Position numbers and translations under genes: made by a program. The notes beneath the pieces were generated by a model that did no database searches, was not told where the DNA came from, and saw only the letters and a list, made by a program, of their open reading frames with translations. This document shows, in pieces, positions 1-64,000 of a stretch of 64,000 nt of DNA (positions within the stretch are counted from its first letter, which is position 1; each line of letters opens with the position of its first letter). Origin of the DNA: Propionicimonas paludicola (GTDB lineage Bacteria; Actinomycetota; Actinomycetes; Propionibacteriales; Propionibacteriaceae); contig NZ_PDJC01000001.1 of the NCBI RefSeq assembly GCF_002563675.1, positions 3,100,001 to 3,164,000 on the forward strand, given 5' to 3'.

Positions 1-440
1 GCCGCTCACCGATGGCTCAGGTGGTCGCCGAGGCCCGGGCCGCCTACGAGCAGCTGCGCGGCGTGCAGTTCACCAGCGCGGGAGTCAGCTCCGAGGAGCA
101 GGGCAATCCCATGGACCCGCGGGCAATCGCGGTGCTGCGGGCGAACGGCTACTCGCCGGGGATGCACTCCGCTCACCAGATCACCCCGGACGAGATTCGC
201 AGCGCGGCGATGCTGATCGGCATGGAGCCGCTGCACCTGTCCCGGATCCGCCAGGTCGTCTCGGATGCGACCAACCTCTATCTGATGTCGGACTTCATCC
301 CGGCCGCCGAGCCCGGTTCGAGCATCGAAGATCCGTGGTACGGCGACGACTCGGACTTCAAGGTGACCCTTGAGCAGATCCAGTCGGCCATGCCTGAGGT
401 GATTCGGCGCGCTCGCGAGCTGGCCTCGGGACGGGCGTAG
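1..440 (+). CDS. Low-molecular-weight protein tyrosine phosphatase (C-terminal part, cut by window edge)
   Basis: Cytosolic phosphatase of the LMW-PTP/arsenate reductase fold, hydrolysing phosphotyrosine or phosphoarginine on proteins. The frame is open at base 1 and the first complete codons read R-S-P-M-A, the end of the family signature CxGNxCRSPMA, so the catalytic cysteine loop starts just outside the window. An in-frame ATG at 12 is not a real start. The general-acid Asp is seen in DPWYG near the C-terminus, and an FTSAGVSS stretch also fits the family. The next ORF begins within a few bases of the stop, so a shared transcript with the PheS-like gene is likely. Substrate is unknown. Confidence 0.88.
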   Translation, partial: RSPMAQVVAEARAAYEQLRGVQFTSAGVSSEEQGNPMDPRAIAVLRANGYSPGMHSAHQITPDEIRSAAMLIGMEPLHLSRIRQVVSDATNLYLMSDFIPAAEPGSSIEDPWYGDDSDFKVTLEQIQSAMPEVIRRARELASGRA

Positions 441-441
441 C

Positions 442-522
442 ATGGCGTCCATGACCAGCCAGCGATTTTGCTGCCCCCGGCCGGGCGTCGGCCGCGGGGG
501 CTGCTGCGTGCGCAGGTCCTAG
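442..522 (+). CDS. Cys-rich mini-ORF upstream of the PheS-like gene (candidate leader peptide or peptide substrate)
   Basis: An open frame of 26 codons from ATG 442, or 23 from the in-frame ATG 451. It encodes a basic peptide with two Cys pairs, RFCCP and GGCCV, ending VRRS. It starts 1 base after the phosphatase stop and ends 64 bases before the PheS-like gene. Tandem Cys codons in short upstream ORFs are known in mycobacteria as cysteine-responsive attenuators, and here the Cys pairs flank a G+C-rich hairpin. No strong Shine-Dalgarno precedes either ATG, so translation may be coupled to the phosphatase. It could instead be a substrate of the adjacent ligase. Coding status is inferred. Confidence 0.45.
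   Translation: MASMTSQRFCCPRPGVGRGGCCVRRS
474..499 (+). promoter_or_regulatory. Hairpin inside the Cys-rich mini-ORF
   Basis: Bases 474-483 (CCCCCGGCCG) pair with 489-499, giving a 10-bp stem with one bulged C and a 5-nt loop. The two Cys-Cys codon pairs lie immediately before and after it. There is no T tract, so it is not a plain terminator. A ribosome stalled on the Cys codons would alter this fold, which suggests attenuation. Confidence 0.4.
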
Positions 523-586
523 CGAGTCGTCCTGATCGCCTGGCCGGGGGTGTGAACCGCCCGTCCAGACGATCCGAGAGACTCCC

Positions 587-1702
587 ATGACTACCTATCT
601 GACCCCTGACCAACTTGTGCAGGCGTTGACCCTGCGCGATCTGAGCAACCCCGAGAGCGGTCCTCACGCTCTGCAACTCCTGCTGGACGAACTGCTGACC
701 GCCGTCACCGGACGGCTCGGCTGCAGCCTGCGGCTGGTCCGCAACCCGCCGGTGGTGTCGGTGGGCGACAACTACGACCGGCTCGGCTACCGGCTCGACG
801 ACGTCACCCGGCAGCAGCGCTACACCCGCTACCTGAGCCCGACCACCATGCTGCGCAGCCACACCAGCGCCGAGCTACCCAAGGCGCTCGAGGCCTACTC
901 CGGCTGCGGCGACCAGGTGGACGAACTGATTGCCGTGCCCGGCCTGGTCTACCGGCGCGACGTGGTGGACCGGCATCACGTCGGCGAGCCGCACCAGCTG
1001 GACCTGTGGCGGGTCTGGTCGCACCCCGGGGCCGACGACGCCCAGCTCGAGGAACTGATCGAGGTGGTGGTGCAGGCGGTGCTGCCCGGGGTGAGCTGGC
1101 GGACGACGTCGGTCGAGCACCCCTACACCCGAGCCGGCCGGCAGGTGGACGTCCGGCATCAGGGGCAGTGGCTGGAGCTGGCCGAGTGTGGCCTGATTCA
1201 CCCGGACGTGCTGGCCCGCAGCGGGCTGGACCCGTCCGACTGGTCGGGGTTGGCCCTGGGGATGGGCCTGGATCGGGCGCTGATGCTGCGCAAGGGCATT
1301 CCGGACATCCGCTATCTGCGCTCGTCACAGCCGCGAATCAAGGAGCAATTGCTCGACCTGGACCCGTGGCGAGAGGTGTCGCTGCTGCCGCCGATCCGCC
1401 GAGACCTTTCAGTAGTGGTGGACGCCGACCGCTCCGACGAGCTGCTCGGTGACCAGATCCGGCTGGCGCTGCGGGATCGGCTGGACGATATCGAGTCGGT
1501 CGAGGTGCTGGCTCGGACGCCCTATGCCGAACTGCCCACGGCGGCGCGGGAGCGGCTGGGGCTGGCTACCAATCAGGTGAATGCGCTGGTGCGGGTGACG
1601 TTGCGTCCGCTGGGCTGGACGATGACCGACCAGGAGGCCAATGACCTGCGCAACCGGGTGTACCTGGCGATCCACCAGGGGCCCTACCGGGAGTTGGCCT
1701 AG
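587..1702 (+). CDS. Single-chain PheS-like catalytic domain fused to FDX-ACB domain (PheRS paralogue, 'mystery ligase' type)
   Basis: 371 aa. Residues about 100-255 resemble the class II PheS core: motif-2-like Y-R-R-D-x-V-D-R-H-H with H-Q-L-D, and motif-3-like GLALGMGLDRALML followed by GIPDIRYLRSSQPR. Residues about 270-371 match the ferredoxin-fold anticodon-binding domain of PheT, starting PPIRRDLSVVV. The order resembles the monomeric mitochondrial PheRS, not the bacterial alpha2beta2 enzyme. At 371 aa it lacks the PheS coiled coil and the PheT editing domain. I recall a database family called PheS-related mystery ligase SrmL that fits, but cannot verify this here. It is probably not the housekeeping PheRS, and substrate is unknown. 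It follows the phosphatase and Cys-rich mini-ORF on the same strand. Confidence 0.75.
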   Translation: MTTYLTPDQLVQALTLRDLSNPESGPHALQLLLDELLTAVTGRLGCSLRLVRNPPVVSVGDNYDRLGYRLDDVTRQQRYTRYLSPTTMLRSHTSAELPKALEAYSGCGDQVDELIAVPGLVYRRDVVDRHHVGEPHQLDLWRVWSHPGADDAQLEELIEVVVQAVLPGVSWRTTSVEHPYTRAGRQVDVRHQGQWLELAECGLIHPDVLARSGLDPSDWSGLALGMGLDRALMLRKGIPDIRYLRSSQPRIKEQLLDLDPWREVSLLPPIRRDLSVVVDADRSDELLGDQIRLALRDRLDDIESVEVLARTPYAELPTAARERLGLATNQVNALVRVTLRPLGWTMTDQEANDLRNRVYLAIHQGPYRELA

Positions 1703-2088
1703 CGCTGGTCGGCTTTGGGTGCGGCCTGTTCTGCCTTGGACACACCCCGGTCCCGCCGGGTGATCAACACCAGGGCGGTGCCGCCGAGGATGCAGGCCGC
1801 GCTCAGCAGGAGGTGCAGTCGGCGGGTGTCCGAGCATCCGGAGGCCGCCTGCACGCTGGCTTCGAAGAGCTCCTGGACGACGCCGACGGCGATGCCGCAG
1901 AAGGCGCCGTTGACTTCGACCGCGGAGACCAGCAGCCACATGCCGGCACCGCCGAGCACCAAGGCCAGCAGCCCGCCGAGTCGGCGGAGTTCCGAGGAGG
2001 GGCGCCGCATTTCGTCCAGCAGGACCAGCCCGATCGTGCCCACCACAATTGCGGCGGCGAGCGCGATGGTCGCGGTGATCAGGACCAC
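1699..2088 (-). CDS. Small integral membrane protein, function unknown
   Basis: 129 aa with three hydrophobic segments (about residues 1-25, 38-60 and 92-112) and a basic C-terminus ending KADQR. GTG at 2088 was chosen because AGGAG lies 5 bases before it and the transmembrane segment begins at once; the frame stays open to an ATG at 2214, giving a Pro/Arg-rich extension that looks non-coding. Its stop codon overlaps that of the PheS-like gene in a shared CTAG, so the two genes converge. I do not recognise a family. Confidence 0.5.
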   Translation of the reverse strand: MVLITATIALAAAIVVGTIGLVLLDEMRRPSSELRRLGGLLALVLGGAGMWLLVSAVEVNGAFCGIAVGVVQELFEASVQAASGCSDTRRLHLLLSAACILGGTALVLITRRDRGVSKAEQAAPKADQR

Positions 2089-2744
2089 CAGAACTCCTGT
2101 TCCAGCTGGATGGCTCGGCGGATGGCGAGGTACCGGACGCTGAGCGTCCAACACGCCCGAATCGTAGCGCCGGGTCCCCCATGCGGGTGACGCCACACGC
2201 GCTGTTTCAGGCATTGTTCACCAACCTGCTCTCCGCGAGGAGAGGTGGGCGTCTCCGGGCTTGATGGAGGCCCTCCTGGGGTCGAAATCGCGCCTCCTTC
2301 TCCGCGTTCGCTACCGAGTGCAACGTTTGCTGCCGATCTTTCGGTAGCGAGAGTTGCGTTCGGTAGCGGGAACCGGCTGAGTGGATCGGCGTGGGTCCGG
2401 GGGCGAGGGCGGACTGGACGGACTGGGTGGGCACTGTCTGGCGTAGATCGGCTGGGGTCCGACGCGATGCGATCTGCAGGCTCGATGCCCTGCGGGGTCG
2501 CGGGATGCTCTCCTCCGGTGATCGATCCGGCAAATCGCGTCAGGGGCAGGTGGGTGACTCTGTTGGCCACCGACTCGTCCACGGTGGCGATGTCTCGACT
2601 ATGTCCCCGTCCCTCAGCGGCTAGCGATCGCCTCCTTCGCCGCGTTCGCTCCTCACCTCCTTCTCCGCGTTAGCTACCGAGTGCAACGTTTGCTGCCGAT
2701 CTTTCGGTAGCGAGAGTTGCGTTCGGTAGCGGGAACCGGGTGAG
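2089..2744. other. Gene-free stretch with two copies of a dyad-containing repeat
   Basis: About 650 bases between the small membrane gene and the LysM-BTAD gene. No frame here has convincing protein character; the open frames are low-complexity Pro/Arg/Ser shadows. The notable content is the repeat pair at 2293-2382 and 2656-2745. A partial extra copy of the repeat head (cctccttcgccgcgttcgct) lies at about 2632-2651. Confidence 0.6.
2293..2382. repeat. 90-bp intergenic repeat, copy 1
   Basis: Direct repeat of 2656-2745 at a constant offset of 363 bases, differing by eye at only two positions (2309 and 2377). Inside each copy gctaccgagtgcaac faces gttgcgttcggtagc, an imperfect dyad around a central segment that itself carries another cggtagcg. 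A REP/BIME-like palindromic element that could fold in RNA. Confidence 0.8.
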
Positions 2745-2745
2745 T
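2656..2745. repeat. 90-bp intergenic repeat, copy 2
   Basis: Second copy of the repeat at 2293-2382, with the same internal dyad. It abuts the stop codon of the LysM-BTAD gene (stop at 2745-2747), so it may act as that gene's 3' end structure. Confidence 0.8.
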
Positions 2746-5591
2746 CAGGCCCAGCGGGCCCGGATGGAGCCTTCGATGACCTGCTGGCAGAGCTCGACGG
2801 TCTCGGGGAGCAGATCGACGCCGAGCTGGCGGGCCTGGCGGGTGACTTGGGTGACCAGGCGGTTCACCTCGCTGGTGGCTCCGGCCAGATGTTCGGTGCG
2901 GATTCGGGCGGCCATCAGCAGTTCGTCGGCCGGGGCGACGCTCAGCGCTCGGGCCGCGGCCCAGCGGGCCTGGTCGAAGTCGCGCCGGGCCAGGGCGCGT
3001 TCGGTGAGGACGAGGGCGGTGTCGCGCAGGGCGCTGGCGATGTCGGTGCGCAGTTCCTCGGCCCAGTGCCACTGACCGGGAGCGGCGTCGGCCAGCGGGG
3101 CCCCACGGACGAGTTCGAGCGCGGCGACCAGGGACGTGTCGGGCAACCGGTCCAGCCCTGCGGCCAGCAGGGTCTGCAGCTGATGCCAGTCGGAGCTGAC
3201 ACCTGGGTGCAGCTCGATGCGTCCGACGTACGCCTCGGGCAGGTAGGCCTGGCCCTCGGGCGAGGTGCCGAGCCAGCTGCGGAGTCGGCTCAGGTTGGAG
3301 CGGCGGGTGCCTTCGGCGATGCCCAGACCGGCCGCCATCTGGGTGGCGGTGCTGCGCGGATGCTCGAGGATCCAGGCGCACAGCTCGATCAGCTGTTGGC
3401 GGGCCCGGGTGGGCTGTTCGCCCCGCGCGCCGACCAGGTCGGTCGGTCCGATCAGCAGCAGGCGCGGCTCGGAGTCGGTGATCACTCGGACGATGTCCAC
3501 GGGTTCCTCAGCTCTCTTCGGGAGCGGATGGACGTTGGCCGCCCCGGCCCACCAGGCCGGTTCGGTGGCGGGGGAGTCGGCGCCGGCCAGCAGTCCGGCC
3601 AGATCCTTGGCAAGCGAGGACGGCACCGTGTGCGGAGTCAGGCCGGCGGCCAACCCGTCCAGTCGGCCGGACAGGGCGTCCCGGTTTCGGTGGACCTGCC
3701 AGTTGGCGGAGACACCGGAACCGGTCGGCAGGAGCGCCACCACCCCGCACGGGTCGCCGTCGAGCGCATGCTCGAGGCGGGCCAACTCGAGCGGACTCAG
3801 CTCCTCACCGAGGACGAGCACCAGCGGGGCGACGGCATCGGCGCGGTCCGGATCCGCCCGCAGCTCGGAGAGACCGGTACCTGACAAGGCCTTCCGGCGC
3901 TCAGCCGCGAGACTGACGGCGTCACTGATCGCGCTGCGCAGGTCCGGTGCACGTCGGACGCGCTCGCCGCCCGACAGCGCCAGCAACTCGCTGCCGGTTC
4001 CGGCGGCGACCACCTGCGCCTCCGCACTCCATGGCGCACAGGCCAGCTCGATCCCCATGGCCAACAGTGCCGAGCCGGCCAGTTCTGCATCGTCGGCCGC
4101 GACGCCGAGCACTCGGGACTGCTCGGCGTTGACCAGGATCGTCCGTCCGTCGGCAGCGGTGCCCACGCTGACCACGCAGGGGTAGGGGCAGGGATGTTCG
4201 GACGGGCCGAGCTCGATGGCCTTCGCCACCCCGATCTGCCAGCAGTCCGGATCACCGACGAAACCCTCGGGCGGAGCGCCGGCGGGCTGGGTCCATTCGA
4301 AGGCCAGCGCGCGGTCGTCCAACTCGATCCGGGACAGCGGCGGCAGCGGACGCCCGGCCGCCGCGAGCCGCTCGCCGAGGTGACGCAGTGCCCGATCGAG
4401 CGCGACGATCCGGTCCGGACGCTGCACCGTCCCCAGCGCCACCCGCAACCGGGCGGCTGCCGGATCGGCGTCGATCAGCCGCCGACCGCGCGGACGTTCC
4501 CGCAGCCGCAGGGCCCGCCGAGTCTCGACCGCGCCGATGATCACCGCTGCCGCCAGGGTCCCGACCGGACCGATCAGTCCGATCGGCGACGGGCTCACCG
4601 CCGACTCGGCCTCGACCGGCGCCTCGGCGACCGGCCCCGGAGCGGGGGTGCCGGTCGGCTGCTCGGGTGCGACCGGGGGCGGGGCTTCGTGCCGAGCAGT
4701 GGGGGGATCCAGCCTGCTGGGGGCGACCGGGCCAGCGGGGCCGCGTCGACCATCCTGATCGGGGGCCTCCTGTGCGGGCGGCGTGGCCTTCGCGCCAGGG
4801 ATCCTCAGGCGCCAACCGACCTCAATGTGATCGGGGTCGCTGATCAGGCCCCGGTTCGCTGCGGCGATCTTCGGCCATCGGGACGCCGCGCCCAGGTGCT
4901 CGAGGGCAAGTTCGGAGAGGGTGTCACCGCGCTCGACCACGATCGACGTGTCGCGACGTGGTGCAGCGTTCCGCGGGTCTGGAGTTGCGGCGGCGTGCGA
5001 GTCGACGGTCAGGCCGGACGGCATGGCGAGCCGGGTTCCGGCTCGGAGCTCCTGAACCGGATCCGCCAGCAGCGACGGGTTGGCCGCGGCGAGTTCGCGC
5101 CAGTGCCGTCCATCGCCGAGAAGGGTCTCGCTGACCGACCACAGGTCGTCCCCGGGCTGCACCTGATAGCTGCTGGCGTCCGCCTCGGGGAGGCTCTCCT
5201 GCGCCTCGGCCGGCGAGGCCGGCAGTGGAGCCAGCGGCTGCGCGAGGCTTGGCTCGGTCGCACGCGGAGTGCTGGCGGTGGTGGCTAGGGCCAGGACCGC
5301 CAGCAGCAGTCCGGCGCTGAGCTGCTGGACGACCACCAGCCCGGGCAGCCGGACGAAGGGACGCCCGACCAGCAGCCGGACCGCCTCCACGACGGTGGCC
5401 AGGCCAAATGCGGCCCAGGCCAGCCAGCCGATGGCGGTGATCAGTCCGAACAGCAACGAACCGTCGTCGGGGCCGAGCAGCTCGGCGGCGGAGAGCTGCG
5501 GGTACCAACCCCAGTTGAGGAGGGCGAATGGGGCGCCGATCAGCAGCAGAGCCAGAGTCAGGGCCGATCCCAGCCCGCGGAGCCAACGCAT
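2745..5591 (-). CDS. Membrane-anchored LysM-BTAD domain protein of the Tad locus
   Basis: 948 aa. Three hydrophobic segments lie in the first 105 residues, then two LysM motifs (about 140-192, YQVQPGDDLWSVSE; and 215-265, VVERGDTLSELALEHLG), a Pro-rich linker, and another transmembrane segment near residue 340. The C-terminal 200 residues contain a winged-helix-like region and a bacterial transcriptional activator (BTAD) helical repeat. LysM domains bind peptidoglycan or chitin sugars; BTAD occurs in SARP-type regulators. One chain could sense the wall outside and act inside, but topology is inferred. It is last in the tad operon and its start codon overlaps the TGA of the preceding TadE-like gene. 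GTG at 5594 is an alternative start. Confidence 0.85.
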   Translation of the reverse strand: MRWLRGLGSALTLALLLIGAPFALLNWGWYPQLSAAELLGPDDGSLLFGLITAIGWLAWAAFGLATVVEAVRLLVGRPFVRLPGLVVVQQLSAGLLLAVLALATTASTPRATEPSLAQPLAPLPASPAEAQESLPEADASSYQVQPGDDLWSVSETLLGDGRHWRELAAANPSLLADPVQELRAGTRLAMPSGLTVDSHAAATPDPRNAAPRRDTSIVVERGDTLSELALEHLGAASRWPKIAAANRGLISDPDHIEVGWRLRIPGAKATPPAQEAPDQDGRRGPAGPVAPSRLDPPTARHEAPPPVAPEQPTGTPAPGPVAEAPVEAESAVSPSPIGLIGPVGTLAAAVIIGAVETRRALRLRERPRGRRLIDADPAAARLRVALGTVQRPDRIVALDRALRHLGERLAAAGRPLPPLSRIELDDRALAFEWTQPAGAPPEGFVGDPDCWQIGVAKAIELGPSEHPCPYPCVVSVGTAADGRTILVNAEQSRVLGVAADDAELAGSALLAMGIELACAPWSAEAQVVAAGTGSELLALSGGERVRRAPDLRSAISDAVSLAAERRKALSGTGLSELRADPDRADAVAPLVLVLGEELSPLELARLEHALDGDPCGVVALLPTGSGVSANWQVHRNRDALSGRLDGLAAGLTPHTVPSSLAKDLAGLLAGADSPATEPAWWAGAANVHPLPKRAEEPVDIVRVITDSEPRLLLIGPTDLVGARGEQPTRARQQLIELCAWILEHPRSTATQMAAGLGIAEGTRRSNLSRLRSWLGTSPEGQAYLPEAYVGRIELHPGVSSDWHQLQTLLAAGLDRLPDTSLVAALELVRGAPLADAAPGQWHWAEELRTDIASALRDTALVLTERALARRDFDQARWAAARALSVAPADELLMAARIRTEHLAGATSEVNRLVTQVTRQARQLGVDLLPETVELCQQVIEGSIRARWA

Positions 5592-6013
5592 CACTTTCTC
5601 CCTCGATAGCGATCGACCACGGCACTGCCCTCGGCGCTGACCAGGAGTTCGCCGGGCCAGCCGGGCACCAAGATGTCGGCCAGCGGGACGGTGCAGTCCA
5701 CGGCCGCGTGGACGGTGCCCGGCGTCCCGGCCGGCCTGCTCAAGGCGTCGGCATCGAGCCGAACACCGAGCTGGACGCAGCGCAGTCCGCTCACATCGGC
5801 CTGCACGGAGACCAAGCGTCGGGCCGCGGCGTCGGCGGCATCGGCATGCCGCTCGAAGGACGCGGCTCGGGCGGCCGCTCCGGCCATGGACTCGACGCTG
5901 TTGCGGGCCAGCCAGACCCGTCCGCCGCCCACCAGGAGACTGAACAGCAGCACCAGGACCGGCACCAGCAAGGTGAACTCGATCGAGGCGGATCCGCGCT
6001 GGCGGCCAGTCAT
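5591..6013 (-). CDS. TadE-like pseudopilin
   Basis: 140 aa. N-terminal RGSASIEFTLLVPVLVLLFSLL is the TadE signature: short basic stretch, small residues with Glu at position +5, then one transmembrane helix. A longer open frame runs upstream to 6331, but ATG 6013 overlaps the stop of the preceding TadE-like gene (ATGA) and begins directly before the signature. Minor pseudopilins of this type are thought to be assembled in the membrane with the Flp pilus. Two Cys in the C-terminal half may form a disulfide outside the cell. Confidence 0.85.
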   Translation of the reverse strand: MTGRQRGSASIEFTLLVPVLVLLFSLLVGGGRVWLARNSVESMAGAAARAASFERHADAADAAARRLVSVQADVSGLRCVQLGVRLDADALSRPAGTPGTVHAAVDCTVPLADILVPGWPGELLVSAEGSAVVDRYRGRK

Positions 6014-6363
6014 CGGGCCACCTCGGCCGGAAGGACGGCGCGCTCCCGGATCTGAGTGAGCCCGAAGTCCAGGAAAGACAGCGGACGGCCGGTCACCGTG
6101 ACCACCAGCAGATCCCGATCGACGGCGATGTCGATGCCGACCTCGGTCAGTCCTCCGGTCGTGGCCACCCGCCGGCCGGCCTCCTCGGCGGCTGCCGGAT
6201 CGTCCCCGGGGGCACGCAGATCCGCGATGGTGGCGGCTGCCGCTGCGGCGACGGCACGTCCGTGCAGCCAGATGCCGGTCTGGACCAGGCCGAGGATCAG
6301 CATCAGCAGTGCGGGCATCAGGATCGCCCACTGGACGGACTCAGCCACGCCGCGCTGGTTCAT
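6010..6363 (-). CDS. TadE/TadF-like pseudopilin
   Basis: 117 aa with an N-terminal Arg-Gly-Val-Ala-Glu-Ser motif followed by one hydrophobic helix (about 12-32), and a small extracellular domain rich in Ala and Asp. This is the second minor pseudopilin of the operon. Its ATG overlaps the pilin stop codon, and its own stop overlaps the next ATG, a pattern of translational coupling seen along the whole tad operon. Confidence 0.8.
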   Translation of the reverse strand: MNQRGVAESVQWAILMPALLMLILGLVQTGIWLHGRAVAAAAAATIADLRAPGDDPAAAEEAGRRVATTGGLTEVGIDIAVDRDLLVVTVTGRPLSFLDFGLTQIRERAVLPAEVAR

Positions 6364-6530
6364 GGCTGCGGCAGGTGCTGGTTCACATAGGTGGTGACGA
6401 AGGCGCCGATGCTCAGCGCCACCACGGCGGCGATGCCGACGTAAATCGCCGTCTCGGTCGACTGGGACAGGCCGCGCTCATCGTGGCGCAGAGCGACGAG
6501 TCGTCCGATCAGCTCGTGGACGGTCTTCAT
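6360..6530 (-). CDS. Flp/Tad major pilin-like subunit (56 aa)
   Basis: A short gene easily missed by ORF callers. ATG 6530 is preceded by AAGGAG; the stop is TGA at 6360-6362, overlapping the next ATG. The peptide has a basic N-terminus with HDERGLSQSTETAIYVGI, where a small-residue site precedes a Glu-Thr and a hydrophobic helix (about residues 27-48), then a short tail ending NQHLPQP. This fits the Gram-positive Flp-type prepilin, with cleavage probably after ERG. It lies between tadC and the pseudopilins, where a pilin is expected. No prepilin peptidase gene is visible in the window. Confidence 0.8.
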   Translation of the reverse strand: MKTVHELIGRLVALRHDERGLSQSTETAIYVGIAAVVALSIGAFVTTYVNQHLPQP

Positions 6531-6552
6531 GGGGACTCCTTTCGGTGGCGGG

Positions 6553-7431
6553 TCAGCCGGCCAGCAGCCGGAGGATCGGGGGCAGCAGGAAGAACAGGGC
6601 GAAGACCATCGACGGGATCACCATGAAGAAGGTCATCCGCTCCGACAGCGACGAGGCGGCGATCTTCGCCGCGGTCAGGTGGGCGTCCCGGAGCTCCCGG
6701 ACGCGCGCCCGCAGCGAGTCGGCCAAGGAGGCGCCGGAGTCCTCCAGGGCGAGCACGTCGGCCAGGTCGCCCAGTGCGGGCAGCTGGAGTTCATCGGCCA
6801 GCTGATGTAGGTCGGAGTAGGGCTGACGCTGTTCGAGCCGAGCCCGCTCGAGGGCGTCCCGGATCGCCACGAAGACCGCTGCGTCGCTGACCAGTGCGGC
6901 CGAGCGCAGCGCTTGGCCGCTCGACCGGTTGGCCAACCGCTCGAGAGTCACCAGGTCGAAGAAGGTCAGCAGGGCTTCGGTGTTGTCGGCGGCGCTGGCG
7001 GCTTCGCGGCCACGAAGCAGCAGGTCGGGGAGGAAGAAGCCGGCCAGGCCGAGTGCCGCGGTGGCCGCGGCCGGCCACCCGATCGCGGTCGTCCCGGCCC
7101 CGACGAGCAGGTTCACCAGCCAGGGCAGGGCCAGCCCGACCATGGCGCCCAGGGCCTTGCCGGCGTAGTGGCGGTCGACCGATCGTCCGATCAGGCGCAG
7201 TCGGCGGCTGGTCGCTTCGGTGACCGGACGTCCGACCCGGATCCGAACCCAGGACCCGAGTCGGTCGATCCCCGTGCCGGAGGCCTGCTCCGGCGGGGTC
7301 AGCTGCCCGTCGAGCAGGTCCAGGGCATCGGCGAGCCGGGGACGGAACGGCAGCGCGACGGCTCCGATCAGCAGCCACAGGCCCAGTCCGATCAGTCCTC
7401 CGGTCAGCCCGGCAGCGATAGTGAGGTTCAT
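6553..7431 (-). CDS. tadC: TadC-like inner-membrane platform protein (type II secretion F family)
   Basis: 292 aa. An N-terminal transmembrane segment, a cytosolic stretch with Asp/Leu-rich sequence, two mid-chain hydrophobic segments (about 95-140), the T2SSF helical region ending SLSERMTFFMVIPSMVFA, and a C-terminal transmembrane segment. TadB and TadC form the membrane base on which the TadA ATPase drives pilus assembly. ATG 7431 follows GGAGGGCGGC and overlaps the tadB stop. Confidence 0.85.
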   Translation of the reverse strand: MNLTIAAGLTGGLIGLGLWLLIGAVALPFRPRLADALDLLDGQLTPPEQASGTGIDRLGSWVRIRVGRPVTEATSRRLRLIGRSVDRHYAGKALGAMVGLALPWLVNLLVGAGTTAIGWPAAATAALGLAGFFLPDLLLRGREAASAADNTEALLTFFDLVTLERLANRSSGQALRSAALVSDAAVFVAIRDALERARLEQRQPYSDLHQLADELQLPALGDLADVLALEDSGASLADSLRARVRELRDAHLTAAKIAASSLSERMTFFMVIPSMVFALFFLLPPILRLLAG

Positions 7432-8279
7432 GCCGCCCTCCGCAGAATGCGCTGGCGGGGACGGGGCAGCGCCATTCGGCGCAGGAACAGCAGCGAGCCG
7501 AGGTACGCCACCACCAAGCCGGTCAGCAGGGCCTGCCCGGGCAGGCTGGCGAACGGTGCGAAGAAGGAACCACCGAAGACCAAGGCCAATCCCAGTGCCG
7601 CCACTGTGAAGATCGTCACTTGGCGCACCACGATCCGCGGTTTGGCGCGTTCGGTCTCGATCTCGCGCAGCGCCCGCAGCCGATCCTGGATGGTGTCGGC
7701 CAGGGCATTGAGGGTCGCCGTGGCGCCGGTGCCGCCGCGCTCTGCGGCCAGCATCAAAGCCGCCAGAACTGCATCGGCGTCCGCGCTGTTCAGGACGTCG
7801 GCCATGGCCGTCAGCGCTTGCTCGATCGTCCAGCGGTCATCGAGCCGGGCCACCAGCAGCCGCAGTTCCGGGCCGAGCGGGTCGGGTGCCTTGCGCGCCG
7901 ACACCCGGATGGCGTCAGTGATCGACCGCCCGGTGGGGAGCAGCGCGGCCAGGTTGCGCACCCAGCGGTCGAGCGCCTCAAGCAGTTCGGCGTCGCGGTT
8001 CACCGGCGTGGACAACAGCACCGGCAGTCCGAACACAGCCGCCGGGACGATCACGATCAGCATCGGCAAGCCCGTCCAGGTGGCAGCCGCGAACCCGCCG
8101 GCTACGGCCAAGCCGAGCTGGGCAACTCGTCGCTTGCCAGCCGGAGTCTGCCAGGCCGCGGTCAGCCGCGAGGCGCGCGGACGAGCCTCCTCGGCCGGAG
8201 CGAACCGGAACCCGGCGACGATCAACAGGACGCCGCCGCCGATCAGGAGCCCGCAGAGCGCGGCCAGCGCGGTACTCAT
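7428..8279 (-). CDS. tadB: TadB-like inner-membrane platform protein (type II secretion F family)
   Basis: 283 aa. Begins with a transmembrane helix (MSTALAALCGLLIGGGVLL), has a second hydrophobic pair near 80-110, a conserved T2SSF cytosolic helical domain with LALLPTGRSITDAIR and ERGGTGATATLNALADTIQDRLR, and two C-terminal transmembrane segments. Partner of TadC in the pilus assembly platform. Its start overlaps the stop of the ATPase gene by 4 bases. Confidence 0.87.
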   Translation of the reverse strand: MSTALAALCGLLIGGGVLLIVAGFRFAPAEEARPRASRLTAAWQTPAGKRRVAQLGLAVAGGFAAATWTGLPMLIVIVPAAVFGLPVLLSTPVNRDAELLEALDRWVRNLAALLPTGRSITDAIRVSARKAPDPLGPELRLLVARLDDRWTIEQALTAMADVLNSADADAVLAALMLAAERGGTGATATLNALADTIQDRLRALREIETERAKPRIVVRQVTIFTVAALGLALVFGGSFFAPFASLPGQALLTGLVVAYLGSLLFLRRMALPRPRQRILRRAA

Positions 8280-9664
8280 CGGGACCGCCAGGCATCGGCG
8301 AAGGGGGCGAGCTCGGCGAGCAGTTGCGCGCCCGGGGTGAACCGGGCGCCGTCGTCGGTGGTGTAGACGACTTCGGTGACCGGACGCCCAGCCTCGACGC
8401 CACCGGTGAGTTGCCGGATCTCGGCGACGCTGCGGGTGCGCGTCCCGCCTCGCCAGGTGTCGTCGACCAAGCGGACGTGGATCAGCAGGCTGATGTGATG
8501 AGCGATCTGCCGGTAGGCCTCGTCGATCGAAAGCACCCCACCCTGGGCCACCCGGGCTGCCAGCCGGTCGATGGTGGACGCCGCTGAATGCGAGTGAGTT
8601 GTGGACAGCGTGCCGGCCCCGGCCGTCATGGCCTCGAACATGGCAGCGGCCTCACCGCCACGGACCTCGCCGACGATCAGCCGGGAGAGGTTCTGGCGCA
8701 GTGCTTCCGGGATCAGGTCGGCCACGGTGAACTCGCCCAGCCGGCGTCCGTCGGTGATCTCACCCATGCCGACCCGGGCTTGCAGGGCGAGCATGTTGCG
8801 CCGGTTCGGCTGCAGATGGGTGAGCAGCTCGTAGTCGGTCTCCAGCGTCCCGAAGCGCTCGTTGTCGGGGATGGCCGCGATCAACGCCCGGAGCAGGGTC
8901 GTCTTTCCCGCCCCTTGGTCCCCGGAGATCACCATCGACTTACGAGCCAGCACCGCCGCGTGCAGGAGCCGGGCGACCTCCTCGGGCATCATCCCGGTGG
9001 CGGCCAGCCGGTCCAAGGTGATCTCGGTGAGTGTGTGCTGCCGGATCGTGATCGAGGGCCGATAGCTCAGCCCGAAGCCGATCGCGTGCAGCCGGAACCG
9101 GTCGCCCAAGGCCAGGGTCATCATCGGGTGGGCATCGTCGAAGGGACGGGCCGGGCTGACTGTCTCGCCCAAGAAGCGAATGGCCTCGACAAGTTCGGCA
9201 TCGCTGTCGGCCACGGGCGGACGGGTCTCGCGGTGCCCGTCCCCGAACTGGACGACCACCGAGTCGCAGCCGTGGATCTCGATGTTCTCGGCGTCGGGGA
9301 TCTCGAACAGCGGCTGCAGTCGTCCGTAGCCGAAGATCGCACTCTCCAGGGCCTGTGCGTAGGCGTACTCGGTCTCGACCGGCCACAGTGCCGCACCGGT
9401 TTCGGCTAGGCCGTCGGTGTGCTGGCGAACCACCGAACGGATGATCGAGCGACCCAGCAGCCGACGATCCACTTCATTTAGCGGGCCAGCGGTCTCAGCG
9501 ATCGCGGCACTGATCAGTTCGGACGCTTTGCGGCGCAACGCCACCACCAACTGCCAGTCCACCCCGGACGGGTCGCGCTCGGCGGCCACCAGTTCGTCGG
9601 CGCGGAAGGACGTCCGTAGCTCGGGTTCGGTGCCCATCAGATCCACCTCGGCCAGCCGCTTCAC
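8276..9664 (-). CDS. tadA: TadA/CpaF-family secretion ATPase
   Basis: 462 aa, the hexameric motor for Tad pilus extension and possibly retraction. Walker A is GDQGAGKT at residues 248-255. The Asp-box/Walker B region LIVGEVRGGEAAAMFEAM and the His box TTHSHSA follow. The N-terminal 200 residues match the CpaF region, with the GYGRLQPLF motif and a run toward RPSITIRQH. Length is typical. Start overlaps the stop of the TadZ-like gene. Not to be confused with the tRNA deaminase, also called TadA, encoded at 29 kb. Confidence 0.93.
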   Translation of the reverse strand: MKRLAEVDLMGTEPELRTSFRADELVAAERDPSGVDWQLVVALRRKASELISAAIAETAGPLNEVDRRLLGRSIIRSVVRQHTDGLAETGAALWPVETEYAYAQALESAIFGYGRLQPLFEIPDAENIEIHGCDSVVVQFGDGHRETRPPVADSDAELVEAIRFLGETVSPARPFDDAHPMMTLALGDRFRLHAIGFGLSYRPSITIRQHTLTEITLDRLAATGMMPEEVARLLHAAVLARKSMVISGDQGAGKTTLLRALIAAIPDNERFGTLETDYELLTHLQPNRRNMLALQARVGMGEITDGRRLGEFTVADLIPEALRQNLSRLIVGEVRGGEAAAMFEAMTAGAGTLSTTHSHSAASTIDRLAARVAQGGVLSIDEAYRQIAHHISLLIHVRLVDDTWRGGTRTRSVAEIRQLTGGVEAGRPVTEVVYTTDDGARFTPGAQLLAELAPFADAWRSR

Positions 9665-10419
9665 GAGGGCACCCCGATCAGCCGCCGATGGCCTTCGGTC
9701 CGCTCGGCCAGGGTGGCCGACAGACCCCGGACGTCGGTGAGGAAGGCCCCCGAAGCCAGCCGGCGTGGCGGTGGCTCACCGGCCGCGAAGACCTCGGCCT
9801 CGGCCGGACGCCAGGCGATCTTGGCCCATACGCTCACCCCGAACCGAGCCGCGATCTCGCCCGATCCGTAGGGCCGCCCGGGCCCGACCACGATCAGCCC
9901 CACCCGCTCCGGATCGGTGGCTTCGACCACCTCGGGCAGATAGAGCCGCAACGCCGCTAAGTCGACAAGTCGACTCCCGGTGACCACCAGCACCCCGGCG
10001 GCCACCTTCACCAGGGCTGGCGGCAGCCCGGCGGCGCCGATCCGTCCGCAGTCGACCACCACCAGCCCCGACTCACTGGCCAGCGCCGCAGCCAAGTCCG
10101 GCCAGGCCGCACCGAACAGCCCGGCCATCCCGGGGCTGGAGAAGCCGGGCAGGAAGTCGTGGCCGGGCTCGCCCAGGCTGACCGTCATGGCGGCCAGCTC
10201 ACTCTCCAGCGGACGCCGCTCGCGATGCGCCTGGAGCAGTCCGCCCAGCCCTCGTCCGCCCGGGTCGATGCCTTGCAGATAGCCGGCCAGCACCGACTGA
10301 TCGGGCTCGGGGTTGGCGTCCACCAGCAGCGCCGGTCCGATCGAGTTGGTGGCCAGCGCAACCGCCAGGGTGGTCACCCCAGGGGAGTGCCCGGCGCTGG
10401 CCAGCAGGAAGACGCTCAT
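9661..10419 (-). CDS. TadZ/CpaE-like MinD-type ATPase homologue with degenerate P-loop
   Basis: 252 aa. The N-terminus has the MinD/ParA beginning (VFLLASAGHSPGVTTLAVALA), but the deviant Walker A lacks the expected lysines, reading GHSPGVTT. A VDANPEPDQ stretch stands where the switch I Asp is expected, and LVVVDCGR corresponds to Walker B. TadZ proteins place the Tad machine at cell sites, often poles, and several are known to be poor ATPases. Position between the SAF gene and tadA agrees. Whether it binds nucleotide is open. Confidence 0.75.
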   Translation of the reverse strand: MSVFLLASAGHSPGVTTLAVALATNSIGPALLVDANPEPDQSVLAGYLQGIDPGGRGLGGLLQAHRERRPLESELAAMTVSLGEPGHDFLPGFSSPGMAGLFGAAWPDLAAALASESGLVVVDCGRIGAAGLPPALVKVAAGVLVVTGSRLVDLAALRLYLPEVVEATDPERVGLIVVGPGRPYGSGEIAARFGVSVWAKIAWRPAEAEVFAAGEPPPRRLASGAFLTDVRGLSATLAERTEGHRRLIGVPS

Positions 10420-11030
10420 TGACCGGTCTCCGCAACTCGCAGAAGGGAGAGCTGATCGGCGGCGGCCAGCTTGGCCACCCGCTCGGCCTCGGCCTGGCCG
10501 ACCGTGACGTCGAGCAGAGCGGCTCCGTCGGGGAGCTGCTTGGCTGCGGTGGCGATTTGGGCGGTCACCGACGGCCCGTCCGGGCCTTGGCCGGCCTCAC
10601 GCGTGACCGGAACCAGTAGAACCGCGGTCCCCGGTGGCAGTGGCATCGACGGCAATCGGCCGGCGGGCAGGCGCAAACCCATCAGCACCTGCCCGCCTCC
10701 GACCAGCGGCTCCCCAAAGCCTTCCGGATGCAGCAGAGTTCCAGCGGCCAGGTCCGTACGCGCAGTGCGTCCGATCACCTCGGCCAGCCGTTCGGCGGCA
10801 ACCGTCGCCACTCCCGGGGCCGGAGCCGCCGAGGTGACGCCCAGGTCGGTCGCGGTGATCACCTGGTCGCGGTACACCGTACGCTTCACGATCACGACGG
10901 CCTCGGTTTGCGAGAGGTTTCCCCATAGCAGGGCCGCTCCGAGGGTGCCCAGGCAGACCGCGAGGACGCCGGCCGCGATCCAGCGCACGTTGCGTCGTGG
11001 ACGCTGCGCAGCCCCCGCTGATCCGGCCAT
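10416..11030 (-). CDS. SAF-domain protein, CpaB/RcpC-like
   Basis: 204 aa. A basic N-terminus and one transmembrane helix (about 15-35) are followed by a SAF domain beginning VVIVKRTVYRDQVITATDLGV and a second beta-rich region with LRLPAGRLPSMPLPPGTAVLLVPV. CpaB homologues sit in the envelope near the pilus; in Gram-positives the role is unclear because no secretin exists. ATG 11030 has GAGAGGGGGA upstream; the frame is open to 11156, but that extension lacks protein character. First gene of the tad operon and overlaps the TadZ-like gene by 4 bases. Confidence 0.8.
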   Translation of the reverse strand: MAGSAGAAQRPRRNVRWIAAGVLAVCLGTLGAALLWGNLSQTEAVVIVKRTVYRDQVITATDLGVTSAAPAPGVATVAAERLAEVIGRTARTDLAAGTLLHPEGFGEPLVGGGQVLMGLRLPAGRLPSMPLPPGTAVLLVPVTREAGQGPDGPSVTAQIATAAKQLPDGAALLDVTVGQAEAERVAKLAAADQLSLLRVAETGQ

Positions 11031-11162
11031 GGCCGTCCCCCTCTCGCCGCGGCGGACGGACCGGGGTGGTGGCCAGTGCACCAGCGGCGATTCGGTGATC
11101 GTAGGCGAAGTGCTCGCCGAGCGGCAGAGCAAGTTCCCGAGGTGTGGATAACTCAACGACCT

Positions 11163-11200
11163 CTGCGACTAGGGGTTTTGTGCGCAACCCCTAGTCGCAG
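11163..11200. promoter_or_regulatory. Perfect 15-bp inverted repeat upstream of the tad operon
   Basis: Arms ctgcgactaggggtt (11163-11177) and aacccctagtcgcag (11186-11200) are exact complements around an 8-nt loop. It lies 133 bases before the first tad gene and about 90 bases from the upstream gene's own terminator. It could be a regulator site, an RNA attenuator in the tad leader, or a second terminator; it lacks a clear T tract on the minus strand. Confidence 0.7.
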
Positions 11201-11210
11201 CCGCTCATCG

Positions 11211-11227
11211 TCGTACGAAGTCGTACG
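11211..11227. promoter_or_regulatory. Phased direct repeats TCGTACG upstream of tad
   Basis: TCGTACG occurs at 11211-11217 and 11221-11227, spaced exactly 10 bases (one helical turn), just beyond the 15-bp dyad. Such phasing is typical of cooperative response-regulator binding. Function inferred only from spacing. Confidence 0.4.
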
Positions 11228-11288
11228 TTCTGGGCCTGGTCAGGCCCGGTCGGCGCGCGCTCGTCCGCTGCTGCCGAGGGGGAAAGCA

Positions 11289-11319
11289 GCGGCGGCCGCC
11301 GGAAACCGACGACCGCCGC
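11289..11319 (-). terminator. Stem-loop after the lipoprotein gene
   Basis: Arms 11289-11302 and 11306-11319 form a 14-bp G+C-rich stem, with two G-U pairs on one strand, and a 3-base loop. It lies 38 bases after the lipoprotein stop on the minus strand. No long T tract, as is common in actinobacteria. Confidence 0.6.
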
Positions 11320-11357
11320 AGCGAGTCAAGAGAGCAGAAGGTGCACCGCTTCTGAGA

Positions 11358-11900
11358 TCAGGCCTTCGGGGCGAAGGTGTGTGACCACAGCTTCGAGCTG
11401 TCCGAGTTCAGGTAGACGAACCGCACCTTCGGATCGACAACGCCGACCTTGTTCATGGCCGGGTAGACGTTCTTGTCGAGGACCGACTCCAGGGTCGACA
11501 CCATGCCGTCGAAGTACTTCTTGGCGACCTTGCGATCCAGCTTCTTGGCGAAGGTGTAGGTGAAGATGATCGTCCCCGGAGCCTCGCTGGTGATCACGAC
11601 CTTCTTGTAGGTGCCCTTGCTCTGCTCGAGGACCTTGTCGGTCTGGGCCTTCTCGGCCTGGACGTACATCTCCAGCCGCTGCTCGGGAGTGAGGATGTTG
11701 CCATCGGTGGACGCGCTGGGCGTCGGTGCGGCGGAGGTCTGTGACGCGCTCGGCGATGGCGCTGCGCTGGTCGAGGATGCGCTGGTGGTGGGTGCGCTGG
11801 ACGTGTTGGCGGGAGCCGCGGCCCCCGAACAACCACTCAGGACGGCCGGCACCAACAAGGCGATGAGTGCGGCAGTCAGACCCGTGCGGGCGGACTTCAT
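11358..11900 (-). CDS. Secreted lipoprotein, DUF4854-like
   Basis: 180 aa. ATG 11900 has AGGAGAACCC before it; the upstream frame to 11972 is not needed. The signal peptide ends in the lipobox LSGC (Cys near residue 24), then a Ser/Thr/Pro/Ala-rich linker of about 40 residues, then a compact domain of about 110 residues containing TPEQRLEMYVQAEKAQTDKVL. This resembles small actinobacterial lipoproteins labelled DUF4854, which have no known function. It lies outside the membrane on a flexible tether. Single-gene unit ending in a stem-loop. Confidence 0.8.
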   Translation of the reverse strand: MKSARTGLTAALIALLVPAVLSGCSGAAAPANTSSAPTTSASSTSAAPSPSASQTSAAPTPSASTDGNILTPEQRLEMYVQAEKAQTDKVLEQSKGTYKKVVITSEAPGTIIFTYTFAKKLDRKVAKKYFDGMVSTLESVLDKNVYPAMNKVGVVDPKVRFVYLNSDSSKLWSHTFAPKA

Positions 11901-12123
11901 GGGTTCTCCTAGGGAGAGTTGAGAGTATGTGGGCGCAAGATCCGGGAGCGAGGTGGTGTGGTCCGTCGGCAACCCGGGCGCGGCCGTCCACTCCGCGAGC
12001 CTTGCCGTACCGGAATCCTCTCCAAACCGTGACCCAGTAGCCAGTTATGACCGAGAATTGTCCGCTCGAAATGCCCAGTGACCAGGGGTGCTATGCACGT
12101 CCGGGGGCGCGGGACGTCGCCGC

Positions 12124-12531
12124 TCAGGACGGCGCGGTGATGTTGAACATCCACTCCATGCCGAAGCGATCCTTCACCTGCCCGTAGACGTCGTCCCAGA
12201 CCTGGCGCTCGAGCTTCACCACGATCTCGCCGCCCTCGGCCAGCGCGGTGAACCAGCCCTCTTGAGTGGCCAGGTCGTCGCCCATCACGGCCAGGTAGAT
12301 CCGGGTGGTGCCCCACTTGGCCTCGTCCCCGGGCATCGCGTCGGACGCGGCCAGTGAGATCTCCTCGGACGTCAGCTCGCCGTGCATGATCCCGTCCGCC
12401 GGCATGTCTGTGACGCCGAACTGGGCGAAGGTGTGGAGGATCAGCTCCCCGCCGAACACCGATTGGTAGAAGGTGAGGGCCTCGCGCGTGTTTCCGGGGA
12501 AGTTCAGGTATGGAACCAGCTTGGTCGTCAT
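12124..12531 (-). CDS. VOC-superfamily protein, PhnB-like
   Basis: 135 aa, a single glyoxalase/VOC unit of the PhnB/YjdN type: starts KLVPYLNFPGNTREALTFYQSVFGG and ends DRFGMEWMFNI, both characteristic. Members are small cytosolic dimers, often mis-called 3-demethylubiquinone methyltransferases; most have no proven reaction. AAGGAG stands 5 bases before ATG 12531. Metal ligand residues are not clear. Monocistronic. Confidence 0.88.
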   Translation of the reverse strand: MTTKLVPYLNFPGNTREALTFYQSVFGGELILHTFAQFGVTDMPADGIMHGELTSEEISLAASDAMPGDEAKWGTTRIYLAVMGDDLATQEGWFTALAEGGEIVVKLERQVWDDVYGQVKDRFGMEWMFNITAPS

Positions 12532-12677
12532 GTCGACTCCTTAGTCATCGGTCCTAACAACCTTCCCCGCCGGGCGTCGCATGGCAACCCCCCAGCGGTA
12601 ATTCCCGCCAAGGCGTGGACGCACCCGGCGGTTGCTCAGCGGCGCCGGAGAGCCTGACCTCGACGCCGATGTGCGGT

Positions 12678-12995
12678 TCAGCCGGCCTTGCGGCGCTTGG
12701 CCAACTCGCTGTTGATCGCGCCGATCACCGAGCTGGCCACGATGGCAATGCCGATGTTCCACCACCAGCTACCGAACCCCAGGAGCGCGCCGACGACGGC
12801 CACCGGCCAGATCGCCGACACGATGACGGTCAGCGTCGACTCCAGCGCTGATGGCACGGACCGCCTGGCCGGAACCAGCACCTCACCGCTCACCGGCGTG
12901 AGCTCGGCAGGTCGCGGATCCGAGATCGAATCAGCCGACGACGAGTCCCAGGCGGGCTGGTGCCACTGCTGCTCGTCCGACGGAGTTTGGCTCAC
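12678..12995 (-). CDS. Small membrane protein, paralogue of the next gene
   Basis: 105 aa. The hydrophilic N-terminal half has many Ser, Asp and Trp-Pro residues; two hydrophobic segments follow (about 55-72 and 76-93) and a basic end KRRKAG. GTG 12995 was chosen because a -10 box TACCAT lies exactly 6 bases before it (leaderless transcript); the nearby ATG 13003 is out of frame and closes at once. Its layout, with W-P in the first helix and an arginine-rich tail, matches the protein encoded at 13040-13372, suggesting an old duplication. Function unknown. Confidence 0.7.
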   Translation of the reverse strand: MSQTPSDEQQWHQPAWDSSSADSISDPRPAELTPVSGEVLVPARRSVPSALESTLTVIVSAIWPVAVVGALLGFGSWWWNIGIAIVASSVIGAINSELAKRRKAG

Positions 12996-13001
12996 CGCTT
13001 C

Positions 13002-13007
13002 ATGGTA
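13002..13007 (-). promoter_or_regulatory. -10 box of leaderless gene at 12995
   Basis: TACCAT on the minus strand, 6 bases before the GTG start codon. Confidence 0.55.
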
Positions 13008-13039
13008 AGCGGACTCGGGTGGCCGGGGAATTGTCCCGG

Positions 13040-13372
13040 TCACTGAATGTAGGTGGTGTGCCGAGCCCGGCGCATCCGCTTCAGGACGGCGCCGCTGACG
13101 ATCGCCACCACCAAGGTCGTGACGAACATCGAACTCCAGTTGCCCGTGATCAGGGCGGCTACCAGGAAGACCGGCCACACCCAGGTACGGATCGCGGCCA
13201 CCACGCGCTCGGCCTCCGACGGCGGTGCCACCTGGAACGGACGGATCCCGACCAGTTGGCCCTCCATGGCCGGGGGCTGGTTCTGCGCAGTGCCGAAGCT
13301 GGGCTGCTCCCATCGCGGGTCACCCCAGGTGTTGTTCTCGGGGCGGATCTGCGTGGGCTCTTGAGCGGACAT
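13040..13372 (-). CDS. Small membrane protein, function unknown
   Basis: 110 aa. The N-terminus is Gln/Asn/Pro-rich (EPTQIRPENNTWGDPRW), then a cytosolic stretch, then two hydrophobic segments (about 66-80 and 83-98) and a basic tail with KRMRRARH. Same design as the gene at 12678-12995, 44 bases downstream on the same strand. Preceded by TAGCCT and 6 bases, so probably leaderless. I do not recognise a named family. Confidence 0.72.
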   Translation of the reverse strand: MSAQEPTQIRPENNTWGDPRWEQPSFGTAQNQPPAMEGQLVGIRPFQVAPPSEAERVVAAIRTWVWPVFLVAALITGNWSSMFVTTLVVAIVSGAVLKRMRRARHTTYIQ

Positions 13373-13378
13373 GACTCA

Positions 13379-13384
13379 AGGCTA
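13379..13384 (-). promoter_or_regulatory. -10 box of leaderless gene at 13372
   Basis: TAGCCT on the minus strand, 6 bases before the ATG. Confidence 0.6.
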
Positions 13385-13539
13385 GATCCGCGGCAAAGCC
13401 CCGGGTATCCGGAGTTGCCACTGTCCGACCCTGAGCCGGGGTCAGGGATTCCGGCTCGGAGACAAGGGTGTCCGGCAGCGGATCAGCGGGTAGGCAGCGC
13501 CGTCCACCTCTGGCAAAGTAGACGCGGCCCGCGAAACGC

Positions 13540-13609
13540 CGGTGGACGACCATAGAACCGTCCCCAGCGATCGCGAGGACAAGGATGGACGGCAACGGAA
13601 CCGTCCCCG
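13540..13609. repeat. Tandem GGACGG/CCGTCC hairpin pair upstream of aspartokinase
   Basis: The clear copy pairs GGACGG (13587-13592) with CCGTCC (13601-13606), preceded by gaggacaagg-like sequence. A more diverged copy before it has GGACG near 13543 and aaccgtcccc at 13556-13565. The same motif, also as a tandem pair, occurs at 21191-21263. A dispersed family or 3'/5' RNA structure; function unknown. Confidence 0.55.
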
Positions 13610-13626
13610 TTGTGGAGGCAGACCAG

Positions 13627-14892
13627 GTGCGGGTGGTACAGAAGTTCGGCGGCTCCTCGGTGGCGGACGCCGAGAGCATCAAGCGGGTGGCCCGCCGGAT
13701 CGTCGCGACCAAGAACGCCGGCAACGAGGTGGTCGTGGTCATCTCCGCCATGGGCGACACCACCGACGACCTGATGGATCTGGCTCAGCAGGTCTCGCCC
13801 AACCCGCGTCCGCGTGAGCTCGACATGCTACTCACCGCCGGTGAGCGGATGAGTGCGGCGCTGCTGGCCATGGCCATCAACGACCTGGGCGCCGAAGCCC
13901 GCTCGTTCACCGGCTCGCAGGCCGGCGTGATCACCACCGGCACCCACGGCGACGCCCGGATCATCGACATCACCCCGGGACGGATCGTCACGGCGCTGGC
14001 CGACGGGGACGTGGTGATCGTGGCCGGCTTCCAGGGCGTCTCCCAGACCACCAAGGACATCACCACGCTGGGCCGCGGCGCGTCCGACACCACGGCCGTG
14101 GCGCTGGCCGCCGCGCTGAAGGCCGACCACTGCGAGATCTACTCCGATGTGGACGGCGTCTTCACCGCCGACCCCCGGATCGTCCCGGGCGCCCAGCGGA
14201 TTCCCGAGATCTGCTACGAGGACATGCTGGAGCTGGCCGCCAACGGCGCCAAGATCCTGCACCTGCGCTGTGTGGAGTACGCCCGCCGGGAGAACGTGGC
14301 GGTACACGTCCGCTCGTCCTTCTCGGACAAGCCGGGCACCTGGGTCAAGGACATCAACTATGAGGAACTGGGCATGGAACAGCCGCTGATCACCGGAATC
14401 GCCCACGATCGCAGTGAGGCGAAGATCACCATCGTCGGGGTGCCGGACCGGGTCGGTGAGGCGGCCGACATCTTCACGATCATCGCCGAGGCCGACATCA
14501 ACATCGACATGATCGTCCAGAACGTCTCCCGCACCCAGGAGCAGGCCACCGACATCACCTTCACCCTGGCCCAGTCCGACGGCGCCAAGGCGATCGCGGC
14601 GCTCGAGGCCGTCCAGGAGCGGATCGGCTTCGACAAGGTCGTCTACAACGACCAGGTCGGCAAGGTCTCGGTGGTCGGGGTCGGGATGCGCTCGCACCCG
14701 GGCGTCACCGCCAAGTTCTTCCGGGCGCTGGCCGAGGCCGGGGTCAACATCGGGATGATCTCCACCTCCGAGATCCGGATCTCGGTCGTGGTCGACATCG
14801 ATCAGGTGGACGTCGCCGTCCGGGCCGGCCACACCGCATTCGGGCTGGACTCGTCCGAGCAGGCCGTCGTCTACGCCGGCACCGGCCGCTGA
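13627..14892 (+). CDS. lysC: Aspartate kinase, with internal start for the beta subunit
   Basis: 421 aa from GTG 13627; GGAGG stands 8 bases upstream and the product then begins [16 protein letters not shown] like other actinobacterial aspartokinases. An ATG at 13585 is in frame but has no such support. It phosphorylates aspartate, the first step to lysine, threonine, methionine and diaminopimelate. The kinase domain covers about 1-245. Two ACT domains follow (from about 265 and 340), the allosteric site for lysine plus threonine. Usually asd follows in actinobacteria; here the next gene converges instead. Confidence 0.96.
14362..14376 (+). promoter_or_regulatory. Internal ribosome binding site and start of aspartokinase beta subunit
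   Basis: GAGGAA at 14362-14367 precedes an in-frame ATG at 14374 (product beginning [12 protein letters not shown]). Corynebacterium ask makes its beta subunit from the same position in the chain, so this enzyme is probably alpha2beta2 too. Confidence 0.65.
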
Positions 14893-14934
14893 TCCTCCCG
14901 CGACCGCCGGGAGAGTAGTCGTCGCAGAGCGCAC

Positions 14935-14977
14935 CTCTGGACGGCCGGAGCGATGCGCTGCTCGCAGCCGTCCAGAG
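14935..14977. terminator. Bidirectional stem-loop between lysC and the AztD-like gene
   Basis: ctctggacggc (14935-14945) is an exact complement of gccgtccagag (14967-14977), giving an 11-bp stem with a 21-nt loop in the 92-base gap between two convergent genes. Confidence 0.65.
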
Positions 14978-14984
14978 CTCCGGG

Positions 14985-16235
14985 TCAGTGCTCCAGGAGC
15001 ACGAGGCGGGTCGGCTTACCGCCGGTCTTGATCGTCTTGGCCACCTTGCGCAGGTCGGTGGTCAGGCTGATCACGCGACCCGACTGGGGCACCGAGACAT
15101 ACGCGCGGGTGTCGCCGATGGCCAGATCGGGCAGGATCGCGTACTCGGTGGTCTCGTCGATGGCCGTGGAGATCTTCTTCATCACCTTCCGCTCGCGGAT
15201 CAGGGAGCCGGTCGAGGCATTGCGCAGCTGCAGGTAGCCCTGGTGGGTGAGCACGTACAGCTTGGTCCGATCAGCGGAGAAGTCGACCGCGACCGCGGTG
15301 CGTCGATGCTTGCCATTGGCCAGTTTCACCGAGGTGATGGTCGGCACCGCGGTGCTGGTGTCGATGCGGTGCAAGGCGGTGAGGGCACCCTCGTTGCTTC
15401 CCCAGACGATCGAGCCGGTGCCGCGGTGCAGGGCTCCGTCGCGGAAGCCGTCGGGGTAGCTGACAAAGGACTGCTCACCGACGCCCGGGACGGACGGGAC
15501 CACCCGCAGTCCGTTGCCGCAGGCGAAGATCACCCGGCTGCTGTCGGAGGTCAGGACGCTGCCGTGCAGCGCCGGGCATGAGCCGGTGCCGCGGGAGAGG
15601 ACGGTTCCCGTGCGGGCGTCGATCACCTGACTGGTGCCGATCACGTTGCCGACGTGCAGCAACTCGGTGCCGTCGGGCGCCGTGACCTGGGTGAAGCTGT
15701 AGTGGCCGGGCGTGCCCAGGCTCAGGGCGCCGGCGTTGATATCGCCCAGGCCGGAGACCTTGGTCGGGTCGATCAGCTGCAGCTTGCCGTTGGCTTCCAG
15801 GGCGATCCCGATCTTGCCGTCGATCTCGGGCAGTCGGCCGTCGTGCACCCCGCCGGAGGAGTTGGCGATCCAGGTTCGGGCGACGTAGGGACGTCCGGCC
15901 TTGCCGGTGGACTCGTCGTAGGCGGTGTCGATCATGGTGACGTGGTCGCGATCGGTGCTGCGACCGCGGAAGGCGAAGGCCAGCGTGCCGTCGGTGCTGG
16001 CGGCCAGGCTGATCGGGGCCTTCGGGGTGGAGATTCGCTCGCGCACCGCCTGGTCGTCGATCACGATGACGTTGCCGGAGGAGGAGTCGGTGACCAGGAG
16101 CCGATCGGCGACCGTCCAGACCTCAGGCACTCGAGGGACGCTCTCGTGGGCTTGGGCGGTGGTGGCCGGGGACAGTGCGGTGGCGAGCAGCAGGCTGCCC
16201 ACCCCCGCGGCTAGGAAGAAGCTGTGGATTCGCAT
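14985..16235 (-). CDS. Secreted AztD-like zinc-binding protein, Zur-type control
   Basis: 416 aa with a Sec signal peptide (about 1-29, ending TTAQA-HE). The mature part is beta-propeller-like, with repeated blades and a region GSCPALHGSVLTSDSSRVIFACGNGL matching the conserved Cys-Pro-x-x-His-Gly and second Cys of the periplasmic zinc chaperone AztD. The His-rich loop of classical AztD is not seen. AztD hands zinc to the ABC-binding protein AztC; no aztABC genes are in this window, so its partner is unknown. A perfect Zur-type palindrome fills the promoter spacer and the transcript looks leaderless, so expression should rise under zinc limitation. Confidence 0.75.
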   Translation of the reverse strand: MRIHSFFLAAGVGSLLLATALSPATTAQAHESVPRVPEVWTVADRLLVTDSSSGNVIVIDDQAVRERISTPKAPISLAASTDGTLAFAFRGRSTDRDHVTMIDTAYDESTGKAGRPYVARTWIANSSGGVHDGRLPEIDGKIGIALEANGKLQLIDPTKVSGLGDINAGALSLGTPGHYSFTQVTAPDGTELLHVGNVIGTSQVIDARTGTVLSRGTGSCPALHGSVLTSDSSRVIFACGNGLRVVPSVPGVGEQSFVSYPDGFRDGALHRGTGSIVWGSNEGALTALHRIDTSTAVPTITSVKLANGKHRRTAVAVDFSADRTKLYVLTHQGYLQLRNASTGSLIRERKVMKKISTAIDETTEYAILPDLAIGDTRAYVSVPQSGRVISLTTDLRKVAKTIKTGGKPTRLVLLEH

Positions 16236-16241
16236 AGCAGA

Positions 16242-16247
16242 AGATTA
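16242..16247 (-). promoter_or_regulatory. -10 box of the AztD-like gene
   Basis: TAATCT, 6 bases before the ATG. A TTGCTT -35 candidate lies at 16266-16271, 18 bases upstream, and the Zur-type box fills the spacer. Confidence 0.7.
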
Positions 16248-16262
16248 TGAGAATCATTCTCA
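16248..16262. promoter_or_regulatory. Zur/Fur-type operator
   Basis: TGAGAATCATTCTCA is a perfect 7-1-7 palindrome like the actinobacterial Zur consensus. It lies wholly between the -35 and -10 boxes of the AztD-like gene. Zur is favoured over Fur because of the gene it controls. Confidence 0.85.
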
Positions 16263-16314
16263 ACAAAGCAAGCCCGTCGAACCTGGTTCACCTCCGGCCA
16301 CCTGGCGTCCGGCC

Positions 16315-16320
16315 TAGACT
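16315..16320 (+). promoter_or_regulatory. -10 box of leaderless gene at 16327
   Basis: TAGACT followed by 6 bases and the GTG start. Confidence 0.6.
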
Positions 16321-16326
16321 GAAGCC

Positions 16327-16620
16327 GTGATCTTCAAGCGCGTTGGTGAGGGCCGTCCCTACCCCGAACATGGGTATCTGCAGAAGCAATGGGCGGCGAT
16401 CGCACCGCAGCAGGTGCAGCTCTCGGACCTGGTCACCACCAAACGGAACCTCGATCTGGAGTCCCTGCTCGAAGACGACTCGACGTTCTACGGAGACCTG
16501 TTCGCGCACGTCGTGGCGTACCAGGGCGACCTCTATCTCGAGGACGGTCTGCACCGGGCCTTGCGGGCCGCCCTGCAGCAGCGAACGACAGTGCACGCCC
16601 GGGTGTTGGTTCTCCAGTAA
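16327..16620 (+). CDS. Conserved actinobacterial EDGLHR-motif protein (sometimes labelled VapB-like)
   Basis: 97 aa, leaderless GTG start. The conserved stretch LVTTKRNLDLESLLEDDSTF and the motif YLEDGLHRALRAALQQ recall the ParB/Srx fold, in which a DGxHR-type motif binds nucleotide, but the chain is too short for a full nuclease. Close homologues in actinomycetes are often annotated as a VapB antitoxin; there is no toxin gene beside it and I see no DNA-binding domain, so I do not adopt that label. It precedes the LytR_C gene by 54 bases, an arrangement I believe is common in actinobacteria. Confidence 0.7.
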   Translation: MIFKRVGEGRPYPEHGYLQKQWAAIAPQQVQLSDLVTTKRNLDLESLLEDDSTFYGDLFAHVVAYQGDLYLEDGLHRALRAALQQRTTVHARVLVLQ

Positions 16621-16674
16621 TCTGGACGACGCCGCGTCGGCGGCCAGCGGAACACCACTGAGGCAGGAGCACAG

Positions 16675-17259
16675 GTGAGGAAGGTCCTTCGGGTCGTCAA
16701 GACGCCGATCACGCTCATCGCGCTGCTGGCGATCCTGGGTTACGGGGCCTGGTGGGGCTACAAGACCTACAGCGTCCCGCTGATCAAGGCGGCCGATACC
16801 TGCGTGATGACCGATGTCGGCAGCGCCCTGACTCCGGACAAGGTCACCGTCCGCACCTACAACGGCAGCGAAGTGCCCCGGCTGGCCAAGGATGCCCGTG
16901 GCTACCTGCTCTCGTGGCATTTCCGGGTGATCGACTACAACAACAGCGAACGCCGGGTGCCCGGCATCGTGGTGATCGGGAACTCGGTCAACGACCCCGA
17001 GGTGAAGCTCGTCCAGCAGTTCTTCCCGGGTTCGACCGCCGAGGCGGACGGACGGACCAGCCACGTCGTCGACGTGATTCTGGGCACCAAGTTCGAGCAG
17101 CTGAACAACCCGAAGGCGACCTATCCGGTGAAGGGTCCGATCTGTCTGCCGGCCCCGCGGGCGACCCCGACGGGCGAGGTGAGCGACCCCGCCACCGAGG
17201 AGCCGGTGCCGTCCGAGTCGGCCAGCGCCAGCCCGTCCGGCAAGCCCAGCAAGAAGTAG
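16675..17259 (+). CDS. Membrane-anchored LytR C-terminal domain protein
   Basis: 194 aa. A short basic N-terminus and one transmembrane helix (about 10-30) are followed by a LytR_C domain (about 52-165) containing VTVRTYNGSEVPRLAKDARGYL, then a Ser/Pro/Glu-rich tail ending KPSKK. LytR_C domains occur as extensions of, or stand-alone partners to, LytR-CpsA-Psr enzymes that attach glycopolymers to peptidoglycan. The chain has no LCP catalytic domain, so it is probably an accessory envelope protein. GTG start at 16675 follows GGAGCACAG. Confidence 0.82.
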   Translation: MRKVLRVVKTPITLIALLAILGYGAWWGYKTYSVPLIKAADTCVMTDVGSALTPDKVTVRTYNGSEVPRLAKDARGYLLSWHFRVIDYNNSERRVPGIVVIGNSVNDPEVKLVQQFFPGSTAEADGRTSHVVDVILGTKFEQLNNPKATYPVKGPICLPAPRATPTGEVSDPATEEPVPSESASASPSGKPSKK

Positions 17260-17298
17260 TCGCTTCGGCCCTTCCGGTCAACGCGTGGACGCCGCGGC

Positions 17299-18783
17299 TC
17301 AGCCGCCGGCCTGCCAGCGGGCCAGCCGGCCGCCGGAGGCGATGCTGCGCAGACGACGCTCCACGGTCGGACGGTCCTTGCCATTGGTGACCACCAGCAG
17401 ATCGTCCCCGGTGCGGACGATCTGATCCGGCCCCGGCGCGAACGGCTCACCGTCGCGGATGATCAGCGAGACCACCGAGTTGCGCGGCAACCGCAGCTCG
17501 CGGATGGTCACCCCGTGCAGTCGGGAGCCCTGCGGGACGTGCACCTGCAACATGTCGGCCTTGATGGTGTCCAGCGGGGCGAACTCGAACTCCACATCGG
17601 TGGCGTCGTCGCCCTTGGAGACCTTCAGCACCCGCGCCAGCCACGGCAGGGTCGGCGCCTGGATCAGGGTGAACACCACCACGAAGGCGAAGACCAGGTC
17701 GAACAGGGTCTCCGCGCCCGGGGCGCCGGCGGCCAACGGGACCGTGGCCATGATGATCGGGACGGCACCGCGCAGCCCGGCCCACGAGATGAAGACCTGT
17801 TCTCGCCAGGGCACCTTGAACCAGACCAGACAGACGAACACCGACACCGGACGGGCGATCAGAGTCAGGAAGGCGCCGGCGGCCACCCCGATCAAGTCGA
17901 TGCTCAGCGGCACCTTGAACGGGTCGGCCAGCACGCCCAGCATCACGAACAGCCCGATCTGGGCCACCCAGCCGATCCCTTCGGCGAAGGAACGGGTGGC
18001 GTGCCGGTGCGGTAGTTGGCCGTTGCCGAGCATGAGGGCGGTGACGTAGACCGCGGCGAAGCCGGAGACGTGGGCCATGCTGCCCAGTCCGTAGGAGAGC
18101 ACCGCCCAGCCCATGGCGGCCAGCGGGTAGAGGCCCGCGGCCGGCAGCGCCACCGTCCGCAGCGCACGGACGCCCAGCCAGCCCATCGCCACACCGACGG
18201 CCAGACCGCCGACCAGTTCGACCAGGATCAGGCCGACCATCCAGACCGGTCCGCCTTCGGTGCCACCACCGAGCGTCCAACTGGTGGCGGTGGCCACCAG
18301 CAGCACGATCGGCGCGTCATTGAAGCCCGACTCGGCCTCCAGGGTGGCCCGCAGCTTCGAGGGCAGCGGCACCCGACGTAGCACCGAGAAGATGGCGGCC
18401 GCGTCGGTGGGTGAGGTGATCGCACCGAGCAGGATGGCACTGGTCGGGTCGAGCCCGAGCACGTAGTGGGCGAACAACGCCATCAGCCCGACCGAGACGC
18501 CGACGCCGAGGGTGGCGAGCAGGATGGCGCTCGGCAGCGCCGATTTGATCTCCGACCAGCGGGTGGTGAAACCGCCCTCGCCCAGGATCAGGACCAGTGC
18601 GGCGAAGCCCAGGGAGTGGGCCAGATCGGCGTCATCGAAGTTGAGTCCGAGCGCTCCGACGGTGACGCCCAGGCCCAGGAAGAGCAACAGGGACGGCAGT
18701 CCGAACCGGCTTCCCAGCCGGGCGGCGCCGATGGATGCGAGCAGCAGTGCAGAACCAAGTAACAAGACTTGATCCAGTTGCAC
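17299..18783 (-). CDS. K+/H+ (or Na+/H+) antiporter, CPA1 type with RCK_C domain
   Basis: 494 aa from GTG 18783, which has AGGAG 5 bases upstream; the longer frame to 18954 has no membrane character. About 12 transmembrane segments occupy residues 1-390, with the CPA1 motif region GLNFDDADLAHSLGF and ESGFNDAPIVLL, whose Asn-Asp carries protons. Residues about 405-490 form a TrkA-C/RCK_C domain (DMLQVHVPQGSRLHGVTIREL) that binds a ligand to gate transport. This layout matches NhaP2/CvrA-type potassium/proton antiporters. Stands alone, converging with the LytR_C gene. Confidence 0.9.
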   Translation of the reverse strand: MQLDQVLLLGSALLLASIGAARLGSRFGLPSLLLFLGLGVTVGALGLNFDDADLAHSLGFAALVLILGEGGFTTRWSEIKSALPSAILLATLGVGVSVGLMALFAHYVLGLDPTSAILLGAITSPTDAAAIFSVLRRVPLPSKLRATLEAESGFNDAPIVLLVATATSWTLGGGTEGGPVWMVGLILVELVGGLAVGVAMGWLGVRALRTVALPAAGLYPLAAMGWAVLSYGLGSMAHVSGFAAVYVTALMLGNGQLPHRHATRSFAEGIGWVAQIGLFVMLGVLADPFKVPLSIDLIGVAAGAFLTLIARPVSVFVCLVWFKVPWREQVFISWAGLRGAVPIIMATVPLAAGAPGAETLFDLVFAFVVVFTLIQAPTLPWLARVLKVSKGDDATDVEFEFAPLDTIKADMLQVHVPQGSRLHGVTIRELRLPRNSVVSLIIRDGEPFAPGPDQIVRTGDDLLVVTNGKDRPTVERRLRSIASGGRLARWQAGG

Positions 18784-18853
18784 ACGGCTCCTTTCCAGGC
18801 GACAGGTTACCGGTCGAGGCTCATCGGCCGCCCGGGAGGCTTCGGATATGCGG

Positions 18854-18890
18854 ACGGGCCGGCTCCGCAGCAGCTGCGGAACCGGCCCGT
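18854..18890. terminator. Terminator after dhaM
   Basis: Arms 18854-18869 (acgggccggctccgca) and 18875-18890 pair over 16 bp with one G-U and a 5-base loop, 9 bases past the dhaM stop on the minus strand. Confidence 0.8.
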
Positions 18891-18898
18891 CGTTGGAC

Positions 18899-19291
18899 TT
18901 ACTCGAACAGCTCTCTGGCGCGTCCGGCCGCCACCACGGCGTCCAGGTCGCCACCGACCTGGGAGGTCACCGCAGCAGCCACCGCACCTTCGACCAGCGG
19001 GCCGTCACTGAACTTCACGTGCGCGGCCTCGTCCTCGTCCAGGAACTCCAGGACCGAGTCCACGGTCATGGTCGCCGAGCCGAGATCGGTGAGGATCGCC
19101 ACATCGAGCCCGGCCTCCCGCAACTCGGTGATCGCGGCCGACACCTTGTCGAACGAGGTGCCGATCCGTCCGTCGTCGGTGCCGCCGGCCGCCCGCAACT
19201 GCACGTCACGGGCCATCTGCGAAGCGAGTTCGACGACTCCGTCCGCGAGCTGGGCGGAGTGCGAGACGATCACCAGACCGACGCTGCTCAT
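18899..19291 (-). CDS. dhaM: PTS-dependent dihydroxyacetone kinase, phosphotransferase subunit DhaM
   Basis: 130 aa, the EIIA(Man)-like domain only, without the HPr and EI-like extensions of the E. coli protein. The phosphorylated His is in VGLVIVSHSAQLADG near the N-terminus. It takes phosphate from HPr and passes it to the ADP bound to DhaL, so dihydroxyacetone is phosphorylated at the expense of phosphoenolpyruvate. ATG overlaps the dhaL stop. General PTS genes must be elsewhere. Confidence 0.92.
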   Translation of the reverse strand: MSSVGLVIVSHSAQLADGVVELASQMARDVQLRAAGGTDDGRIGTSFDKVSAAITELREAGLDVAILTDLGSATMTVDSVLEFLDEDEAAHVKFSDGPLVEGAVAAAVTSQVGGDLDAVVAAGRARELFE

Positions 19292-19917
19292 GCCCCGGCT
19301 GCCTTCGCCGCCTCGTCGAGCAGGTAGGCCGTCGAGGTGGACCCGGGATCCTTGTGGCCGATCGACCGCTCGCCCAGGTAGGACGCCCGGCCCTTGGTGG
19401 CCTGCATCGGAATGGTCGCCTCGGCACCAGCCGCAGCAGCGTCCGCCGCCGCCCGAAGGACGGCTGCCGGCGTCGCCCCGGCCTGCTGGGCGGCCGTGGC
19501 CGCCTCCAGAGCCGGAGTCCAGGCGTCCACCATGGTCTTCTCGCCGGTGGTCGCCTTGCCCCGAGCCACGATCCCCTCCAGGGCGGCCGCGATCATGGCG
19601 ACCACCTTCTCGGAATCCAGATCGCTGTCGGCGGCCTTGGCTGCCCGCATGAACGCGGTCCCGTACAACGGCCCGGCCGCACCGCCGACGGTGGACATCA
19701 GAGTCGATGCCACCATCTTCAGTACGCCCTGGACGTCCGGGATGCTGTCGTCGAGCTTGGCCACCACGGCTTTGAAGCCGCGCGACATGTTCTCGCCGTG
19801 ATCGCCGTCCCCGATCTCCCGGTCAAGGTCGATCAGTTCCATCCGATGCTCTTCGAGTGTGGCTTGGGCGCCGCGAATCCACGCCAGCGCCCAAGCCAGG
19901 GAAAGGTTGTCCGTCAC
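19288..19917 (-). CDS. dhaL: Dihydroxyacetone kinase, ADP-binding subunit DhaL
   Basis: 209 aa, usual length. The nucleotide and magnesium site is visible in LIDLDREIGDGDHGENMSRG, whose Asp residues bind two Mg ions, and in GGAAGPLYGTAFM and GKATTGEKTMVDAW. ADP stays bound and is re-phosphorylated by DhaM. GTG start; 10 bases after dhaK, so co-translated with it. Confidence 0.93.
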   Translation of the reverse strand: MTDNLSLAWALAWIRGAQATLEEHRMELIDLDREIGDGDHGENMSRGFKAVVAKLDDSIPDVQGVLKMVASTLMSTVGGAAGPLYGTAFMRAAKAADSDLDSEKVVAMIAAALEGIVARGKATTGEKTMVDAWTPALEAATAAQQAGATPAAVLRAAADAAAAGAEATIPMQATKGRASYLGERSIGHKDPGSTSTAYLLDEAAKAAGA

Positions 19918-19927
19918 TCGGTAATCC

Positions 19928-20929
19928 TCACACGCCGCGGCGGAAGGCCGGGGTGAGAACCGGAGCGTCCCACAGGGCGGTCAGCTCGTCGTCGAGAGCC
20001 AGCACGGTCACCGAGCAGCCCTGCATCTCCAGGCTGGTGATGTAGTTGCCGACCAGGGAACGGGTGACCTTCAGGCCAGCGGCCTCGAGGCGGGCCCGAG
20101 CGTGGTTGTACACGATGTACAGCTCGGCCTCGGGGGTGCCACCCATGCCGTTGACGAACAGCAGCACCTCGGTGCCGGCAGCCGGCTTGAGGTCGGCCAG
20201 GATCGGGTCGACCAGCTGGTCGGTGATCGAGTCGGCCGGGGCCATCGGGATGCGGTGGCGTCCGGGCTCGCCGTGGATGCCGATACCGATCTCGATCTCG
20301 TCATCGCTCAGGTCGAAGGACGGCTTGCCGGCGTGCGGGACGGTGCAGGCGGAGAGCGCCACACCCATCGAGCGCACCTTCGAGTTCACCTTCTCGGCCA
20401 CGGCCAGGACGGCGTCCAGGTCGTCGCCACGATCGGCGGCCGCACCGGCGATCTTCTCGACCAGGACGGTGCCGGCGACGCCGCGGCGTCCGGCGGTCCA
20501 GGTGGAGTCCTCGACGGCGACGTCGTCGTTGACCACGATGGTCTTGACGGTGATGCCCTCCATGTCGGCCATCTCGGCAGCGGTCTCGAAGTTGAGGACG
20601 TCGCCGGTGTAGTTCTTCACGATGTGCAGGACGCCCGCGCCACCGTCGACGGCCTTGGTGGCCTCGAAGATCGGGTCAGGGGTCGGGGAGGTGAAGACGG
20701 CGCCCGGAACGGCGGCGTCGAGCATGCCCTTGCCGACGTAACCCGCGTGCAGCGGCTCGTGGCCGGAGCCACCACCCGACACCAGGCCGACCTTGCCCTT
20801 GACCGGAGCATCGGCGCGAACGACGTAGTCAGGATCGAAATGCACGGTGACCAGATCGGCATGTGCTGCCTGGAAACCGGACAGGGTTTCGGCGACCACA
20901 TTCGCGGGGTCGTTGATCAGTTTCTTCAC
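19928..20929 (-). CDS. dhaK: Dihydroxyacetone kinase, substrate-binding subunit DhaK
   Basis: 333 aa from GTG 20929, preceded by AAGGAGAGCACCT, so that the product starts VKKLINDPANVV as in the family. The frame open to 21013 is non-coding. Dihydroxyacetone binds covalently to the His in ACTVPHAGKPSF (about residue 199). GGGSGHEPLHAGYVG near residue 52 is the other conserved signature. First gene of dhaKLM, producing dihydroxyacetone phosphate for glycolysis, for example from glycerol or sugar breakdown. Confidence 0.95.
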   Translation of the reverse strand: MKKLINDPANVVAETLSGFQAAHADLVTVHFDPDYVVRADAPVKGKVGLVSGGGSGHEPLHAGYVGKGMLDAAVPGAVFTSPTPDPIFEATKAVDGGAGVLHIVKNYTGDVLNFETAAEMADMEGITVKTIVVNDDVAVEDSTWTAGRRGVAGTVLVEKIAGAAADRGDDLDAVLAVAEKVNSKVRSMGVALSACTVPHAGKPSFDLSDDEIEIGIGIHGEPGRHRIPMAPADSITDQLVDPILADLKPAAGTEVLLFVNGMGGTPEAELYIVYNHARARLEAAGLKVTRSLVGNYITSLEMQGCSVTVLALDDELTALWDAPVLTPAFRRGV

Positions 20930-21264
20930 AGGTGCTCTCCTTTGAGACGTTGCGGGTGGGCTGGCTCCACTCTGCCCGGTTCGGAGGGTGCCGAAAAGGA
21001 GTGTCGCCCGCACTTTCGTTCACCGGCGGTCGGCCCGACTGAACGACTGTTCGCTGAGCCTCAGTAATCGTGCGAATGGCCTTGTCGGACGGGTGCTCCC
21101 GGGCTCACGTCGGCAGGCGTCCGGCAGCGTCCGGATGTCTCCGAGATGAAGACGATGGCCCGGGTTGCGTCCATCCGGCCACACGCTCGCGACAAGGGCG
21201 GACGGCGTTGAGGCCGTCCCCCGGTGAGCCACCGACAAGGGCGGACGGTGAGAACCGTCCCCGG
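20930..21264. other. Spacer between lacI and dhaK
   Basis: 335 bases without a gene. It holds the tandem hairpins just after the lacI stop and, nearer dhaK, a short dyad TGAACGACTGTTC (about 21042-21054). No clear -10 box could be fixed. No copy of the LacI operator found upstream of lacI is present here. Confidence 0.5.
21191..21263. repeat. Tandem GGACGG/CCGTCC hairpins after lacI
   Basis: Two copies that both begin gacaagggcggacgg. The first has a 7-bp stem (21200-21206 with 21213-21219) and a 6-base loop. The second has a 7-bp stem (21243-21249 with 21254-21260) closed by a GAGA (GNRA) tetraloop. They follow the lacI stop directly and probably end its transcript, but the shared flanks and the similar pair before lysC show a repeat family. 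Confidence 0.7.
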
Positions 21265-22275
21265 TCAGCGGGCGAAGGCCTCGAGACGGCGGACCACGAG
21301 CTCGGGCTCGATCAGGAGCTGTCGGGACGGTTCGCCGTTGGCGGCGGCCAGGGCCAGCTCGACGGCCAACCGGGCCGCCTCCTCGACCGGTTGGGCCACG
21401 CTGGACAGCCCCATGGCCCGGGCCACCGGGGTGTCGTCGAAGCCGACGATCGGCGCGTGGCCGTCGCGATGGCCGAACACCGACAAGGCGCCCATGGCCA
21501 TGGCATCGCTGCCGCAGACCACGGCGGTCACTCCGCGTTCCTGCAGGGCGGACGCAGCCGCGGCACCGGCCTTGGGGGTGTCCCGCTCGGTCAGCTCCTG
21601 ATCCCCGCCGACGCTCGGCACGCACTCGGCCAGCGCCTCCAGGCAGCCGGCCCGTCGATCCTCGCTGGCCCCGCCGACCCGCGGGCCGAGGTAACCGATC
21701 CGCCGATAACCGGCTGCGACCAGGTGTTCCACCGCGGCCCGGACGCCGACGCGTCCGTCCACGTCGACCCAGGAGTGCGGAGCTTCCGGACGCTCCCACT
21801 GCCGACCGAACGCAGAGAACGGCAGGCCGGCCTCCCACAGCGCGGCCGGTCGCGGGTCGCCGGGGTAGGTGTCGGAGATGATGGCCGCGTCGATCTGCGC
21901 CTCCTCGTGCAGCTCGACCAGGGCGTCGGCCTCGCTGCGCATGTCGTCGGCGCAGAACAGGGCGATCCGGTATCCGTGGGCCTGAGCGGCCTCGGTCACC
22001 GCGTGGGTGAAGCGGTCCATCAGGGCGCCCTCGATGCCGTCCCCGGCCGGGTAGAGGCGCAGCGCGATGGTCATCGAACGCTTGGTGCGCAGCGCCCGAG
22101 CGGCTGCGGACGGACGGTAGCCGCTGGCCTCGATCGCCTCCAGTACCCGGTTGCGGGTCTCCTCGCTGACGATGCTCGGGTTGTTCAGCACATTGGAGAT
22201 GGTCTGGCGGGAGAGTCCCAGCTGATCGCCGAGGGACGCCAAAGTTGCTCTCTTGCCGGCTTTGGCCTTGCTCAT
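21265..22275 (-). CDS. LacI-family transcriptional regulator of the GH65 locus
   Basis: 336 aa from ATG 22275 with GGAGG 6 bases upstream. The N-terminal helix-turn-helix is clear: ATLASLGDQLGLSRQTISNVLNN, with a hinge near residues 45-62. The rest is a periplasmic-binding-type sugar sensor domain. It is transcribed away from the first GH65 gene, and the gap holds two copies of TTTGATCGATCAAA-type dyads, so it most likely represses both itself and the GH65 operon until a di- or oligosaccharide or sugar phosphate is present. Confidence 0.9.
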   Translation of the reverse strand: MSKAKAGKRATLASLGDQLGLSRQTISNVLNNPSIVSEETRNRVLEAIEASGYRPSAAARALRTKRSMTIALRLYPAGDGIEGALMDRFTHAVTEAAQAHGYRIALFCADDMRSEADALVELHEEAQIDAAIISDTYPGDPRPAALWEAGLPFSAFGRQWERPEAPHSWVDVDGRVGVRAAVEHLVAAGYRRIGYLGPRVGGASEDRRAGCLEALAECVPSVGGDQELTERDTPKAGAAAASALQERGVTAVVCGSDAMAMGALSVFGHRDGHAPIVGFDDTPVARAMGLSSVAQPVEEAARLAVELALAAANGEPSRQLLIEPELVVRRLEAFAR

Positions 22276-22306
22276 CAGTGACCTCCGAGGCACGATTGTG
22301 CTTTAC

Positions 22307-22320
22307 TTTGATCGATCAAA
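22307..22320. promoter_or_regulatory. LacI-type operator 1
   Basis: TTTGATCGATCAAA, a perfect 14-bp palindrome with the central CG typical of LacI-family sites, 31 bases before the lacI start. Confidence 0.8.
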
Positions 22321-22372
22321 CCAGCGGACGCCCCCACATTTCTCAATGATGGACGTTTCGCGATCCACAAGC

Positions 22373-22386
22373 TTTGAACGATCAAA
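22373..22386. promoter_or_regulatory. LacI-type operator 2
   Basis: TTTGAACGATCAAA, one change from operator 1 and centred 66 bases away, on the GH65 side. Two sites would permit looping between them. Confidence 0.8.
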
Positions 22387-22433
22387 TGCCGATCAACCGG
22401 GGCCTGGCCTCGGGCTGAACCTCGGGGGGTTTG

Positions 22434-24908
22434 GTGGCAACAGGCGCGCAGCGCGGCGCGATGGCCGAGGAGCTCATCGATCGTGCCCGCTTCCCGCTGC
22501 TGGCCTGGGGGCTGGGCGAGCTGCGCTACGAGACCACCTCGCTGGGCCAGCGGGAGACGATCTTCGCGGTCGGCAACGGCTATCTGGGCCTGCGCGGCGA
22601 GGACGAAGAGGCCACCGCGGTTGAAGCCCCCGGCTGCTTCTTGAACGGCTTCCACGAGACCTGGCCGATCAAGCACGCCGAGGCCGCCTACGGCTTCGCC
22701 AAGACCGGCCAGACCATCATCAACGTGCCCGACGCCAAGCTGGTCCGGCTCAGCGTCGACGGCCAGACCCTCGACCCGGCCGAGGCGAGCAGCTACTCCC
22801 GGGTCCTCGACTTCCGCACCGGGGTGCTGCGCCGCGAGCTGAGCTGGCGTACGGCGTCCGGCAAGAATGTCCGGCTGCACTCATCCCGGCTGGTCAGCTT
22901 CGTCCGCCGGCACGTGGCCCAGGTGGTCTACGAGATCGAGGTGGACGCCGCCGCCGACGTGGTGGTCACCTCGGAGCTGCGCAATCGGGCCGACGGAATG
23001 CCGGCGGTCACCGAGGGGGCCGGCTTCGATCCGCGCCGGGCCGGTGGCTTCGGCCATCGCGTCCTGGTCACTGAACTCGTCGAGGAGGTCGGCGACCGAT
23101 GGTCGCTCGGCTGGCGAACCGCCAACTCCGGTCTCGGTCTGGCCGTTGGCGTCGCCCACCAGTTCGACTCGGCCAGCCCGGCCGACGTGGACGGCGCTGC
23201 CAGCGCTGACCACGCCGTCCGCAGCTGGCGGGTCCCGGCCGCGGCAGGTGAGCGGCTTCGGCTGGTGAAGTGGCTGAGCTACCACGACGGCCAGGCCGGT
23301 GTCCCGGTCGCCGGCCTGGCCGCGTCGGCGGCGTTCGACCTCGACCAGGCGCAGGCCGCCGGGGTGGACGCGCTGCTGGCCGAACAGGCCGCCTGGCTGA
23401 CCGGCTATTGGGCCGATGCGGACGTGGAGTTGCCCGGCCAGCCCGAGCTGCAGCAGGCCGTCCGCTGGTGTCTGTTCCAGCTGGCCCAAGCCGCGGGCCG
23501 GGCCGACGGACGCGGCATCGGCGCCAAGGGCGTGACCGGCTCTGGCTACGAGGGACACTACTTCTGGGATACCGAGATCTATCTGGTGCCGTTCCTGACC
23601 CACACCAACCCGGAGCTGGCCCGCCAGGTACTGCGGTTCCGACTCGGGCTGCTCGACTCGGCCCGACACCGAGCTCGTGAACTGGCCCAGCGGGGTGCCC
23701 TGTTCGCCTGGCGGACCATCAACGGCGACGAGGCCAGCGCCTACTACGCGGCCGGCACCGCGCAGTACCACATCAACGCCGACGTGGCCGATGCACTGGC
23801 CCGCTACGCCGCGGTGAACGCCGACCCGGAGTTCCTCACGGGTGAGGCGTTCGTGGTGCTGATCGAGACCGCGCGACTGTGGGCCGACCTCGGGTTCTTC
23901 CGGGACGGTGGCTTCCACCTGCACTCGGTGACCGGGCCGGACGAGTACAGCGCCGTGGTGAACAACAACCTCTACACCAACCTGATGGCCCGCAAGCATC
24001 TGCGGGTGGCCGCCGCCGCTGCCCGGCGGCTGGAGGCGTCCGACCCGCAGCGGTGGACGCAGGCCGTCGCCGAACTCGGCCTCGATGACGCCGAGGTGAA
24101 CGGCTGGCTGGCCGCCGCGGACGCCATGGTGGTGCCCTATCACGAGGGCTTCGGCGTCCATGCCCAGGACGCAGACTTCCTGACCCGCGCAGTGTGGGAT
24201 CTGGCCCACACCAGCGGTGACCAGCATCCATTGCTGCTGCACTACCACCCGCTGGTGATCTACCGGCACCAGGTGCTCAAGCAGGCCGACGCCGTGCTGG
24301 CCGCCTTCCTGGCCGGGGACGAGTTCACGCCTGCGCAACGCCGAGCCATCTTCGAGTACTACGACCCGATCACCACCGGGGACTCCACCTTGTCAGCGCT
24401 GGTGCAGTCGATCGTGGCGGCCGAGGTGGGCTACCCGCAGCGGGCCGTCGAACTGTTCGCAGAAGGCAGCTTCGTCGATCTGGCCGACCTGCACCACAAC
24501 ACCCGCGACGGCGTCCACATCGCCTCGGCCGGCGGGGTCTGGAATGCGCTGGTCTACGGCTTCGGCGGCCTGCGCGACCACGGCGGACGGATCAGCATCG
24601 ATCCTCGGCTGCCGGTCGGCTGGCCGGGCCTGCGGTTCAGCTTCCGGCTGGCCGGATCCCGGGTTCGCGCCGAGTTGACCACCGAGGAGCTGCAGCTGCG
24701 GCTGCTGGCCGGACCCGGCGGCGAGTTGCTGGTCTGCGGCCGGCCCTACCAGCTCACCGGCGAGTTGCGGATCCCCCTGGACGACCAGGGTCCCGAGCTG
24801 GCCCCGATCACCGGACGGCTGCCGTTGATCCACGGCCGACCGGCCACCACCGAACAGATCAGCCTGCAGTTGCCATTGCCGTCCATCAGCAAGGGAGACG
24901 CCGAATGA
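22434..24908 (+). CDS. GH65 family glycoside phosphorylase/hydrolase
   Basis: 824 aa from GTG 22434 (TTG 22431 and ATG 22461 are alternatives; GGGGGG stands just upstream of the first two). The GH65 order is present: N-terminal beta-sandwich with YETTSLGQRETIFAVGNGYLGLRG, (alpha/alpha)6 catalytic barrel, C-terminal beta domain. The general-acid Glu lies in VTGPDEYSAVVNNN (near residue 505), and VLKQADAV resembles the phosphorylase phosphate-site region. Family members cleave maltose, trehalose or kojibiose with phosphate, giving beta-glucose 1-phosphate. Specificity is undecided, and no beta-phosphoglucomutase gene is in the window. Confidence 0.9.
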   Translation: MATGAQRGAMAEELIDRARFPLLAWGLGELRYETTSLGQRETIFAVGNGYLGLRGEDEEATAVEAPGCFLNGFHETWPIKHAEAAYGFAKTGQTIINVPDAKLVRLSVDGQTLDPAEASSYSRVLDFRTGVLRRELSWRTASGKNVRLHSSRLVSFVRRHVAQVVYEIEVDAAADVVVTSELRNRADGMPAVTEGAGFDPRRAGGFGHRVLVTELVEEVGDRWSLGWRTANSGLGLAVGVAHQFDSASPADVDGAASADHAVRSWRVPAAAGERLRLVKWLSYHDGQAGVPVAGLAASAAFDLDQAQAAGVDALLAEQAAWLTGYWADADVELPGQPELQQAVRWCLFQLAQAAGRADGRGIGAKGVTGSGYEGHYFWDTEIYLVPFLTHTNPELARQVLRFRLGLLDSARHRARELAQRGALFAWRTINGDEASAYYAAGTAQYHINADVADALARYAAVNADPEFLTGEAFVVLIETARLWADLGFFRDGGFHLHSVTGPDEYSAVVNNNLYTNLMARKHLRVAAAAARRLEASDPQRWTQAVAELGLDDAEVNGWLAAADAMVVPYHEGFGVHAQDADFLTRAVWDLAHTSGDQHPLLLHYHPLVIYRHQVLKQADAVLAAFLAGDEFTPAQRRAIFEYYDPITTGDSTLSALVQSIVAAEVGYPQRAVELFAEGSFVDLADLHHNTRDGVHIASAGGVWNALVYGFGGLRDHGGRISIDPRLPVGWPGLRFSFRLAGSRVRAELTTEELQLRLLAGPGGELLVCGRPYQLTGELRIPLDDQGPELAPITGRLPLIHGRPATTEQISLQLPLPSISKGDAE

Positions 24909-25354
24909 ACCAGACCACGACCGTCCGCGCCGCACTGAGCTGGTTGGCGATCGCCGGCCCGTCACCGTGGCACCGCTTCCAGCTCGGCACCGCGCTCGGG
25001 CTGCGTCCGGTGTTCCTACTGACCGGGCCGTCGGCGCAGGGTGGACGGGCTCCGCTGCTGCGCACCGACGACCAACTGCGCACCTGGGCCTACGCGTTCA
25101 GCCAGGCCGGACGCCCGGAGCGGGCCGGCTGGCTGGCCGAGCTGCGCGCCACCCGGCTGCGCTCCCAGCTGGGCGTCGACCTGCTCGCCTGGGCCGAGCG
25201 GTACGGGGTGGGTGTGGTGCTGGACGAGGGCACCCCGCTGCGCTTCGCGATCCCGGCCGAACAGGTCCAGGCCTACCGGGTGGCCGCCGAGTACACCGGC
25301 ATCGCCGCGGCCCGAGGGCTGGCCGGCGCCGAGCCGCTGCAGCGTTCGGCCTAG
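24905..25354 (+). CDS. Unknown protein between two GH65 genes
   Basis: 149 aa, starting inside the stop of the first GH65 gene (ATGA overlap), so translated with it. The N-terminus, ALSWLAIAGPSPWHRFQLGTAL, is moderately hydrophobic without a clear transmembrane helix; the rest is Arg/Leu/Ala-rich with a predicted helix-rich composition. No family is recognised. Sharing an operon with GH65 enzymes suggests a role in disaccharide metabolism, but nothing in the chain shows which. Confidence 0.65.
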   Translation: MNQTTTVRAALSWLAIAGPSPWHRFQLGTALGLRPVFLLTGPSAQGGRAPLLRTDDQLRTWAYAFSQAGRPERAGWLAELRATRLRSQLGVDLLAWAERYGVGVVLDEGTPLRFAIPAEQVQAYRVAAEYTGIAAARGLAGAEPLQRSA

Positions 25355-25435
25355 TCGTCCGCGTCTGGTTGGCCGAGGGAGGCTCGGGTAGCCTCATCGG
25401 ATACCGCAACTCCACGACGCAGCGCGGGAGGCAGG

Positions 25436-27622
25436 ATGGACGCCACGGACCAGCCGGCACCCGGCTGGACGCTGGACGAGGCGGAGTTCCACGCGTCCGG
25501 GCAGCATCACGGCGAGACCATCTTCACCATCGGCAACGGTCAGCAGTGCCTGCGCGGCGGCTTCGAAGAGGGCTATCCGGGCGAGCGAACCGCCGGCTTC
25601 GCGCACCGACTGTGGGACGCGGTCCCGGTCTTCGGCGAGGAACTGGCCGCCCTGCCGCGATGGTGGGGAGTGCAGCTGTGGGCCGGGGAACAGCCGATCC
25701 GACTCGACACCGGCCGGATCGAGGACTACCGGCGCAGCCTGGACCTGCGCACCGGCGTGCTGTCTCGCAGCTACCGCTGGCAGGGACCGGACGGGGCCGC
25801 GGCCGAGCTGAGCTGGCAGCGGTTCATCGACTTCAGCCGTCCGCAGCTGGCCGTGATCCGGCTGACGGTGCGGGCGCTGACCCCGCTGCCGCTGCGCGCT
25901 TGGGCCGGATTGTCGGCGGCCGTGGAGAACTCCGGTCTGGTCCACTGGGCGCCGGTCGGGCAGCAGGTGAGCGGCAACCGGGCCGAGCTGGCCGTCCGCA
26001 CCCGAACAAGCGGCATCACCCTGGGCTGCGTGGCCGAGCTGAGCTGTCGGGTGCCGTCCGGCGAGGTCGAGGGAGTCGGCCTGGAGCAGACCGGTGAGCC
26101 GACCCTCGAGTACCGCGCCGAGCTGGCACGTGGTGAGGAGTTGCAGCTGACCAAGTACGTGGCGCTGGTGCCCGAGTTCGAGGCCGAGCAGCCGCTGGTC
26201 GCCGCGCGGGAGCTTGCCGCTCAGGCCGTCCACTTCGGTTGGGTCGGGCTGCGTTCATCCAGCGATGCCGCCTGGGCCCAGGTCTGGGAGGCCTGCGACA
26301 TCGAGATCGACGGCGATCCGGAGGCCCAGCTGGCAATCCGGTTCGCGCTCTTCCAGTTGAACATCGCGGTACCCCGGTTCACCGACCGGGCCAGCCTGGG
26401 CGCCAAGACGCTCAGCGGCCTGGGCTATCGGCATCACGTCTTCTGGGACACCGAGATCTTCATGCTGCCGGTGTTCAGCTTCACTCAGCCCGAGCTGGCC
26501 GCGAACCTGCTGCGCTACCGCTGGCACGGGCTGGACGGGGCCCGGCGCAAGGCGGCCGAGGCCGGACGCCGCGGCGCCCAGTTCCCGTGGGAGTCGGCGG
26601 CCACCGGCGAGGAGGTCACGCCGCGCTGGATTCCCGATCCCGACCACCCCGGACGCCAGGTGCCGGTGCTCAGCGGCGACCGGGAGCTGCACGTCACCGC
26701 CGATGTCGGCTATGCGGCCTGGCAGTACTGGCAGGTCACCAACGACCAGCAGTTCCTGCTCGACTACGGCGCCGAACTGATCCTCGACGGTGCCCAGTTC
26801 TGGGCTTCGGCCGCGGTGGCCGAGCCGGACGGGCACTACCACCTGCGGCAGGTGATCGGGCCGGACGAGTACCACGAAGTCGTCGATGACAACGCCTTCA
26901 CCAACCAGCTGGCGGCCTGGCATCTGCACGCGGCCGGGGCTCTGGCGGCCTGGCTGGCCGAGCATCAGCCCCAGCACTGGGCCCGGCTGTGCGCCGAGCT
27001 CGGCCTGGACGCCGCCGAACTCGCCCACTGGCTCGAGGTGGCCGCCGGCCTGTACGTCCCGTTCGAACCGGAGAGTGGGCTGATCGAGCAGTTCGCCGGC
27101 TACTTCGACCTCGACGAGCTCCCCGAGGCGCTGCTCCAGCCCAACCGGACGGTGTCGTGGCAGCGGCTGCTCGGCTTCGAGGAGGTGCAGCGGACCCGCG
27201 CCATCAAGCAGCCGGACGTGCTGATGCTGGCCCACCTGCTGCCCGAGCTGTTCACCGCCGAGCAACTAAGAGCCAACCAGGCCTTCTACGATCTGCGCAC
27301 CGACCACGAGTACGGCTCCAGCCTCGGTCCGGCGATCAGTTCGGTGGTGGCGGCCCGGGCCGGGGAGATCGAGTTGGCCTACGTCCACTTCCTCCGGGCC
27401 GCCCGGACGGATCTGGCCGATGCCCGCGGCAATGCCGACGACGGGATCCACGGGGCGGCGGCCGGCGGCCTGTGGCAGGCCGTGGTGTTCGGCTTCGCCG
27501 GCTTCGAGCTGACCGCCGACGGCTGGCGGACGCGTCCGCGGCTACCCCACACGTGGCGTCGGCTGGCCATCAACCTGACCGTCCGCGGCCGTCGGGAGCG
27601 GATCGAGATCCCGCGTCCCTAG
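25436..27622 (+). CDS. Second GH65 family glycoside phosphorylase/hydrolase
   Basis: 728 aa. ATG 25436 follows GGGAGGCAGG. N-terminal sandwich contains GQHHGETIFTIGNGQQCLRGG; the barrel has the catalytic Glu in VIGPDEYHEVVDDN (about residue 478) and IKQPDVLMLAHLLPE. The C-terminal sheet domain is shorter than in the first GH65. Only modestly similar to the first copy, so different linkages or a sequential pathway are likely. Eighty-two bases separate it from the unknown gene; it may share the LacI-controlled transcript or have its own promoter. Confidence 0.9.
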   Translation: MDATDQPAPGWTLDEAEFHASGQHHGETIFTIGNGQQCLRGGFEEGYPGERTAGFAHRLWDAVPVFGEELAALPRWWGVQLWAGEQPIRLDTGRIEDYRRSLDLRTGVLSRSYRWQGPDGAAAELSWQRFIDFSRPQLAVIRLTVRALTPLPLRAWAGLSAAVENSGLVHWAPVGQQVSGNRAELAVRTRTSGITLGCVAELSCRVPSGEVEGVGLEQTGEPTLEYRAELARGEELQLTKYVALVPEFEAEQPLVAARELAAQAVHFGWVGLRSSSDAAWAQVWEACDIEIDGDPEAQLAIRFALFQLNIAVPRFTDRASLGAKTLSGLGYRHHVFWDTEIFMLPVFSFTQPELAANLLRYRWHGLDGARRKAAEAGRRGAQFPWESAATGEEVTPRWIPDPDHPGRQVPVLSGDRELHVTADVGYAAWQYWQVTNDQQFLLDYGAELILDGAQFWASAAVAEPDGHYHLRQVIGPDEYHEVVDDNAFTNQLAAWHLHAAGALAAWLAEHQPQHWARLCAELGLDAAELAHWLEVAAGLYVPFEPESGLIEQFAGYFDLDELPEALLQPNRTVSWQRLLGFEEVQRTRAIKQPDVLMLAHLLPELFTAEQLRANQAFYDLRTDHEYGSSLGPAISSVVAARAGEIELAYVHFLRAARTDLADARGNADDGIHGAAAGGLWQAVVFGFAGFELTADGWRTRPRLPHTWRRLAINLTVRGRRERIEIPRP

Positions 27623-27633
27623 CTCGACTTCGG

Positions 27634-28098
27634 CTAGGCCGAGGACGTCGGCAGTTCGGGAAGCTCGGAGGAGAGTGCCGCGCCGAGTTCGTCTTCGGTG
27701 ACCTCGAGCTCGCCGAGGCCGAGTTCGGCCGCCCGGCGCTTCACGACGTCCACGGCCACGGCCAAGCCGTACACCCGACGCATCGACAAAGCCACCTTGC
27801 GGGTCTCCGGATCGGCGAGGGCCCGCTCCAACACCGAACCGGCGACGATCGCGGCGACCGGGGGCTGCTCGAACGGCTCGGCCGGGGCCGGCGCGAGACT
27901 CGGGAGACCCTGGCTGACCAGACCAATCAGCGTGGCGACCTGAGTCGCCGTCTGGTCATGCTTGCGGCTCAGCTCTTCCAGCGCCTTGGTCAGGCTGTAG
28001 AGCCCGACAAGAACGATGATCGGGAAGACGATCATGAAGAAGACCGTCCAGATGAAGGTCACCAAGGACCAAATTCTCATCCACGCGTCGTCGTCCAT
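27634..28098 (-). CDS. Small membrane protein with cytosolic helical domain
   Basis: 154 aa from ATG 28098, with GGAGG 5 bases upstream. One long hydrophobic segment near the N-terminus (SLVTFIWTVFFMIVFPIIVL), then a coiled-coil-like helix (ALEELSRKHDQTATQVATL), a Pro-rich linker, and an acidic tail (ELEVTEDELGAAL). Same plan as the 59-aa product encoded upstream. Function unknown; converges with the second GH65 gene. Confidence 0.65.
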   Translation of the reverse strand: MDDDAWMRIWSLVTFIWTVFFMIVFPIIVLVGLYSLTKALEELSRKHDQTATQVATLIGLVSQGLPSLAPAPAEPFEQPPVAAIVAGSVLERALADPETRKVALSMRRVYGLAVAVDVVKRRAAELGLGELEVTEDELGAALSSELPELPTSSA

Positions 28099-28245
28099 GG
28101 CTGCCTCCACCTGCCGGGTATGGCCGCAGGCTAGCTGCGGTGCTCCCGGCGGGAGGTGGCTTTCGGGAAAGTCGGCCGATCCGTCCGGGAATCGTCCGAC
28201 AGCCGAGCTTGTCGAAGCCCTGCGGGAACTCCGGAGTGAGGGCGG

Positions 28246-28425
28246 CTAGCGCTGCTGCTTGCTCAGCTTGAGCATCTGCCGGTAGGTCTCGGACTGTTGC
28301 TTGGCAACGTCCTTGAGTCGGAGGTGGATGCTGATCAGCAGCCCGAGGGCGACGAACGGGAACACGATCTGGAACAAGCCCCACACCGCTGCGATGAATG
28401 CGGCAAAACTCGGGTCGTCGGTCAT
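28246..28425 (-). CDS. 59-aa single-pass membrane protein
   Basis: A short gene: ATG 28425 preceded by GGAGG and an 8-base spacer, TAG stop at 28246-28248. An acidic start (MTDDPSF), one transmembrane helix (about 8-32), then a charged helix rich in Lys and Gln (KQQSETYRQMLKLSKQQR). It resembles the N-terminal part of the neighbouring 154-aa protein and is probably its paralogue or partner. No known family. Confidence 0.65.
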   Translation of the reverse strand: MTDDPSFAAFIAAVWGLFQIVFPFVALGLLISIHLRLKDVAKQQSETYRQMLKLSKQQR

Positions 28426-28588
28426 TGTGAGCGCCTCCGTGTCTCTGGCCGGCCTGTGATCGGCAGGCTACTGCGACCGGTCGACGTGTCGGGCGTCTGG
28501 TGAGGGATGGCCGGGAATCGTCCGATGGGTCCCTTCGGCAGGCTCAGAGACCGGGGCCGGGCTCAGCGACCGGAGCCAGGCAAGCAGA

Positions 28589-28618
28589 AAGCCGACGAAC
28601 CAGGAGGTTCGCCGGCTT
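28589..28618 (-). terminator. Intrinsic terminator after tRNA-Ser
   Basis: Arms 28589-28601 and 28606-28618 form a 13-bp stem with a 4-base loop; on the minus strand the stem is followed by TTTCTG. It lies about 20 bases beyond the tRNA 3' end. Confidence 0.8.
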
Positions 28619-28637
28619 CAGGTGGTCTCAGACCAGT

Positions 28638-28725
28638 TGGCGGTGGCGGAGGGATTTGAACCCTCGGAGGGTTGCCCCTCACGCGCTTTCGAGGCGCGCT
28701 CTTTCGGCCGCTCAGACACGCCACC
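28638..28725 (-). tRNA. tRNA-Ser (CGA)
   Basis: 88 nt including encoded CCA. The acceptor stem GGTGGCG pairs with CGCCACC, followed by G discriminator. The anticodon loop reads CTCGAAA (anticodon CGA, codon UCG); the long variable arm GAGGGGCAACCCTC marks a class II serine tRNA; the T loop is GGTTCAAATCC. An intrinsic terminator follows. Confidence 0.97.
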
Positions 28726-28786
28726 GCGGGAGAGTGTACCCAGCCAGGTGCCGCGCGATCCAATCGCGGGTTGCCGGTGGACCGGC

Positions 28787-29239
28787 TCAGCGGTGAGCGT
28801 CGAAGAAGTCGCGCAGCAGTCGGCTGCTGGCCTCTGCGTCGATCCCGGCGACCACCTCGACCCGATGGTTCAGCCGCGGGTCGCGGATCACGTCCCACAG
28901 GGACGACACCGCACCGGCCTTCTCGTCGAAAGCACCGAACACCAGGCGTTCCACCCGGGACGCGACGATGGCGCCGGCACACATCGTGCACGGTTCCAAG
29001 GTCACCACCAGGGTGCAGCCGTCCAGTCGCCAACTGCCCACGGCGTCCGCCGCCCGACGCAACGCGACCACCTCGGCATGTGCGGTCGGGTCGCCGGTCA
29101 GCTCCCGCTCATTGACCCCGGACGCGATCAGCGCACCGGAGGCGTCCAGCACCACGGCACCGACCGGGACGTCGCCATGAACCGGCGCTGCAGCGGCCAA
29201 CTCCAGCGCCTGCGCCATGGCGGGCTGCCAGCGGTTCAC
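28787..29239 (-). CDS. tadA: tRNA adenosine(34) deaminase TadA
   Basis: 150 aa. Zinc site and catalytic Glu are present: H54-A-E56 and P-C84-TM-C87. The chain forms a cytidine-deaminase fold homodimer and converts A34 of tRNA-Arg(ACG) to inosine. GTG 29239 overlaps the stop of the preceding gene, which encodes its usual actinobacterial partner. ATG at 29218 is an alternative start. Length is typical. Confidence 0.95.
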
Positions 29240-29868
29240 TCGAAGGTGGCCAGCGCCTTGGTGAACTCCGGACCGAACTTGATCCGGGTCGCGATCTGCT
29301 CGACCAGAGTGGCCGAATCCTCCTCGTAGTCCTCGGCGAGGGCTTCGAGTTCGAAGTCGTGCAGGCCCAGGTCGGCCAGGATGTCCAGATCGCCGACCGG
29401 GAAGCCGTCGTCCTCGGAATCCTCATCGGGCAGCTCGGCGCCGAGGAAGTCCACGACGTCCCTTGCCAGCGGCCAGTCGGTGGCCGCGACGATGTCGGAG
29501 CAGAGCACCTGGACGTGCTTGCCGCGGACTCGGACGATCACGAACACCTCGGAGGCGATCGAGACCAAGCCGAGGGCACCGCCGTCGCCGGGCATTCGGC
29601 GCAGCTGGGTGATCAGGGCCTCGAGGTCGTTGGCCAGGTCGAGCTCCAGTGGCAGCGCCACCGCCTGGCCGTCCTCGCGGTACAGCGCGATCACCAAATC
29701 GATGTCGTCTTCGGTGGCGTCGTCGGGGTAGTCCTCATCGTCGACGTCATCCTCGTCATCCTCGTCGTCAAGGTCATCGACAACGATCACCTCATCGAGG
29801 TCATCCAGCCCGGGACGGTCGTCGCCACGGTTGGGCAGTTCGAACTCCACATCGTCCGACGTGCTCAC
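29236..29868 (-). CDS. tRNA adenosine deaminase-associated protein
   Basis: 210 aa, very acidic. The first 55 residues hold a run of Asp/Glu ([11 protein letters not shown]), followed by a conserved domain with [20 protein letters not shown] and [25 protein letters not shown]. This is the actinobacterial family found next to tadA. Its function has not been shown; the coupling (4-base overlap) suggests interaction with, or control of, the deaminase. A purine-rich RBS precedes the start. Confidence 0.88.
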
Positions 29869-29982
29869 CCCAGCCTCCTTCTCCTTGGCCCTGCGAGGAC
29901 TTCCATCGTCGCAGATAACCGCCGAGCTGGCACAGTCCGGTCAGTGCAAATCCGTCCGCCCGGGTGTGGGAAGGTTGCTCCC

Positions 29983-30624
29983 GTGGAACTTCGTGTCATC
30001 GAACATCCCTTGGTCACCGCCAAGATCACTCTGCTGCGCGACGAGAACACCTCCAGCGCCACCTTCCGCCAACTCGTCGAAGAGCTGGTCACCCTGCTCG
30101 CCTACGAGGCCACCCGCGAGGTGCGCGTCGAGCCGGTGCAGGTCAAGACGCCGGTCACCGTCACCACCGGCGTGGAGCTCACCCGTCCCCGTCCGCTGGT
30201 CGTGCCGATCCTGCGGGCCGGCCTGGGCATGCTGGAAGGGATGATGCGGCTGATGCCGACCGCTGAGGTCGGCTTCGTCGGCATGGTTCGCGACGAGGAG
30301 ACCCTGCAGCCCTTCACCTACGCCGAGCGGCTGCCCAAGGATCTGTCCGGACGCCAGTGCTACGTGCTGGACCCGATGCTGGCCACCGGTGGCTCGCTGG
30401 GCGGCACCGTCCAGTTCCTGGTGGACCGCGGCGCCGACCACATCACCTGCATCTGCCTGATCGCCGCGCCGGAGGGCGTCGAGCGGATGCGCGAGCTGGT
30501 CGACCCGATCGGCGTCCCGTGCACTCTTGTCTGCGCGGCCCTGGACGAGCGGCTCAACGAGGTCGGCTACATCGTGCCCGGCCTGGGCGACGCCGGCGAC
30601 CGCCTGTACGGCCTGGCCCAGTAG
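29983..30624 (+). CDS. upp: Uracil phosphoribosyltransferase
   Basis: 213 aa from GTG 29983 (product [20 protein letters not shown]), which matches the normal Upp beginning; the frame open far upstream overlaps the gene on the other strand and is not real. Converts uracil and PRPP to UMP (pyrimidine salvage). The PRPP loop is [15 protein letters not shown] and the uracil-binding end is [19 protein letters not shown]. Divergent from the deaminase-associated gene. Confidence 0.96.
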
Positions 30625-30703
30625 CGCTCATCCGCGACGCATCCCCTGCTCGGTAGGGGCGCGGAGGAGCCTTTGCGGTTGCCGCACGGAGCGGCTTCGG
30701 CCA

Positions 30704-30709
30704 TAGGGT
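30704..30709 (+). promoter_or_regulatory. -10 box of leaderless gene at 30716
   Basis: TAGGGT followed by 6 bases and the ATG. Confidence 0.6.
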
Positions 30710-30715
30710 TGGTGC

Positions 30716-31372
30716 ATGGAGCTTTCCGAGATTTGGCCGCCGTTTGGGCTGCGCATTGAAGCAGGTCCGCTGGTCCTGCGTCCGATCACCGACGATGTGA
30801 TGCCGGCGCTGGTCGACCTTGCTCTCGGAGGCGTCCACGAGCCGGATCGGATGCCCTTCTTCGTGCCCTGGACCGACGCTCCGCCGGATCGGCTGCCGGC
30901 CAACTACGTCCAGTACCAGTGGGGACGGCGCGCTTCCTGGACCCGGGAGCACTGGGGCCTGGAGTTGGCCGTCGAGTACGAGGGCAGGATCGTCGGAACC
31001 CAGGGCATCACCACCGAGGACTACCTGATCACCCGGACGGGTGAAACCGGCTCCTGGCTGGGCCGCGCCCACCACGGGCAGGGAATCGGCACCAAGATGC
31101 GGCAGGCGATCTGCGCCTTCGTCTTCGACTATCTGGACGCCGAGGAGATCACCTCGGCCGCCTTCGCCGACAACCCGGCGTCGAATGCGGTGAGCCGCAA
31201 GGTCGGCTACCAGCCGAACGGCCTGATGCGGAAGACCCGACGGCCCGAGGAGTGGCACGGCTCGCAGCAGTGGCTGCTGACCCCGTCCCGATTCGTTCGT
31301 GGTGAGCCGATTCGGGTGGCCGGGGCGCAGGCCTTCCGCGAGTTCATCGGCCTGGAGTCACGGGTCGGCTGA
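30716..31372 (+). CDS. GNAT-family N-acetyltransferase, RimJ/RimL-like
   Basis: 218 aa. The acetyl-CoA site motif is present in a variant form: SWLGRAHHGQGIGTKMRQAIC, followed by the FADNPASNAVSRKVGYQPNG segment typical of the RimJ/RimL group. N-terminal LRPITDDVMPALVDLA is also usual. Substrate, whether a protein N-terminus or a small amine, cannot be told. Leaderless transcript predicted; monocistronic and convergent with the YbaK-like gene. Confidence 0.88.
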   Translation: MELSEIWPPFGLRIEAGPLVLRPITDDVMPALVDLALGGVHEPDRMPFFVPWTDAPPDRLPANYVQYQWGRRASWTREHWGLELAVEYEGRIVGTQGITTEDYLITRTGETGSWLGRAHHGQGIGTKMRQAICAFVFDYLDAEEITSAAFADNPASNAVSRKVGYQPNGLMRKTRRPEEWHGSQQWLLTPSRFVRGEPIRVAGAQAFREFIGLESRVG

Positions 31373-31408
31373 GCCTTCTGCGGCCCTGTGCCGCGCTGTC
31401 GGCTGGGC

Positions 31409-31939
31409 CTAGATGGCGCGAGCCAGGCCTTCGATCCGCTCGGCACCGGGCAGAGTGACCAGCGCCGGGCCAGGGACGACCAACTTGGCGGCCCGGATCC
31501 CGGCACCGATGCAGACCACCGGCGAGTCGGCCACAGCCGCGTCCAGCCAGATCGGCCAGCTCTCCGGCAGTCCCACCGGAGTGATCCCGCCGTACTCCAT
31601 GCCCGACTCGGCCACGGCCACCTCCATGGGCGCGAACGAGGCCTTGCGGACGTCCAAGCGCCGCTTGACCAGGCCGTTCACATCGACCCGGCGGTGCGCC
31701 AAGGTCAGGCAGCAGGCCCGGCGTTCGGTGCCGTCGCGGCGTCCGGAGACCAGCACGGCGTTGCCCATCACGTCCATGGGCAGGTCGTAGACCGCACACA
31801 GCGTCTCGGTGTCGGAGTGGGCCGGATCGATCTCGAAGACCAAGGCCTCAGGGAGGTAGGCGCGCACGGCGGCGATCACCGCAGGCGGCAAGAGGTCGGG
31901 ACGGTCAATGGCGGGCTGCGGCTTCAGGCGGGCGAACAC
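31409..31939 (-). CDS. YbaK/ProX-type aminoacyl-tRNA deacylase-like protein
   Basis: 176 aa of the YbaK/EbsC editing domain. Conserved features are VMGNAVLVSG, the central LTLAHRRVDVNGLVKRRL with the family's basic residues, and YGGITPVGLPESWPIWLD. Members hydrolyse mischarged aminoacyl-tRNAs in trans (Cys-tRNA-Pro, Ala-tRNA-Pro). Specificity is unknown. Leaderless GTG start. Confidence 0.85.
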   Translation of the reverse strand: MFARLKPQPAIDRPDLLPPAVIAAVRAYLPEALVFEIDPAHSDTETLCAVYDLPMDVMGNAVLVSGRRDGTERRACCLTLAHRRVDVNGLVKRRLDVRKASFAPMEVAVAESGMEYGGITPVGLPESWPIWLDAAVADSPVVCIGAGIRAAKLVVPGPALVTLPGAERIEGLARAI

Positions 31940-31945
31940 GCTGTC

Positions 31946-31951
31946 AGCCTA
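31946..31951 (-). promoter_or_regulatory. -10 box of the YbaK-like gene
   Basis: TAGGCT on the minus strand, 6 bases before the GTG start. Confidence 0.6.
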
Positions 31952-31993
31952 GGTGGCTCGGCAGGCCCGGAGGCTCGCCGTTCACGGTGCAGT

Positions 31994-33214
31994 TCAGGGC
32001 TGCAAGGCGAGTTCGCCGGAGCCGGCTGGCGCCGAGCTGTCGGCGGGGTCCGGCAGCGGCATGGGCCGGTGAGGCAGCCCGAAGATTCCGATCGCCATCG
32101 GAATGAGAACGAGGATGTCGATGACGCTCGCCGACCGTGGGTGAGCGTCCGCGAGCGGGGCGAGGATCGTGGTGACAGTCGCCTGTGAGTAGGCCAGGTA
32201 GATGAGTGCCGCCACCACTCGGGCTCGGCCACGTCCGGTGAACCACAGCCACACCGCGACCACGGGCAACCAGACGAAGTAGTGCGGCCAGGCGATCGGG
32301 GCGACCACGGTGGCCGCGGCTCCCACCGTCAGGAACGACTCCATCTTCTCGCCGCGCTGAAAGTGGACCCGCGCCCGCCACAGCGCCGAGATCATGACCG
32401 CGGCCCCGAGGAGGAGCCAGAGCCAGGACTGGGCGCCCAGCTCCGGGGCGATTCGGGTGAGCATCGAGTGGATCGAGAGGTTGTCGCGTCTGGCTGGGTC
32501 TCCGAACTGATCACTGCCGCCGACCCGGGTCCAGAACTGCCAGGAAGCTGCCGGGAAGATGGCCCAGCCGATCCCGGTGACGATCGCGAACGAGCCGGTC
32601 GCCACGGCGGCCTTGCGGCGCTGGCCGGTGACCAGGTAGTAGACCACGAAGATCAGTGGGGTGACCTTGAGTGCCCCGGCGACTCCCACCAGTGCGCCTC
32701 GGTATCGGCGCGGCAGCACCCCGCACAGGTCGATGAACGCCAGCGACATCACCACCAGTGACATCTGGCCGGCGGTGATCTGGCTCACGACGGGGAGCGT
32801 GGTCAGCAGAAGCAGGGCCGCAGTCGCCGTCAGGGCGGTCAGCGTCCAGCGCTCCGCGCGCCGATCCCGGCCCTGGATCTCCAGCGTCCGCATCGATAGG
32901 ACCAGTGAGATGACGACGATCAGCGCGACTTCGAGGGCCGTCCATACCTGGTCGCCCAGCACAGGCGGCAGGTAGGCCAGGAAGGACAGCGCCACGAAAG
33001 CGATCGGCGGGTACGGCAACGCTGCATAGGTGTTGCTGGTTCCCGCCGCGACCGCCCTCAGCGAGGCCCGGTAGATGTCCAAGTCGGTGAAGACGTATGG
33101 AGTGGCACCGCCCCAGAATGCGAGGGATAGGGCCAGCAAAACGGCGAATAACGCAACAATGGCGACGACGCTCCACACGCGATTTCGGTCCTGGCCCACA
33201 GCTGTCTCGAGCAC
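31994..33214 (-). CDS. GT87-family polyprenol-phosphate-mannose-dependent mannosyltransferase
   Basis: 406 aa from GTG 33214, chosen for GAGGGAG 4 bases upstream; ATG 33250 is the alternative. About 10-11 transmembrane segments of the GT-C fold. The first extracytoplasmic loop has the acidic pair in YVFTDLDIYRA followed by ALPYPPIAFVALSF, typical of GT87 (PimE-like) enzymes, and APIAWPHYFVWLP near the C-terminus. Such enzymes use polyprenyl-phosphomannose outside the membrane to extend mannolipids or glycoproteins. Ends in a Pro/Ser-rich tail. First gene of the surface-glycan region. Confidence 0.85.
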   Translation of the reverse strand: MLETAVGQDRNRVWSVVAIVALFAVLLALSLAFWGGATPYVFTDLDIYRASLRAVAAGTSNTYAALPYPPIAFVALSFLAYLPPVLGDQVWTALEVALIVVISLVLSMRTLEIQGRDRRAERWTLTALTATAALLLLTTLPVVSQITAGQMSLVVMSLAFIDLCGVLPRRYRGALVGVAGALKVTPLIFVVYYLVTGQRRKAAVATGSFAIVTGIGWAIFPAASWQFWTRVGGSDQFGDPARRDNLSIHSMLTRIAPELGAQSWLWLLLGAAVMISALWRARVHFQRGEKMESFLTVGAAATVVAPIAWPHYFVWLPVVAVWLWFTGRGRARVVAALIYLAYSQATVTTILAPLADAHPRSASVIDILVLIPMAIGIFGLPHRPMPLPDPADSSAPAGSGELALQP

Positions 33215-33309
33215 AGCACTCCCTCTGTTTCGATCTCCGATTGCGAGCATAACCGGGCTCGACCCGCTCACTCCGGGAACGGGACCCAGACTGACACAGT
33301 TACGTCCGT

Positions 33310-34275
33310 TCAGCCGGCCTGGAAACCGCGAGCGGCAAGCGCCGATGTCTCCACGGCGCGCCGCACTTCTGCGATGCCGGCGGCGATCGGGCGCGCAGCG
33401 ACACGATCGAGTTCCGGCAGAACCACCGAACGCAACCTCAGGTCTCGGGCTTGCTGCCGTCCCAACGGTGAGGCAGCCAGGATGACCGGAACTCTGCGTC
33501 GGTAGATCCGATTCGCTTCGCCCAGAAGAGCGCCGACGGAGACGGAATGGCCGCTGCAGATGATCTTGGTCACGAAGGTCGGCTCTCCGGCCGCGACGGC
33601 GTCGAGAAGACCGACACATCTGGCCGCTGCATCAGCAACGTGCACGTAGTCGCGCAGAGTGTCCAAGGACACGTAGATGTTCAGCGGCTGACGCAGATGC
33701 GCCGAGCGGCAGAGCTGAGAGATCAGACCCTGCGGTTTGTTCAGGTCTTGCCCCGGTCCGTACAAGTTCGCGATCCGGGCGATCGCAACGCCGACCCCGG
33801 ACGCCACCAGGCTCCGGGCCGCCGCCTCGGCCCTGAGCTTCTGTCGGCCGTAGTCGCTGAGCGGCAGTGGGCTGGTCCGCTCGGTGAACGGCGGCTCATC
33901 GGAGCCGGCGTAGACCGCGCCGGCCGACGAGGCCAGCAGTAGCGTCACCCGTGCCGGGTGGTGTGCGGCCAGCCGGGCTACCTGGTCGACGAAGCCGGAG
34001 AAGACGCCGAACTCCGCCGCGAGTTGCTCGGCACCGGTGGCAGTGACGCCGGCACCCGCGCACCACCACAACCGGAGGTCGCCTCCGCCGTCCGCCATGG
34101 ACGCGAGTTCGTCCGACAGGTCGGCGGCCGCTTCGCGTTCATCGGTCCAGCGGACCCGGGCGCGGCGGACGGACTGGCCACGGCTGCGCAGTTCGGCGAT
34201 GACGGCGCTGCCGAGGAGCCCGCCGCCGCCGATGACGAGCGAGCTAGTCGGACTGCTCATGCCTGGCTCGGTCAC
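33310..34275 (-). CDS. NAD-dependent sugar epimerase/dehydratase
   Basis: 321 aa, extended SDR. The dinucleotide loop is IGGGGLLGSAV (GxxGxxG) and the catalytic pair YGRQK (YxxxK) is preceded by LLLASSAGAVYAG with the Ser. A conserved IARIANLYGPGQ follows. It probably acts on a nucleotide sugar for the surface glycan. Overlaps the end of the upstream GT2 gene by 32 bases, or by 17 if the second Met (34260) is used; the two are surely one operon. Confidence 0.85.
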   Translation of the reverse strand: MTEPGMSSPTSSLVIGGGGLLGSAVIAELRSRGQSVRRARVRWTDEREAAADLSDELASMADGGGDLRLWWCAGAGVTATGAEQLAAEFGVFSGFVDQVARLAAHHPARVTLLLASSAGAVYAGSDEPPFTERTSPLPLSDYGRQKLRAEAAARSLVASGVGVAIARIANLYGPGQDLNKPQGLISQLCRSAHLRQPLNIYVSLDTLRDYVHVADAAARCVGLLDAVAAGEPTFVTKIICSGHSVSVGALLGEANRIYRRRVPVILAASPLGRQQARDLRLRSVVLPELDRVAARPIAAGIAEVRRAVETSALAARGFQAG

Positions 34276-35254
34276 GCCCCAGCGGTCCGTCCGCCGGGTC
34301 GGAGACGATCAGGTAGGGCGGACGTCCCATGGCCATGTTCACGGCCACGCCCACGTACTCGGCGATCACGCCCAGTGATGACAGCACCAGCCCGGCGGTG
34401 AGCAACTGGACGACCATCAACGAGGTCCAGCCTTCAGCGATTCGTCCCGTAGTCAGCTGCACGACGGCCAGGTAGATGGCGTAGGCCACGCCCAGGACGG
34501 CCACGATCACGCCACAGGCCGCGACCATCCGCAGGCCACGGGTGCCGCTGGTCAGCACCAGCCGCCAGAAGTGGGACGCGAGGCTGCGCAGCGAGTAGCC
34601 GGACTTTCTGCTCTCGGGCCGCAGCGTGGTCGGCGCGGTGGTGGCCTCCGGTGCGACCCAGCCGAGCGCGACGTCCAGGTAGACGCCGGATCCGGCATAG
34701 GCGGCCACCGAGCGTCCGATCTCTCCGAGGATGAGCCGGTAGGAGTGGAAGTTGCGGGCACTGCGATTGCCGGACAGCACGTCGACGATGCGCTTGGCTG
34801 CGCGGGAGGCGAGGTTGCGGAACAGGCCGTGCGGGGCGGAGTTGGTCGGACGCGCATAGACCAGGGGCACGCCCTCGGCGAGAGCTGTATCCAGGAAGAC
34901 GCCGATGTCGGCGGGGTCGTACTGGCCGTCCTCGTCGAGCGTGACGATCCAGTCGCCGCCGGAGGAAGCCATTCCGGCCAAGGTCGCCGCATGCTGGCCG
35001 AAATTGCGGCTCAACCAGATCGGCCGGACGACCTGGTGGGCGCTGGTCAGCTCTCGGATCACTTTGGCGGAGTTGTCCGGGCCATGGTCGAACACCAGCA
35101 GGATCTCGCTGATTCGAGCGTGATGGCCGGCGGGCGTGACGAAGGGGTCAGTCCACTGAATAATCTCGCTGACAAATGCCTCGAGGGTCGCCTCGCCGCG
35201 ATAAACGGGGATCACGACCGAAATCGTGTGAACTGTGTCGGTGGTTGCGGCCAC
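34244..35254 (-). CDS. GT2 glycosyltransferase with two C-terminal membrane helices (GtrB/ArnC type)
   Basis: 336 aa. The GT-A domain begins ISVVIPVYRGEATLEAFV; the metal motif lies in DWIVTLDEDGQYDPADI; two transmembrane helices follow at about 240-262 and 275-300. This matches enzymes that move a sugar from a nucleotide donor to polyprenyl phosphate on the cytosolic face. The lipid-linked sugar could feed the GT-C enzymes nearby. Leaderless GTG start. The NFHSYRL stretch, with an unusual His, is in the acceptor region. Confidence 0.88.
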   Translation of the reverse strand: MAATTDTVHTISVVIPVYRGEATLEAFVSEIIQWTDPFVTPAGHHARISEILLVFDHGPDNSAKVIRELTSAHQVVRPIWLSRNFGQHAATLAGMASSGGDWIVTLDEDGQYDPADIGVFLDTALAEGVPLVYARPTNSAPHGLFRNLASRAAKRIVDVLSGNRSARNFHSYRLILGEIGRSVAAYAGSGVYLDVALGWVAPEATTAPTTLRPESRKSGYSLRSLASHFWRLVLTSGTRGLRMVAACGVIVAVLGVAYAIYLAVVQLTTGRIAEGWTSLMVVQLLTAGLVLSSLGVIAEYVGVAVNMAMGRPPYLIVSDPADGPLGRDRARHEQSD

Positions 35255-35260
35255 GACGTC

Positions 35261-35266
35261 AGTCTA
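35261..35266 (-). promoter_or_regulatory. -10 box of leaderless GT2 gene
   Basis: TAGACT on the minus strand, 6 bases before the GTG at 35254. Confidence 0.6.
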
Positions 35267-35298
35267 GGGGTAATGGAGTCAGCGAACTCGGCGACGAT

Positions 35299-35316
35299 GA
35301 CCGGGAGTTCCCGGTC
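35299..35316. promoter_or_regulatory. 8-bp palindrome between glf and GT2
   Basis: GACCGGGA-GT-TCCCGGTC, perfect arms with a 2-base centre, 45 bases upstream of the GT2 start and 88 bases past the glf stop. Could be an operator or part of the glf 3' end. Confidence 0.4.
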
Positions 35317-35403
35317 GCGAAGTGGTCGGCCAACCAAACCCTCAGAGGTCAACCACCGCGATCGGCAGGCTGGTCCGCGCGGCCACCGGGCTGCTGGTCG
35401 GGA

Positions 35404-36573
<1,170 letters not shown>

Positions 36574-36770
36574 TCATGCGTGGGGCAGCTGTGGTCGAGC
36601 CTAGCGGTGTCCGGCCGATCGGCGCCCGCCACGGGTTGGGCATGCCGATGGCTACGCCGTCCGCCGTCGCGAGAATGCAGGACCGTCGCCGTCCGGAAGA
36701 TCCGCGAAGCTATGGTTTCGTCTAGCCTCGCTGGTCCGAGGCGCTTAGCCCCACCAATCGGGATCGGAAA

Positions 36771-38192
36771 ATGAAGCCCTACCCCTGGCTGCCGGCCGTT
36801 CTGCGTGTCGGGTTGCTCGGCATGCTCGGCTCGAGCCTGATTGCGATCGGGCGATTGCCCGAGATGATCCAGGCCGACCGGGTGCCGGGGCCCGCACTCG
36901 TGCAGCGGCTCACCCAGGCATTGGGCGGACGGGAGATCGCCGCCTCGCTGTCGATGTTGGGCCTGGCCGTCCTGCTGCTGGCCTGGAGCCGCCTGCGGGA
37001 AGCGCGGTACGCGCCGCATCAGCTGGTGGTCTTCGTGGCCTGGGTCCTCCCATTGCTCTTCATTGACGGCTTCAACTCCAACGACCCGCGGGCGTATCTC
37101 GAGAATGGCTGGTCCCTCAACGACGGTCTGAACCCCTACGAGGTGGGGATGTGTCACCCGCAGTCACCGGTGCGGGTCGACACCGGCTGGTGTGGGCAGA
37201 CCGCCATCTATCCGCCCCTCGCGCTGAGGCTGTTCCAGGTGTTCGCCTGGCCGCGGGCGGGCCAGCCCTACTCCGGCCTTCTCGGTCTTCGGCTCCTGTC
37301 GCTGATCGGGATCGCCCTGCTGTGGTGGGCGATCCGGCGACTGGCGGCGTCCGCGAAGGTCGATCCGAGCTACGCGGTCTGGCTCGCGGTGCTGAACCCG
37401 CTGACGATCACCCAAGGTATCGGCGGACTCCACGTGGACTTGCTGATGGCTGGGGTCGCCCTCGCCGGGCTGGCCGTGGCCTGGACCCGGGCAGGTCTGG
37501 TCGGCGGCGCCATCGTGGTGGGCATCGCCGCCGCGATCAAGCAGCCGGCGCTGCTGGTCGCGGTACCGGTCGCCCTCGTACCGATCGGCCTCAATCGGGG
37601 CTTCCTCCGCAGTGCGGGACGGGTGCTCGCGTCGGTGGCGATCTCCGTGGCCACCTTCGCGGGACTCAGTGTGGCCAGTGGACTCGGTGTGGGGTGGCTG
37701 AATGCCGCCGACGCGCCCTTCAAGTATCAGAACCTCGGGCTGGCGCGGATGGTCGCCTGGGCTCAGGCCGTGATCGACGCACTCTTCGGGACGCACTGGG
37801 CCGGCTTCGGCATCGAGACGATCCGGATGGCCACACTGATCGCCGGAGCGCTGCTCATCGGCTACCTGGCCATCCGCTACCTCGACGACCCCTATCAGTT
37901 CCTCGTGGCCGCGGCCCTGATCTGGGCCGTCACTGGGGGTGCCTTCCGTGAGTGGTACCTGATCCTGTGGGCGGCGGCGCTGCCGCTGGGCAGGCTCGGC
38001 ACCTCGATGCGAGTCGCAGCCAGCGTGCTGATCCCCTTCGTGGGCTTCTACCTCTCCATGACGATGGGGATGCGGTTGAACGACAAACTGGCGTTTGCGA
38101 TCGCCCTGGCTGGGGCGCTCCTGGTGAACGTCCGTGAGCCCCTGGTGGGACCGAAACCGCCCGCCGTGGTGGCCGAACCGGTCGCGGGCTGA
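36771..38192 (+). CDS. MptB-like polyprenol-phosphomannose-dependent alpha-1,6-mannosyltransferase
   Basis: 473 aa with about 12 transmembrane segments. The first large outer loop has the GT-C acidic motif in DGFNSNDPRAYLENGW and continues NPYEVGMC with TAIYPPLALRLFQ, as in MptA/MptB of mycobacteria and corynebacteria. Those enzymes build the alpha-1,6-mannan core of lipomannan. Here the product could be a lipomannan-like lipoglycan. Start ATG 36771 follows GGATCGGAAA. Divergent from glf; its stop lies 2 bases from that of the next, opposite gene. Confidence 0.85.
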   Translation: MKPYPWLPAVLRVGLLGMLGSSLIAIGRLPEMIQADRVPGPALVQRLTQALGGREIAASLSMLGLAVLLLAWSRLREARYAPHQLVVFVAWVLPLLFIDGFNSNDPRAYLENGWSLNDGLNPYEVGMCHPQSPVRVDTGWCGQTAIYPPLALRLFQVFAWPRAGQPYSGLLGLRLLSLIGIALLWWAIRRLAASAKVDPSYAVWLAVLNPLTITQGIGGLHVDLLMAGVALAGLAVAWTRAGLVGGAIVVGIAAAIKQPALLVAVPVALVPIGLNRGFLRSAGRVLASVAISVATFAGLSVASGLGVGWLNAADAPFKYQNLGLARMVAWAQAVIDALFGTHWAGFGIETIRMATLIAGALLIGYLAIRYLDDPYQFLVAAALIWAVTGGAFREWYLILWAAALPLGRLGTSMRVAASVLIPFVGFYLSMTMGMRLNDKLAFAIALAGALLVNVREPLVGPKPPAVVAEPVAG

Positions 38193-38194
38193 AC

Positions 38195-39646
38195 TCAGCT
38201 GCGGCGCAGCAGCACCAGCACTGTGCGGTAGGAGTCGGGAGCCTGGATCTGCTCGACTTCGGTGAACCCGTGATCTTTGAACTCGGCCACCGAGTTGCTG
38301 AGCACCCCCCGATCCGCGAAGAGCCACAGGCGATGGACCCCGCGCAGTTCCCGGCCCAGTTCCTTGACCCAGGTCGAGGGCTGGAACAGCGATCTGTTCC
38401 GCCACCCGCGCTTGGCCTGGCCGATGATCTTGATCTTGCTGAAGGTGTCGGGGAAGGCCCAGCGCAGGCCACCCACGTCCTGGCCGACGATGTAAACCGC
38501 ATCGCCCGGCTCAGCCCTGTTCTCCAGGACCGCGATCGCCGGCTGGGAAGTGCGCTTGGCCTCGGGTTGCCGCACCGCGATCCCGGCGGGGACCATCGCG
38601 GCCAGCAGAGCCGCGGCGAGCAGGACGCGCAACCACCAGGACGGCAAACGGCCGGCCAGCAGGGCGAGCAGCAGCGCCAATGCCGGAACACTCAAGATGA
38701 CGTAGCGAGGGAAGTAGAGCGGCTTTACGACCGATGCCGCCAGCAGGATCAGCGACGGTGTCACCCACCAGCTCAGCAAGATCGCAAGCGGCCGCCGCAG
38801 CTCCGGCTCCCGCCACGCCAGCGCCGCAGCGATGAGGACGGCGACGGTCACTACGCCACCGATGATCTGCCCGGGCAGGGTGGTTCCCCAGAACGGCTCG
38901 ACACCGACTCCGACCAGGGACGGCTGGAATCTCATGAGCCAAGCGACCTGGCCCACCTGGCCGGCCCCCATCACCAGGACAGGGCTGCCCAGGATGACTC
39001 CTGCGGCGCTGCTCACGATGGCGGGGCGCCGGGCCGTCCGCGCACACCAGGGCAGGCTGGACAGCAGGGCCACACCGAGCAGGGCAAGGTAGGCGAACAG
39101 GAGCACACCGAACCCGAGGGCTGCTGCATAGACCGCCCAGTACCGCCATCCACCGCGCTCGACCGCCACCACGAAGGCCAGCACGATCGCGCAGGCCGTC
39201 GCCGCTACCCAGGAGTAGGACCTGGCTTCGGTTGCTGCCCAGGTCAGCGCCGGCAGCAGGCCGCAGATCAGCCCGGCGACCAACGGACGGACTGTGGGGA
39301 TCAGCCGATGGCTCAGCACAGTGACCAGCGCCGCAGCGGTGGCGACTCCGAGTACGGACAGGACGCGCAGGCTGGCCACCGAGTTGCCGAACAGGCCGGC
39401 CCAGGCGCGGACGCCTAGGTAGTAGACCCCGTGAACCGCATCCACCGAGGTCAGCATCGATCCGAGTTGGGACAGGCTGCGCTGGGTGGAGATCCAGGTT
39501 GCCGCTTCGTCGCGCCAGGGGTAGGGGATCCAGCTGCCGACCAGGTTCACCAGGGCCGCCACCACGAAAACAAGTCCGACTTGCCAACCGATGCCCCGCC
39601 ACAACCTGGACGCGCCCGGCTCACGTGTGGTGAAGGCCGGGGTCAC
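38195..39646 (-). CDS. GT-C membrane glycosyltransferase (GT39/ArnT-like)
   Basis: 483 aa, about 11 transmembrane segments and a C-terminal soluble domain of about 110 residues. The acidic motif WRDEAATWISTQRS in the first outer loop is that of the PMT/ArnT superfamily. The soluble end has no recognised family. Probably transfers a sugar from a polyprenyl phosphate carrier outside the membrane. Leaderless GTG start. Confidence 0.8.
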   Translation of the reverse strand: MTPAFTTREPGASRLWRGIGWQVGLVFVVAALVNLVGSWIPYPWRDEAATWISTQRSLSQLGSMLTSVDAVHGVYYLGVRAWAGLFGNSVASLRVLSVLGVATAAALVTVLSHRLIPTVRPLVAGLICGLLPALTWAATEARSYSWVAATACAIVLAFVVAVERGGWRYWAVYAAALGFGVLLFAYLALLGVALLSSLPWCARTARRPAIVSSAAGVILGSPVLVMGAGQVGQVAWLMRFQPSLVGVGVEPFWGTTLPGQIIGGVVTVAVLIAAALAWREPELRRPLAILLSWWVTPSLILLAASVVKPLYFPRYVILSVPALALLLALLAGRLPSWWLRVLLAAALLAAMVPAGIAVRQPEAKRTSQPAIAVLENRAEPGDAVYIVGQDVGGLRWAFPDTFSKIKIIGQAKRGWRNRSLFQPSTWVKELGRELRGVHRLWLFADRGVLSNSVAEFKDHGFTEVEQIQAPDSYRTVLVLLRRS

Positions 39647-39652
39647 GGGCGC

Positions 39653-39658
39653 AGCATA
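39653..39658 (-). promoter_or_regulatory. -10 box of leaderless gene at 39646
   Basis: TATGCT on the minus strand, 6 bases before the GTG start. Confidence 0.6.
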
Positions 39659-39817
39659 CCTGCGGGATTTCTCAAGGGAGGACCGGATCCGGGTGCCGAT
39701 CGACCATTCGACGTCGGAGGATCCGTCGGGGCTGAGGGGTCACGGCGTGACCCATCTGGGAGGGCGGCACCGGTAGCATGACCGGACAAGATCGCTCTGA
39801 CCCCACAGGACCTCCTC

Positions 39818-42800
39818 GTGACACGACCCAGCGCTGGTGAGCGCCACTCCCGACAGTTCGGCGCTACCCAAGCAGGTCGGCTCGGACGGTTGGCGACAAG
39901 GCTTCAGGTGCGCGGCCTGGCTCCCCGTGCGCGGCTGGCCGCGCTCAGTTCGGTGGGGCGCAGCGCCGAGGGCAACCAGCTGCTGATCGAGCTGCTGATC
40001 AGCAGCGGCCTGTTCGACCTGGACTTCTACCGCGCTCAACAGCCGGACGCCCCGGCCGATCTGCGCGGCGCAGCCAACCACTTCCTGACCAAGGGCATTC
40101 TGGACCTGGCCACCTTCCACCCGGCGATCTTGCCCGGCTACCTGGAGCCGCGGATCCTGGGGGCCTGGTTGCGTGGTGACCTGGCTGAGGTCTTCCGGCT
40201 GCTCACGGTGCCCGGGCTGTGGCATCCGTGGTCACCGGGCTTCTTCCCGCCCGCACATGTTCCAGAGGCGAGCATGGAAGGGGGCAAGGCCGGCAAGCGC
40301 GCCCTGATCCTGGCCGATGTCCTTCAACTCTTGGCCGGCCTTGGCCCGGACTCGCGGCTGCGGCCGGACCCGACGCTCGGCTTCCTGACCGAGACCGCGT
40401 GGCCCGAGCTGCGTGATCGGGCGATCCGGACGGCAACGGCGCACCGCCGTCAGCTGGAGCACAACCAGCCGCGCTCGGCGAAGAAGTGGAATGCGGACCG
40501 TGAGCGGCGCTGGATCGCAGCGACCGAGCAGCTCGAGTTGCCGGCGAGCAGCGGTGAGCCGCTGGTCTCGATCATCATGCCCGCCTGGAACCGGGAGTCG
40601 GTGATTGCGACCGCCGTGGACTCCATTCAGGCGCAGACCATGCACTCCTGGGAGCTCCTGATCATCGATGACGGGTCCAGCGACAGCACCGCCACGGTGG
40701 CCGAGGCGCTGGCCGCAGCGGACCCGCGGATCCGACTGCTTCGCGGCGCTCACGCCGGCGTCTGTGCCGCCCGCAACCTGGGGCTGGCCGAAGCCCGAGG
40801 CCGCTACATCGCCTTCCTCGACACCGACAACACCTGGCGTCCCCGCTTCCTGGAGCTGTCGGTGAAAGCGATGGCGGCACAGGGGCTCGAGTTCGCCTAC
40901 TGCGGTTCCCGGCTCACCGACAGCGAGACCGGGGTCCGCTATCGGGGCACCCAGGTCAGCCACGAGACGCTGCTGATGTTCAACCACATCGATCTGAACG
41001 TGACCGTTGTCGGCACCGAGCTTCTGCGCAGCGTGGGGGGCTTCGATCCGTCCCTGCGACGCTGGGTCGACCATGACCTGGCGATCAGGCTGTCGGCGAT
41101 CACCGAGCCGCACTACCTGCCGTTCATCGGCTGTGACTACGACGACTCCGACGACGGGCTGCCGCGGATCACCACCGTGGAAGGCGATCATTGGGAGTTC
41201 GTCGTCCTCGGCAAGGCCTGGTGTGACTGGGCTCAGGCCGAGCGAGAGCTGCCGAACCGGGTGAGCGGACGCGTCTCGATCGTCATGCCGGTCTTCAACG
41301 ACGCTCGGATGACGCTGAACTCGGTGGACAGCATCCTGGCCAACTCCGGCGACCATGACATCGAGGTTGTCGTCGTCGACAACGGCTCCCGGCCCGATAT
41401 CTCACTGGCGTTGGCGGTGGCACTCGACGCCGTGCCGCGGGTTCGGGTGGAACGACTGCCGCGGAACCTCAACTTCGCCATCGGCTCCAATGTCGGCGCC
41501 ATTCGTTCCACCGGTGAGCTGATCCTCTTCCTCAACAACGACACGCTGGTTCGTCCGGGCTGGCTGGACGGCCTGCTGCGCCGCATCGCCGATCCCGACG
41601 TGCTGGGAGTGCAGCCGCTCCTGTTGTATCCCGACCTCACGATCCAGAGCGCGGGCACGCTGTTCCCCGGCTCCTCGGAGATTCCGGCCGCCTTCCTCAG
41701 CGGGTTCCCCAAGGACGACGGGCGGACGGTCGGCGAGCATCGCTTCTCCGCGGTCACGGCCGCCGCGCTCCTGATGCGGGCCGGCGATGTCGTGGCCCTG
41801 CGCGGCTTCGACAGCAGCTTCATCAACGGCATGGAGGACATCGATCTGTGCTTGCGCGCAGGCGAAGGCAACGACCGGTACTTCGCGGTTGAGCCGTCCT
41901 CCGAGGTCATCCACCTGGAGAGTCGCACCCCGGGCCGGGGTGCGCGGATCGCCGAGAACCGGAGCCTGTTCGTCCAGCGATGGCGCGGACGGTTGCCGCA
42001 CGACGAGGCTCTGTACCAGGACCACGGCTTCGAGATCGTCCACGTCGGTGTGGACCAGTTCGTGAACCCGGCGCCGCGACTGGTCCTGCGTCGCTTCGAG
42101 CAGTCCTATCAGCACCCCGAGCTCGGCGACGTCCCGGTGCTGCGTTGGGGCATCCGGAACCCGGCCACCGCTGACTCGCGCGGTGATCAATGGGGAGACA
42201 CCCACTTCGTCGCGCACTTGGCCAAGGGCCTTCGTCAGAACGGGCAGCAGGCGGTCGAGACTCGGTTCTGCTCACCGGTGCCGGACTCGCTGGCTTACGA
42301 CGACGTGTCGGTGGTGATCCGCGGCTTGCGTCGCGTCGACCCGATGCCGGGCAAGATCAATGTGCTGTGGGTGATCAGCCATCCGGAGCTGGTGACAGTG
42401 GACGAGCTTGCCGGCTTCGACCTGGTCTTCGCGGCCTCGGTGCCGTGGGCGGCGAAGATGTCGACGTTGTCCGGCCGGCCGGTGCTCCCGCTCCTGCAGG
42501 CCACCGACCCGGAGCGGTTCCATCCCGCGGCCAGCCAGCAGCCGCACCGGGATGCGGTGCTGTTCGTGGGGCAGGCCAGGAGCGGCGGGGTGCCCCGGCA
42601 GATCGTGATGGACGCGGTCGCGGCCGGAGTTCCGCTGGAAGTGTGGGGACCCAACTGGACCGACCTGGTCGACCCCGTCCACCTCAAGGGCGACTACCTG
42701 AACTACACCGAGTTGCCGGTCCGCTACCGGCAGGCCTCTCGCGTCCTGAACGATCACTGGTCCGACATGGCCGCTGAAGGCTTCATCTCGAATCGAGTGT

Positions 42801-43048
42801 TCGACGTGGTCGCGGCGGGTGGCCGGGTGATCACCGACGAGGTCGCCGGAATGGTCGACATCTTCGGTGGCGCCGTCCAGAGCTATCGGTCGGTGGAGGA
42901 GCTCAAGCTGCTCTGCTCGGCAGCCGGGGACGCCCGCTATCCCGACGACTCCGAACTGGTCCAGATCGCTGCCCGGGTGGGCCGCGAGCACAGCTTCACC
43001 ACTCGGGCCAAGGCGATGCTCGAAGAGGTGCTCAAGCTGGCCCGTTGA
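39818..43048 (+). CDS. 1076-aa glycosyltransferase with two GT2 domains and a CgeB/GT4-like domain
   Basis: N-terminal region (about 1-245) with FDLDFYRAQQPDAP and HFLTKG, a motif seen at the front of large surface-polysaccharide transferases. GT2 domain A (about 245-450) has VSIIMPAWNRESVIATAV, DDGSSDST and FLDTDNTW. GT2 domain B (about 478-740) has VSIVMPVFNDARMTL, VVVDNGSRPD and FLNNDTLVRPGW. The last 300 residues resemble CgeB/GT4 (LQATDPERFHP, LFVGQARSGGVPRQ, SNRVFDVVAAGGRVITD). All acceptor and donor assignments are open. Domain A has DTD, and B has NND at the metal site. GTG start follows AGGACCTCCTC. It may make a repeat unit alone. Confidence 0.85.
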   Translation: MTRPSAGERHSRQFGATQAGRLGRLATRLQVRGLAPRARLAALSSVGRSAEGNQLLIELLISSGLFDLDFYRAQQPDAPADLRGAANHFLTKGILDLATFHPAILPGYLEPRILGAWLRGDLAEVFRLLTVPGLWHPWSPGFFPPAHVPEASMEGGKAGKRALILADVLQLLAGLGPDSRLRPDPTLGFLTETAWPELRDRAIRTATAHRRQLEHNQPRSAKKWNADRERRWIAATEQLELPASSGEPLVSIIMPAWNRESVIATAVDSIQAQTMHSWELLIIDDGSSDSTATVAEALAAADPRIRLLRGAHAGVCAARNLGLAEARGRYIAFLDTDNTWRPRFLELSVKAMAAQGLEFAYCGSRLTDSETGVRYRGTQVSHETLLMFNHIDLNVTVVGTELLRSVGGFDPSLRRWVDHDLAIRLSAITEPHYLPFIGCDYDDSDDGLPRITTVEGDHWEFVVLGKAWCDWAQAERELPNRVSGRVSIVMPVFNDARMTLNSVDSILANSGDHDIEVVVVDNGSRPDISLALAVALDAVPRVRVERLPRNLNFAIGSNVGAIRSTGELILFLNNDTLVRPGWLDGLLRRIADPDVLGVQPLLLYPDLTIQSAGTLFPGSSEIPAAFLSGFPKDDGRTVGEHRFSAVTAAALLMRAGDVVALRGFDSSFINGMEDIDLCLRAGEGNDRYFAVEPSSEVIHLESRTPGRGARIAENRSLFVQRWRGRLPHDEALYQDHGFEIVHVGVDQFVNPAPRLVLRRFEQSYQHPELGDVPVLRWGIRNPATADSRGDQWGDTHFVAHLAKGLRQNGQQAVETRFCSPVPDSLAYDDVSVVIRGLRRVDPMPGKINVLWVISHPELVTVDELAGFDLVFAASVPWAAKMSTLSGRPVLPLLQATDPERFHPAASQQPHRDAVLFVGQARSGGVPRQIVMDAVAAGVPLEVWGPNWTDLVDPVHLKGDYLNYTELPVRYRQASRVLNDHWSDMAAEGFISNRVFDVVAAGGRVITDEVAGMVDIFGGAVQSYRSVEELKLLCSAAGDARYPDDSELVQIAARVGREHSFTTRAKAMLEEVLKLAR

Positions 43049-43061
43049 GGCCCGCCCGCGC

Positions 43062-43970
<909 letters not shown>

Positions 43971-43977
43971 GCCGATC

Positions 43978-43983
43978 AGGTTA
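43978..43983 (-). promoter_or_regulatory. -10 box of menB
   Basis: TAACCT on the minus strand, 7 bases before the ATG; transcript leaderless or nearly so. Confidence 0.5.
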
Positions 43984-43989
43984 GCCAGG

Positions 43990-44022
43990 CCGGCCGGGGG
44001 CGGAAAGCCGAGCCCCGGCCGG
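43990..44022 (-). terminator. Stem-loop after the sialidase gene
   Basis: Arms 43990-44003 (ccggccgggggcgg) and 44008-44022 pair around an AAAG loop, with one interruption, just past the sialidase stop on the minus strand. Confidence 0.65.
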
Positions 44023-44027
44023 GTGGC

Positions 44028-45491
44028 CTACTTGACCTTCTTGGCCGATGAGGTGGCGGTCGATGGCTGGTAGCCCGGGCTGGTCACCGTGACCTTGACC
44101 GACACCTTCTTGCCCTTGTCCGCCTTGCTCAGCTTGTAGCTGGCTGAGGTCGCCGAGCTGATCTCCTTGCCGTTGCGCAGCCACTGGTACCGAGTCACAG
44201 TGGCATTCGGCGACCACGTCCCCTGGCTGGCAGTGACGGTCTTGCCAACCTTGTGAGTGCCCGACACGCTGGGGCTCTTCTTCTTGGCCAGCGAGGGCAG
44301 CAGGGTCTGCTCGAGATCGGAGACGCTCACCTGCCGGAACACGATCCGGTTCCAATAGGCCTTCTCCGGGGAGTAGCCGTTCTCGTAGACCAGGCCGATG
44401 GTGCCGGCGTCGAGCTGCACCATGTCGGAGTAGCAGGCGGGATCCGTGGTCGATCCCACGGCAAGGCCCGAGCGCCAACTCTGACCGTTGTTCGTGCTGA
44501 CGAAGATCCGCATCCCGCGACGCGAGGTGATCTTGAACGAGGTGTTGGACGGGCTGGAGAACAGCAGCAACTCGCGGCCGCCCGTGGTCTGCAGCAGGCT
44601 GCCTTCCACCGGGACGGTCTTCACTCCGCTCATCAGCGAGAACGATCCGATCGACTCGCCTCCGTTGGTGGAGTAGGCCTGCATTCGGTTACTGCCGGGC
44701 TTGCTCACTCCCTTGCCGTTGTCCCGATAGGCGGTGAGCAGCCGGCCGTCCGGTAGTTCGGCGATGCTGCCCTCGATCAGCTGCTGCTTGCCCGACGCCG
44801 CCCGGTCATAGCCGATCTGCCAGGTGGCACCGTTGTCGTCGCTGTACACGCCGCGGGCGGTGCGCTTGTCGTTCTCGGTGTAGCCCATGGCGAAGATGAT
44901 CCGGCCGGCATGACTGCCCTTGGTCAGGACGATGCCGTGCCCGGGGCCGGTCAGACCGGGGCGCCAGTTCGGCACCGTCACCCGTCCCGAGGTCAGCGAG
45001 GTGAACGAACCGCCGTCGGTGTCGATCCACTGCTGGTGCATGTAGTTGCGGTAGCCGGTCCTGGCCGAGGAGTCCTTGGTCTTCACCGTGGTGATCAGCA
45101 GCACCTTGTCGCGGGCCGGGACGTAGACCGGAACCGGGTTCGAGACCCGGAGCTTGCCGTGGTCGGCGACAATCTTCTCGCCACCCCAGGTGCAGCCACC
45201 ATCTGTGGAGGTCTTCATGGCGATGTCGAAGTCGCCGTCATCGTCATTGTCGGCGTTGTCATTGCGCTTCTCGGCGAAGACGAACAGCCGGCCGTCGGGC
45301 ACGCGCACCACGGCCGGAACTCGATACCGGGTGGCGCTCTTGCTGGTGAACGGTGTGGAACTGCACTCCTGCGGTGCGGCCGCCGCGGCCGTGCCCGGGT
45401 TCAGCACGACAGGCAGCCCGAAAGCAGCCGTCGCTACGGCGAGTGACACTGCTAACTGGAGCTTCAAGTGGAAGTCGGGGGGCTTCTTCAT
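44028..45491 (-). CDS. Secreted GH33 exo-sialidase with C-terminal Ig-like domain
   Basis: 487 aa with a signal peptide (about 1-38, ending AAAA). The six-bladed propeller has a RIP-type motif YRVPAVV, Asp boxes STDGGCTW, SDDNGATW and STNNGQSW, catalytic Glu in EGSIAELPDGRL and Tyr in DPACYSDMVQ. Residues about 400-487 form an Ig-like wall or glycan-binding module (GTHKVGKTVTASQGTW). It should release terminal sialic or related acids outside the cell. No LPxTG anchor is seen, so it is probably secreted. It sits beside genes that make the same class of sugar, suggesting remodelling or turnover. Confidence 0.9.
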   Translation of the reverse strand: MKKPPDFHLKLQLAVSLAVATAAFGLPVVLNPGTAAAAAPQECSSTPFTSKSATRYRVPAVVRVPDGRLFVFAEKRNDNADNDDDGDFDIAMKTSTDGGCTWGGEKIVADHGKLRVSNPVPVYVPARDKVLLITTVKTKDSSARTGYRNYMHQQWIDTDGGSFTSLTSGRVTVPNWRPGLTGPGHGIVLTKGSHAGRIIFAMGYTENDKRTARGVYSDDNGATWQIGYDRAASGKQQLIEGSIAELPDGRLLTAYRDNGKGVSKPGSNRMQAYSTNGGESIGSFSLMSGVKTVPVEGSLLQTTGGRELLLFSSPSNTSFKITSRRGMRIFVSTNNGQSWRSGLAVGSTTDPACYSDMVQLDAGTIGLVYENGYSPEKAYWNRIVFRQVSVSDLEQTLLPSLAKKKSPSVSGTHKVGKTVTASQGTWSPNATVTRYQWLRNGKEISSATSASYKLSKADKGKKVSVKVTVTSPGYQPSTATSSAKKVK

Positions 45492-45711
45492 GGGGTGCTC
45501 TACTCAGTCGATTGCAGACTTTGGGGAATTCTTCGGGGGCACCTGACGAGACCAACCGAATGCACGCGGGGCGGACCCCGGCGGACATCTCGGCTGGGTT
45601 CGGTCGCGCCAGGCTGGTTCCAGTGAAGCAGCTAGGCGCGCTGCAAGGGAAGGCAGAGTGAGGAAATGGTCTTACCGATCGAGGATCGCCGGCGGAGGGC
45701 CGACGGCCGGA

Positions 45712-46995
45712 TCAGTGCCGGACGATCGCGCGCAGCCGTCGGTATGCGTCGCCGGGCAGAAGGGCCATTCCCAGCTGTGCTGCCCGTCGGCGGAGCTCGT
45801 CGATCCGTGGCCGATAGGTGGTGCCGCGGGCCGCAGGACGCTGGGCGACCGACGGCATCTTCTTCCGGGCCTCGTGAATGGCCAAGCGACTGGACAAGTA
45901 GCCGTCGCGGGAGCAGATGGCGCTGGGACGTTCCGACGGATCGATGTCGAGAAGCTCGGTGACCCGCTTCAGGATCCGTTCGGCCGGGGCTAACTCGTCC
46001 ACCGAGACGAACACGTCGGCCAGCCAGGACGGGTCCGGGGTCGGCAGCAGGTCGGCGATCAGCTTGTCGAAGCTGACGATCAGGCCGGAGTTGATCAGCA
46101 CGTGGTTGCCGTGCTTCTCGTGGACGCCGAAGTCGCCGATGAACGCGGTACGCACCCCGGCGCCGATCGATTCCAGAGCTGCGGTCGAGGACACCGTGAG
46201 CAGCAGATCGACTCTGCCCAGCAGATCGGTGATCGGCTCGTAGGTGATCTCGAAGTTGACCGGGGCGGCCGGCAGCATCTTGATGGCCGCCTCCGGGTGC
46301 AGTTCGGCCCGGTGGAAGGTGCTCTCCTCCGGCCGGTGGCGCGGCTTCAGCAGCACTCGGCGATCGGGGTGAGCGGCCGCGTAGTCGAACAGGCGCTGGT
46401 AGAGGTAGGTGCGATCCCAGCTGTCTCTGGGGATGGTCGGTTGGTCGGCGAGCAGCACCGTCCGGATCGGGCCGGTCTTCATCTCGGCCGGATGGATCGG
46501 CAGCAGCGGCAGCCCGCTGAGCAGCAGGTTGTCCGCAGGGATCTCCAGCCGCTGGCCGGCGTTCAGGAACTCCCGCAAGTTGTCGGCGGAGTTGACCGCG
46601 ATCACGTCCGAGCGGGCTCGGTCCAGGTAGCCGGCGACGATCTTCTCGATGATGATCCCGACCCAGCCCGTGACGACCACGGGCTCGCCGGACGGACGGG
46701 GCTGATCCCGCCGCAGCAGGGCCAAGTCATCGGTGAATCGCTCGACCAGCGGACCCTGCAGCGAGAGGATCACGCAGTCGGCCTCGCGGGCGGCAACCAG
46801 CAGTTCGTTCCACGGCATCAACTGGTAGCCGGCGGCACCGGCGGCGCTCAGCTGATCGTCGGAGATGGCATGGCGCAGGTCGGAGGGCACCAGCACTGAC
46901 CAGGTCCAGCCGGCCGCCTCGAACTGTTTCGCCAGCCCGACGGCCCACTTCATTTGAGAGTCGTAGGCCGCAACGACCACCAGTTCTCGGGTCAT
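45712..46995 (-). CDS. DUF6716-type putative glycosyltransferase
   Basis: 427 aa from ATG 46995, with GGAGGAAG upstream; the frame open to 47100 is not supported. It has a GT-B-like layout with alternating beta-alpha segments; the C-terminal half holds VLLKPRHRPEES and LLLTVSSTAALESIGAG followed by FIGDFGVHEKHGNH, which recall the capsule polymerase/polysialyltransferase nucleotide-sugar site. I recall this family as DUF6716 beside neuA and neuB in actinobacteria. It is divergent from a paralogue at 47209 that shares the SSTAA...DFGV...GNH segment. Confidence 0.75.
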   Translation of the reverse strand: MTRELVVVAAYDSQMKWAVGLAKQFEAAGWTWSVLVPSDLRHAISDDQLSAAGAAGYQLMPWNELLVAAREADCVILSLQGPLVERFTDDLALLRRDQPRPSGEPVVVTGWVGIIIEKIVAGYLDRARSDVIAVNSADNLREFLNAGQRLEIPADNLLLSGLPLLPIHPAEMKTGPIRTVLLADQPTIPRDSWDRTYLYQRLFDYAAAHPDRRVLLKPRHRPEESTFHRAELHPEAAIKMLPAAPVNFEITYEPITDLLGRVDLLLTVSSTAALESIGAGVRTAFIGDFGVHEKHGNHVLINSGLIVSFDKLIADLLPTPDPSWLADVFVSVDELAPAERILKRVTELLDIDPSERPSAICSRDGYLSSRLAIHEARKKMPSVAQRPAARGTTYRPRIDELRRRAAQLGMALLPGDAYRRLRAIVRH

Positions 46996-47196
46996 TCGCG
47001 AGCTTCCTCCCAGTTGTCCTGCACGCACCTGCATCGTCGGCAGCCGGCAGTTCGACCGGTGATGCAGCGCGTCCTGACGGCGTAGACAGCCAGTAGGCAA
47101 TCATAGACATCGGCCGCGCGAGCCGCCTTCAGCGGGGGCCGTCCGGGGAGTCTGTGCATTCGTTAAGGAACTTCTCAGCATTCCCGGCCCCCATGG

Positions 47197-47202
47197 TAGG
47201 GT
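47197..47202 (+). promoter_or_regulatory. -10 box of the nonulosonic-acid operon
   Basis: TAGGGT followed by 6 bases and ATG 47209; leaderless start of the operon 47209-53368. Confidence 0.6.
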
Positions 47203-47208
47203 CCAGCT

Positions 47209-48477
47209 ATGCGGCAAGCTGGCCTCCTGGACGCTCCCAGAGTGGCTGTGCTAGCCGACACCGACAGCCGCTGGAAATGGGCGCTGGCCACCGCGAACTC
47301 TCTGAGTCCTGGCTCGTTGCGCTGCTATCTGCGTCCGGGGCCGCAACTCCCCAGTGAGCGCCAACTACGCGAGTCGGGCGTTGATCCGGCTGACGTCACC
47401 GAAGTGTCCCTGGGTGACCTGGTGGACGTGGTGGCCGCCGACGAATGCGACGTGGTGATTCTCGGTCTTGGCGGAGATGCCGTCCAGGCGGTGCTGCAGT
47501 CCTTCGCGGCGCGCTGGACGGGGCCGTCCCGGCCGATCCTGGTGGCTGGCTACGTCGGCATCGTCTATGAGCGGCTGGTCGAAGGTCTGTACCAGCGAGC
47601 CGGCGCCGATGTGGTGATCGCCAACAGCCCCGCCGACGCGCGCAGCTTCGCCGACCTGCTGACCGCGATCGGCTTCGATCCGTCCGCGGTGGTCACCGAG
47701 CCGCTGCCGTTCCTGGCCGAGGCTTCTCCCGGAGCGGCCGCCGAGGGCACCGCCCTCACTTTCGCGGCCCAGCCGGAGGTGCCCAGCCGCAAAGAGGACC
47801 GTCGTTATCTGGTCTCTCGCCTGATCGAGCACGCCCGGCGGCACCCGGAGCGTCCGGTCCTGCTCAAGGTGCGCGGGCTGGCCGGAGAGTCCCTCACCCA
47901 CCCGGAGCCATATCCCTACCAGCGACTCGTGCAGCAGTTCGGCGGTGAGCTCCCGGCCAACTTTGAGGTGGTGGCCGGCTCGATGAGCGATGCTCTCGAC
48001 CGCACCGCCGTCCTGGTCACCGTGTCGAGCACGGCCGCGGCCGAGTCGATCCATCGCGGCATTCCGACCGCGATCCTCACCGACTTCGGGGTACGCGAGG
48101 GCCTCGGCAACCACTTCTTCGCCGGGTCGGGCTGCTACGCCAGTTTCGATGAACTGGACGAGGGGGTGCGTCCGACGGCCGACCGGGAATGGGCGGCCGC
48201 ACATGGGCTGGTCGCCATGCAGCGCGGTGCGCTGGCCGAGCGGATCGCCGCCTTGCGCAGCACCGAGTTGCCGGCGGTCAGCCCGTACTTCTCGCGTCGG
48301 CGGAGCCCGGTCTATCTGGGACGAATGCTCTCCGACCATGGTTTGGACAGCCAGGCCCGTCCATTGCACGACGGGTCCCGGCGGCGGGGGCGCTTCGCCA
48401 GTGCCGTGGCCCGCAGGCTTTACCGTGCCGGCGCTGCGATCGTCGCACCGGCCCTTCGGCGACTAGGAGAAGGATGA
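47209..48477 (+). CDS. DUF6716-type putative glycosyltransferase (paralogue)
   Basis: 422 aa. N-terminal VAVLADTDSRWKWALATANSL parallels the start of the divergent paralogue. The C-terminal half has VLLKVRGLAGES, LVTVSSTAAAESIHRG and ILTDFGVREGLGNHFFAG. First gene of a tight plus-strand operon; it overlaps the CMP-sialate synthetase start (ATGA), so product and partner are made together. Likely transfers or polymerises the CMP-activated sugar; direct proof is lacking. Confidence 0.75.
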   Translation: MRQAGLLDAPRVAVLADTDSRWKWALATANSLSPGSLRCYLRPGPQLPSERQLRESGVDPADVTEVSLGDLVDVVAADECDVVILGLGGDAVQAVLQSFAARWTGPSRPILVAGYVGIVYERLVEGLYQRAGADVVIANSPADARSFADLLTAIGFDPSAVVTEPLPFLAEASPGAAAEGTALTFAAQPEVPSRKEDRRYLVSRLIEHARRHPERPVLLKVRGLAGESLTHPEPYPYQRLVQQFGGELPANFEVVAGSMSDALDRTAVLVTVSSTAAAESIHRGIPTAILTDFGVREGLGNHFFAGSGCYASFDELDEGVRPTADREWAAAHGLVAMQRGALAERIAALRSTELPAVSPYFSRRRSPVYLGRMLSDHGLDSQARPLHDGSRRRGRFASAVARRLYRAGAAIVAPALRRLGEG

Positions 48478-49661
48478 CAGTGCAGGGTGGTTCCGCGTCG
48501 GTGGTCGCAGTGATCCCGGCCCGCGGCGGATCGAAGGGGGTACCGGGCAAGAACCTGGCCCCGGTGGCCGGGGTGCCGCTGGTGGTCCGGGCGATCCGGG
48601 CCTGCCTGGCAGCCGGCCGGGTCGACGAGGTCGTGGTCTCGACCGATGACGAGGGGATCGCCGCCGTCGCCGAGCGGGCCGGAGCGATCGTTGTGCGTCG
48701 GCCCGCCGAACTCGCCAATGACACCGCATCCAGCGAGGCCGCGCTGCGGCACGTCCTTCAGGTGCGCTACCCGGATCAGGCGCCGGAGGTGCTGCTGCTG
48801 GTGCAGTGCACCAGCCCGTTCATCACCGCGGCCGAAGTGGACGAAGTGGTGGCCGCCATCCTCGAGCGCGGCGCCGACTCGGCGTTCACCGCGGCCCCCT
48901 TCCACGGCTTCATCTGGCGCGTGGACGACTCGGCCTACGGGGTCAACCACGATCACCGGACCCGGCCGCGCCGCCAGGAGCGTCCGGCCGAGTACCTGGA
49001 GACCGGGGCGGCCTACGCCATGCGGACCGAGGGCTTCCTGGCCGCCGGGCATCGCTTCTTCGGCAACGTCCAGGCCGTTCCCACCGACCCGGCGCGGGTC
49101 CTCGAGATCGACGAGCCGGACGATCTGGCCCGGGCCCGGGCGATCGCCGGCCTGCTGGAGACCGAACGTCCGGTGCTGGCCAAGGGTGCGGTGCAGGCCG
49201 TCGTTCTGGATTTCGACGGCACCCAGACCGATGACCGAGTCTGGATCACTGCGGACGGGGTCGAGCAGGTGGCCGTCCATCGTGGCGACGGAATGGGCAT
49301 CGCCGCCCTGCGGGACGCGGGGCTGCCGATCCTGATCCTGTCCACCGAAGTCAACGATGTGTTGACCGCACGCGCCAAGAAGCTGCGGATCGAGTGCGTG
49401 CATTCGGCCGTCGAAAAGCAGTCGGAACTGCGCGCCTGGTGCCGTCGGGTCCACGTCGACCCCGAGGCCGTGGTGTACGTTGGCAATGATTTGAACGATC
49501 TGGGATGCCTGCAGATTGTTGGTTGGCCCGTCGCGGTCGCCAACGCTCACCCCGCCGTGAAGCAGGCAGCGGCCTGGACAACTGCGGCTTCCGGAGGTCA
49601 CGGCGCGGTCCGCGAGGTAGCCGCCTGGATTCTGGGAGAGGATCTCAGTGGTGGTCGGTAA
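48474..49661 (+). CDS. neuA: CMP-nonulosonate (sialic acid) cytidylyltransferase fused to HAD phosphatase
   Basis: 395 aa from ATG 48474, with AGGAGAAGG upstream. Residues 1-235 are the CMP-sialate/KDO synthetase fold: VIPARGGSKGVPGKN nucleotide loop, LLVQCTSPFITAAEVDEVV, YLETGAAYAMR. Residues 240-395 are a KdsC-like HAD domain with its catalytic set intact: DFDGTQTD, ILSTE, a Lys in VEKQSELRAW, and VGNDLNDLGCL. The fusion order resembles vertebrate CMAS. An active phosphatase domain could remove the 9-phosphate before activation, pointing to a phosphorylated intermediate pathway, though this is inference. The symbol denotes the synthetase half only. Confidence 0.88.
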   Translation: MTVQGGSASVVAVIPARGGSKGVPGKNLAPVAGVPLVVRAIRACLAAGRVDEVVVSTDDEGIAAVAERAGAIVVRRPAELANDTASSEAALRHVLQVRYPDQAPEVLLLVQCTSPFITAAEVDEVVAAILERGADSAFTAAPFHGFIWRVDDSAYGVNHDHRTRPRRQERPAEYLETGAAYAMRTEGFLAAGHRFFGNVQAVPTDPARVLEIDEPDDLARARAIAGLLETERPVLAKGAVQAVVLDFDGTQTDDRVWITADGVEQVAVHRGDGMGIAALRDAGLPILILSTEVNDVLTARAKKLRIECVHSAVEKQSELRAWCRRVHVDPEAVVYVGNDLNDLGCLQIVGWPVAVANAHPAVKQAAAWTTAASGGHGAVREVAAWILGEDLSGGR

Positions 49662-50559
49662 CTCTTCAAGCCCGCGGGTGCGGCTGATCGGCGATCGTCC
49701 GGTTGGTGAGGGTCACCCGGCCTACCTGATCGGCGAGATCGGGATCAATCACAACGGTGACCTGGAAACAGCGCTGCAGCTGGTTCACCAGGCCAAGGCC
49801 GCCGGCATGGACGCGGTGAAGTTCCAGAAGCGGACCCCGGAGATCTGCACGCCGCGGGACCAGTGGGATATCGAGCGGGAGACCCCGTGGGGTCTGATGA
49901 CCTACATCGAGTACCGGCATCGCGTCGAGTTCGGTGAGGACGAGTACCGGGCCATCGACGAGCACTGTCGCGAGTTGGGCATCGACTGGTTCGCTTCCCC
50001 GTGGGACGTTCCGAGTGTGGAGTTCTTGAAGGGCTTCGACTCACCGGTCTACAAGATCGCGTCCGCCTCACTTACCGATGACGAACTGCTCAGCGCCACC
50101 AGGGAGACCGGCAAGCCGGTGATCCTGTCCACCGGCATGTCCACCCCGGAGCAGATCGACCACGCCGTCGGCGTGATCGGCACGGAGAACCTGATCCTGC
50201 TGCACGCGAACAGCACCTATCCGGCACCGACCAACCAGCTCAACCTGCGGATGATGCACACCCTGATGGCGCAGTACCCGGACGTCCCGATCGGCTACTC
50301 CGGCCACGAGGTCGGCCTGCAGACCACGGTCGCCGCCGTCGCCCTGGGCGCCTCGGTGATCGAGCGACACATCACTTTGGATCGGACGATGTGGGGTTCG
50401 GACCAGGCGGCTTCTGTGGAGCCGGTCGGTATGCATCGGCTGGTCCGGGACATTCGGGCAGTCGAGTCCGCCCTCGGTGATGGGGTAAAGCAGGTCTATC
50501 CGGGAGAGCTGGCCGCGATGAAGAAGCTGCGGCGGGTCGCCGGTTCCGATGCATCCTGA
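49648..50559 (+). CDS. neuB: N-acetylneuraminate synthase family protein, lacking the SAF domain
   Basis: 303 aa. TIM barrel with IGEIGINHNGDLETALQLV, DAVKFQKRTPE, FASPWDVPSVEFL, ILSTGMSTPEQID, IGYSGHEVGLQTTVAAVALGASVIERHITLDR. It condenses phosphoenolpyruvate with an N-acyl-hexosamine to form a nine-carbon sugar. The chain stops at the point where the C-terminal antifreeze-like SAF domain of usual NeuB (about 345 aa) would start. In classical NeuB the SAF domain reaches into the partner active site, so substrate choice may differ. GTG start overlaps neuA by 14 bases; RBS GAGAGGA. Confidence 0.9.
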   Translation: MVVGNSSSPRVRLIGDRPVGEGHPAYLIGEIGINHNGDLETALQLVHQAKAAGMDAVKFQKRTPEICTPRDQWDIERETPWGLMTYIEYRHRVEFGEDEYRAIDEHCRELGIDWFASPWDVPSVEFLKGFDSPVYKIASASLTDDELLSATRETGKPVILSTGMSTPEQIDHAVGVIGTENLILLHANSTYPAPTNQLNLRMMHTLMAQYPDVPIGYSGHEVGLQTTVAAVALGASVIERHITLDRTMWGSDQAASVEPVGMHRLVRDIRAVESALGDGVKQVYPGELAAMKKLRRVAGSDAS

Positions 50560-51598
50560 GCCGAGCACTCTCGCCCTCGTGGAGAGCCCCGTTCAGCTCC
50601 TCCACGTTCTTGAGTGGTGCGCCTGGCACCAGAGCAAAGACCTGCGCCTCGCAGTGCTGTCGCCACGCGATGCGCACGGACGAGACCAGCTGGCCACCAT
50701 GCGCACGCTGGCCCAGGACTCCGGCATCGATGTGGTCTGGCTGGATCCGCGGGTATCTCGGTTCGCTCCGCTCGGCGCCTGGCGGAAGCTGCGTCGCTGG
50801 GCAGGTGAGGCCGACCGAGTCGTGGTCGGCGACCCGTTCTCGGGCCTGATTCAGAGCGTCCTGGTCACCACTCGGATCGAGAAGGTGACGGTGATCGATG
50901 ACGGCACCGCGACCATCGATTTCGCCGAACTTCTCCGCTCGCAGGAGCCGCTGTTGCGCTGGACGGTGCGCCGGGGCTGGGTGACTCACGCGATCCGCAC
51001 GCCACTGGCGCGGCGCGCCAACCGGTACCTCGGGCAGCTGGGTCCGGACGCACTGGAACTGTTCACCGTGATGCCGATCTGCGATCTGCCGCACGCCACG
51101 GTGACCCGGCACCGCTACCAGTGGACCCGGCGCCGGTTCGGACCGCCCACTCTGCACAACGGGGTGACCGTTGTCGGAAGCTCCTTGGTGGAAAGCGGAC
51201 TGCTGTCGGAGGAGGTCTACCTTCAGGCGATCACCGAGCAGCTCGACGTCCTCGGTGCGCCGGGCGGGGTGTACATCAGCCATCGGCGCGAACGTTCCAG
51301 CAAGGTCCGCCGGCTGATCGCGGCCACCAAACTGAAGCTAGTCACCTCACAGCTGCCCTTGGAGATCGAACTTCGCAAGGGTCCGGTCGGCCGGGCCGTG
51401 ATCTGCTTCCCCTCCACCCCGGCCTTCACCCTGCCGCTGGTGCTCGACGGTGCCGGCACCCGGCTCAGGGTGGTGCCGCTCCGGGCGTCCCGGCTCAGCC
51501 CGCAGGCCGAGCCGCGGGCCAGAGACTTCCTGTTGCGGATCGGCGCGCAGGTGAGTCCGGACGACGCCGCCGGCGACGAACGGGCGGACCACCGGTGA
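50549..51598 (+). CDS. Polysialyltransferase-like protein (GT52/alpha-2,8-polyST-like)
   Basis: 349 aa. The N-terminus, LALVESPVQLLHVLEW, is that of bacterial polysialyltransferases and related GT52-like enzymes. YISHRRERSSKVRRLI and GRAVICFPSTPAFTLPLVL correspond to the phosphate-binding His/Arg and Ser-Thr-Pro regions of that group. It overlaps neuB by 11 bases. Predicted to add the CMP-activated nonulosonate to an acceptor or growing chain. No signal peptide or transmembrane segment; cytosolic or peripheral. Confidence 0.72.
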   Translation: MHPEPSTLALVESPVQLLHVLEWCAWHQSKDLRLAVLSPRDAHGRDQLATMRTLAQDSGIDVVWLDPRVSRFAPLGAWRKLRRWAGEADRVVVGDPFSGLIQSVLVTTRIEKVTVIDDGTATIDFAELLRSQEPLLRWTVRRGWVTHAIRTPLARRANRYLGQLGPDALELFTVMPICDLPHATVTRHRYQWTRRRFGPPTLHNGVTVVGSSLVESGLLSEEVYLQAITEQLDVLGAPGGVYISHRRERSSKVRRLIAATKLKLVTSQLPLEIELRKGPVGRAVICFPSTPAFTLPLVLDGAGTRLRVVPLRASRLSPQAEPRARDFLLRIGAQVSPDDAAGDERADHR

Positions 51599-51629
51599 AC
51601 CCGAGTCGGGGCGATCAGGACCGGCAACG

Positions 51630-52607
51630 ATGACCTCGCTGGTCGATGTCATCGTGCCGCTGCACGACGCCGCAGAGCACCTGCCAGTCTTCTTGGCCAG
51701 TGTGCAGGTGAACTCACCGGCCGGTTGCCGCTACCTGGTGATCGATGACGGGTCTCGGGACGGCTCGACCGAGCTTCTGGACGCCGCGGCCGCTCGGCTG
51801 CCGTCGCTGGAACTGCATCGGCTGGAGCACTCGGTGGGGGTGGCCGCCGCCCGCAACGCGGCCCTGGAGCTCGTCGATGCCGAGTACCTGGCCTTCGTCG
51901 ACGCCGACGACTGGATGGCCCCGGAGCGGCTCTCTCAGCTGATCGCCGCTCACCGGCGCACCGGTGCGGCCATCCTGCGCACCGACCACGTCCGGGTGAA
52001 CCGCTACCGGCGGATCCCCGAGGTCGCGCCCAGCGAGCTGCGTGAGGTCGCCTTCCCCGCCGGTGACGGCATCGGCGACGCGGGCGGACGGACGTTGGTC
52101 GACTATCCCTACTTGTGGGCCGGGATGTTCGACCTGGCGCAGCTACCGCCGCTGTCCGAGCTGCGCTTCGACCCGTCGCTGCGTACCGCCTCGGATCGGC
52201 CCTGGTTCTGGCGGCTCCACCTGCTCGAGTTGAGCGTCGCGGTGGTTGCGGCACCGAGCTACTTCTACCGGCGCAGCCCGGGCCAGGCATCCCTGACCGA
52301 GTTGGGGGACGATCGACTGCTGGACATCCTGGACGCGATGCGGCAGGTCCTGGCCCTCGCGGCGGCGTCCGGAGTTCCCGCCTACCGGCGTCGGGCGGCC
52401 TTCACGACGGTCCGGATGATTGCGCGCCACGTGTCCGCTCGGGGTCGCCTCGACGCGGACCAACAACACGAACTGGTCCGCCGGGCGGCCGAGTTGCTGG
52501 CCGAGATCGACGCGGACGACCTGGCGGCGGCTCTGGAGCTGGTCCGTCCGGAGCAGGCCGAGGTGGCCCAGGCGCTGTGCGCGGCCGGTCGAAGGTGGTC
52601 GGAATGA
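51630..52607 (+). CDS. GT2 glycosyltransferase of the nonulosonic-acid operon
   Basis: 325 aa. GT-A start VDVIVPLHDAAEHLPVFL, nucleotide region VIDDGSRDGSTELL, and metal motif LAFVDADDWMAPERL (DADD), all standard for GT2 chain-building enzymes. No membrane helices. Lies 31 bases after the polysialyltransferase-like gene and overlaps the next gene (ATGA). Acceptor and donor unknown. Confidence 0.88.
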   Translation: MTSLVDVIVPLHDAAEHLPVFLASVQVNSPAGCRYLVIDDGSRDGSTELLDAAAARLPSLELHRLEHSVGVAAARNAALELVDAEYLAFVDADDWMAPERLSQLIAAHRRTGAAILRTDHVRVNRYRRIPEVAPSELREVAFPAGDGIGDAGGRTLVDYPYLWAGMFDLAQLPPLSELRFDPSLRTASDRPWFWRLHLLELSVAVVAAPSYFYRRSPGQASLTELGDDRLLDILDAMRQVLALAAASGVPAYRRRAAFTTVRMIARHVSARGRLDADQQHELVRRAAELLAEIDADDLAAALELVRPEQAEVAQALCAAGRRWSE

Positions 52608-53368
52608 CCAACGCGATCATCGTGGCCTCCGGAGGCCAACTCGCCGTGGCCGTGGCGGCCCTGACCGGCGGAGCCCTCGATCCGGAGTCCACCACCGTGG
52701 TGGTGGTCAGCCCCGGCGAGGCGGCCGAGGTCCAGACCGAGCTGATCGAGGCGGCTCGGATCGTGGCCCGGCGACACCGGCTGCGGCTGGTCCATCTCAA
52801 CGAGGTCCTGACCCCGTTCCATCCACTCGGCTGGCGTGCGGCCGACCTGGAGGCGACGCAGTTCGCGGACGCCTGGGCGGCCGCCGGCGGCTTGGCCGCC
52901 ACCACGGTGCTGCACTGCTTCGGCTCCGGCGACCCCGCGCAGCGCGGCCTGGCCCGGGTCCTCGGCGCTCAGCGCCGCCGGATCGCCGATACCGCGCGCG
53001 AGGCCGGAGTGGCGCTGCGTCGCGCACGTGAGCCGCGACTGCTGGCCGGCGGTGGGGCGGGCCTGGCCGTGCTGATTCGGCTGCGGGCGGCCCAGGTGGG
53101 TCAGATCACCGGGCGTCGGATCGCCCAGGCCGCCGCTGAACTGGCCGAGCTCGGGGTGGCTCAGCCGGTGCCGTCCGGTGCCATCGCGCTGTGGCGTGGG
53201 CCGCTGTGGCACGGACTTCTCCGGGGACGTCAGGACGTCCGACCGGTCGACGCCACTGCCGGGGTTGAGCAAACCCCCGACAGTGGCGAGTCGGCGCTGG
53301 ACTTCGTCCGCCGCTGTATCGAGGATCTCGATGCGCAGCGAGGAGCCGGCTCAGACCGTCTGAGCTGA
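52604..53368 (+). CDS. Unknown protein at the end of the nonulosonic-acid operon
   Basis: 254 aa from ATG 52604, coupled to the GT2 stop. A Rossmann-like beginning (NAIIVASGGQLAVAVAALTGG, then TTVVVVSPGEAAEV) suggests a nucleotide or nucleotide-sugar fold, but there is no motif I can name. The middle is Arg/Ala-rich and helical. Its end overlaps the convergent CPBP protease gene by 18 bases. Given its place it may be a transferase, modifying enzyme or export factor for the polymer. Confidence 0.65.
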   Translation: MTNAIIVASGGQLAVAVAALTGGALDPESTTVVVVSPGEAAEVQTELIEAARIVARRHRLRLVHLNEVLTPFHPLGWRAADLEATQFADAWAAAGGLAATTVLHCFGSGDPAQRGLARVLGAQRRRIADTAREAGVALRRAREPRLLAGGGAGLAVLIRLRAAQVGQITGRRIAQAAAELAELGVAQPVPSGAIALWRGPLWHGLLRGRQDVRPVDATAGVEQTPDSGESALDFVRRCIEDLDAQRGAGSDRLS

Positions 53369-54310
53369 GCGCGGCTGTGGCGGGAACCGCCAGGCGATGA
53401 TGGCCAAGATGGTCAGTACGGCGACCAGAAGCCAGCCCATCGGCAGCGCGATGAACAGGTCTCCGCCAATGATCAGCAGGGCGAAGATCCCGATGGTCCC
53501 GTTGTAGGCGCCATGCAGCATGGCCGGGGCCAGCACCGAGCCGGTGCGCTCCTTCACCCAGGTCAGCAGGAAGCTGAGCGGGACCGTCCAGGCCACCATC
53601 ATCGGCACTCCGAGCGCCCACTGGTCGCCGTAGTTGTGGCCCATCAAGATGATGATCGGCGCATGCCACAGCCCCCACAGCACGCCGATCACCAGGTTGG
53701 AGCGCAGCACGCCGAGCGGACGCAGTTCGCCGGCCAGCACCCCACGCCAGCCGTACTCCTCGCCGAAGGCGAAGAGGGCATTGATGGTGATGCCGGCGAG
53801 CGCACCCTGGAGCAAGAGGGTGGCAGCAAGCGCGGCCGGATCCGGCAGGGCGACCTTCGGACTCAATCCGGGCGAGATCTCCAGGAGCCGCTGGCGCAGC
53901 TCATCGGTGCTCGTGGCGAGGTGGCCGGCCCCGGGGATGCCGAGGACCGGAGCCAGCCAGGCCGCGGCAAAGCCGACCAGCAGGATCGCGATCATCACGG
54001 CCAGGCTGGTGCCGGCATTGCGGGCGTAGGTCCGGAAGAAGTGGTGCCGCAGTGCGGCCCACTCCTCAGCGATCAGCGGACGCCGCCGGTCCAGCCGCTC
54101 GACGATCAGGCCGGCCACGATGGGCAGCGGCATGTAGAACACGGCAGTGACCGTCTGAGTGATCACAGCCAGTGAGGCCGGCAGGACCTGACGGATCCCC
54201 CAGATGCCCAGTCCGACCACGATTGCGCCACCGAAGGCGATCCCGTAGTACTGGGCAACTCGCTTCCAAGCGACACTCCGCCAACGGGAGGTCGCGACAT
54301 CCACACTCAT
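53351..54310 (-). CDS. CPBP-family intramembrane metalloprotease (CAAX protease-like)
   Basis: 319 aa with about 8 transmembrane segments. The family motifs are intact: FGEEYGWRG (EExxxR), then LWGLWHAP with the His, and LHGAYN with the last conserved His. The family includes Rce1 and bacteriocin-immunity proteases. It is the last gene in a PadR-controlled operon of three coupled genes. Target unknown. Confidence 0.88.
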   Translation of the reverse strand: MSVDVATSRWRSVAWKRVAQYYGIAFGGAIVVGLGIWGIRQVLPASLAVITQTVTAVFYMPLPIVAGLIVERLDRRRPLIAEEWAALRHHFFRTYARNAGTSLAVMIAILLVGFAAAWLAPVLGIPGAGHLATSTDELRQRLLEISPGLSPKVALPDPAALAATLLLQGALAGITINALFAFGEEYGWRGVLAGELRPLGVLRSNLVIGVLWGLWHAPIIILMGHNYGDQWALGVPMMVAWTVPLSFLLTWVKERTGSVLAPAMLHGAYNGTIGIFALLIIGGDLFIALPMGWLLVAVLTILAIIAWRFPPQPRSAQTV

Positions 54311-55167
54311 TTCTTTCCTCCGAGATCACGAGATTGTTCTGCGGTGCGTCCGGCCCTGGCTAGGCCGAACAGCACTGCTCCAGCCGGCACCCAGGCAGCA
54401 GCCAGCACCAGCGGACCGGCCCACGGGCGGGCCTTGCCGTCGGTTGCGGCGGTTCGCCACACGGTGAGCCAGGCAGAGATGGAGGCCGCCGTGGTGGCGG
54501 CGGCGATGGCGCCGGCAGCGCGTGGGCCGCTCTTGCCGGAGCCGACCAACCAGCCGGCCCAGGCGGTCGGGACGGCGGCCACGGCAATGTCGAGTGCGGC
54601 TGCGGCAGGAGTCGGAACCCAGTCGCTGGGACGTCCCGCGGCGTCGATCTGGTTGGGCAGCCGATCCGGCAACCCAGGGCCGCGGACGACGTAGTGAGCC
54701 ACCACCGCTGCGGTCAGCGCGGCCGGGACGAGCACGGCGGTCCGGAAGGCCGTGGCCGGGGTGCTCTCGAACGGCTCGTCCTCGGCGTCCGGCTCGATCA
54801 GGCCGAGCTTCACGGCGGCCGCACCGAAGTTGAGCGTCCAGCCCAGCCCGAAGACGCGCGGGACGAACAGGCGCTCGTCGCGCGGGTTCCACCAGACGCG
54901 GGCCATCTTCTCCCCGGTCGGCGGGGTCAGGTCGAGCGGAACCCCGAAGCGTCCAGGCTCGGCGGCCTCGGCTTCACCGAGAGTTGCGGCCAGGGCGGCG
55001 ACATCGTCTGGCCGGGCAGAGGCGTCCAGGTGGTCGGCGAAGTGGGCGGCCAGCGCCTCGCGCACGGCCTGCCGATCCTCGGCCGCCACCGGGGCGACCA
55101 GGGCGTCCAACTTCGCGTTGAGCGCAGCCTGGGTCTTGGGTGCGAGCTCAGCGAGGGAACCGATCAC
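54307..55167 (-). CDS. Membrane protein with HAAS-like N-terminus and DUF5808/DUF1648-like parts
   Basis: 286 aa. The first 75 residues form an alpha-helical stretch like HAAS domains that bind PadR partners; residues about 85-120 hold WWNPRDERLFVPRVFGLGWTLNFG (DUF5808-like); then a transmembrane segment, the PNQIDAAGRPSDW motif (DUF1648-like) and three more membrane helices. HAAS proteins with PadR regulators form membrane signalling pairs in Gram-positives. Overlaps the genes on either side by 4 bases. Confidence 0.72.
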   Translation of the reverse strand: MIGSLAELAPKTQAALNAKLDALVAPVAAEDRQAVREALAAHFADHLDASARPDDVAALAATLGEAEAAEPGRFGVPLDLTPPTGEKMARVWWNPRDERLFVPRVFGLGWTLNFGAAAVKLGLIEPDAEDEPFESTPATAFRTAVLVPAALTAAVVAHYVVRGPGLPDRLPNQIDAAGRPSDWVPTPAAAALDIAVAAVPTAWAGWLVGSGKSGPRAAGAIAAATTAASISAWLTVWRTAATDGKARPWAGPLVLAAAWVPAGAVLFGLARAGRTAEQSRDLGGKK

Positions 55168-55505
55168 TTCTCTACCTCCACGATCGTGCGAATGGCGGCG
55201 GCCAGCTTGGTGAAGGTGGCCGCCATGCCGGCCAGGGCGTCCTGCCCGGCCGGGGTGAGCGCGTAGTACTTGCGGGGTGGTCCGACCGGCGACTCCTGCC
55301 AGGTCGAGCTGATCAGGCCGGCCCGGGCCAACCGGGCGACCAGTGGGTAGACCGTGCCGGCGGTGATCGCCAGCTCGGGCTGGGCCGCCAGATCGTCCAC
55401 CAACTGCGAGCCATAGCGGGGTTCGCGCGCCAGCAGGCCGAGTACGGCCAGCTCGACGACGCCCTTGCGCAGCTGCGAGCCCCAGCCTTCCTGTTCCTTG
55501 TCCAC
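55164..55505 (-). CDS. PadR-family transcriptional regulator
   Basis: 113 aa, the short PadR subfamily: LRKGVVELAVLGLLAREPRYGSQLVDDL helix-turn-helix, then LYPLVARLARAGLISSTWQ-type wing and RKYYALTPAGQDAL. Leaderless GTG 55505. A dyad overlaps the -35 region, so it probably represses its own operon with the HAAS-like and CPBP genes. Confidence 0.92.
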   Translation of the reverse strand: MDKEQEGWGSQLRKGVVELAVLGLLAREPRYGSQLVDDLAAQPELAITAGTVYPLVARLARAGLISSTWQESPVGPPRKYYALTPAGQDALAGMAATFTKLAAAIRTIVEVEK

Positions 55506-55511
55506 GCCTTG

Positions 55512-55517
55512 ATGGTA
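55512..55517 (-). promoter_or_regulatory. -10 box of the padR operon
   Basis: TACCAT on the minus strand, 6 bases before the GTG start. Confidence 0.6.
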
Positions 55518-55524
55518 ATGCCAG

Positions 55525-55545
55525 CTACCTTGTGATGCAAGCTAG
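55525..55545. promoter_or_regulatory. Candidate PadR operator
   Basis: CTACCTTG-N5-CAAGCTAG, arms complementary except one base, 7 bases upstream of the -10 box and over the expected -35 region. Position fits autorepression. Confidence 0.55.
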
Positions 55546-55642
55546 CTGGTGTCGCAAGGTTCCATCAGGCCGCGGCCCCGTCGCGAGTTGTTCAACCGCC
55601 GGTTGCCGACTGTTCGCAACCGAGAGCTAGCCTCCGGCACAA

Positions 55643-58051
55643 ATGGATGTTGTGAATGCCGCCCAGGTGAGCCTGGCCTCACCGGCAACTCCCACACCGG
55701 GATCGACCGTCTTCCTGGCCACCAGGGAGCATGGCTTGGCCATGTGCCTGGCCATCGCAGAGCGGCTCGGGGTGCCGGTGGCCGACCGGATCCTGGTGGT
55801 CGCCGATACCAGCCGTAGCTACGAGGTGCAGCCGTCCTTCCCGGTCGAGCAGCGGGCCGGCTATCTGGACGCATTCGCCACAGTCGTCGACTGGAACCAG
55901 CTGATCTGGCCGGAGCGGGCCCAGGGATGGACCTGTCAGCCCGGCACGGCAGAGGCCAAGCTCTTCGCTGCGGCAGTGGTGCCCTCCGGACGGACTGTCG
56001 ATCGGCTGGTGCTGGAGTCCATCCAGGTGCCGCCGGCGGCCGCGCTGGCCGCCCTGTTCCCACGGGCGGAACTGCAGCTCTACTCCGACGGCCTGATGAC
56101 CTACGGCGGACGTCCGCTGGAGTTCAGCCTGGTCGGCCGGGTGACGGCCATGCACTACCGCGACCTGTTGGGTGGCGTCCGGCCGCGGCTGCTCAGTCAG
56201 GCCGACGCCATCGAGGATCAGCCGTACCCGATTGCCGACGTCGAAGCCTTCAGCGTCCATCGCCATCCCGGGGCGGCCGTTGCCGAGGTGACCGGCCCGA
56301 CCGCGGTGGTGCTGCTGCAGTATCTGGCCCACCTCGGTCTGCTCAGCCGCGCCCGTGAGCTGACCCTCAACCGGCGAATGATCGAGGCGGCACTGGCCTC
56401 GGGCGCCGAGCAGGTTCTGGTCAAGGCGCACCCCGCACAGGCCGGTGACCTGGCCGGACTACTCGCCGATCCGCGGGTCCGTCCGTTCGCCGGCGGTGGA
56501 TCCCTGGAGTCGTGGCTGATCGGGCTCTCCCCGGCGGAACGCGCGCAAGTCACCGTGTTCAGCGCCTTCTCCACCGGCCTGCTCGGGGCCCGTCAGCTGG
56601 GGGCCGGCGCCGTGGCCGTGGGCACTGCGGACTTGCTGGCACACCTGCCGGCCGGCGACGGCAACCGGATCCCGGTGGCGATCTGTGATGCGCTGCTGCC
56701 GCGGGTGACGATGACCGGGACGCCGACCATCCAGCCGTCCCGCTTCGGCATGGACGAACTCGAGCTGCTGCTGGACCTGCTCAGCTTCACCAACGATCCG
56801 GCCGGACGCTGGCGCTCCCGCACCGATGTGGCCGCGCGGCTCTTCGCCCTGCCGACTGAGCGGCGGCAGCTGTTCACCGACTACCTGGCCGATGGCGATC
56901 TGCGACTGCTCGGGCTGTTCGAGGCCGACGAGGAGCCGATCACCGAACCGACCCCGCTGCGTGAGTCGGCGCCGCCGGATCGTCCGGTCGACCTCGAGCC
57001 CGGCGAGATCGCCCTCAGTGTGGTGATCCCGGCGCACAACATCGGCAACTACTTCGCGGGGCTCAAGGCCAGCATCCTCGGCAACCGCAGCGCCGACATC
57101 GAGTGGGTGATCGTCGACGACGGTTCCAGCGACGGCACTCGGCAGCTGCTCGAGACCCTGGCCGAGCAGTTCGGGGAGGTGCGGGTGCTGCACCATGACC
57201 GGGCGCTCGGGCCGTCCGCCGCCCGCAACAACGGGATCCGGAACGCCCGCGGTCGCTACATCGCCTTGATGGACGCCGACGACTGGGTGGCGGTCAACTA
57301 CTTCCCGGCGCTGCGGGACCAGGCATTGCAGCACGGTGCCGATCTGCTCCGGGTCGGCTACTTCGAGGTGATCGGCGGCAAGACCATCGTCCGGCGCCAG
57401 CCGGTGCCGCGCCAGGACGTCCCGCTGCCCGCCCGGGAGCTGCTGATGCCGGTCGACCAGAGCGCCGCGGTCGACCTGCCCCAGCCCTGGCTGAACGTGT
57501 GCCGCCGCGACTTCCTGCTCGCCAACGGGCTGTTCTTCGACGAGGAGCTGCACACGGCAGAGGACCGCGAGTGGACCTGGCGAGTCTTCCTCAGGGCGGC
57601 CTCGGTGGTCAGCTCGAGCACGGTCGGCTACTTCTGGCGGCGTGAGGTGCGCGGCTCGCTGACCCAGATCGGTGATGCCCGCCAGCTGCACTATCTGGCC
57701 GCCTATCAGAAGGTGGCCGTGCTGGTCGCCAGTGGCTCCGAGCGGCACTACCTCCCCAAGGTGCACCGGTCGATGGTGGCCATCGGGCTGAGTCATCTGG
57801 AGCGGTCCGAGCGGTTGCAGCCCAAGCTCCGGCTGGTCGCCGTGCGGGATCTGCGCCGTGCCCTGCGCAAGCTCAGCGAGCCCGAGCTGATCCTGGCTAC
57901 CCAGGGCCTGTCGTTCCGGCGGGCCCGGATGCTGAGGATGCTGCGACAAGGCGTCCCGGCACCGCTGGTCCTGCTGATGGCCGGAGGCCGCTCCGCAGTC
58001 CGCGGGCTGAGCCGAGCCGTCTTCGGCGGACAACCCGCGGCCCAGCGCTAG
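55643..58051 (+). CDS. Fusion of polysialyltransferase-like domain and GT2 domain
   Basis: 802 aa. Residues about 20-400 are polysialyltransferase-like: STVFLATREHGLAMCLAIAERL, ELQLYSDGLMTYGG, QVLVKAHPAQAGDLAGLL with the His-Pro of that group, and TVFSAFSTGLLGARQLG with the Ser region. Residues about 455-800 are a GT2 domain: LSVVIPAHNIGNYFAGL, IVDDGSSDGTRQLL, LMDADDWVAVNYF, plus AEDREWTWRVFLRA. One chain with two transferase types could make an alternating polymer or prime and extend one. The start is two or so bases from the likely transcript start (TAGCCT 9 bases before ATG). Confidence 0.8.
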   Translation: MDVVNAAQVSLASPATPTPGSTVFLATREHGLAMCLAIAERLGVPVADRILVVADTSRSYEVQPSFPVEQRAGYLDAFATVVDWNQLIWPERAQGWTCQPGTAEAKLFAAAVVPSGRTVDRLVLESIQVPPAAALAALFPRAELQLYSDGLMTYGGRPLEFSLVGRVTAMHYRDLLGGVRPRLLSQADAIEDQPYPIADVEAFSVHRHPGAAVAEVTGPTAVVLLQYLAHLGLLSRARELTLNRRMIEAALASGAEQVLVKAHPAQAGDLAGLLADPRVRPFAGGGSLESWLIGLSPAERAQVTVFSAFSTGLLGARQLGAGAVAVGTADLLAHLPAGDGNRIPVAICDALLPRVTMTGTPTIQPSRFGMDELELLLDLLSFTNDPAGRWRSRTDVAARLFALPTERRQLFTDYLADGDLRLLGLFEADEEPITEPTPLRESAPPDRPVDLEPGEIALSVVIPAHNIGNYFAGLKASILGNRSADIEWVIVDDGSSDGTRQLLETLAEQFGEVRVLHHDRALGPSAARNNGIRNARGRYIALMDADDWVAVNYFPALRDQALQHGADLLRVGYFEVIGGKTIVRRQPVPRQDVPLPARELLMPVDQSAAVDLPQPWLNVCRRDFLLANGLFFDEELHTAEDREWTWRVFLRAASVVSSSTVGYFWRREVRGSLTQIGDARQLHYLAAYQKVAVLVASGSERHYLPKVHRSMVAIGLSHLERSERLQPKLRLVAVRDLRRALRKLSEPELILATQGLSFRRARMLRMLRQGVPAPLVLLMAGGRSAVRGLSRAVFGGQPAAQR

Positions 58052-58096
58052 CCGGTTCGGCTCGGTTCCCCGATCAGGACGTGAGTGGGGCTGGCT

Positions 58097-58828
58097 TCAG
58101 CCGGCGTGCTTGCGCCGGATCGAGCGGGCGACGTCCGGTCGATCGGTGAAGATGGCGTCCACTCCGAGGTCGAGCATTTCCTTGACCCGCTTGGGGTTGT
58201 TCACCACCCACGGACGGGCCTTGATCCCGGCGTCGGCGGCCTTCTTCACCAGCCGGTCGTTGACCCGGCGTCGCGACGGATGCAGCGCGGACGCGCCCAG
58301 CTGGGTGGTCCGCTTCCACGGCTTCAGCAGCAAGGACGAGTCGGAGATGATGTAGGCCAGCTCGAACTTGGTCATTCCGGACAGCTTGGCCACCGACTCG
58401 TCGCTGAACGAGGACAGCACCACCCGATCGCCCAGCTTGTAGCCGGACAGCGCTTCGAGCACCTTCTCCTCGAGCTCGGGGTAGTCGACGGCGTCGTTCT
58501 TCAGCTCGATGTTGATCCGCAGCTTGGTGGGTGCGAGCAGGTCGAGGGTTTCGGCCAAGGTGGGGATCTTGGCCTTCTTGAAGCCCTTCATCCCCGCCGA
58601 TGCCTGCAGTTTGCTGATCTTGGCCATGCTCAGGTCGCGGATCCAGCCGCGTCCGTCCGTGGTGCGGTCGACGGTCTCGTCGTGGATGACGATCGGGACG
58701 CCGTCCTCGGTCAGCTGGACGTCGAACTCGACGCCGTCCGCCTTCTGCTCGATGGCGAGCGCGAAGGCAGCAAGGGTGTTCTCGGGTGCGTCATGACGTG
58801 CGCCCCGATGGGCCCAGATCTGGGTCAT
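58097..58828 (-). CDS. Glycerophosphodiester phosphodiesterase
   Basis: 243 aa TIM barrel. Catalytic and metal residues are in WAHRGARHDAPENT (first His), DGVEFDVQLTEDGVPIVIHDETVDRTT (Glu, Asp, second His) and INIELKND (Glu). Hydrolyses glycerophosphodiesters from phospholipid turnover to glycerol 3-phosphate and an alcohol. No signal peptide, so cytosolic. AGGAG precedes the ATG; divergent from the DUF885 gene. Confidence 0.93.
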   Translation of the reverse strand: MTQIWAHRGARHDAPENTLAAFALAIEQKADGVEFDVQLTEDGVPIVIHDETVDRTTDGRGWIRDLSMAKISKLQASAGMKGFKKAKIPTLAETLDLLAPTKLRINIELKNDAVDYPELEEKVLEALSGYKLGDRVVLSSFSDESVAKLSGMTKFELAYIISDSSLLLKPWKRTTQLGASALHPSRRRVNDRLVKKAADAGIKARPWVVNNPKRVKEMLDLGVDAIFTDRPDVARSIRRKHAG

Positions 58829-58844
58829 TGAGTCTCCTGGCGGC

Positions 58845-58850
58845 TATGGT
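58845..58850 (+). promoter_or_regulatory. -10 box of the DUF885 gene
   Basis: TATGGT followed by 6 bases and the GTG start. Confidence 0.6.
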
Positions 58851-58856
58851 CGCAAT

Positions 58857-60533
58857 GTGACTGTACGCCAACTGACGCCGATCGATGCCATCGCGAACAA
58901 GTACACCGCTGCGCTGGCCGAGCTCAATCCGATCCTCGCCACCGAGGCCGGGATCGCCGGCCACGACCACCAGCTCCCCGACCTGTCCCCGGACGGTCTG
59001 AGCGAGATCACCGCGCTCACCACGCGCACCCTGACCGAGCTGGCCGCAGCACCGGTCGCCGACCAGACCGACGAGGTGACCAAGGCCGCGCTCACTGATC
59101 GGCTCCAGCTGCACCTGCAGCTGGACGCCAGCGGCGATCTGTTGGCCGACCTGAACGTGATCGCCTCACCGCTGCAGGGACTGCGGGACGTGCTGGATCT
59201 GATGCCGACCGCGACCACCCAGGACTGGGCCAACGTGGCCTCCCGGGTCCGGCTGGTCCCCGAGGCGGTCCGCGGCTACATCGCCTCGCTGCGCGAAGGC
59301 GCCCGGCGCGGACTGGTCTCGGCTCAGCTGCAGGTGGACGAGGGGATCAAGCAGGCCAGCGAACTGGCCGACCCGAAGAGCTCCTTCTTCGTGACCTTCC
59401 TGGCCGGCGCCACCCCGGACGGCACCGCGGCCAGTGGGCCCCTGGCCCACGACCTTGAGGTGGCCGGACGGGCCGCCGCGGCCGCCTACGGAGAGCTTGT
59501 CGAGTTCCTCAGTGACGAGCTGCGTCCGCTGGCTCCGGCCGACGACGCCGTCGGTCGCGAGCGTTATGCCTTGTGGTCGCACGAGTTCGTGGGTGCGGTG
59601 GTCGACCTCGACGAGACCTACGAGTGGGGCTTGGACGAGCTGGAGCGGATGGCCGCCGAGCAGCAGACGATCGTCGAGCAGCTGGCCGGACCGGGCGCCA
59701 CCATGGCCGATGCCGTCGCTCTGCTGGACAACGACCCGGCCCAGCAGCTGCACGGCACCCAGGCCTTGCAGGAGTGGATGCAACGGACCGCGGACGAGGC
59801 CATCGCCGCCCTGGACGGCGTCCACTTCGACATCGCCGAGCAGCTGCGCCGGATCGAGTGCCGGATCGCCCCGACCGAGAACGGCGGCATCTACTACACC
59901 GGACCCAGCGACGACTTCACGCGTCCGGGACGGATGTGGTGGTCGGTGCCGCCGGGCGTGACCACGTTCGCGCCGTGGCGGGAGAAGACCACGGTCTACC
60001 ACGAGGGCGTCCCCGGACATCACCTCCAGATCGCCCAGGCCGTGGCCAACCGCGACCAGCTCAACGACTGGCGTCGGCTGATCAGCTGGAGTTCCGGACA
60101 CGGCGAAGGCTGGGCGCTGTACGCCGAGCGGCTGATGCAGGAGTTCGGCTTCATGGACGATCCGGCCGACCGTTTGGGCCTGATCGACGGCCAGCGGATG
60201 CGGGCCGCCCGGGTGGTCGTGGACATCGGCGTGCACTGTCGGATGAAGGCCCCACAGCGCTGGGGCGGCGGCATCTGGAACGCCGAGAAGGCCTGGGAGC
60301 TGCTGAAAGCCAATGTGAACATGGACCACGCCTTCCTGCGCTTCGAACTGAACCGCTACCTGGGCTGGCCGGGCCAGGCCCCGTCCTACAAGATCGGCCA
60401 GCGGCTGTGGGAGCAGGCCAGGGAACAGGCCCGAGTCGCGGCCGGGCCGTCCTTCGACCTGAAGGCCTGGCACGCCACGGCGTTGAACCTCGGTTCGGTG
60501 CCGCTGGCGGTGCTGCCGCAGGCGCTGGCCTGA
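58857..60533 (+). CDS. DUF885-family peptidase-like protein
   Basis: 558 aa, mostly helical, usual length for DUF885. Zinc-site candidate is TTVYHEGVPGHHLQIAQAV (HExxxHH, near residue 382), with a later Glu in SSGHGEGWALYAERLM. Members act as carboxypeptidase-like metalloenzymes in a few studied cases. No signal peptide is present, so it is cytosolic. Leaderless GTG start. Substrate not known. Confidence 0.88.
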   Translation: MTVRQLTPIDAIANKYTAALAELNPILATEAGIAGHDHQLPDLSPDGLSEITALTTRTLTELAAAPVADQTDEVTKAALTDRLQLHLQLDASGDLLADLNVIASPLQGLRDVLDLMPTATTQDWANVASRVRLVPEAVRGYIASLREGARRGLVSAQLQVDEGIKQASELADPKSSFFVTFLAGATPDGTAASGPLAHDLEVAGRAAAAAYGELVEFLSDELRPLAPADDAVGRERYALWSHEFVGAVVDLDETYEWGLDELERMAAEQQTIVEQLAGPGATMADAVALLDNDPAQQLHGTQALQEWMQRTADEAIAALDGVHFDIAEQLRRIECRIAPTENGGIYYTGPSDDFTRPGRMWWSVPPGVTTFAPWREKTTVYHEGVPGHHLQIAQAVANRDQLNDWRRLISWSSGHGEGWALYAERLMQEFGFMDDPADRLGLIDGQRMRAARVVVDIGVHCRMKAPQRWGGGIWNAEKAWELLKANVNMDHAFLRFELNRYLGWPGQAPSYKIGQRLWEQAREQARVAAGPSFDLKAWHATALNLGSVPLAVLPQALA

Positions 60534-60604
60534 GCCGGCCCAGCACCCGCGATCACACCTGGAGATCGTTTGCGATATCCCTTTCTGGCTACGGGATCCA
60601 CTGC

Positions 60605-60610
60605 TAGATT
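60605..60610 (+). promoter_or_regulatory. -10 box of the alpha/beta hydrolase gene
   Basis: TAGATT followed by 6 bases and ATG 60617. Confidence 0.6.
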
Positions 60611-60616
60611 CCGCGC

Positions 60617-61360
60617 ATGACGGTGGAACTTGCGCATGATGTTCAGGGCTCCGGCCCACTGCTGGTCCTGGTTCACGGCATCACCGAGAACCGGCACTCC
60701 TGGGATCCGATCACGGCCGACCTGGCTGCTACCCACCGGGTGCTCCGGGTCGATCTGCGCGGCCACGGCGAGTCGCCGTACGCCGATGCCTACGACGTGG
60801 CCAGCTTGGCCGCCGACATCGCACCGCTGGTGGACGAGCCGCCGCTGATCGTCGGGCACTCCTTGGGTGGCACCGTGGTCACCGCCTATGCGTCCCAGTT
60901 CGAGACCCGGGGCGTGGTCAACATCGATCAGACGCTGAACCTGGCTCCCATGCAGGCCGGACTGCTGCAGCAAGCCGAGTTGCTGCGCGGCGAGGCCTTC
61001 CCCATGGTGATGGACGCCCTGTTCGACTCCCTGCGCGGTCAGGTGGACGACGCCGGCTGGCAGCGGCTGAGCCAGCTACGGCGCTACGACCAGTCGGTGG
61101 TCCTCGGCATCTGGGGGATCATGCTGGACAACTCCGCTGAGGAGTTGGCCGCAGCGGTGAGCGCCATGACCACCGGGATCGACGTGCCGTACCTGGCGCT
61201 GAACGGCTTCGATCTGGGCCCGGACTACGCGGATTGGCTGACCGAGCAGATCCCCGGCGCGGTGGTTGAGACCTGGAACGGTGTGGGTCACTACCCGCAG
61301 CTGGTCCACCCGGCCGACTTCCTGGCCCGACTGGCCGCCTTCGAGGCCGAACTGGGCTGA
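60617..61360 (+). CDS. Alpha/beta hydrolase
   Basis: 247 aa. The oxyanion stretch LLVLVHGITENRHSWD, RVDLRGHGES, nucleophile elbow GHSLGGT, and the C-terminal His in WNGVGHYPQLVHP give a full Ser-His-acid triad. It has a small cap near residues 130-180. Cytosolic; substrate unknown (esterase, lactonase or C-C hydrolase possible). Leaderless transcript. Confidence 0.9.
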   Translation: MTVELAHDVQGSGPLLVLVHGITENRHSWDPITADLAATHRVLRVDLRGHGESPYADAYDVASLAADIAPLVDEPPLIVGHSLGGTVVTAYASQFETRGVVNIDQTLNLAPMQAGLLQQAELLRGEAFPMVMDALFDSLRGQVDDAGWQRLSQLRRYDQSVVLGIWGIMLDNSAEELAAAVSAMTTGIDVPYLALNGFDLGPDYADWLTEQIPGAVVETWNGVGHYPQLVHPADFLARLAAFEAELG

Positions 61361-61393
61361 GCCTGGCGAGCCGGGCGCGCTACGGCGTCCGGC

Positions 61394-62647
61394 TCAGTTG
61401 CCCAGCCACTGCTTTGCGGCCGCCGCCAGCGCGGCGCTGCCCACACTGATGGTCGGCTCGATGACCGGCGCATAACCCGAGGAGTGGTTGGACGGGATCG
61501 TGGCCAGCACTCGCATGAGGCCGGCCGCGTCGGTGGCCTCGGCGAACAGGGCCGGATCGGCTCCACCCAGGACCCAGTACACGCACGGCACCCCGGCCGC
61601 CGTGGCCAGGTGCCCGACATCCTCGCTGCCGGTCAACGCTCCCTGATCGATCAGCCGTGGCCCGACCACGCCGGCCAGCGCGGTGGCGGTGCGGGCGCTG
61701 GCGTCCGGATCGTTGAACAGCAGCGGCAACTGATCGGTGTAGACGATCTCGGGCTCCCGCGGCGCGCCCGAGGCCAGTGCTTCGGCGCGAATGATCCGCT
61801 CGACCGAGGCCAGCACCTTCTCGCGGACGGTGTTGTCGTAGCTGCGGACGTTCACTTCCAGCTCGGCCCGGTCGGGAATGATGTTCATCTTGGTGCCGGC
61901 GTGCAGAGTGCCCACCGTGACCACGGCGGAGTCGCCGCCGGCCACCTCGCGGGACACGATCGTCTGCAGCCGCAGCACCACGGCCGCGGCCATCACGATC
62001 GGGTCGACGCAGGCCTCCGGACGCGACCCGTGCCCACCCGCGCCGAACAAGGTCACCTTCAGGGCGTCCGAGCTGGCGAAGGCCGGGCCGGGATGCAGGC
62101 CCAGGTAGCCGGCCGGCAGCGGGCCGACGTGCTGGCCGAGCACCACGTCCGGGCGTCCGAACCGCTCGTACAGGTCGTCCGCGAGCATGGCCAGCGCCCC
62201 GGTGCCCAGTTCCTCAGCCGGCTGACCGACCAGCATCAGAGTGCCGGTCCAGGACGGGTCGGCGGCCAGCTGAGCGGCCGCGCCGAGCAGGCAGATCACG
62301 TGCATGTCGTGGCCGCAGGCGTGCATGACCGGGACGTCCTTGCCGTCGGGGTCGATCCCGCGCGCCGTGCTCGCGTAGTCCAATCCGGTGCTCTCGGCGA
62401 CCGGCAGCCCGTCCATGTCTGCGCGGAGCAGGACGGTCGGCCCTTCTCCGCGGCTGAGCAGCCCGACCACGCCGGTGCCACCGACTCCGGTGTGCACCTG
62501 GTAGCCCAGCGCAGTCAGCGACTGAGCCAGCACGTCCGCGGTCTGGACCTCCTGGTTGGAGAGCTCGGGGTGGGCGTGCAGCCAGCGATATACCTCGGCC
62601 AAGCCCGCGGCGTCCGTGCTGGGATCGACGATTGGTCGGCTGGTCAT
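61394..62647 (-). CDS. M20-family amidohydrolase (N-acyl-amino acid / hippurate hydrolase type)
   Basis: 417 aa, typical of M20D. Metal and catalytic residues appear in RADMDGLPV, MHACGHDMHVICLLGAA, and GQPAEELGTGALAML (Glu-Glu), with a lid domain having GAGGHGSRPE and the last His near SSGYAPVIE. Removes N-acyl groups from amino acids or related amides. ATG 62647 with GAGGAGGA before it. Cytosolic, monocistronic. Confidence 0.9.
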   Translation of the reverse strand: MTSRPIVDPSTDAAGLAEVYRWLHAHPELSNQEVQTADVLAQSLTALGYQVHTGVGGTGVVGLLSRGEGPTVLLRADMDGLPVAESTGLDYASTARGIDPDGKDVPVMHACGHDMHVICLLGAAAQLAADPSWTGTLMLVGQPAEELGTGALAMLADDLYERFGRPDVVLGQHVGPLPAGYLGLHPGPAFASSDALKVTLFGAGGHGSRPEACVDPIVMAAAVVLRLQTIVSREVAGGDSAVVTVGTLHAGTKMNIIPDRAELEVNVRSYDNTVREKVLASVERIIRAEALASGAPREPEIVYTDQLPLLFNDPDASARTATALAGVVGPRLIDQGALTGSEDVGHLATAAGVPCVYWVLGGADPALFAEATDAAGLMRVLATIPSNHSSGYAPVIEPTISVGSAALAAAAKQWLGN

Positions 62648-62794
62648 GACTCCTCCTCACGCGCCGCCCCGATTGCGGCTGGGAGTCAGCCTAGGACGAC
62701 CGGACGGCTTCGGCGCCGTCCCTCACCGAACCGGATGGACGAGTCGGTCGAGGTCAGCAGGTACCCTTCAACCACACTGCAGAAGGGGAGGGCA

Positions 62795-63142
62795 ATGCCA
62801 CCGCTGGAGATCGCGGCCTGGGTGATCGGTGCCGTCGGCTTGGCCGGGGTGGCCTGGGCATTCTTCAAGAGCGACAGCCTGCGGGTGCGGCTCGGGGCGC
62901 TGGGCGTCTTCGGCGTCGCGTACCTCGGAATCCTGGCCCTGGGCTGGGGCACCATCGAGTGGTTCAACGCGACCACCATCGGCTTGGCGGCCATCGCGTT
63001 GCTATCCCGGATGAAGGCGCCACTGGCTCCCAAACCGAGCAGTGACGCCGCGCCGGTCACGGACGTCACCGACGCTGAAGTCGTGGACGATTCCGCCCAG
63101 GAGGCTGCTCGGCCCACGGACGAAACCCAGCCGCCCGCCTGA
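62795..63142 (+). CDS. Small membrane protein with acidic tail
   Basis: 115 aa from ATG 62795, with AAGGGGAGGG upstream. The long frame that runs back to 61484 overlaps the M20 gene on the other strand and is ignored. Two to three transmembrane helices (about 4-23, 33-52, 55-70) and a hydrophilic acidic tail (TDAEVVDDSAQEAARPTDE). Function not known. Confidence 0.7.
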   Translation: MPPLEIAAWVIGAVGLAGVAWAFFKSDSLRVRLGALGVFGVAYLGILALGWGTIEWFNATTIGLAAIALLSRMKAPLAPKPSSDAAPVTDVTDAEVVDDSAQEAARPTDETQPPA

Positions 63143-63267
63143 CGGGCTCTATCCCTGCTTGTCAGCGGGTTTTTCCGGAACTGATAGGCCGATTCGGCTC
63201 TGTGTGCAGCCGTTCGTGATCCGCTGTGCATATCCTGAGCAGGATTGCTGATCTACCCGGAACGGAC

Positions 63268-64000
63268 ATGGCAATGAAGCCCTCTTTGGTGATCTCGGCA
63301 GTTCTCATCGGACTTGGCTGGTCGCTCGCACCGGCGGTGCCCGCGATGGCCACCCCCCTTGAGAAGCCGGTGGTGATTCAGCCGTTGGTCGGCGCTGACC
63401 GAGCCATCGACATCAAGGGAAGTTCGACCGCCGACCGCGCCGTCGTCCAGACCTACTCGGCCAACGGCACCAGCGCACAGGCCTTCACTTTCGCTGACTG
63501 CGACGACGCGGGCTGGTGTGTGGTGAAGAACGTGAACTCCGCGAAGTGCTGGGAGGTCAAGGGTGCCAGCGCCGCCCGCGGCGCGGTGGTCCAGCAGAAC
63601 ACCTGCACCGCCGGCACCGGGCAGAAGTGGCAGCGGGTCAGCCTCGGCCGCGGGATCTACAGCGTGCGCAGCGATATCGGGGCGAACCGGTGGCTGGACG
63701 TCCGTGGCGGTGCGGCGGCGAAGGGCACCCGGCTCCAGGTCTGGACCCGGAACAGCTCCAAGGCTCAGCGGTTCCGCCTGGTGGCGGCCCCGGATTGGCG
63801 CCTCAACTACGACCAGGTGGACGAGACCACCGCGCTGAAGGTCAGCCTGACCGATCTGGACTCGCTGGCCGGGCAATGGGCCACCGAGGTGTCGCTGACC
63901 GCGAAGTTGAACTACGGCTCGACGACGATGCGTACCGTCACCGTCAAGAAGGCGCTGTCGGCGGTCGGCCCGGACGGCAGCTTCAGCTTCGACGTCGGCG
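63268..64000 (+). CDS. Secreted protein with ricin-type beta-trefoil lectin domain (cut by window end)
   Basis: The frame is open from ATG 63268 (or ATG 63274) to the last base, so the C-terminus is missing; at least 244 aa are visible. A signal peptide (about 1-28, ending PAMA) is followed by a ricin-B-like domain: CWEVKGASAARGAVVQQNTC, GQKWQRV, RWLDVRGGAAAKGTRLQVWT, and AQRFRLV, the QxW-type repeats of trefoil lectins. After residue 180 a new beta-rich region begins. It likely binds sugars outside the cell; any catalytic domain would lie beyond the window. Confidence 0.82.
   Translation, partial: MAMKPSLVISAVLIGLGWSLAPAVPAMATPLEKPVVIQPLVGADRAIDIKGSSTADRAVVQTYSANGTSAQAFTFADCDDAGWCVVKNVNSAKCWEVKGASAARGAVVQQNTCTAGTGQKWQRVSLGRGIYSVRSDIGANRWLDVRGGAAAKGTRLQVWTRNSSKAQRFRLVAAPDWRLNYDQVDETTALKVSLTDLDSLAGQWATEVSLTAKLNYGSTTMRTVTVKKALSAVGPDGSFSFDVG

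Follow-up and report, generated by a model that had tools for sequence, protein, structure and literature searches.

Group 2 capsule loci for polysialic acid (E. coli K1, Neisseria) carry NeuB, NeuA and a polysialyltransferase. The teichulosonic acid cluster of Streptomyces coelicolor was reportedly assigned to SCO4873-SCO4882 by Ostash et al. in 2014. Passages of three papers describe Kdn polymers (teichulosonic acids) as the main glycopolymer in the S. coelicolor wall (PMC7831098, PMC11481543, PMC13011467), and a passage of the last names SCO4873-4882 as the cluster (PMC13011467); this published record runs against the view, taken in an earlier note on the DNA analysed here, that such polymers are little described in the phylum. 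Conversion of mannose-6-phosphate via Kdn-9-phosphate and Kdn to CMP-Kdn is given as a route proven elsewhere in a section of PMC6200933. The Kdn-9-phosphate pathway of Bacteroides thetaiotaomicron (BT1714, BT1713) comprises a synthase, a HAD phosphatase and a CMP-Kdn synthetase (PMC6200933). Counterparts of all three are proposed for the locus described below, which also keeps the Glu56/Lys67 pair of the phosphatase and differs in having the phosphatase fused to the CMP-transferase.

The window is the whole 64,000-nucleotide stretch of Propionicimonas paludicola DNA analysed. Every gene named in the earlier note (NeuB, NeuA-HAD, two DUF6716 proteins, polysialyltransferase-like proteins, a GT2, an unknown protein and a sialidase) was found at about the positions given there. 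All nine were open to a single terminal stop, with a third-position GC of 0.80-0.89. Four form a recurrent core on the + strand, in the order DUF6716 putative glycosyltransferase b (47209-48477; PF20471, E 7.9e-110), CMP-nonulosonate synthetase-HAD phosphatase fusion (NeuA-HAD, 48474-49661; PF02348 plus HAD, start taken as the ATG at 48474), NeuB-family synthase lacking a SAF domain (49648-50559; PF03102, E 6.5e-81) and PST, a glycosyltransferase of predicted polysialyltransferase-like fold (50549-51598). Also on the + strand are a GT2 glycosyltransferase (51630-52607; PF00535, E 6.6e-23), the unknown gene (52604-53368) and a fusion of an N-terminal polyST (PF07388, 35.1 bits) to a C-terminal GT2 (PF00535, 100 bits) at 55643-58051. 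A GH33-type sialidase (44028-45491) and DUF6716 putative glycosyltransferase a (45712-46995; PF20471, E 2.8e-79) are on the - strand, opposite to the core. The two DUF6716 proteins share 34% identity, and the GT2 at 51630-52607 shares 28% with the GT2 part of the fusion. Overlaps were 4 bases for DUF6716/NeuA, 14 for NeuA/NeuB, 11 for NeuB/PST and 4 for GT2/unknown. The genes had been described as lying together; the fusion gene is in fact split off from the others by a - strand cassette (53351-55505) of an Rce1-like protease (53351-54310), a DUF5808 protein (54307-55167) and a PadR regulator (55164-55505) with no evident tie to glycan synthesis in its predicted products.

The S. coelicolor cluster was judged through Streptomyces relatives rather than S. 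coelicolor itself. The comparison took in 80 named loci, mostly from Streptomyces, that scored best by NeuB out of 581. In 72 of the 80 the core genes DUF6716, NeuA-HAD, NeuB and PST stood in the same order and on the same strand, and 63 additionally held a divergent GT2-polyST pair; GT2 and polyST are common to the window and these relatives. Identity to Streptomyces-type loci was 70-73% for NeuB and 58-63% for NeuA-HAD. The core plus GT2/polyST content of these loci agrees with the products named for SCO4878-4881, which lie inside the cluster described as teichulosonic, and a Planobispora table gives the SCO4880 homologue as 'sialic acid synthase', one gene off the order inferred here. A co-evolved unit had been proposed; recurrence in relatives is confined to the four core genes, for which the proposal holds, and it does not extend to the sialidase and accessory genes.

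Unlike the S. coelicolor cluster, the window copy lies between enoyl-CoA hydratase and GDPD, has polyST and GT2 fused with polyST first (in Streptomyces they are separate genes), adds a second DUF6716, a probable truncated polyST and the sialidase, and showed in its block no methyltransferase or acyltransferase genes such as adjoin one Streptomyces cluster (L135). The usual site of the locus in the genus is beside a phosphate transporter gene and, as in Streptomyces loci, a BMP/ABC nucleoside transporter is nearby. A NeuA-less copy is kept at this usual site in the present genome, and the window copy is a relocated one. A search for PHO-box repeats, as a sign of PhoP control, gave matches in 7 of 74 named loci and then in 0 of 63, the motif failing on its Streptomyces control; GTTCACC alone occurred in 52 of 63 Streptomyces-type divergent promoters and was absent from window positions 46990-47215. 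Overall, the locus looks like a further example of the known Streptomyces cluster type and not a separate system. A literature search combining Propionicimonas or Micropruina with nonulosonic terms gave no paper among the matches listed.

PST had no Pfam match at E 0.1, and a PDB sequence search found no relative of either PST or the polyST half of the fusion. The AlphaFold model of PST (pLDDT 92.8) had its best PDB fold matches in the polysialyltransferases 5wcn (the top match, with CDP) and 5wc6, at modest TM scores of 0.54 and 0.53 and 10-11% identity, and also matched the sialyltransferase 2yk6. We propose that PST may act as a Kdn transferase. DUF6716 b has a GT-B-like predicted fold (pLDDT 88.4). 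The best fold matches of DUF6716 were UDP-GlcNAc 2-epimerases, so a hidden epimerase role is conceivable; no paper with the term DUF6716 was found in the literature searched. The fusion at 55643-58051 is the only PF07388 match in the genome. The gene at 52604-53368 scored 17.0 bits (E 5.4e-5) against a polyST profile built from the named loci, with an alignment limited to profile positions 15-84, and the best of 500 shuffles scored 3.1 bits; it is probably a truncated or degenerate polyST and, taken with the GT2 at 51630-52607, corresponds to the paired GT2 and polyST genes of Streptomyces.

The HAD part of NeuA-HAD scored 82.6 bits against the KDN-9-P phosphatase profile NF058599 (cut-off 180) and was outscored there by the KdsC profile (99.4 bits). 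Residues equivalent to Glu56, Arg64 and Lys67 of 3e81, which we take to be BT1713, the B. thetaiotaomicron Kdn-9-phosphate phosphatase, were kept in 106 of 107 NeuA-HAD rows (102 distinct), the sole exception (L042) lacking the Glu/Lys pair. The pair, which presumably sets Kdn specificity, is absent from four KdsC-like PDB chains; PDB chains altered at Glu56 and Lys67 of the 3e81 phosphatase exist. Neither KDN9P nor BT1713 appeared among the matches listed in the literature search. NeuA-HAD is proposed to be a CMP-Kdn synthetase joined to a putative Kdn-9-phosphate phosphatase, and the fusion itself points to a 9-phosphate route. The CMP-transferase domain had its best profile score with PseF (126.6 bits, cut-off 205.7), as might be expected of a legionaminic or pseudaminic type of nonulosonic acid, a reading that we regard as extremely improbable: the PseI match of the synthase (217.2 of 340.25 bits) was under cut-off and weaker than that to NeuB, and no Pse/Leg amino-sugar enzymes were among the Pfam and NCBIfam matches of the block.

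Of 17 aligned NeuBs, 16 (297-313 aa) were without a SAF domain, the one that has it being, by length, the 352-aa control (L044). Both NeuBs of the genome belong to the family of the window copy, which scored 255.8 bits against NeuB_NnaB (cut-off 399.65); PDB chain 6ncs, named sialic acid synthetase, is also a short NeuB (290 aa). Arg314 of the SAF domain contacts ManNAc in N. meningitidis NeuB and R314A is inactive, according to a passage of PMC6795526. In the whole genome, searched as one contig of 98.5% completeness, no UDP-GlcNAc 2-epimerase (NeuC/WecB) exceeded the family cut-off and no NanE was found, the search covering these two families; a single sub-cut-off match (19.1 bits) reads by eye as a GT28-like lipid glycosyltransferase. 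The lack of NeuC noted from the locus thus extends to the entire genome at family cut-offs. It is expected for a Kdn pathway, because Kdn made from mannose-6-phosphate needs no NeuC, and a mannose-6-phosphate isomerase gene is present.

A Neu5Ac-based polysialic acid, with its precursor from salvage or an unrecognised epimerase, would fit the presence of NeuB and polyST families, the nearness of the PST fold to polysialyltransferases and the epimerase-like DUF6716 folds. It is nevertheless very unlikely, and was rejected as the likeliest product, given that the two families searched gave no NeuC/WecB above cut-off and no NanE, and given the SAF-less NeuB and the HAD-NeuA fusion. The window shares NeuB, NeuA and a polysialyltransferase-like fold with the group 2 capsule loci and differs from them in having no NeuC, a NeuB without SAF and no linked capsule exporter. 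A nonulosonic acid polymer locus with polysialyltransferase-like enzymes in an actinomycete is borne out by gene content, whereas the polysialic-acid-like label is disfavoured: the lack of an intact epimerase supply, which the earlier note named as a refuting condition, counts against Neu5Ac, and it leaves Kdn untouched. The product is probably Kdn and not Neu5Ac.

We consider it quite likely that the locus is a teichulosonic-acid-type (Kdn wall polymer) gene cluster. NeuB (49648) would condense mannose-6-phosphate and PEP to Kdn-9-phosphate, the HAD half of 48474 would release Kdn and the CMP-transferase half would form CMP-Kdn; this and other nucleotide sugars would be used by the GT-B (DUF6716, PST, polyST) and GT2 enzymes to give an acidic, phosphate-free polymer. 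No exporter genes were present within the block, as noted earlier; a Wzm/Wzt-like pair near 2,558 kb, unlinked to the locus, is an exporter candidate, and a search for the Wzt_C domain found none. Export would probably use this ABC pair coded elsewhere, and LCP ligases (four matches in the genome, unlinked to the locus) may fix the polymer to peptidoglycan. It is unlikely that Kdn is instead attached to a glycolipid, a glycoprotein or a branched exopolysaccharide rather than built into a wall-bound polymer: the extra DUF6716, the polyST-GT2 fusion, the probable truncated polyST, the missing L135-type modification genes and the exporter-free block depart from the Streptomyces pattern, but the core order is that of Streptomyces loci and LCP ligases, though unlinked, are present.

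The sialidase (BNR_2/BNR_3, aligning to sialidase 1eur) is secreted-looking with a C-terminal repeat domain. No sialidase-domain match was found near NeuB in 20 relative loci (L026-L045) or the 80 named loci, one match near NeuB in L040 being to the C-terminal repeat only, and the sialidase was rejected as a member of the conserved unit, not being near NeuB in the fetched relatives. A strong sialidase-domain match was present in nine same-genus relatives (G002, G003, G004, G007, G008, G018, G022, G025, G028; 49-60% identity among the matches listed), with an internal TGA in three; the other genomes were scored negative by their best E-value, which was at C-terminal-repeat level. By hand-read counts, the sialidase occurred in 9 of 18 same-genus genomes with NeuB (that of G005 being a 99-residue fragment) and 0 of 11 without (including G013, whose only NeuB is a 35% match; p 0.005, Fisher, which ignores kinship); for genomes at least 90% complete, the counts were 4 of 11 and 0 of 5 (p 0.24). 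It is a doubtful but conceivable reading that the organism assembles a wall polymer of Kdn and releases the 44028 enzyme as a dedicated Kdnase that trims or recycles it; if so, 44028 would be a bacterial Kdnase linked to a wall polymer of Kdn that the cell makes itself.

The DUF6716 and PST families (the latter SCO4882-like by position) gain testable roles as GT-B enzymes in Kdn polymer assembly. The teichulosonic acid reading would extend the Streptomyces wall-polymer pathway to the Propionibacteriaceae and would explain the absent NeuC.

The host genome is a single contig of 3.26 Mb (98.5% complete), of which the window spans 3,100,001 to 3,164,000. All genes of the nonulosonic acid locus described in the earlier note were recovered as open reading frames at about the positions it gave. 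The forward-strand core comprises DUF6716 (47209-48477), NeuA-HAD (a CMP-nonulosonate synthetase fused to a HAD phosphatase, 48474-49661), NeuB (49648-50559) and the polysialyltransferase-like protein PST (50549-51598), with gene overlaps of 4, 14 and 11 bases. The block is split by an opposite-strand cassette of Rce1-like, DUF5808 and PadR genes. The gene at 52604-53368 (+) is, from a weak profile match, a probable remnant of a PF07388-type polysialyltransferase (polyST), and the polyST-GT2 fusion (55643-58051, +) has a second instance in the same-genus locus L026. Further glycan genes adjoin the locus at 31994-43048: a UDP-galactopyranose mutase (35404-36558), GT87, weak GT87-like, PMT_2-like and GT2 genes, and a protein of 1076 aa that combines two stretches of GT2 with an end resembling GT1; this group possibly serves a galactan-type wall polymer. 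A further stretch of the window, 19928-27622, encodes a closely spaced pair of enzymes from glycoside hydrolase family 65; genes for a LacI-type regulator and a protein with a Dak1 domain are in the vicinity.

The core recurs, with gaps, across 16 same-genus loci (L026-L040, L045): no NeuA was found in L027 and no PST in L026, and DUF6716 was undetected beside NeuA in L031, L033 and L034. The fetched stretches of these loci contained a PHO4 phosphate transporter gene in 15/16 cases and an adenosine deaminase gene in 12/16, frequently accompanied by a BMP/ABC nucleoside transporter; BMP/ABC transporter genes were also present in 11/11 fetched loci of family f20 (large, Streptomyces-like genomes). 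Among named loci, compared as the best 80 of 581 confirmed, 72 carried the core in order, and 63 had divergent GT2 and polyST genes in addition; six of the other eight were cut by contig ends, leaving L100 and L101. NeuA-HAD was matched, whole or in part (E <= 1e-30), in 90/393 class genomes.

A second DUF6716-NeuB-PST set, without NeuA, was located at 423-427 kb of the host genome (423471-426911; L024:18471-19742 plus L025:1-1911), flanked by nucleoside transporter/adenosine deaminase genes on one side and PHO4 on the other. In the NeuB tree the window copy pairs with L026 (support 100/97), and this pair joins that of host copy 2 and L027 (96/87), both of which are NeuB genes without an adjoining NeuA. 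We infer that the window copy arose by duplication and a move to its site between enoyl-CoA hydratase and GDPD, the old site then losing NeuA. If active, the second locus would depend on the window NeuA-HAD. The NeuB locus L101/L027 lacks a neighboring NeuA, and its genome gave a single NeuB match.

The sialidase (44028-45491, -) aligned to 1eur over its domain, retaining by eye the Arg, Glu and Tyr positions that we take to be catalytic. Strong matches were found in nine same-genus relatives, three with an internal TGA within the match. Sialidase and NeuB were 275 kb apart in genome G008 and 567 kb apart in G028, and lay on separate contigs in the other seven; no sialidase-domain match was found in the NeuB neighborhoods fetched for eight of the nine; for G003 the sequence covered was a short locus. 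Sialidase was present in 9/18 same-genus genomes with NeuB vs 0/11 without (p 0.005), but when the set was restricted to a completeness of 90% or more the figures were 4/11 vs 0/5 (p 0.24), by Fisher tests without kinship control. Its C-terminal repeat (44028-44290, residues about 400-487) had many matches in genus genomes, in long open frames.

PST had no Pfam match. Its predicted structure (pLDDT 92.8) retrieved bacterial polysialyltransferase 5wcn/5wc6 first (TM 0.54/0.53) and sialyltransferase 2yk6 next. In PST, DDG and HR are invariant and FPS is conserved, resembling the motifs D/E-D/E-G, HP and S found in bacterial sialyltransferases. The predicted DUF6716 fold is GT-B-like, closest to UDP-GlcNAc 2-epimerases and plant-type glycosyltransferases. 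Candidates for export and anchoring are both unlinked to the window locus: at about 2,558 kb a permease gene paired with an ATPase gene resembles galactan/teichoic exporters (77 and 176.5 bits, where the cut-offs are 380 and 320), and the genome gave four LCP matches.

For precursor supply, the host genome yielded no Epimerase_2 match over cut-off (11/14 control genomes positive) and no NanE (8/14 positive); a weak Epimerase_2 match was judged by eye to be a GT28-like enzyme. A mannose-6-phosphate isomerase gene was found, and a route from Man-6-P to CMP-Kdn is proven elsewhere (PMC6200933). The window NeuB (303 residues) lacks SAF, which was matched in 1/17 aligned NeuBs, by length the control L044 (Kribbella-like genome, 352 aa); the remaining 16 have 297-313 aa. 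In Neisseria NeuB the SAF arginine touches ManNAc and R314A is inactive (PMC6795526). As a counter-example, PDB 6ncs, labelled sialic acid synthetase, is likewise short (290 aa).

The nearest PDB structure to the window HAD domain is 3mmz, from S. avermitilis. Residues matching Glu56, Arg64 and Lys67 of BT1713, a Bacteroides thetaiotaomicron Kdn-9-phosphate phosphatase, were kept in 106/107 NeuA-HAD rows (102 distinct), all but L042. Residues 56 and 67 determine Kdn specificity; in four KdsC-like chains these are Arg/Ala, Ala/Gln, Arg/Asp and Arg/Glu, and the PDB includes chains in which residue 56, or both 56 and 67, are altered. Curated models left the sugar unsettled, because every one scored below cut-off against the window proteins and KdsC scored above the Kdn-9-P phosphatase model.

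SCO4873-SCO4882 of S. coelicolor is described as the PhoP-controlled cluster for teichulosonic acid (PMC13011467), a phosphate-free polymer of galactose and Kdn on which methyl groups are reported (PMC7831098, PMC11481543). One Streptomyces locus, L135, also carries a methyltransferase and an acyltransferase 3. A table in PMC2267785 has the entries putative glycosyltransferase (SCO4878), conserved hypothetical (SCO4879), putative transferase (SCO4880) and polysaccharide biosynthesis related (SCO4881), which fits the order GT2, DUF6716, NeuA and NeuB in the Streptomyces loci. By contrast, SCO4880 is listed as 'sialic acid synthase' in a table on Planobispora (PMC8269224). SCO numbers were assigned by inference through those loci, S. 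coelicolor lying outside the fetched set. Overall, the window locus is probably a teichulosonic-type Kdn polymer locus, with predicted enzyme substrates and a predicted polymer.
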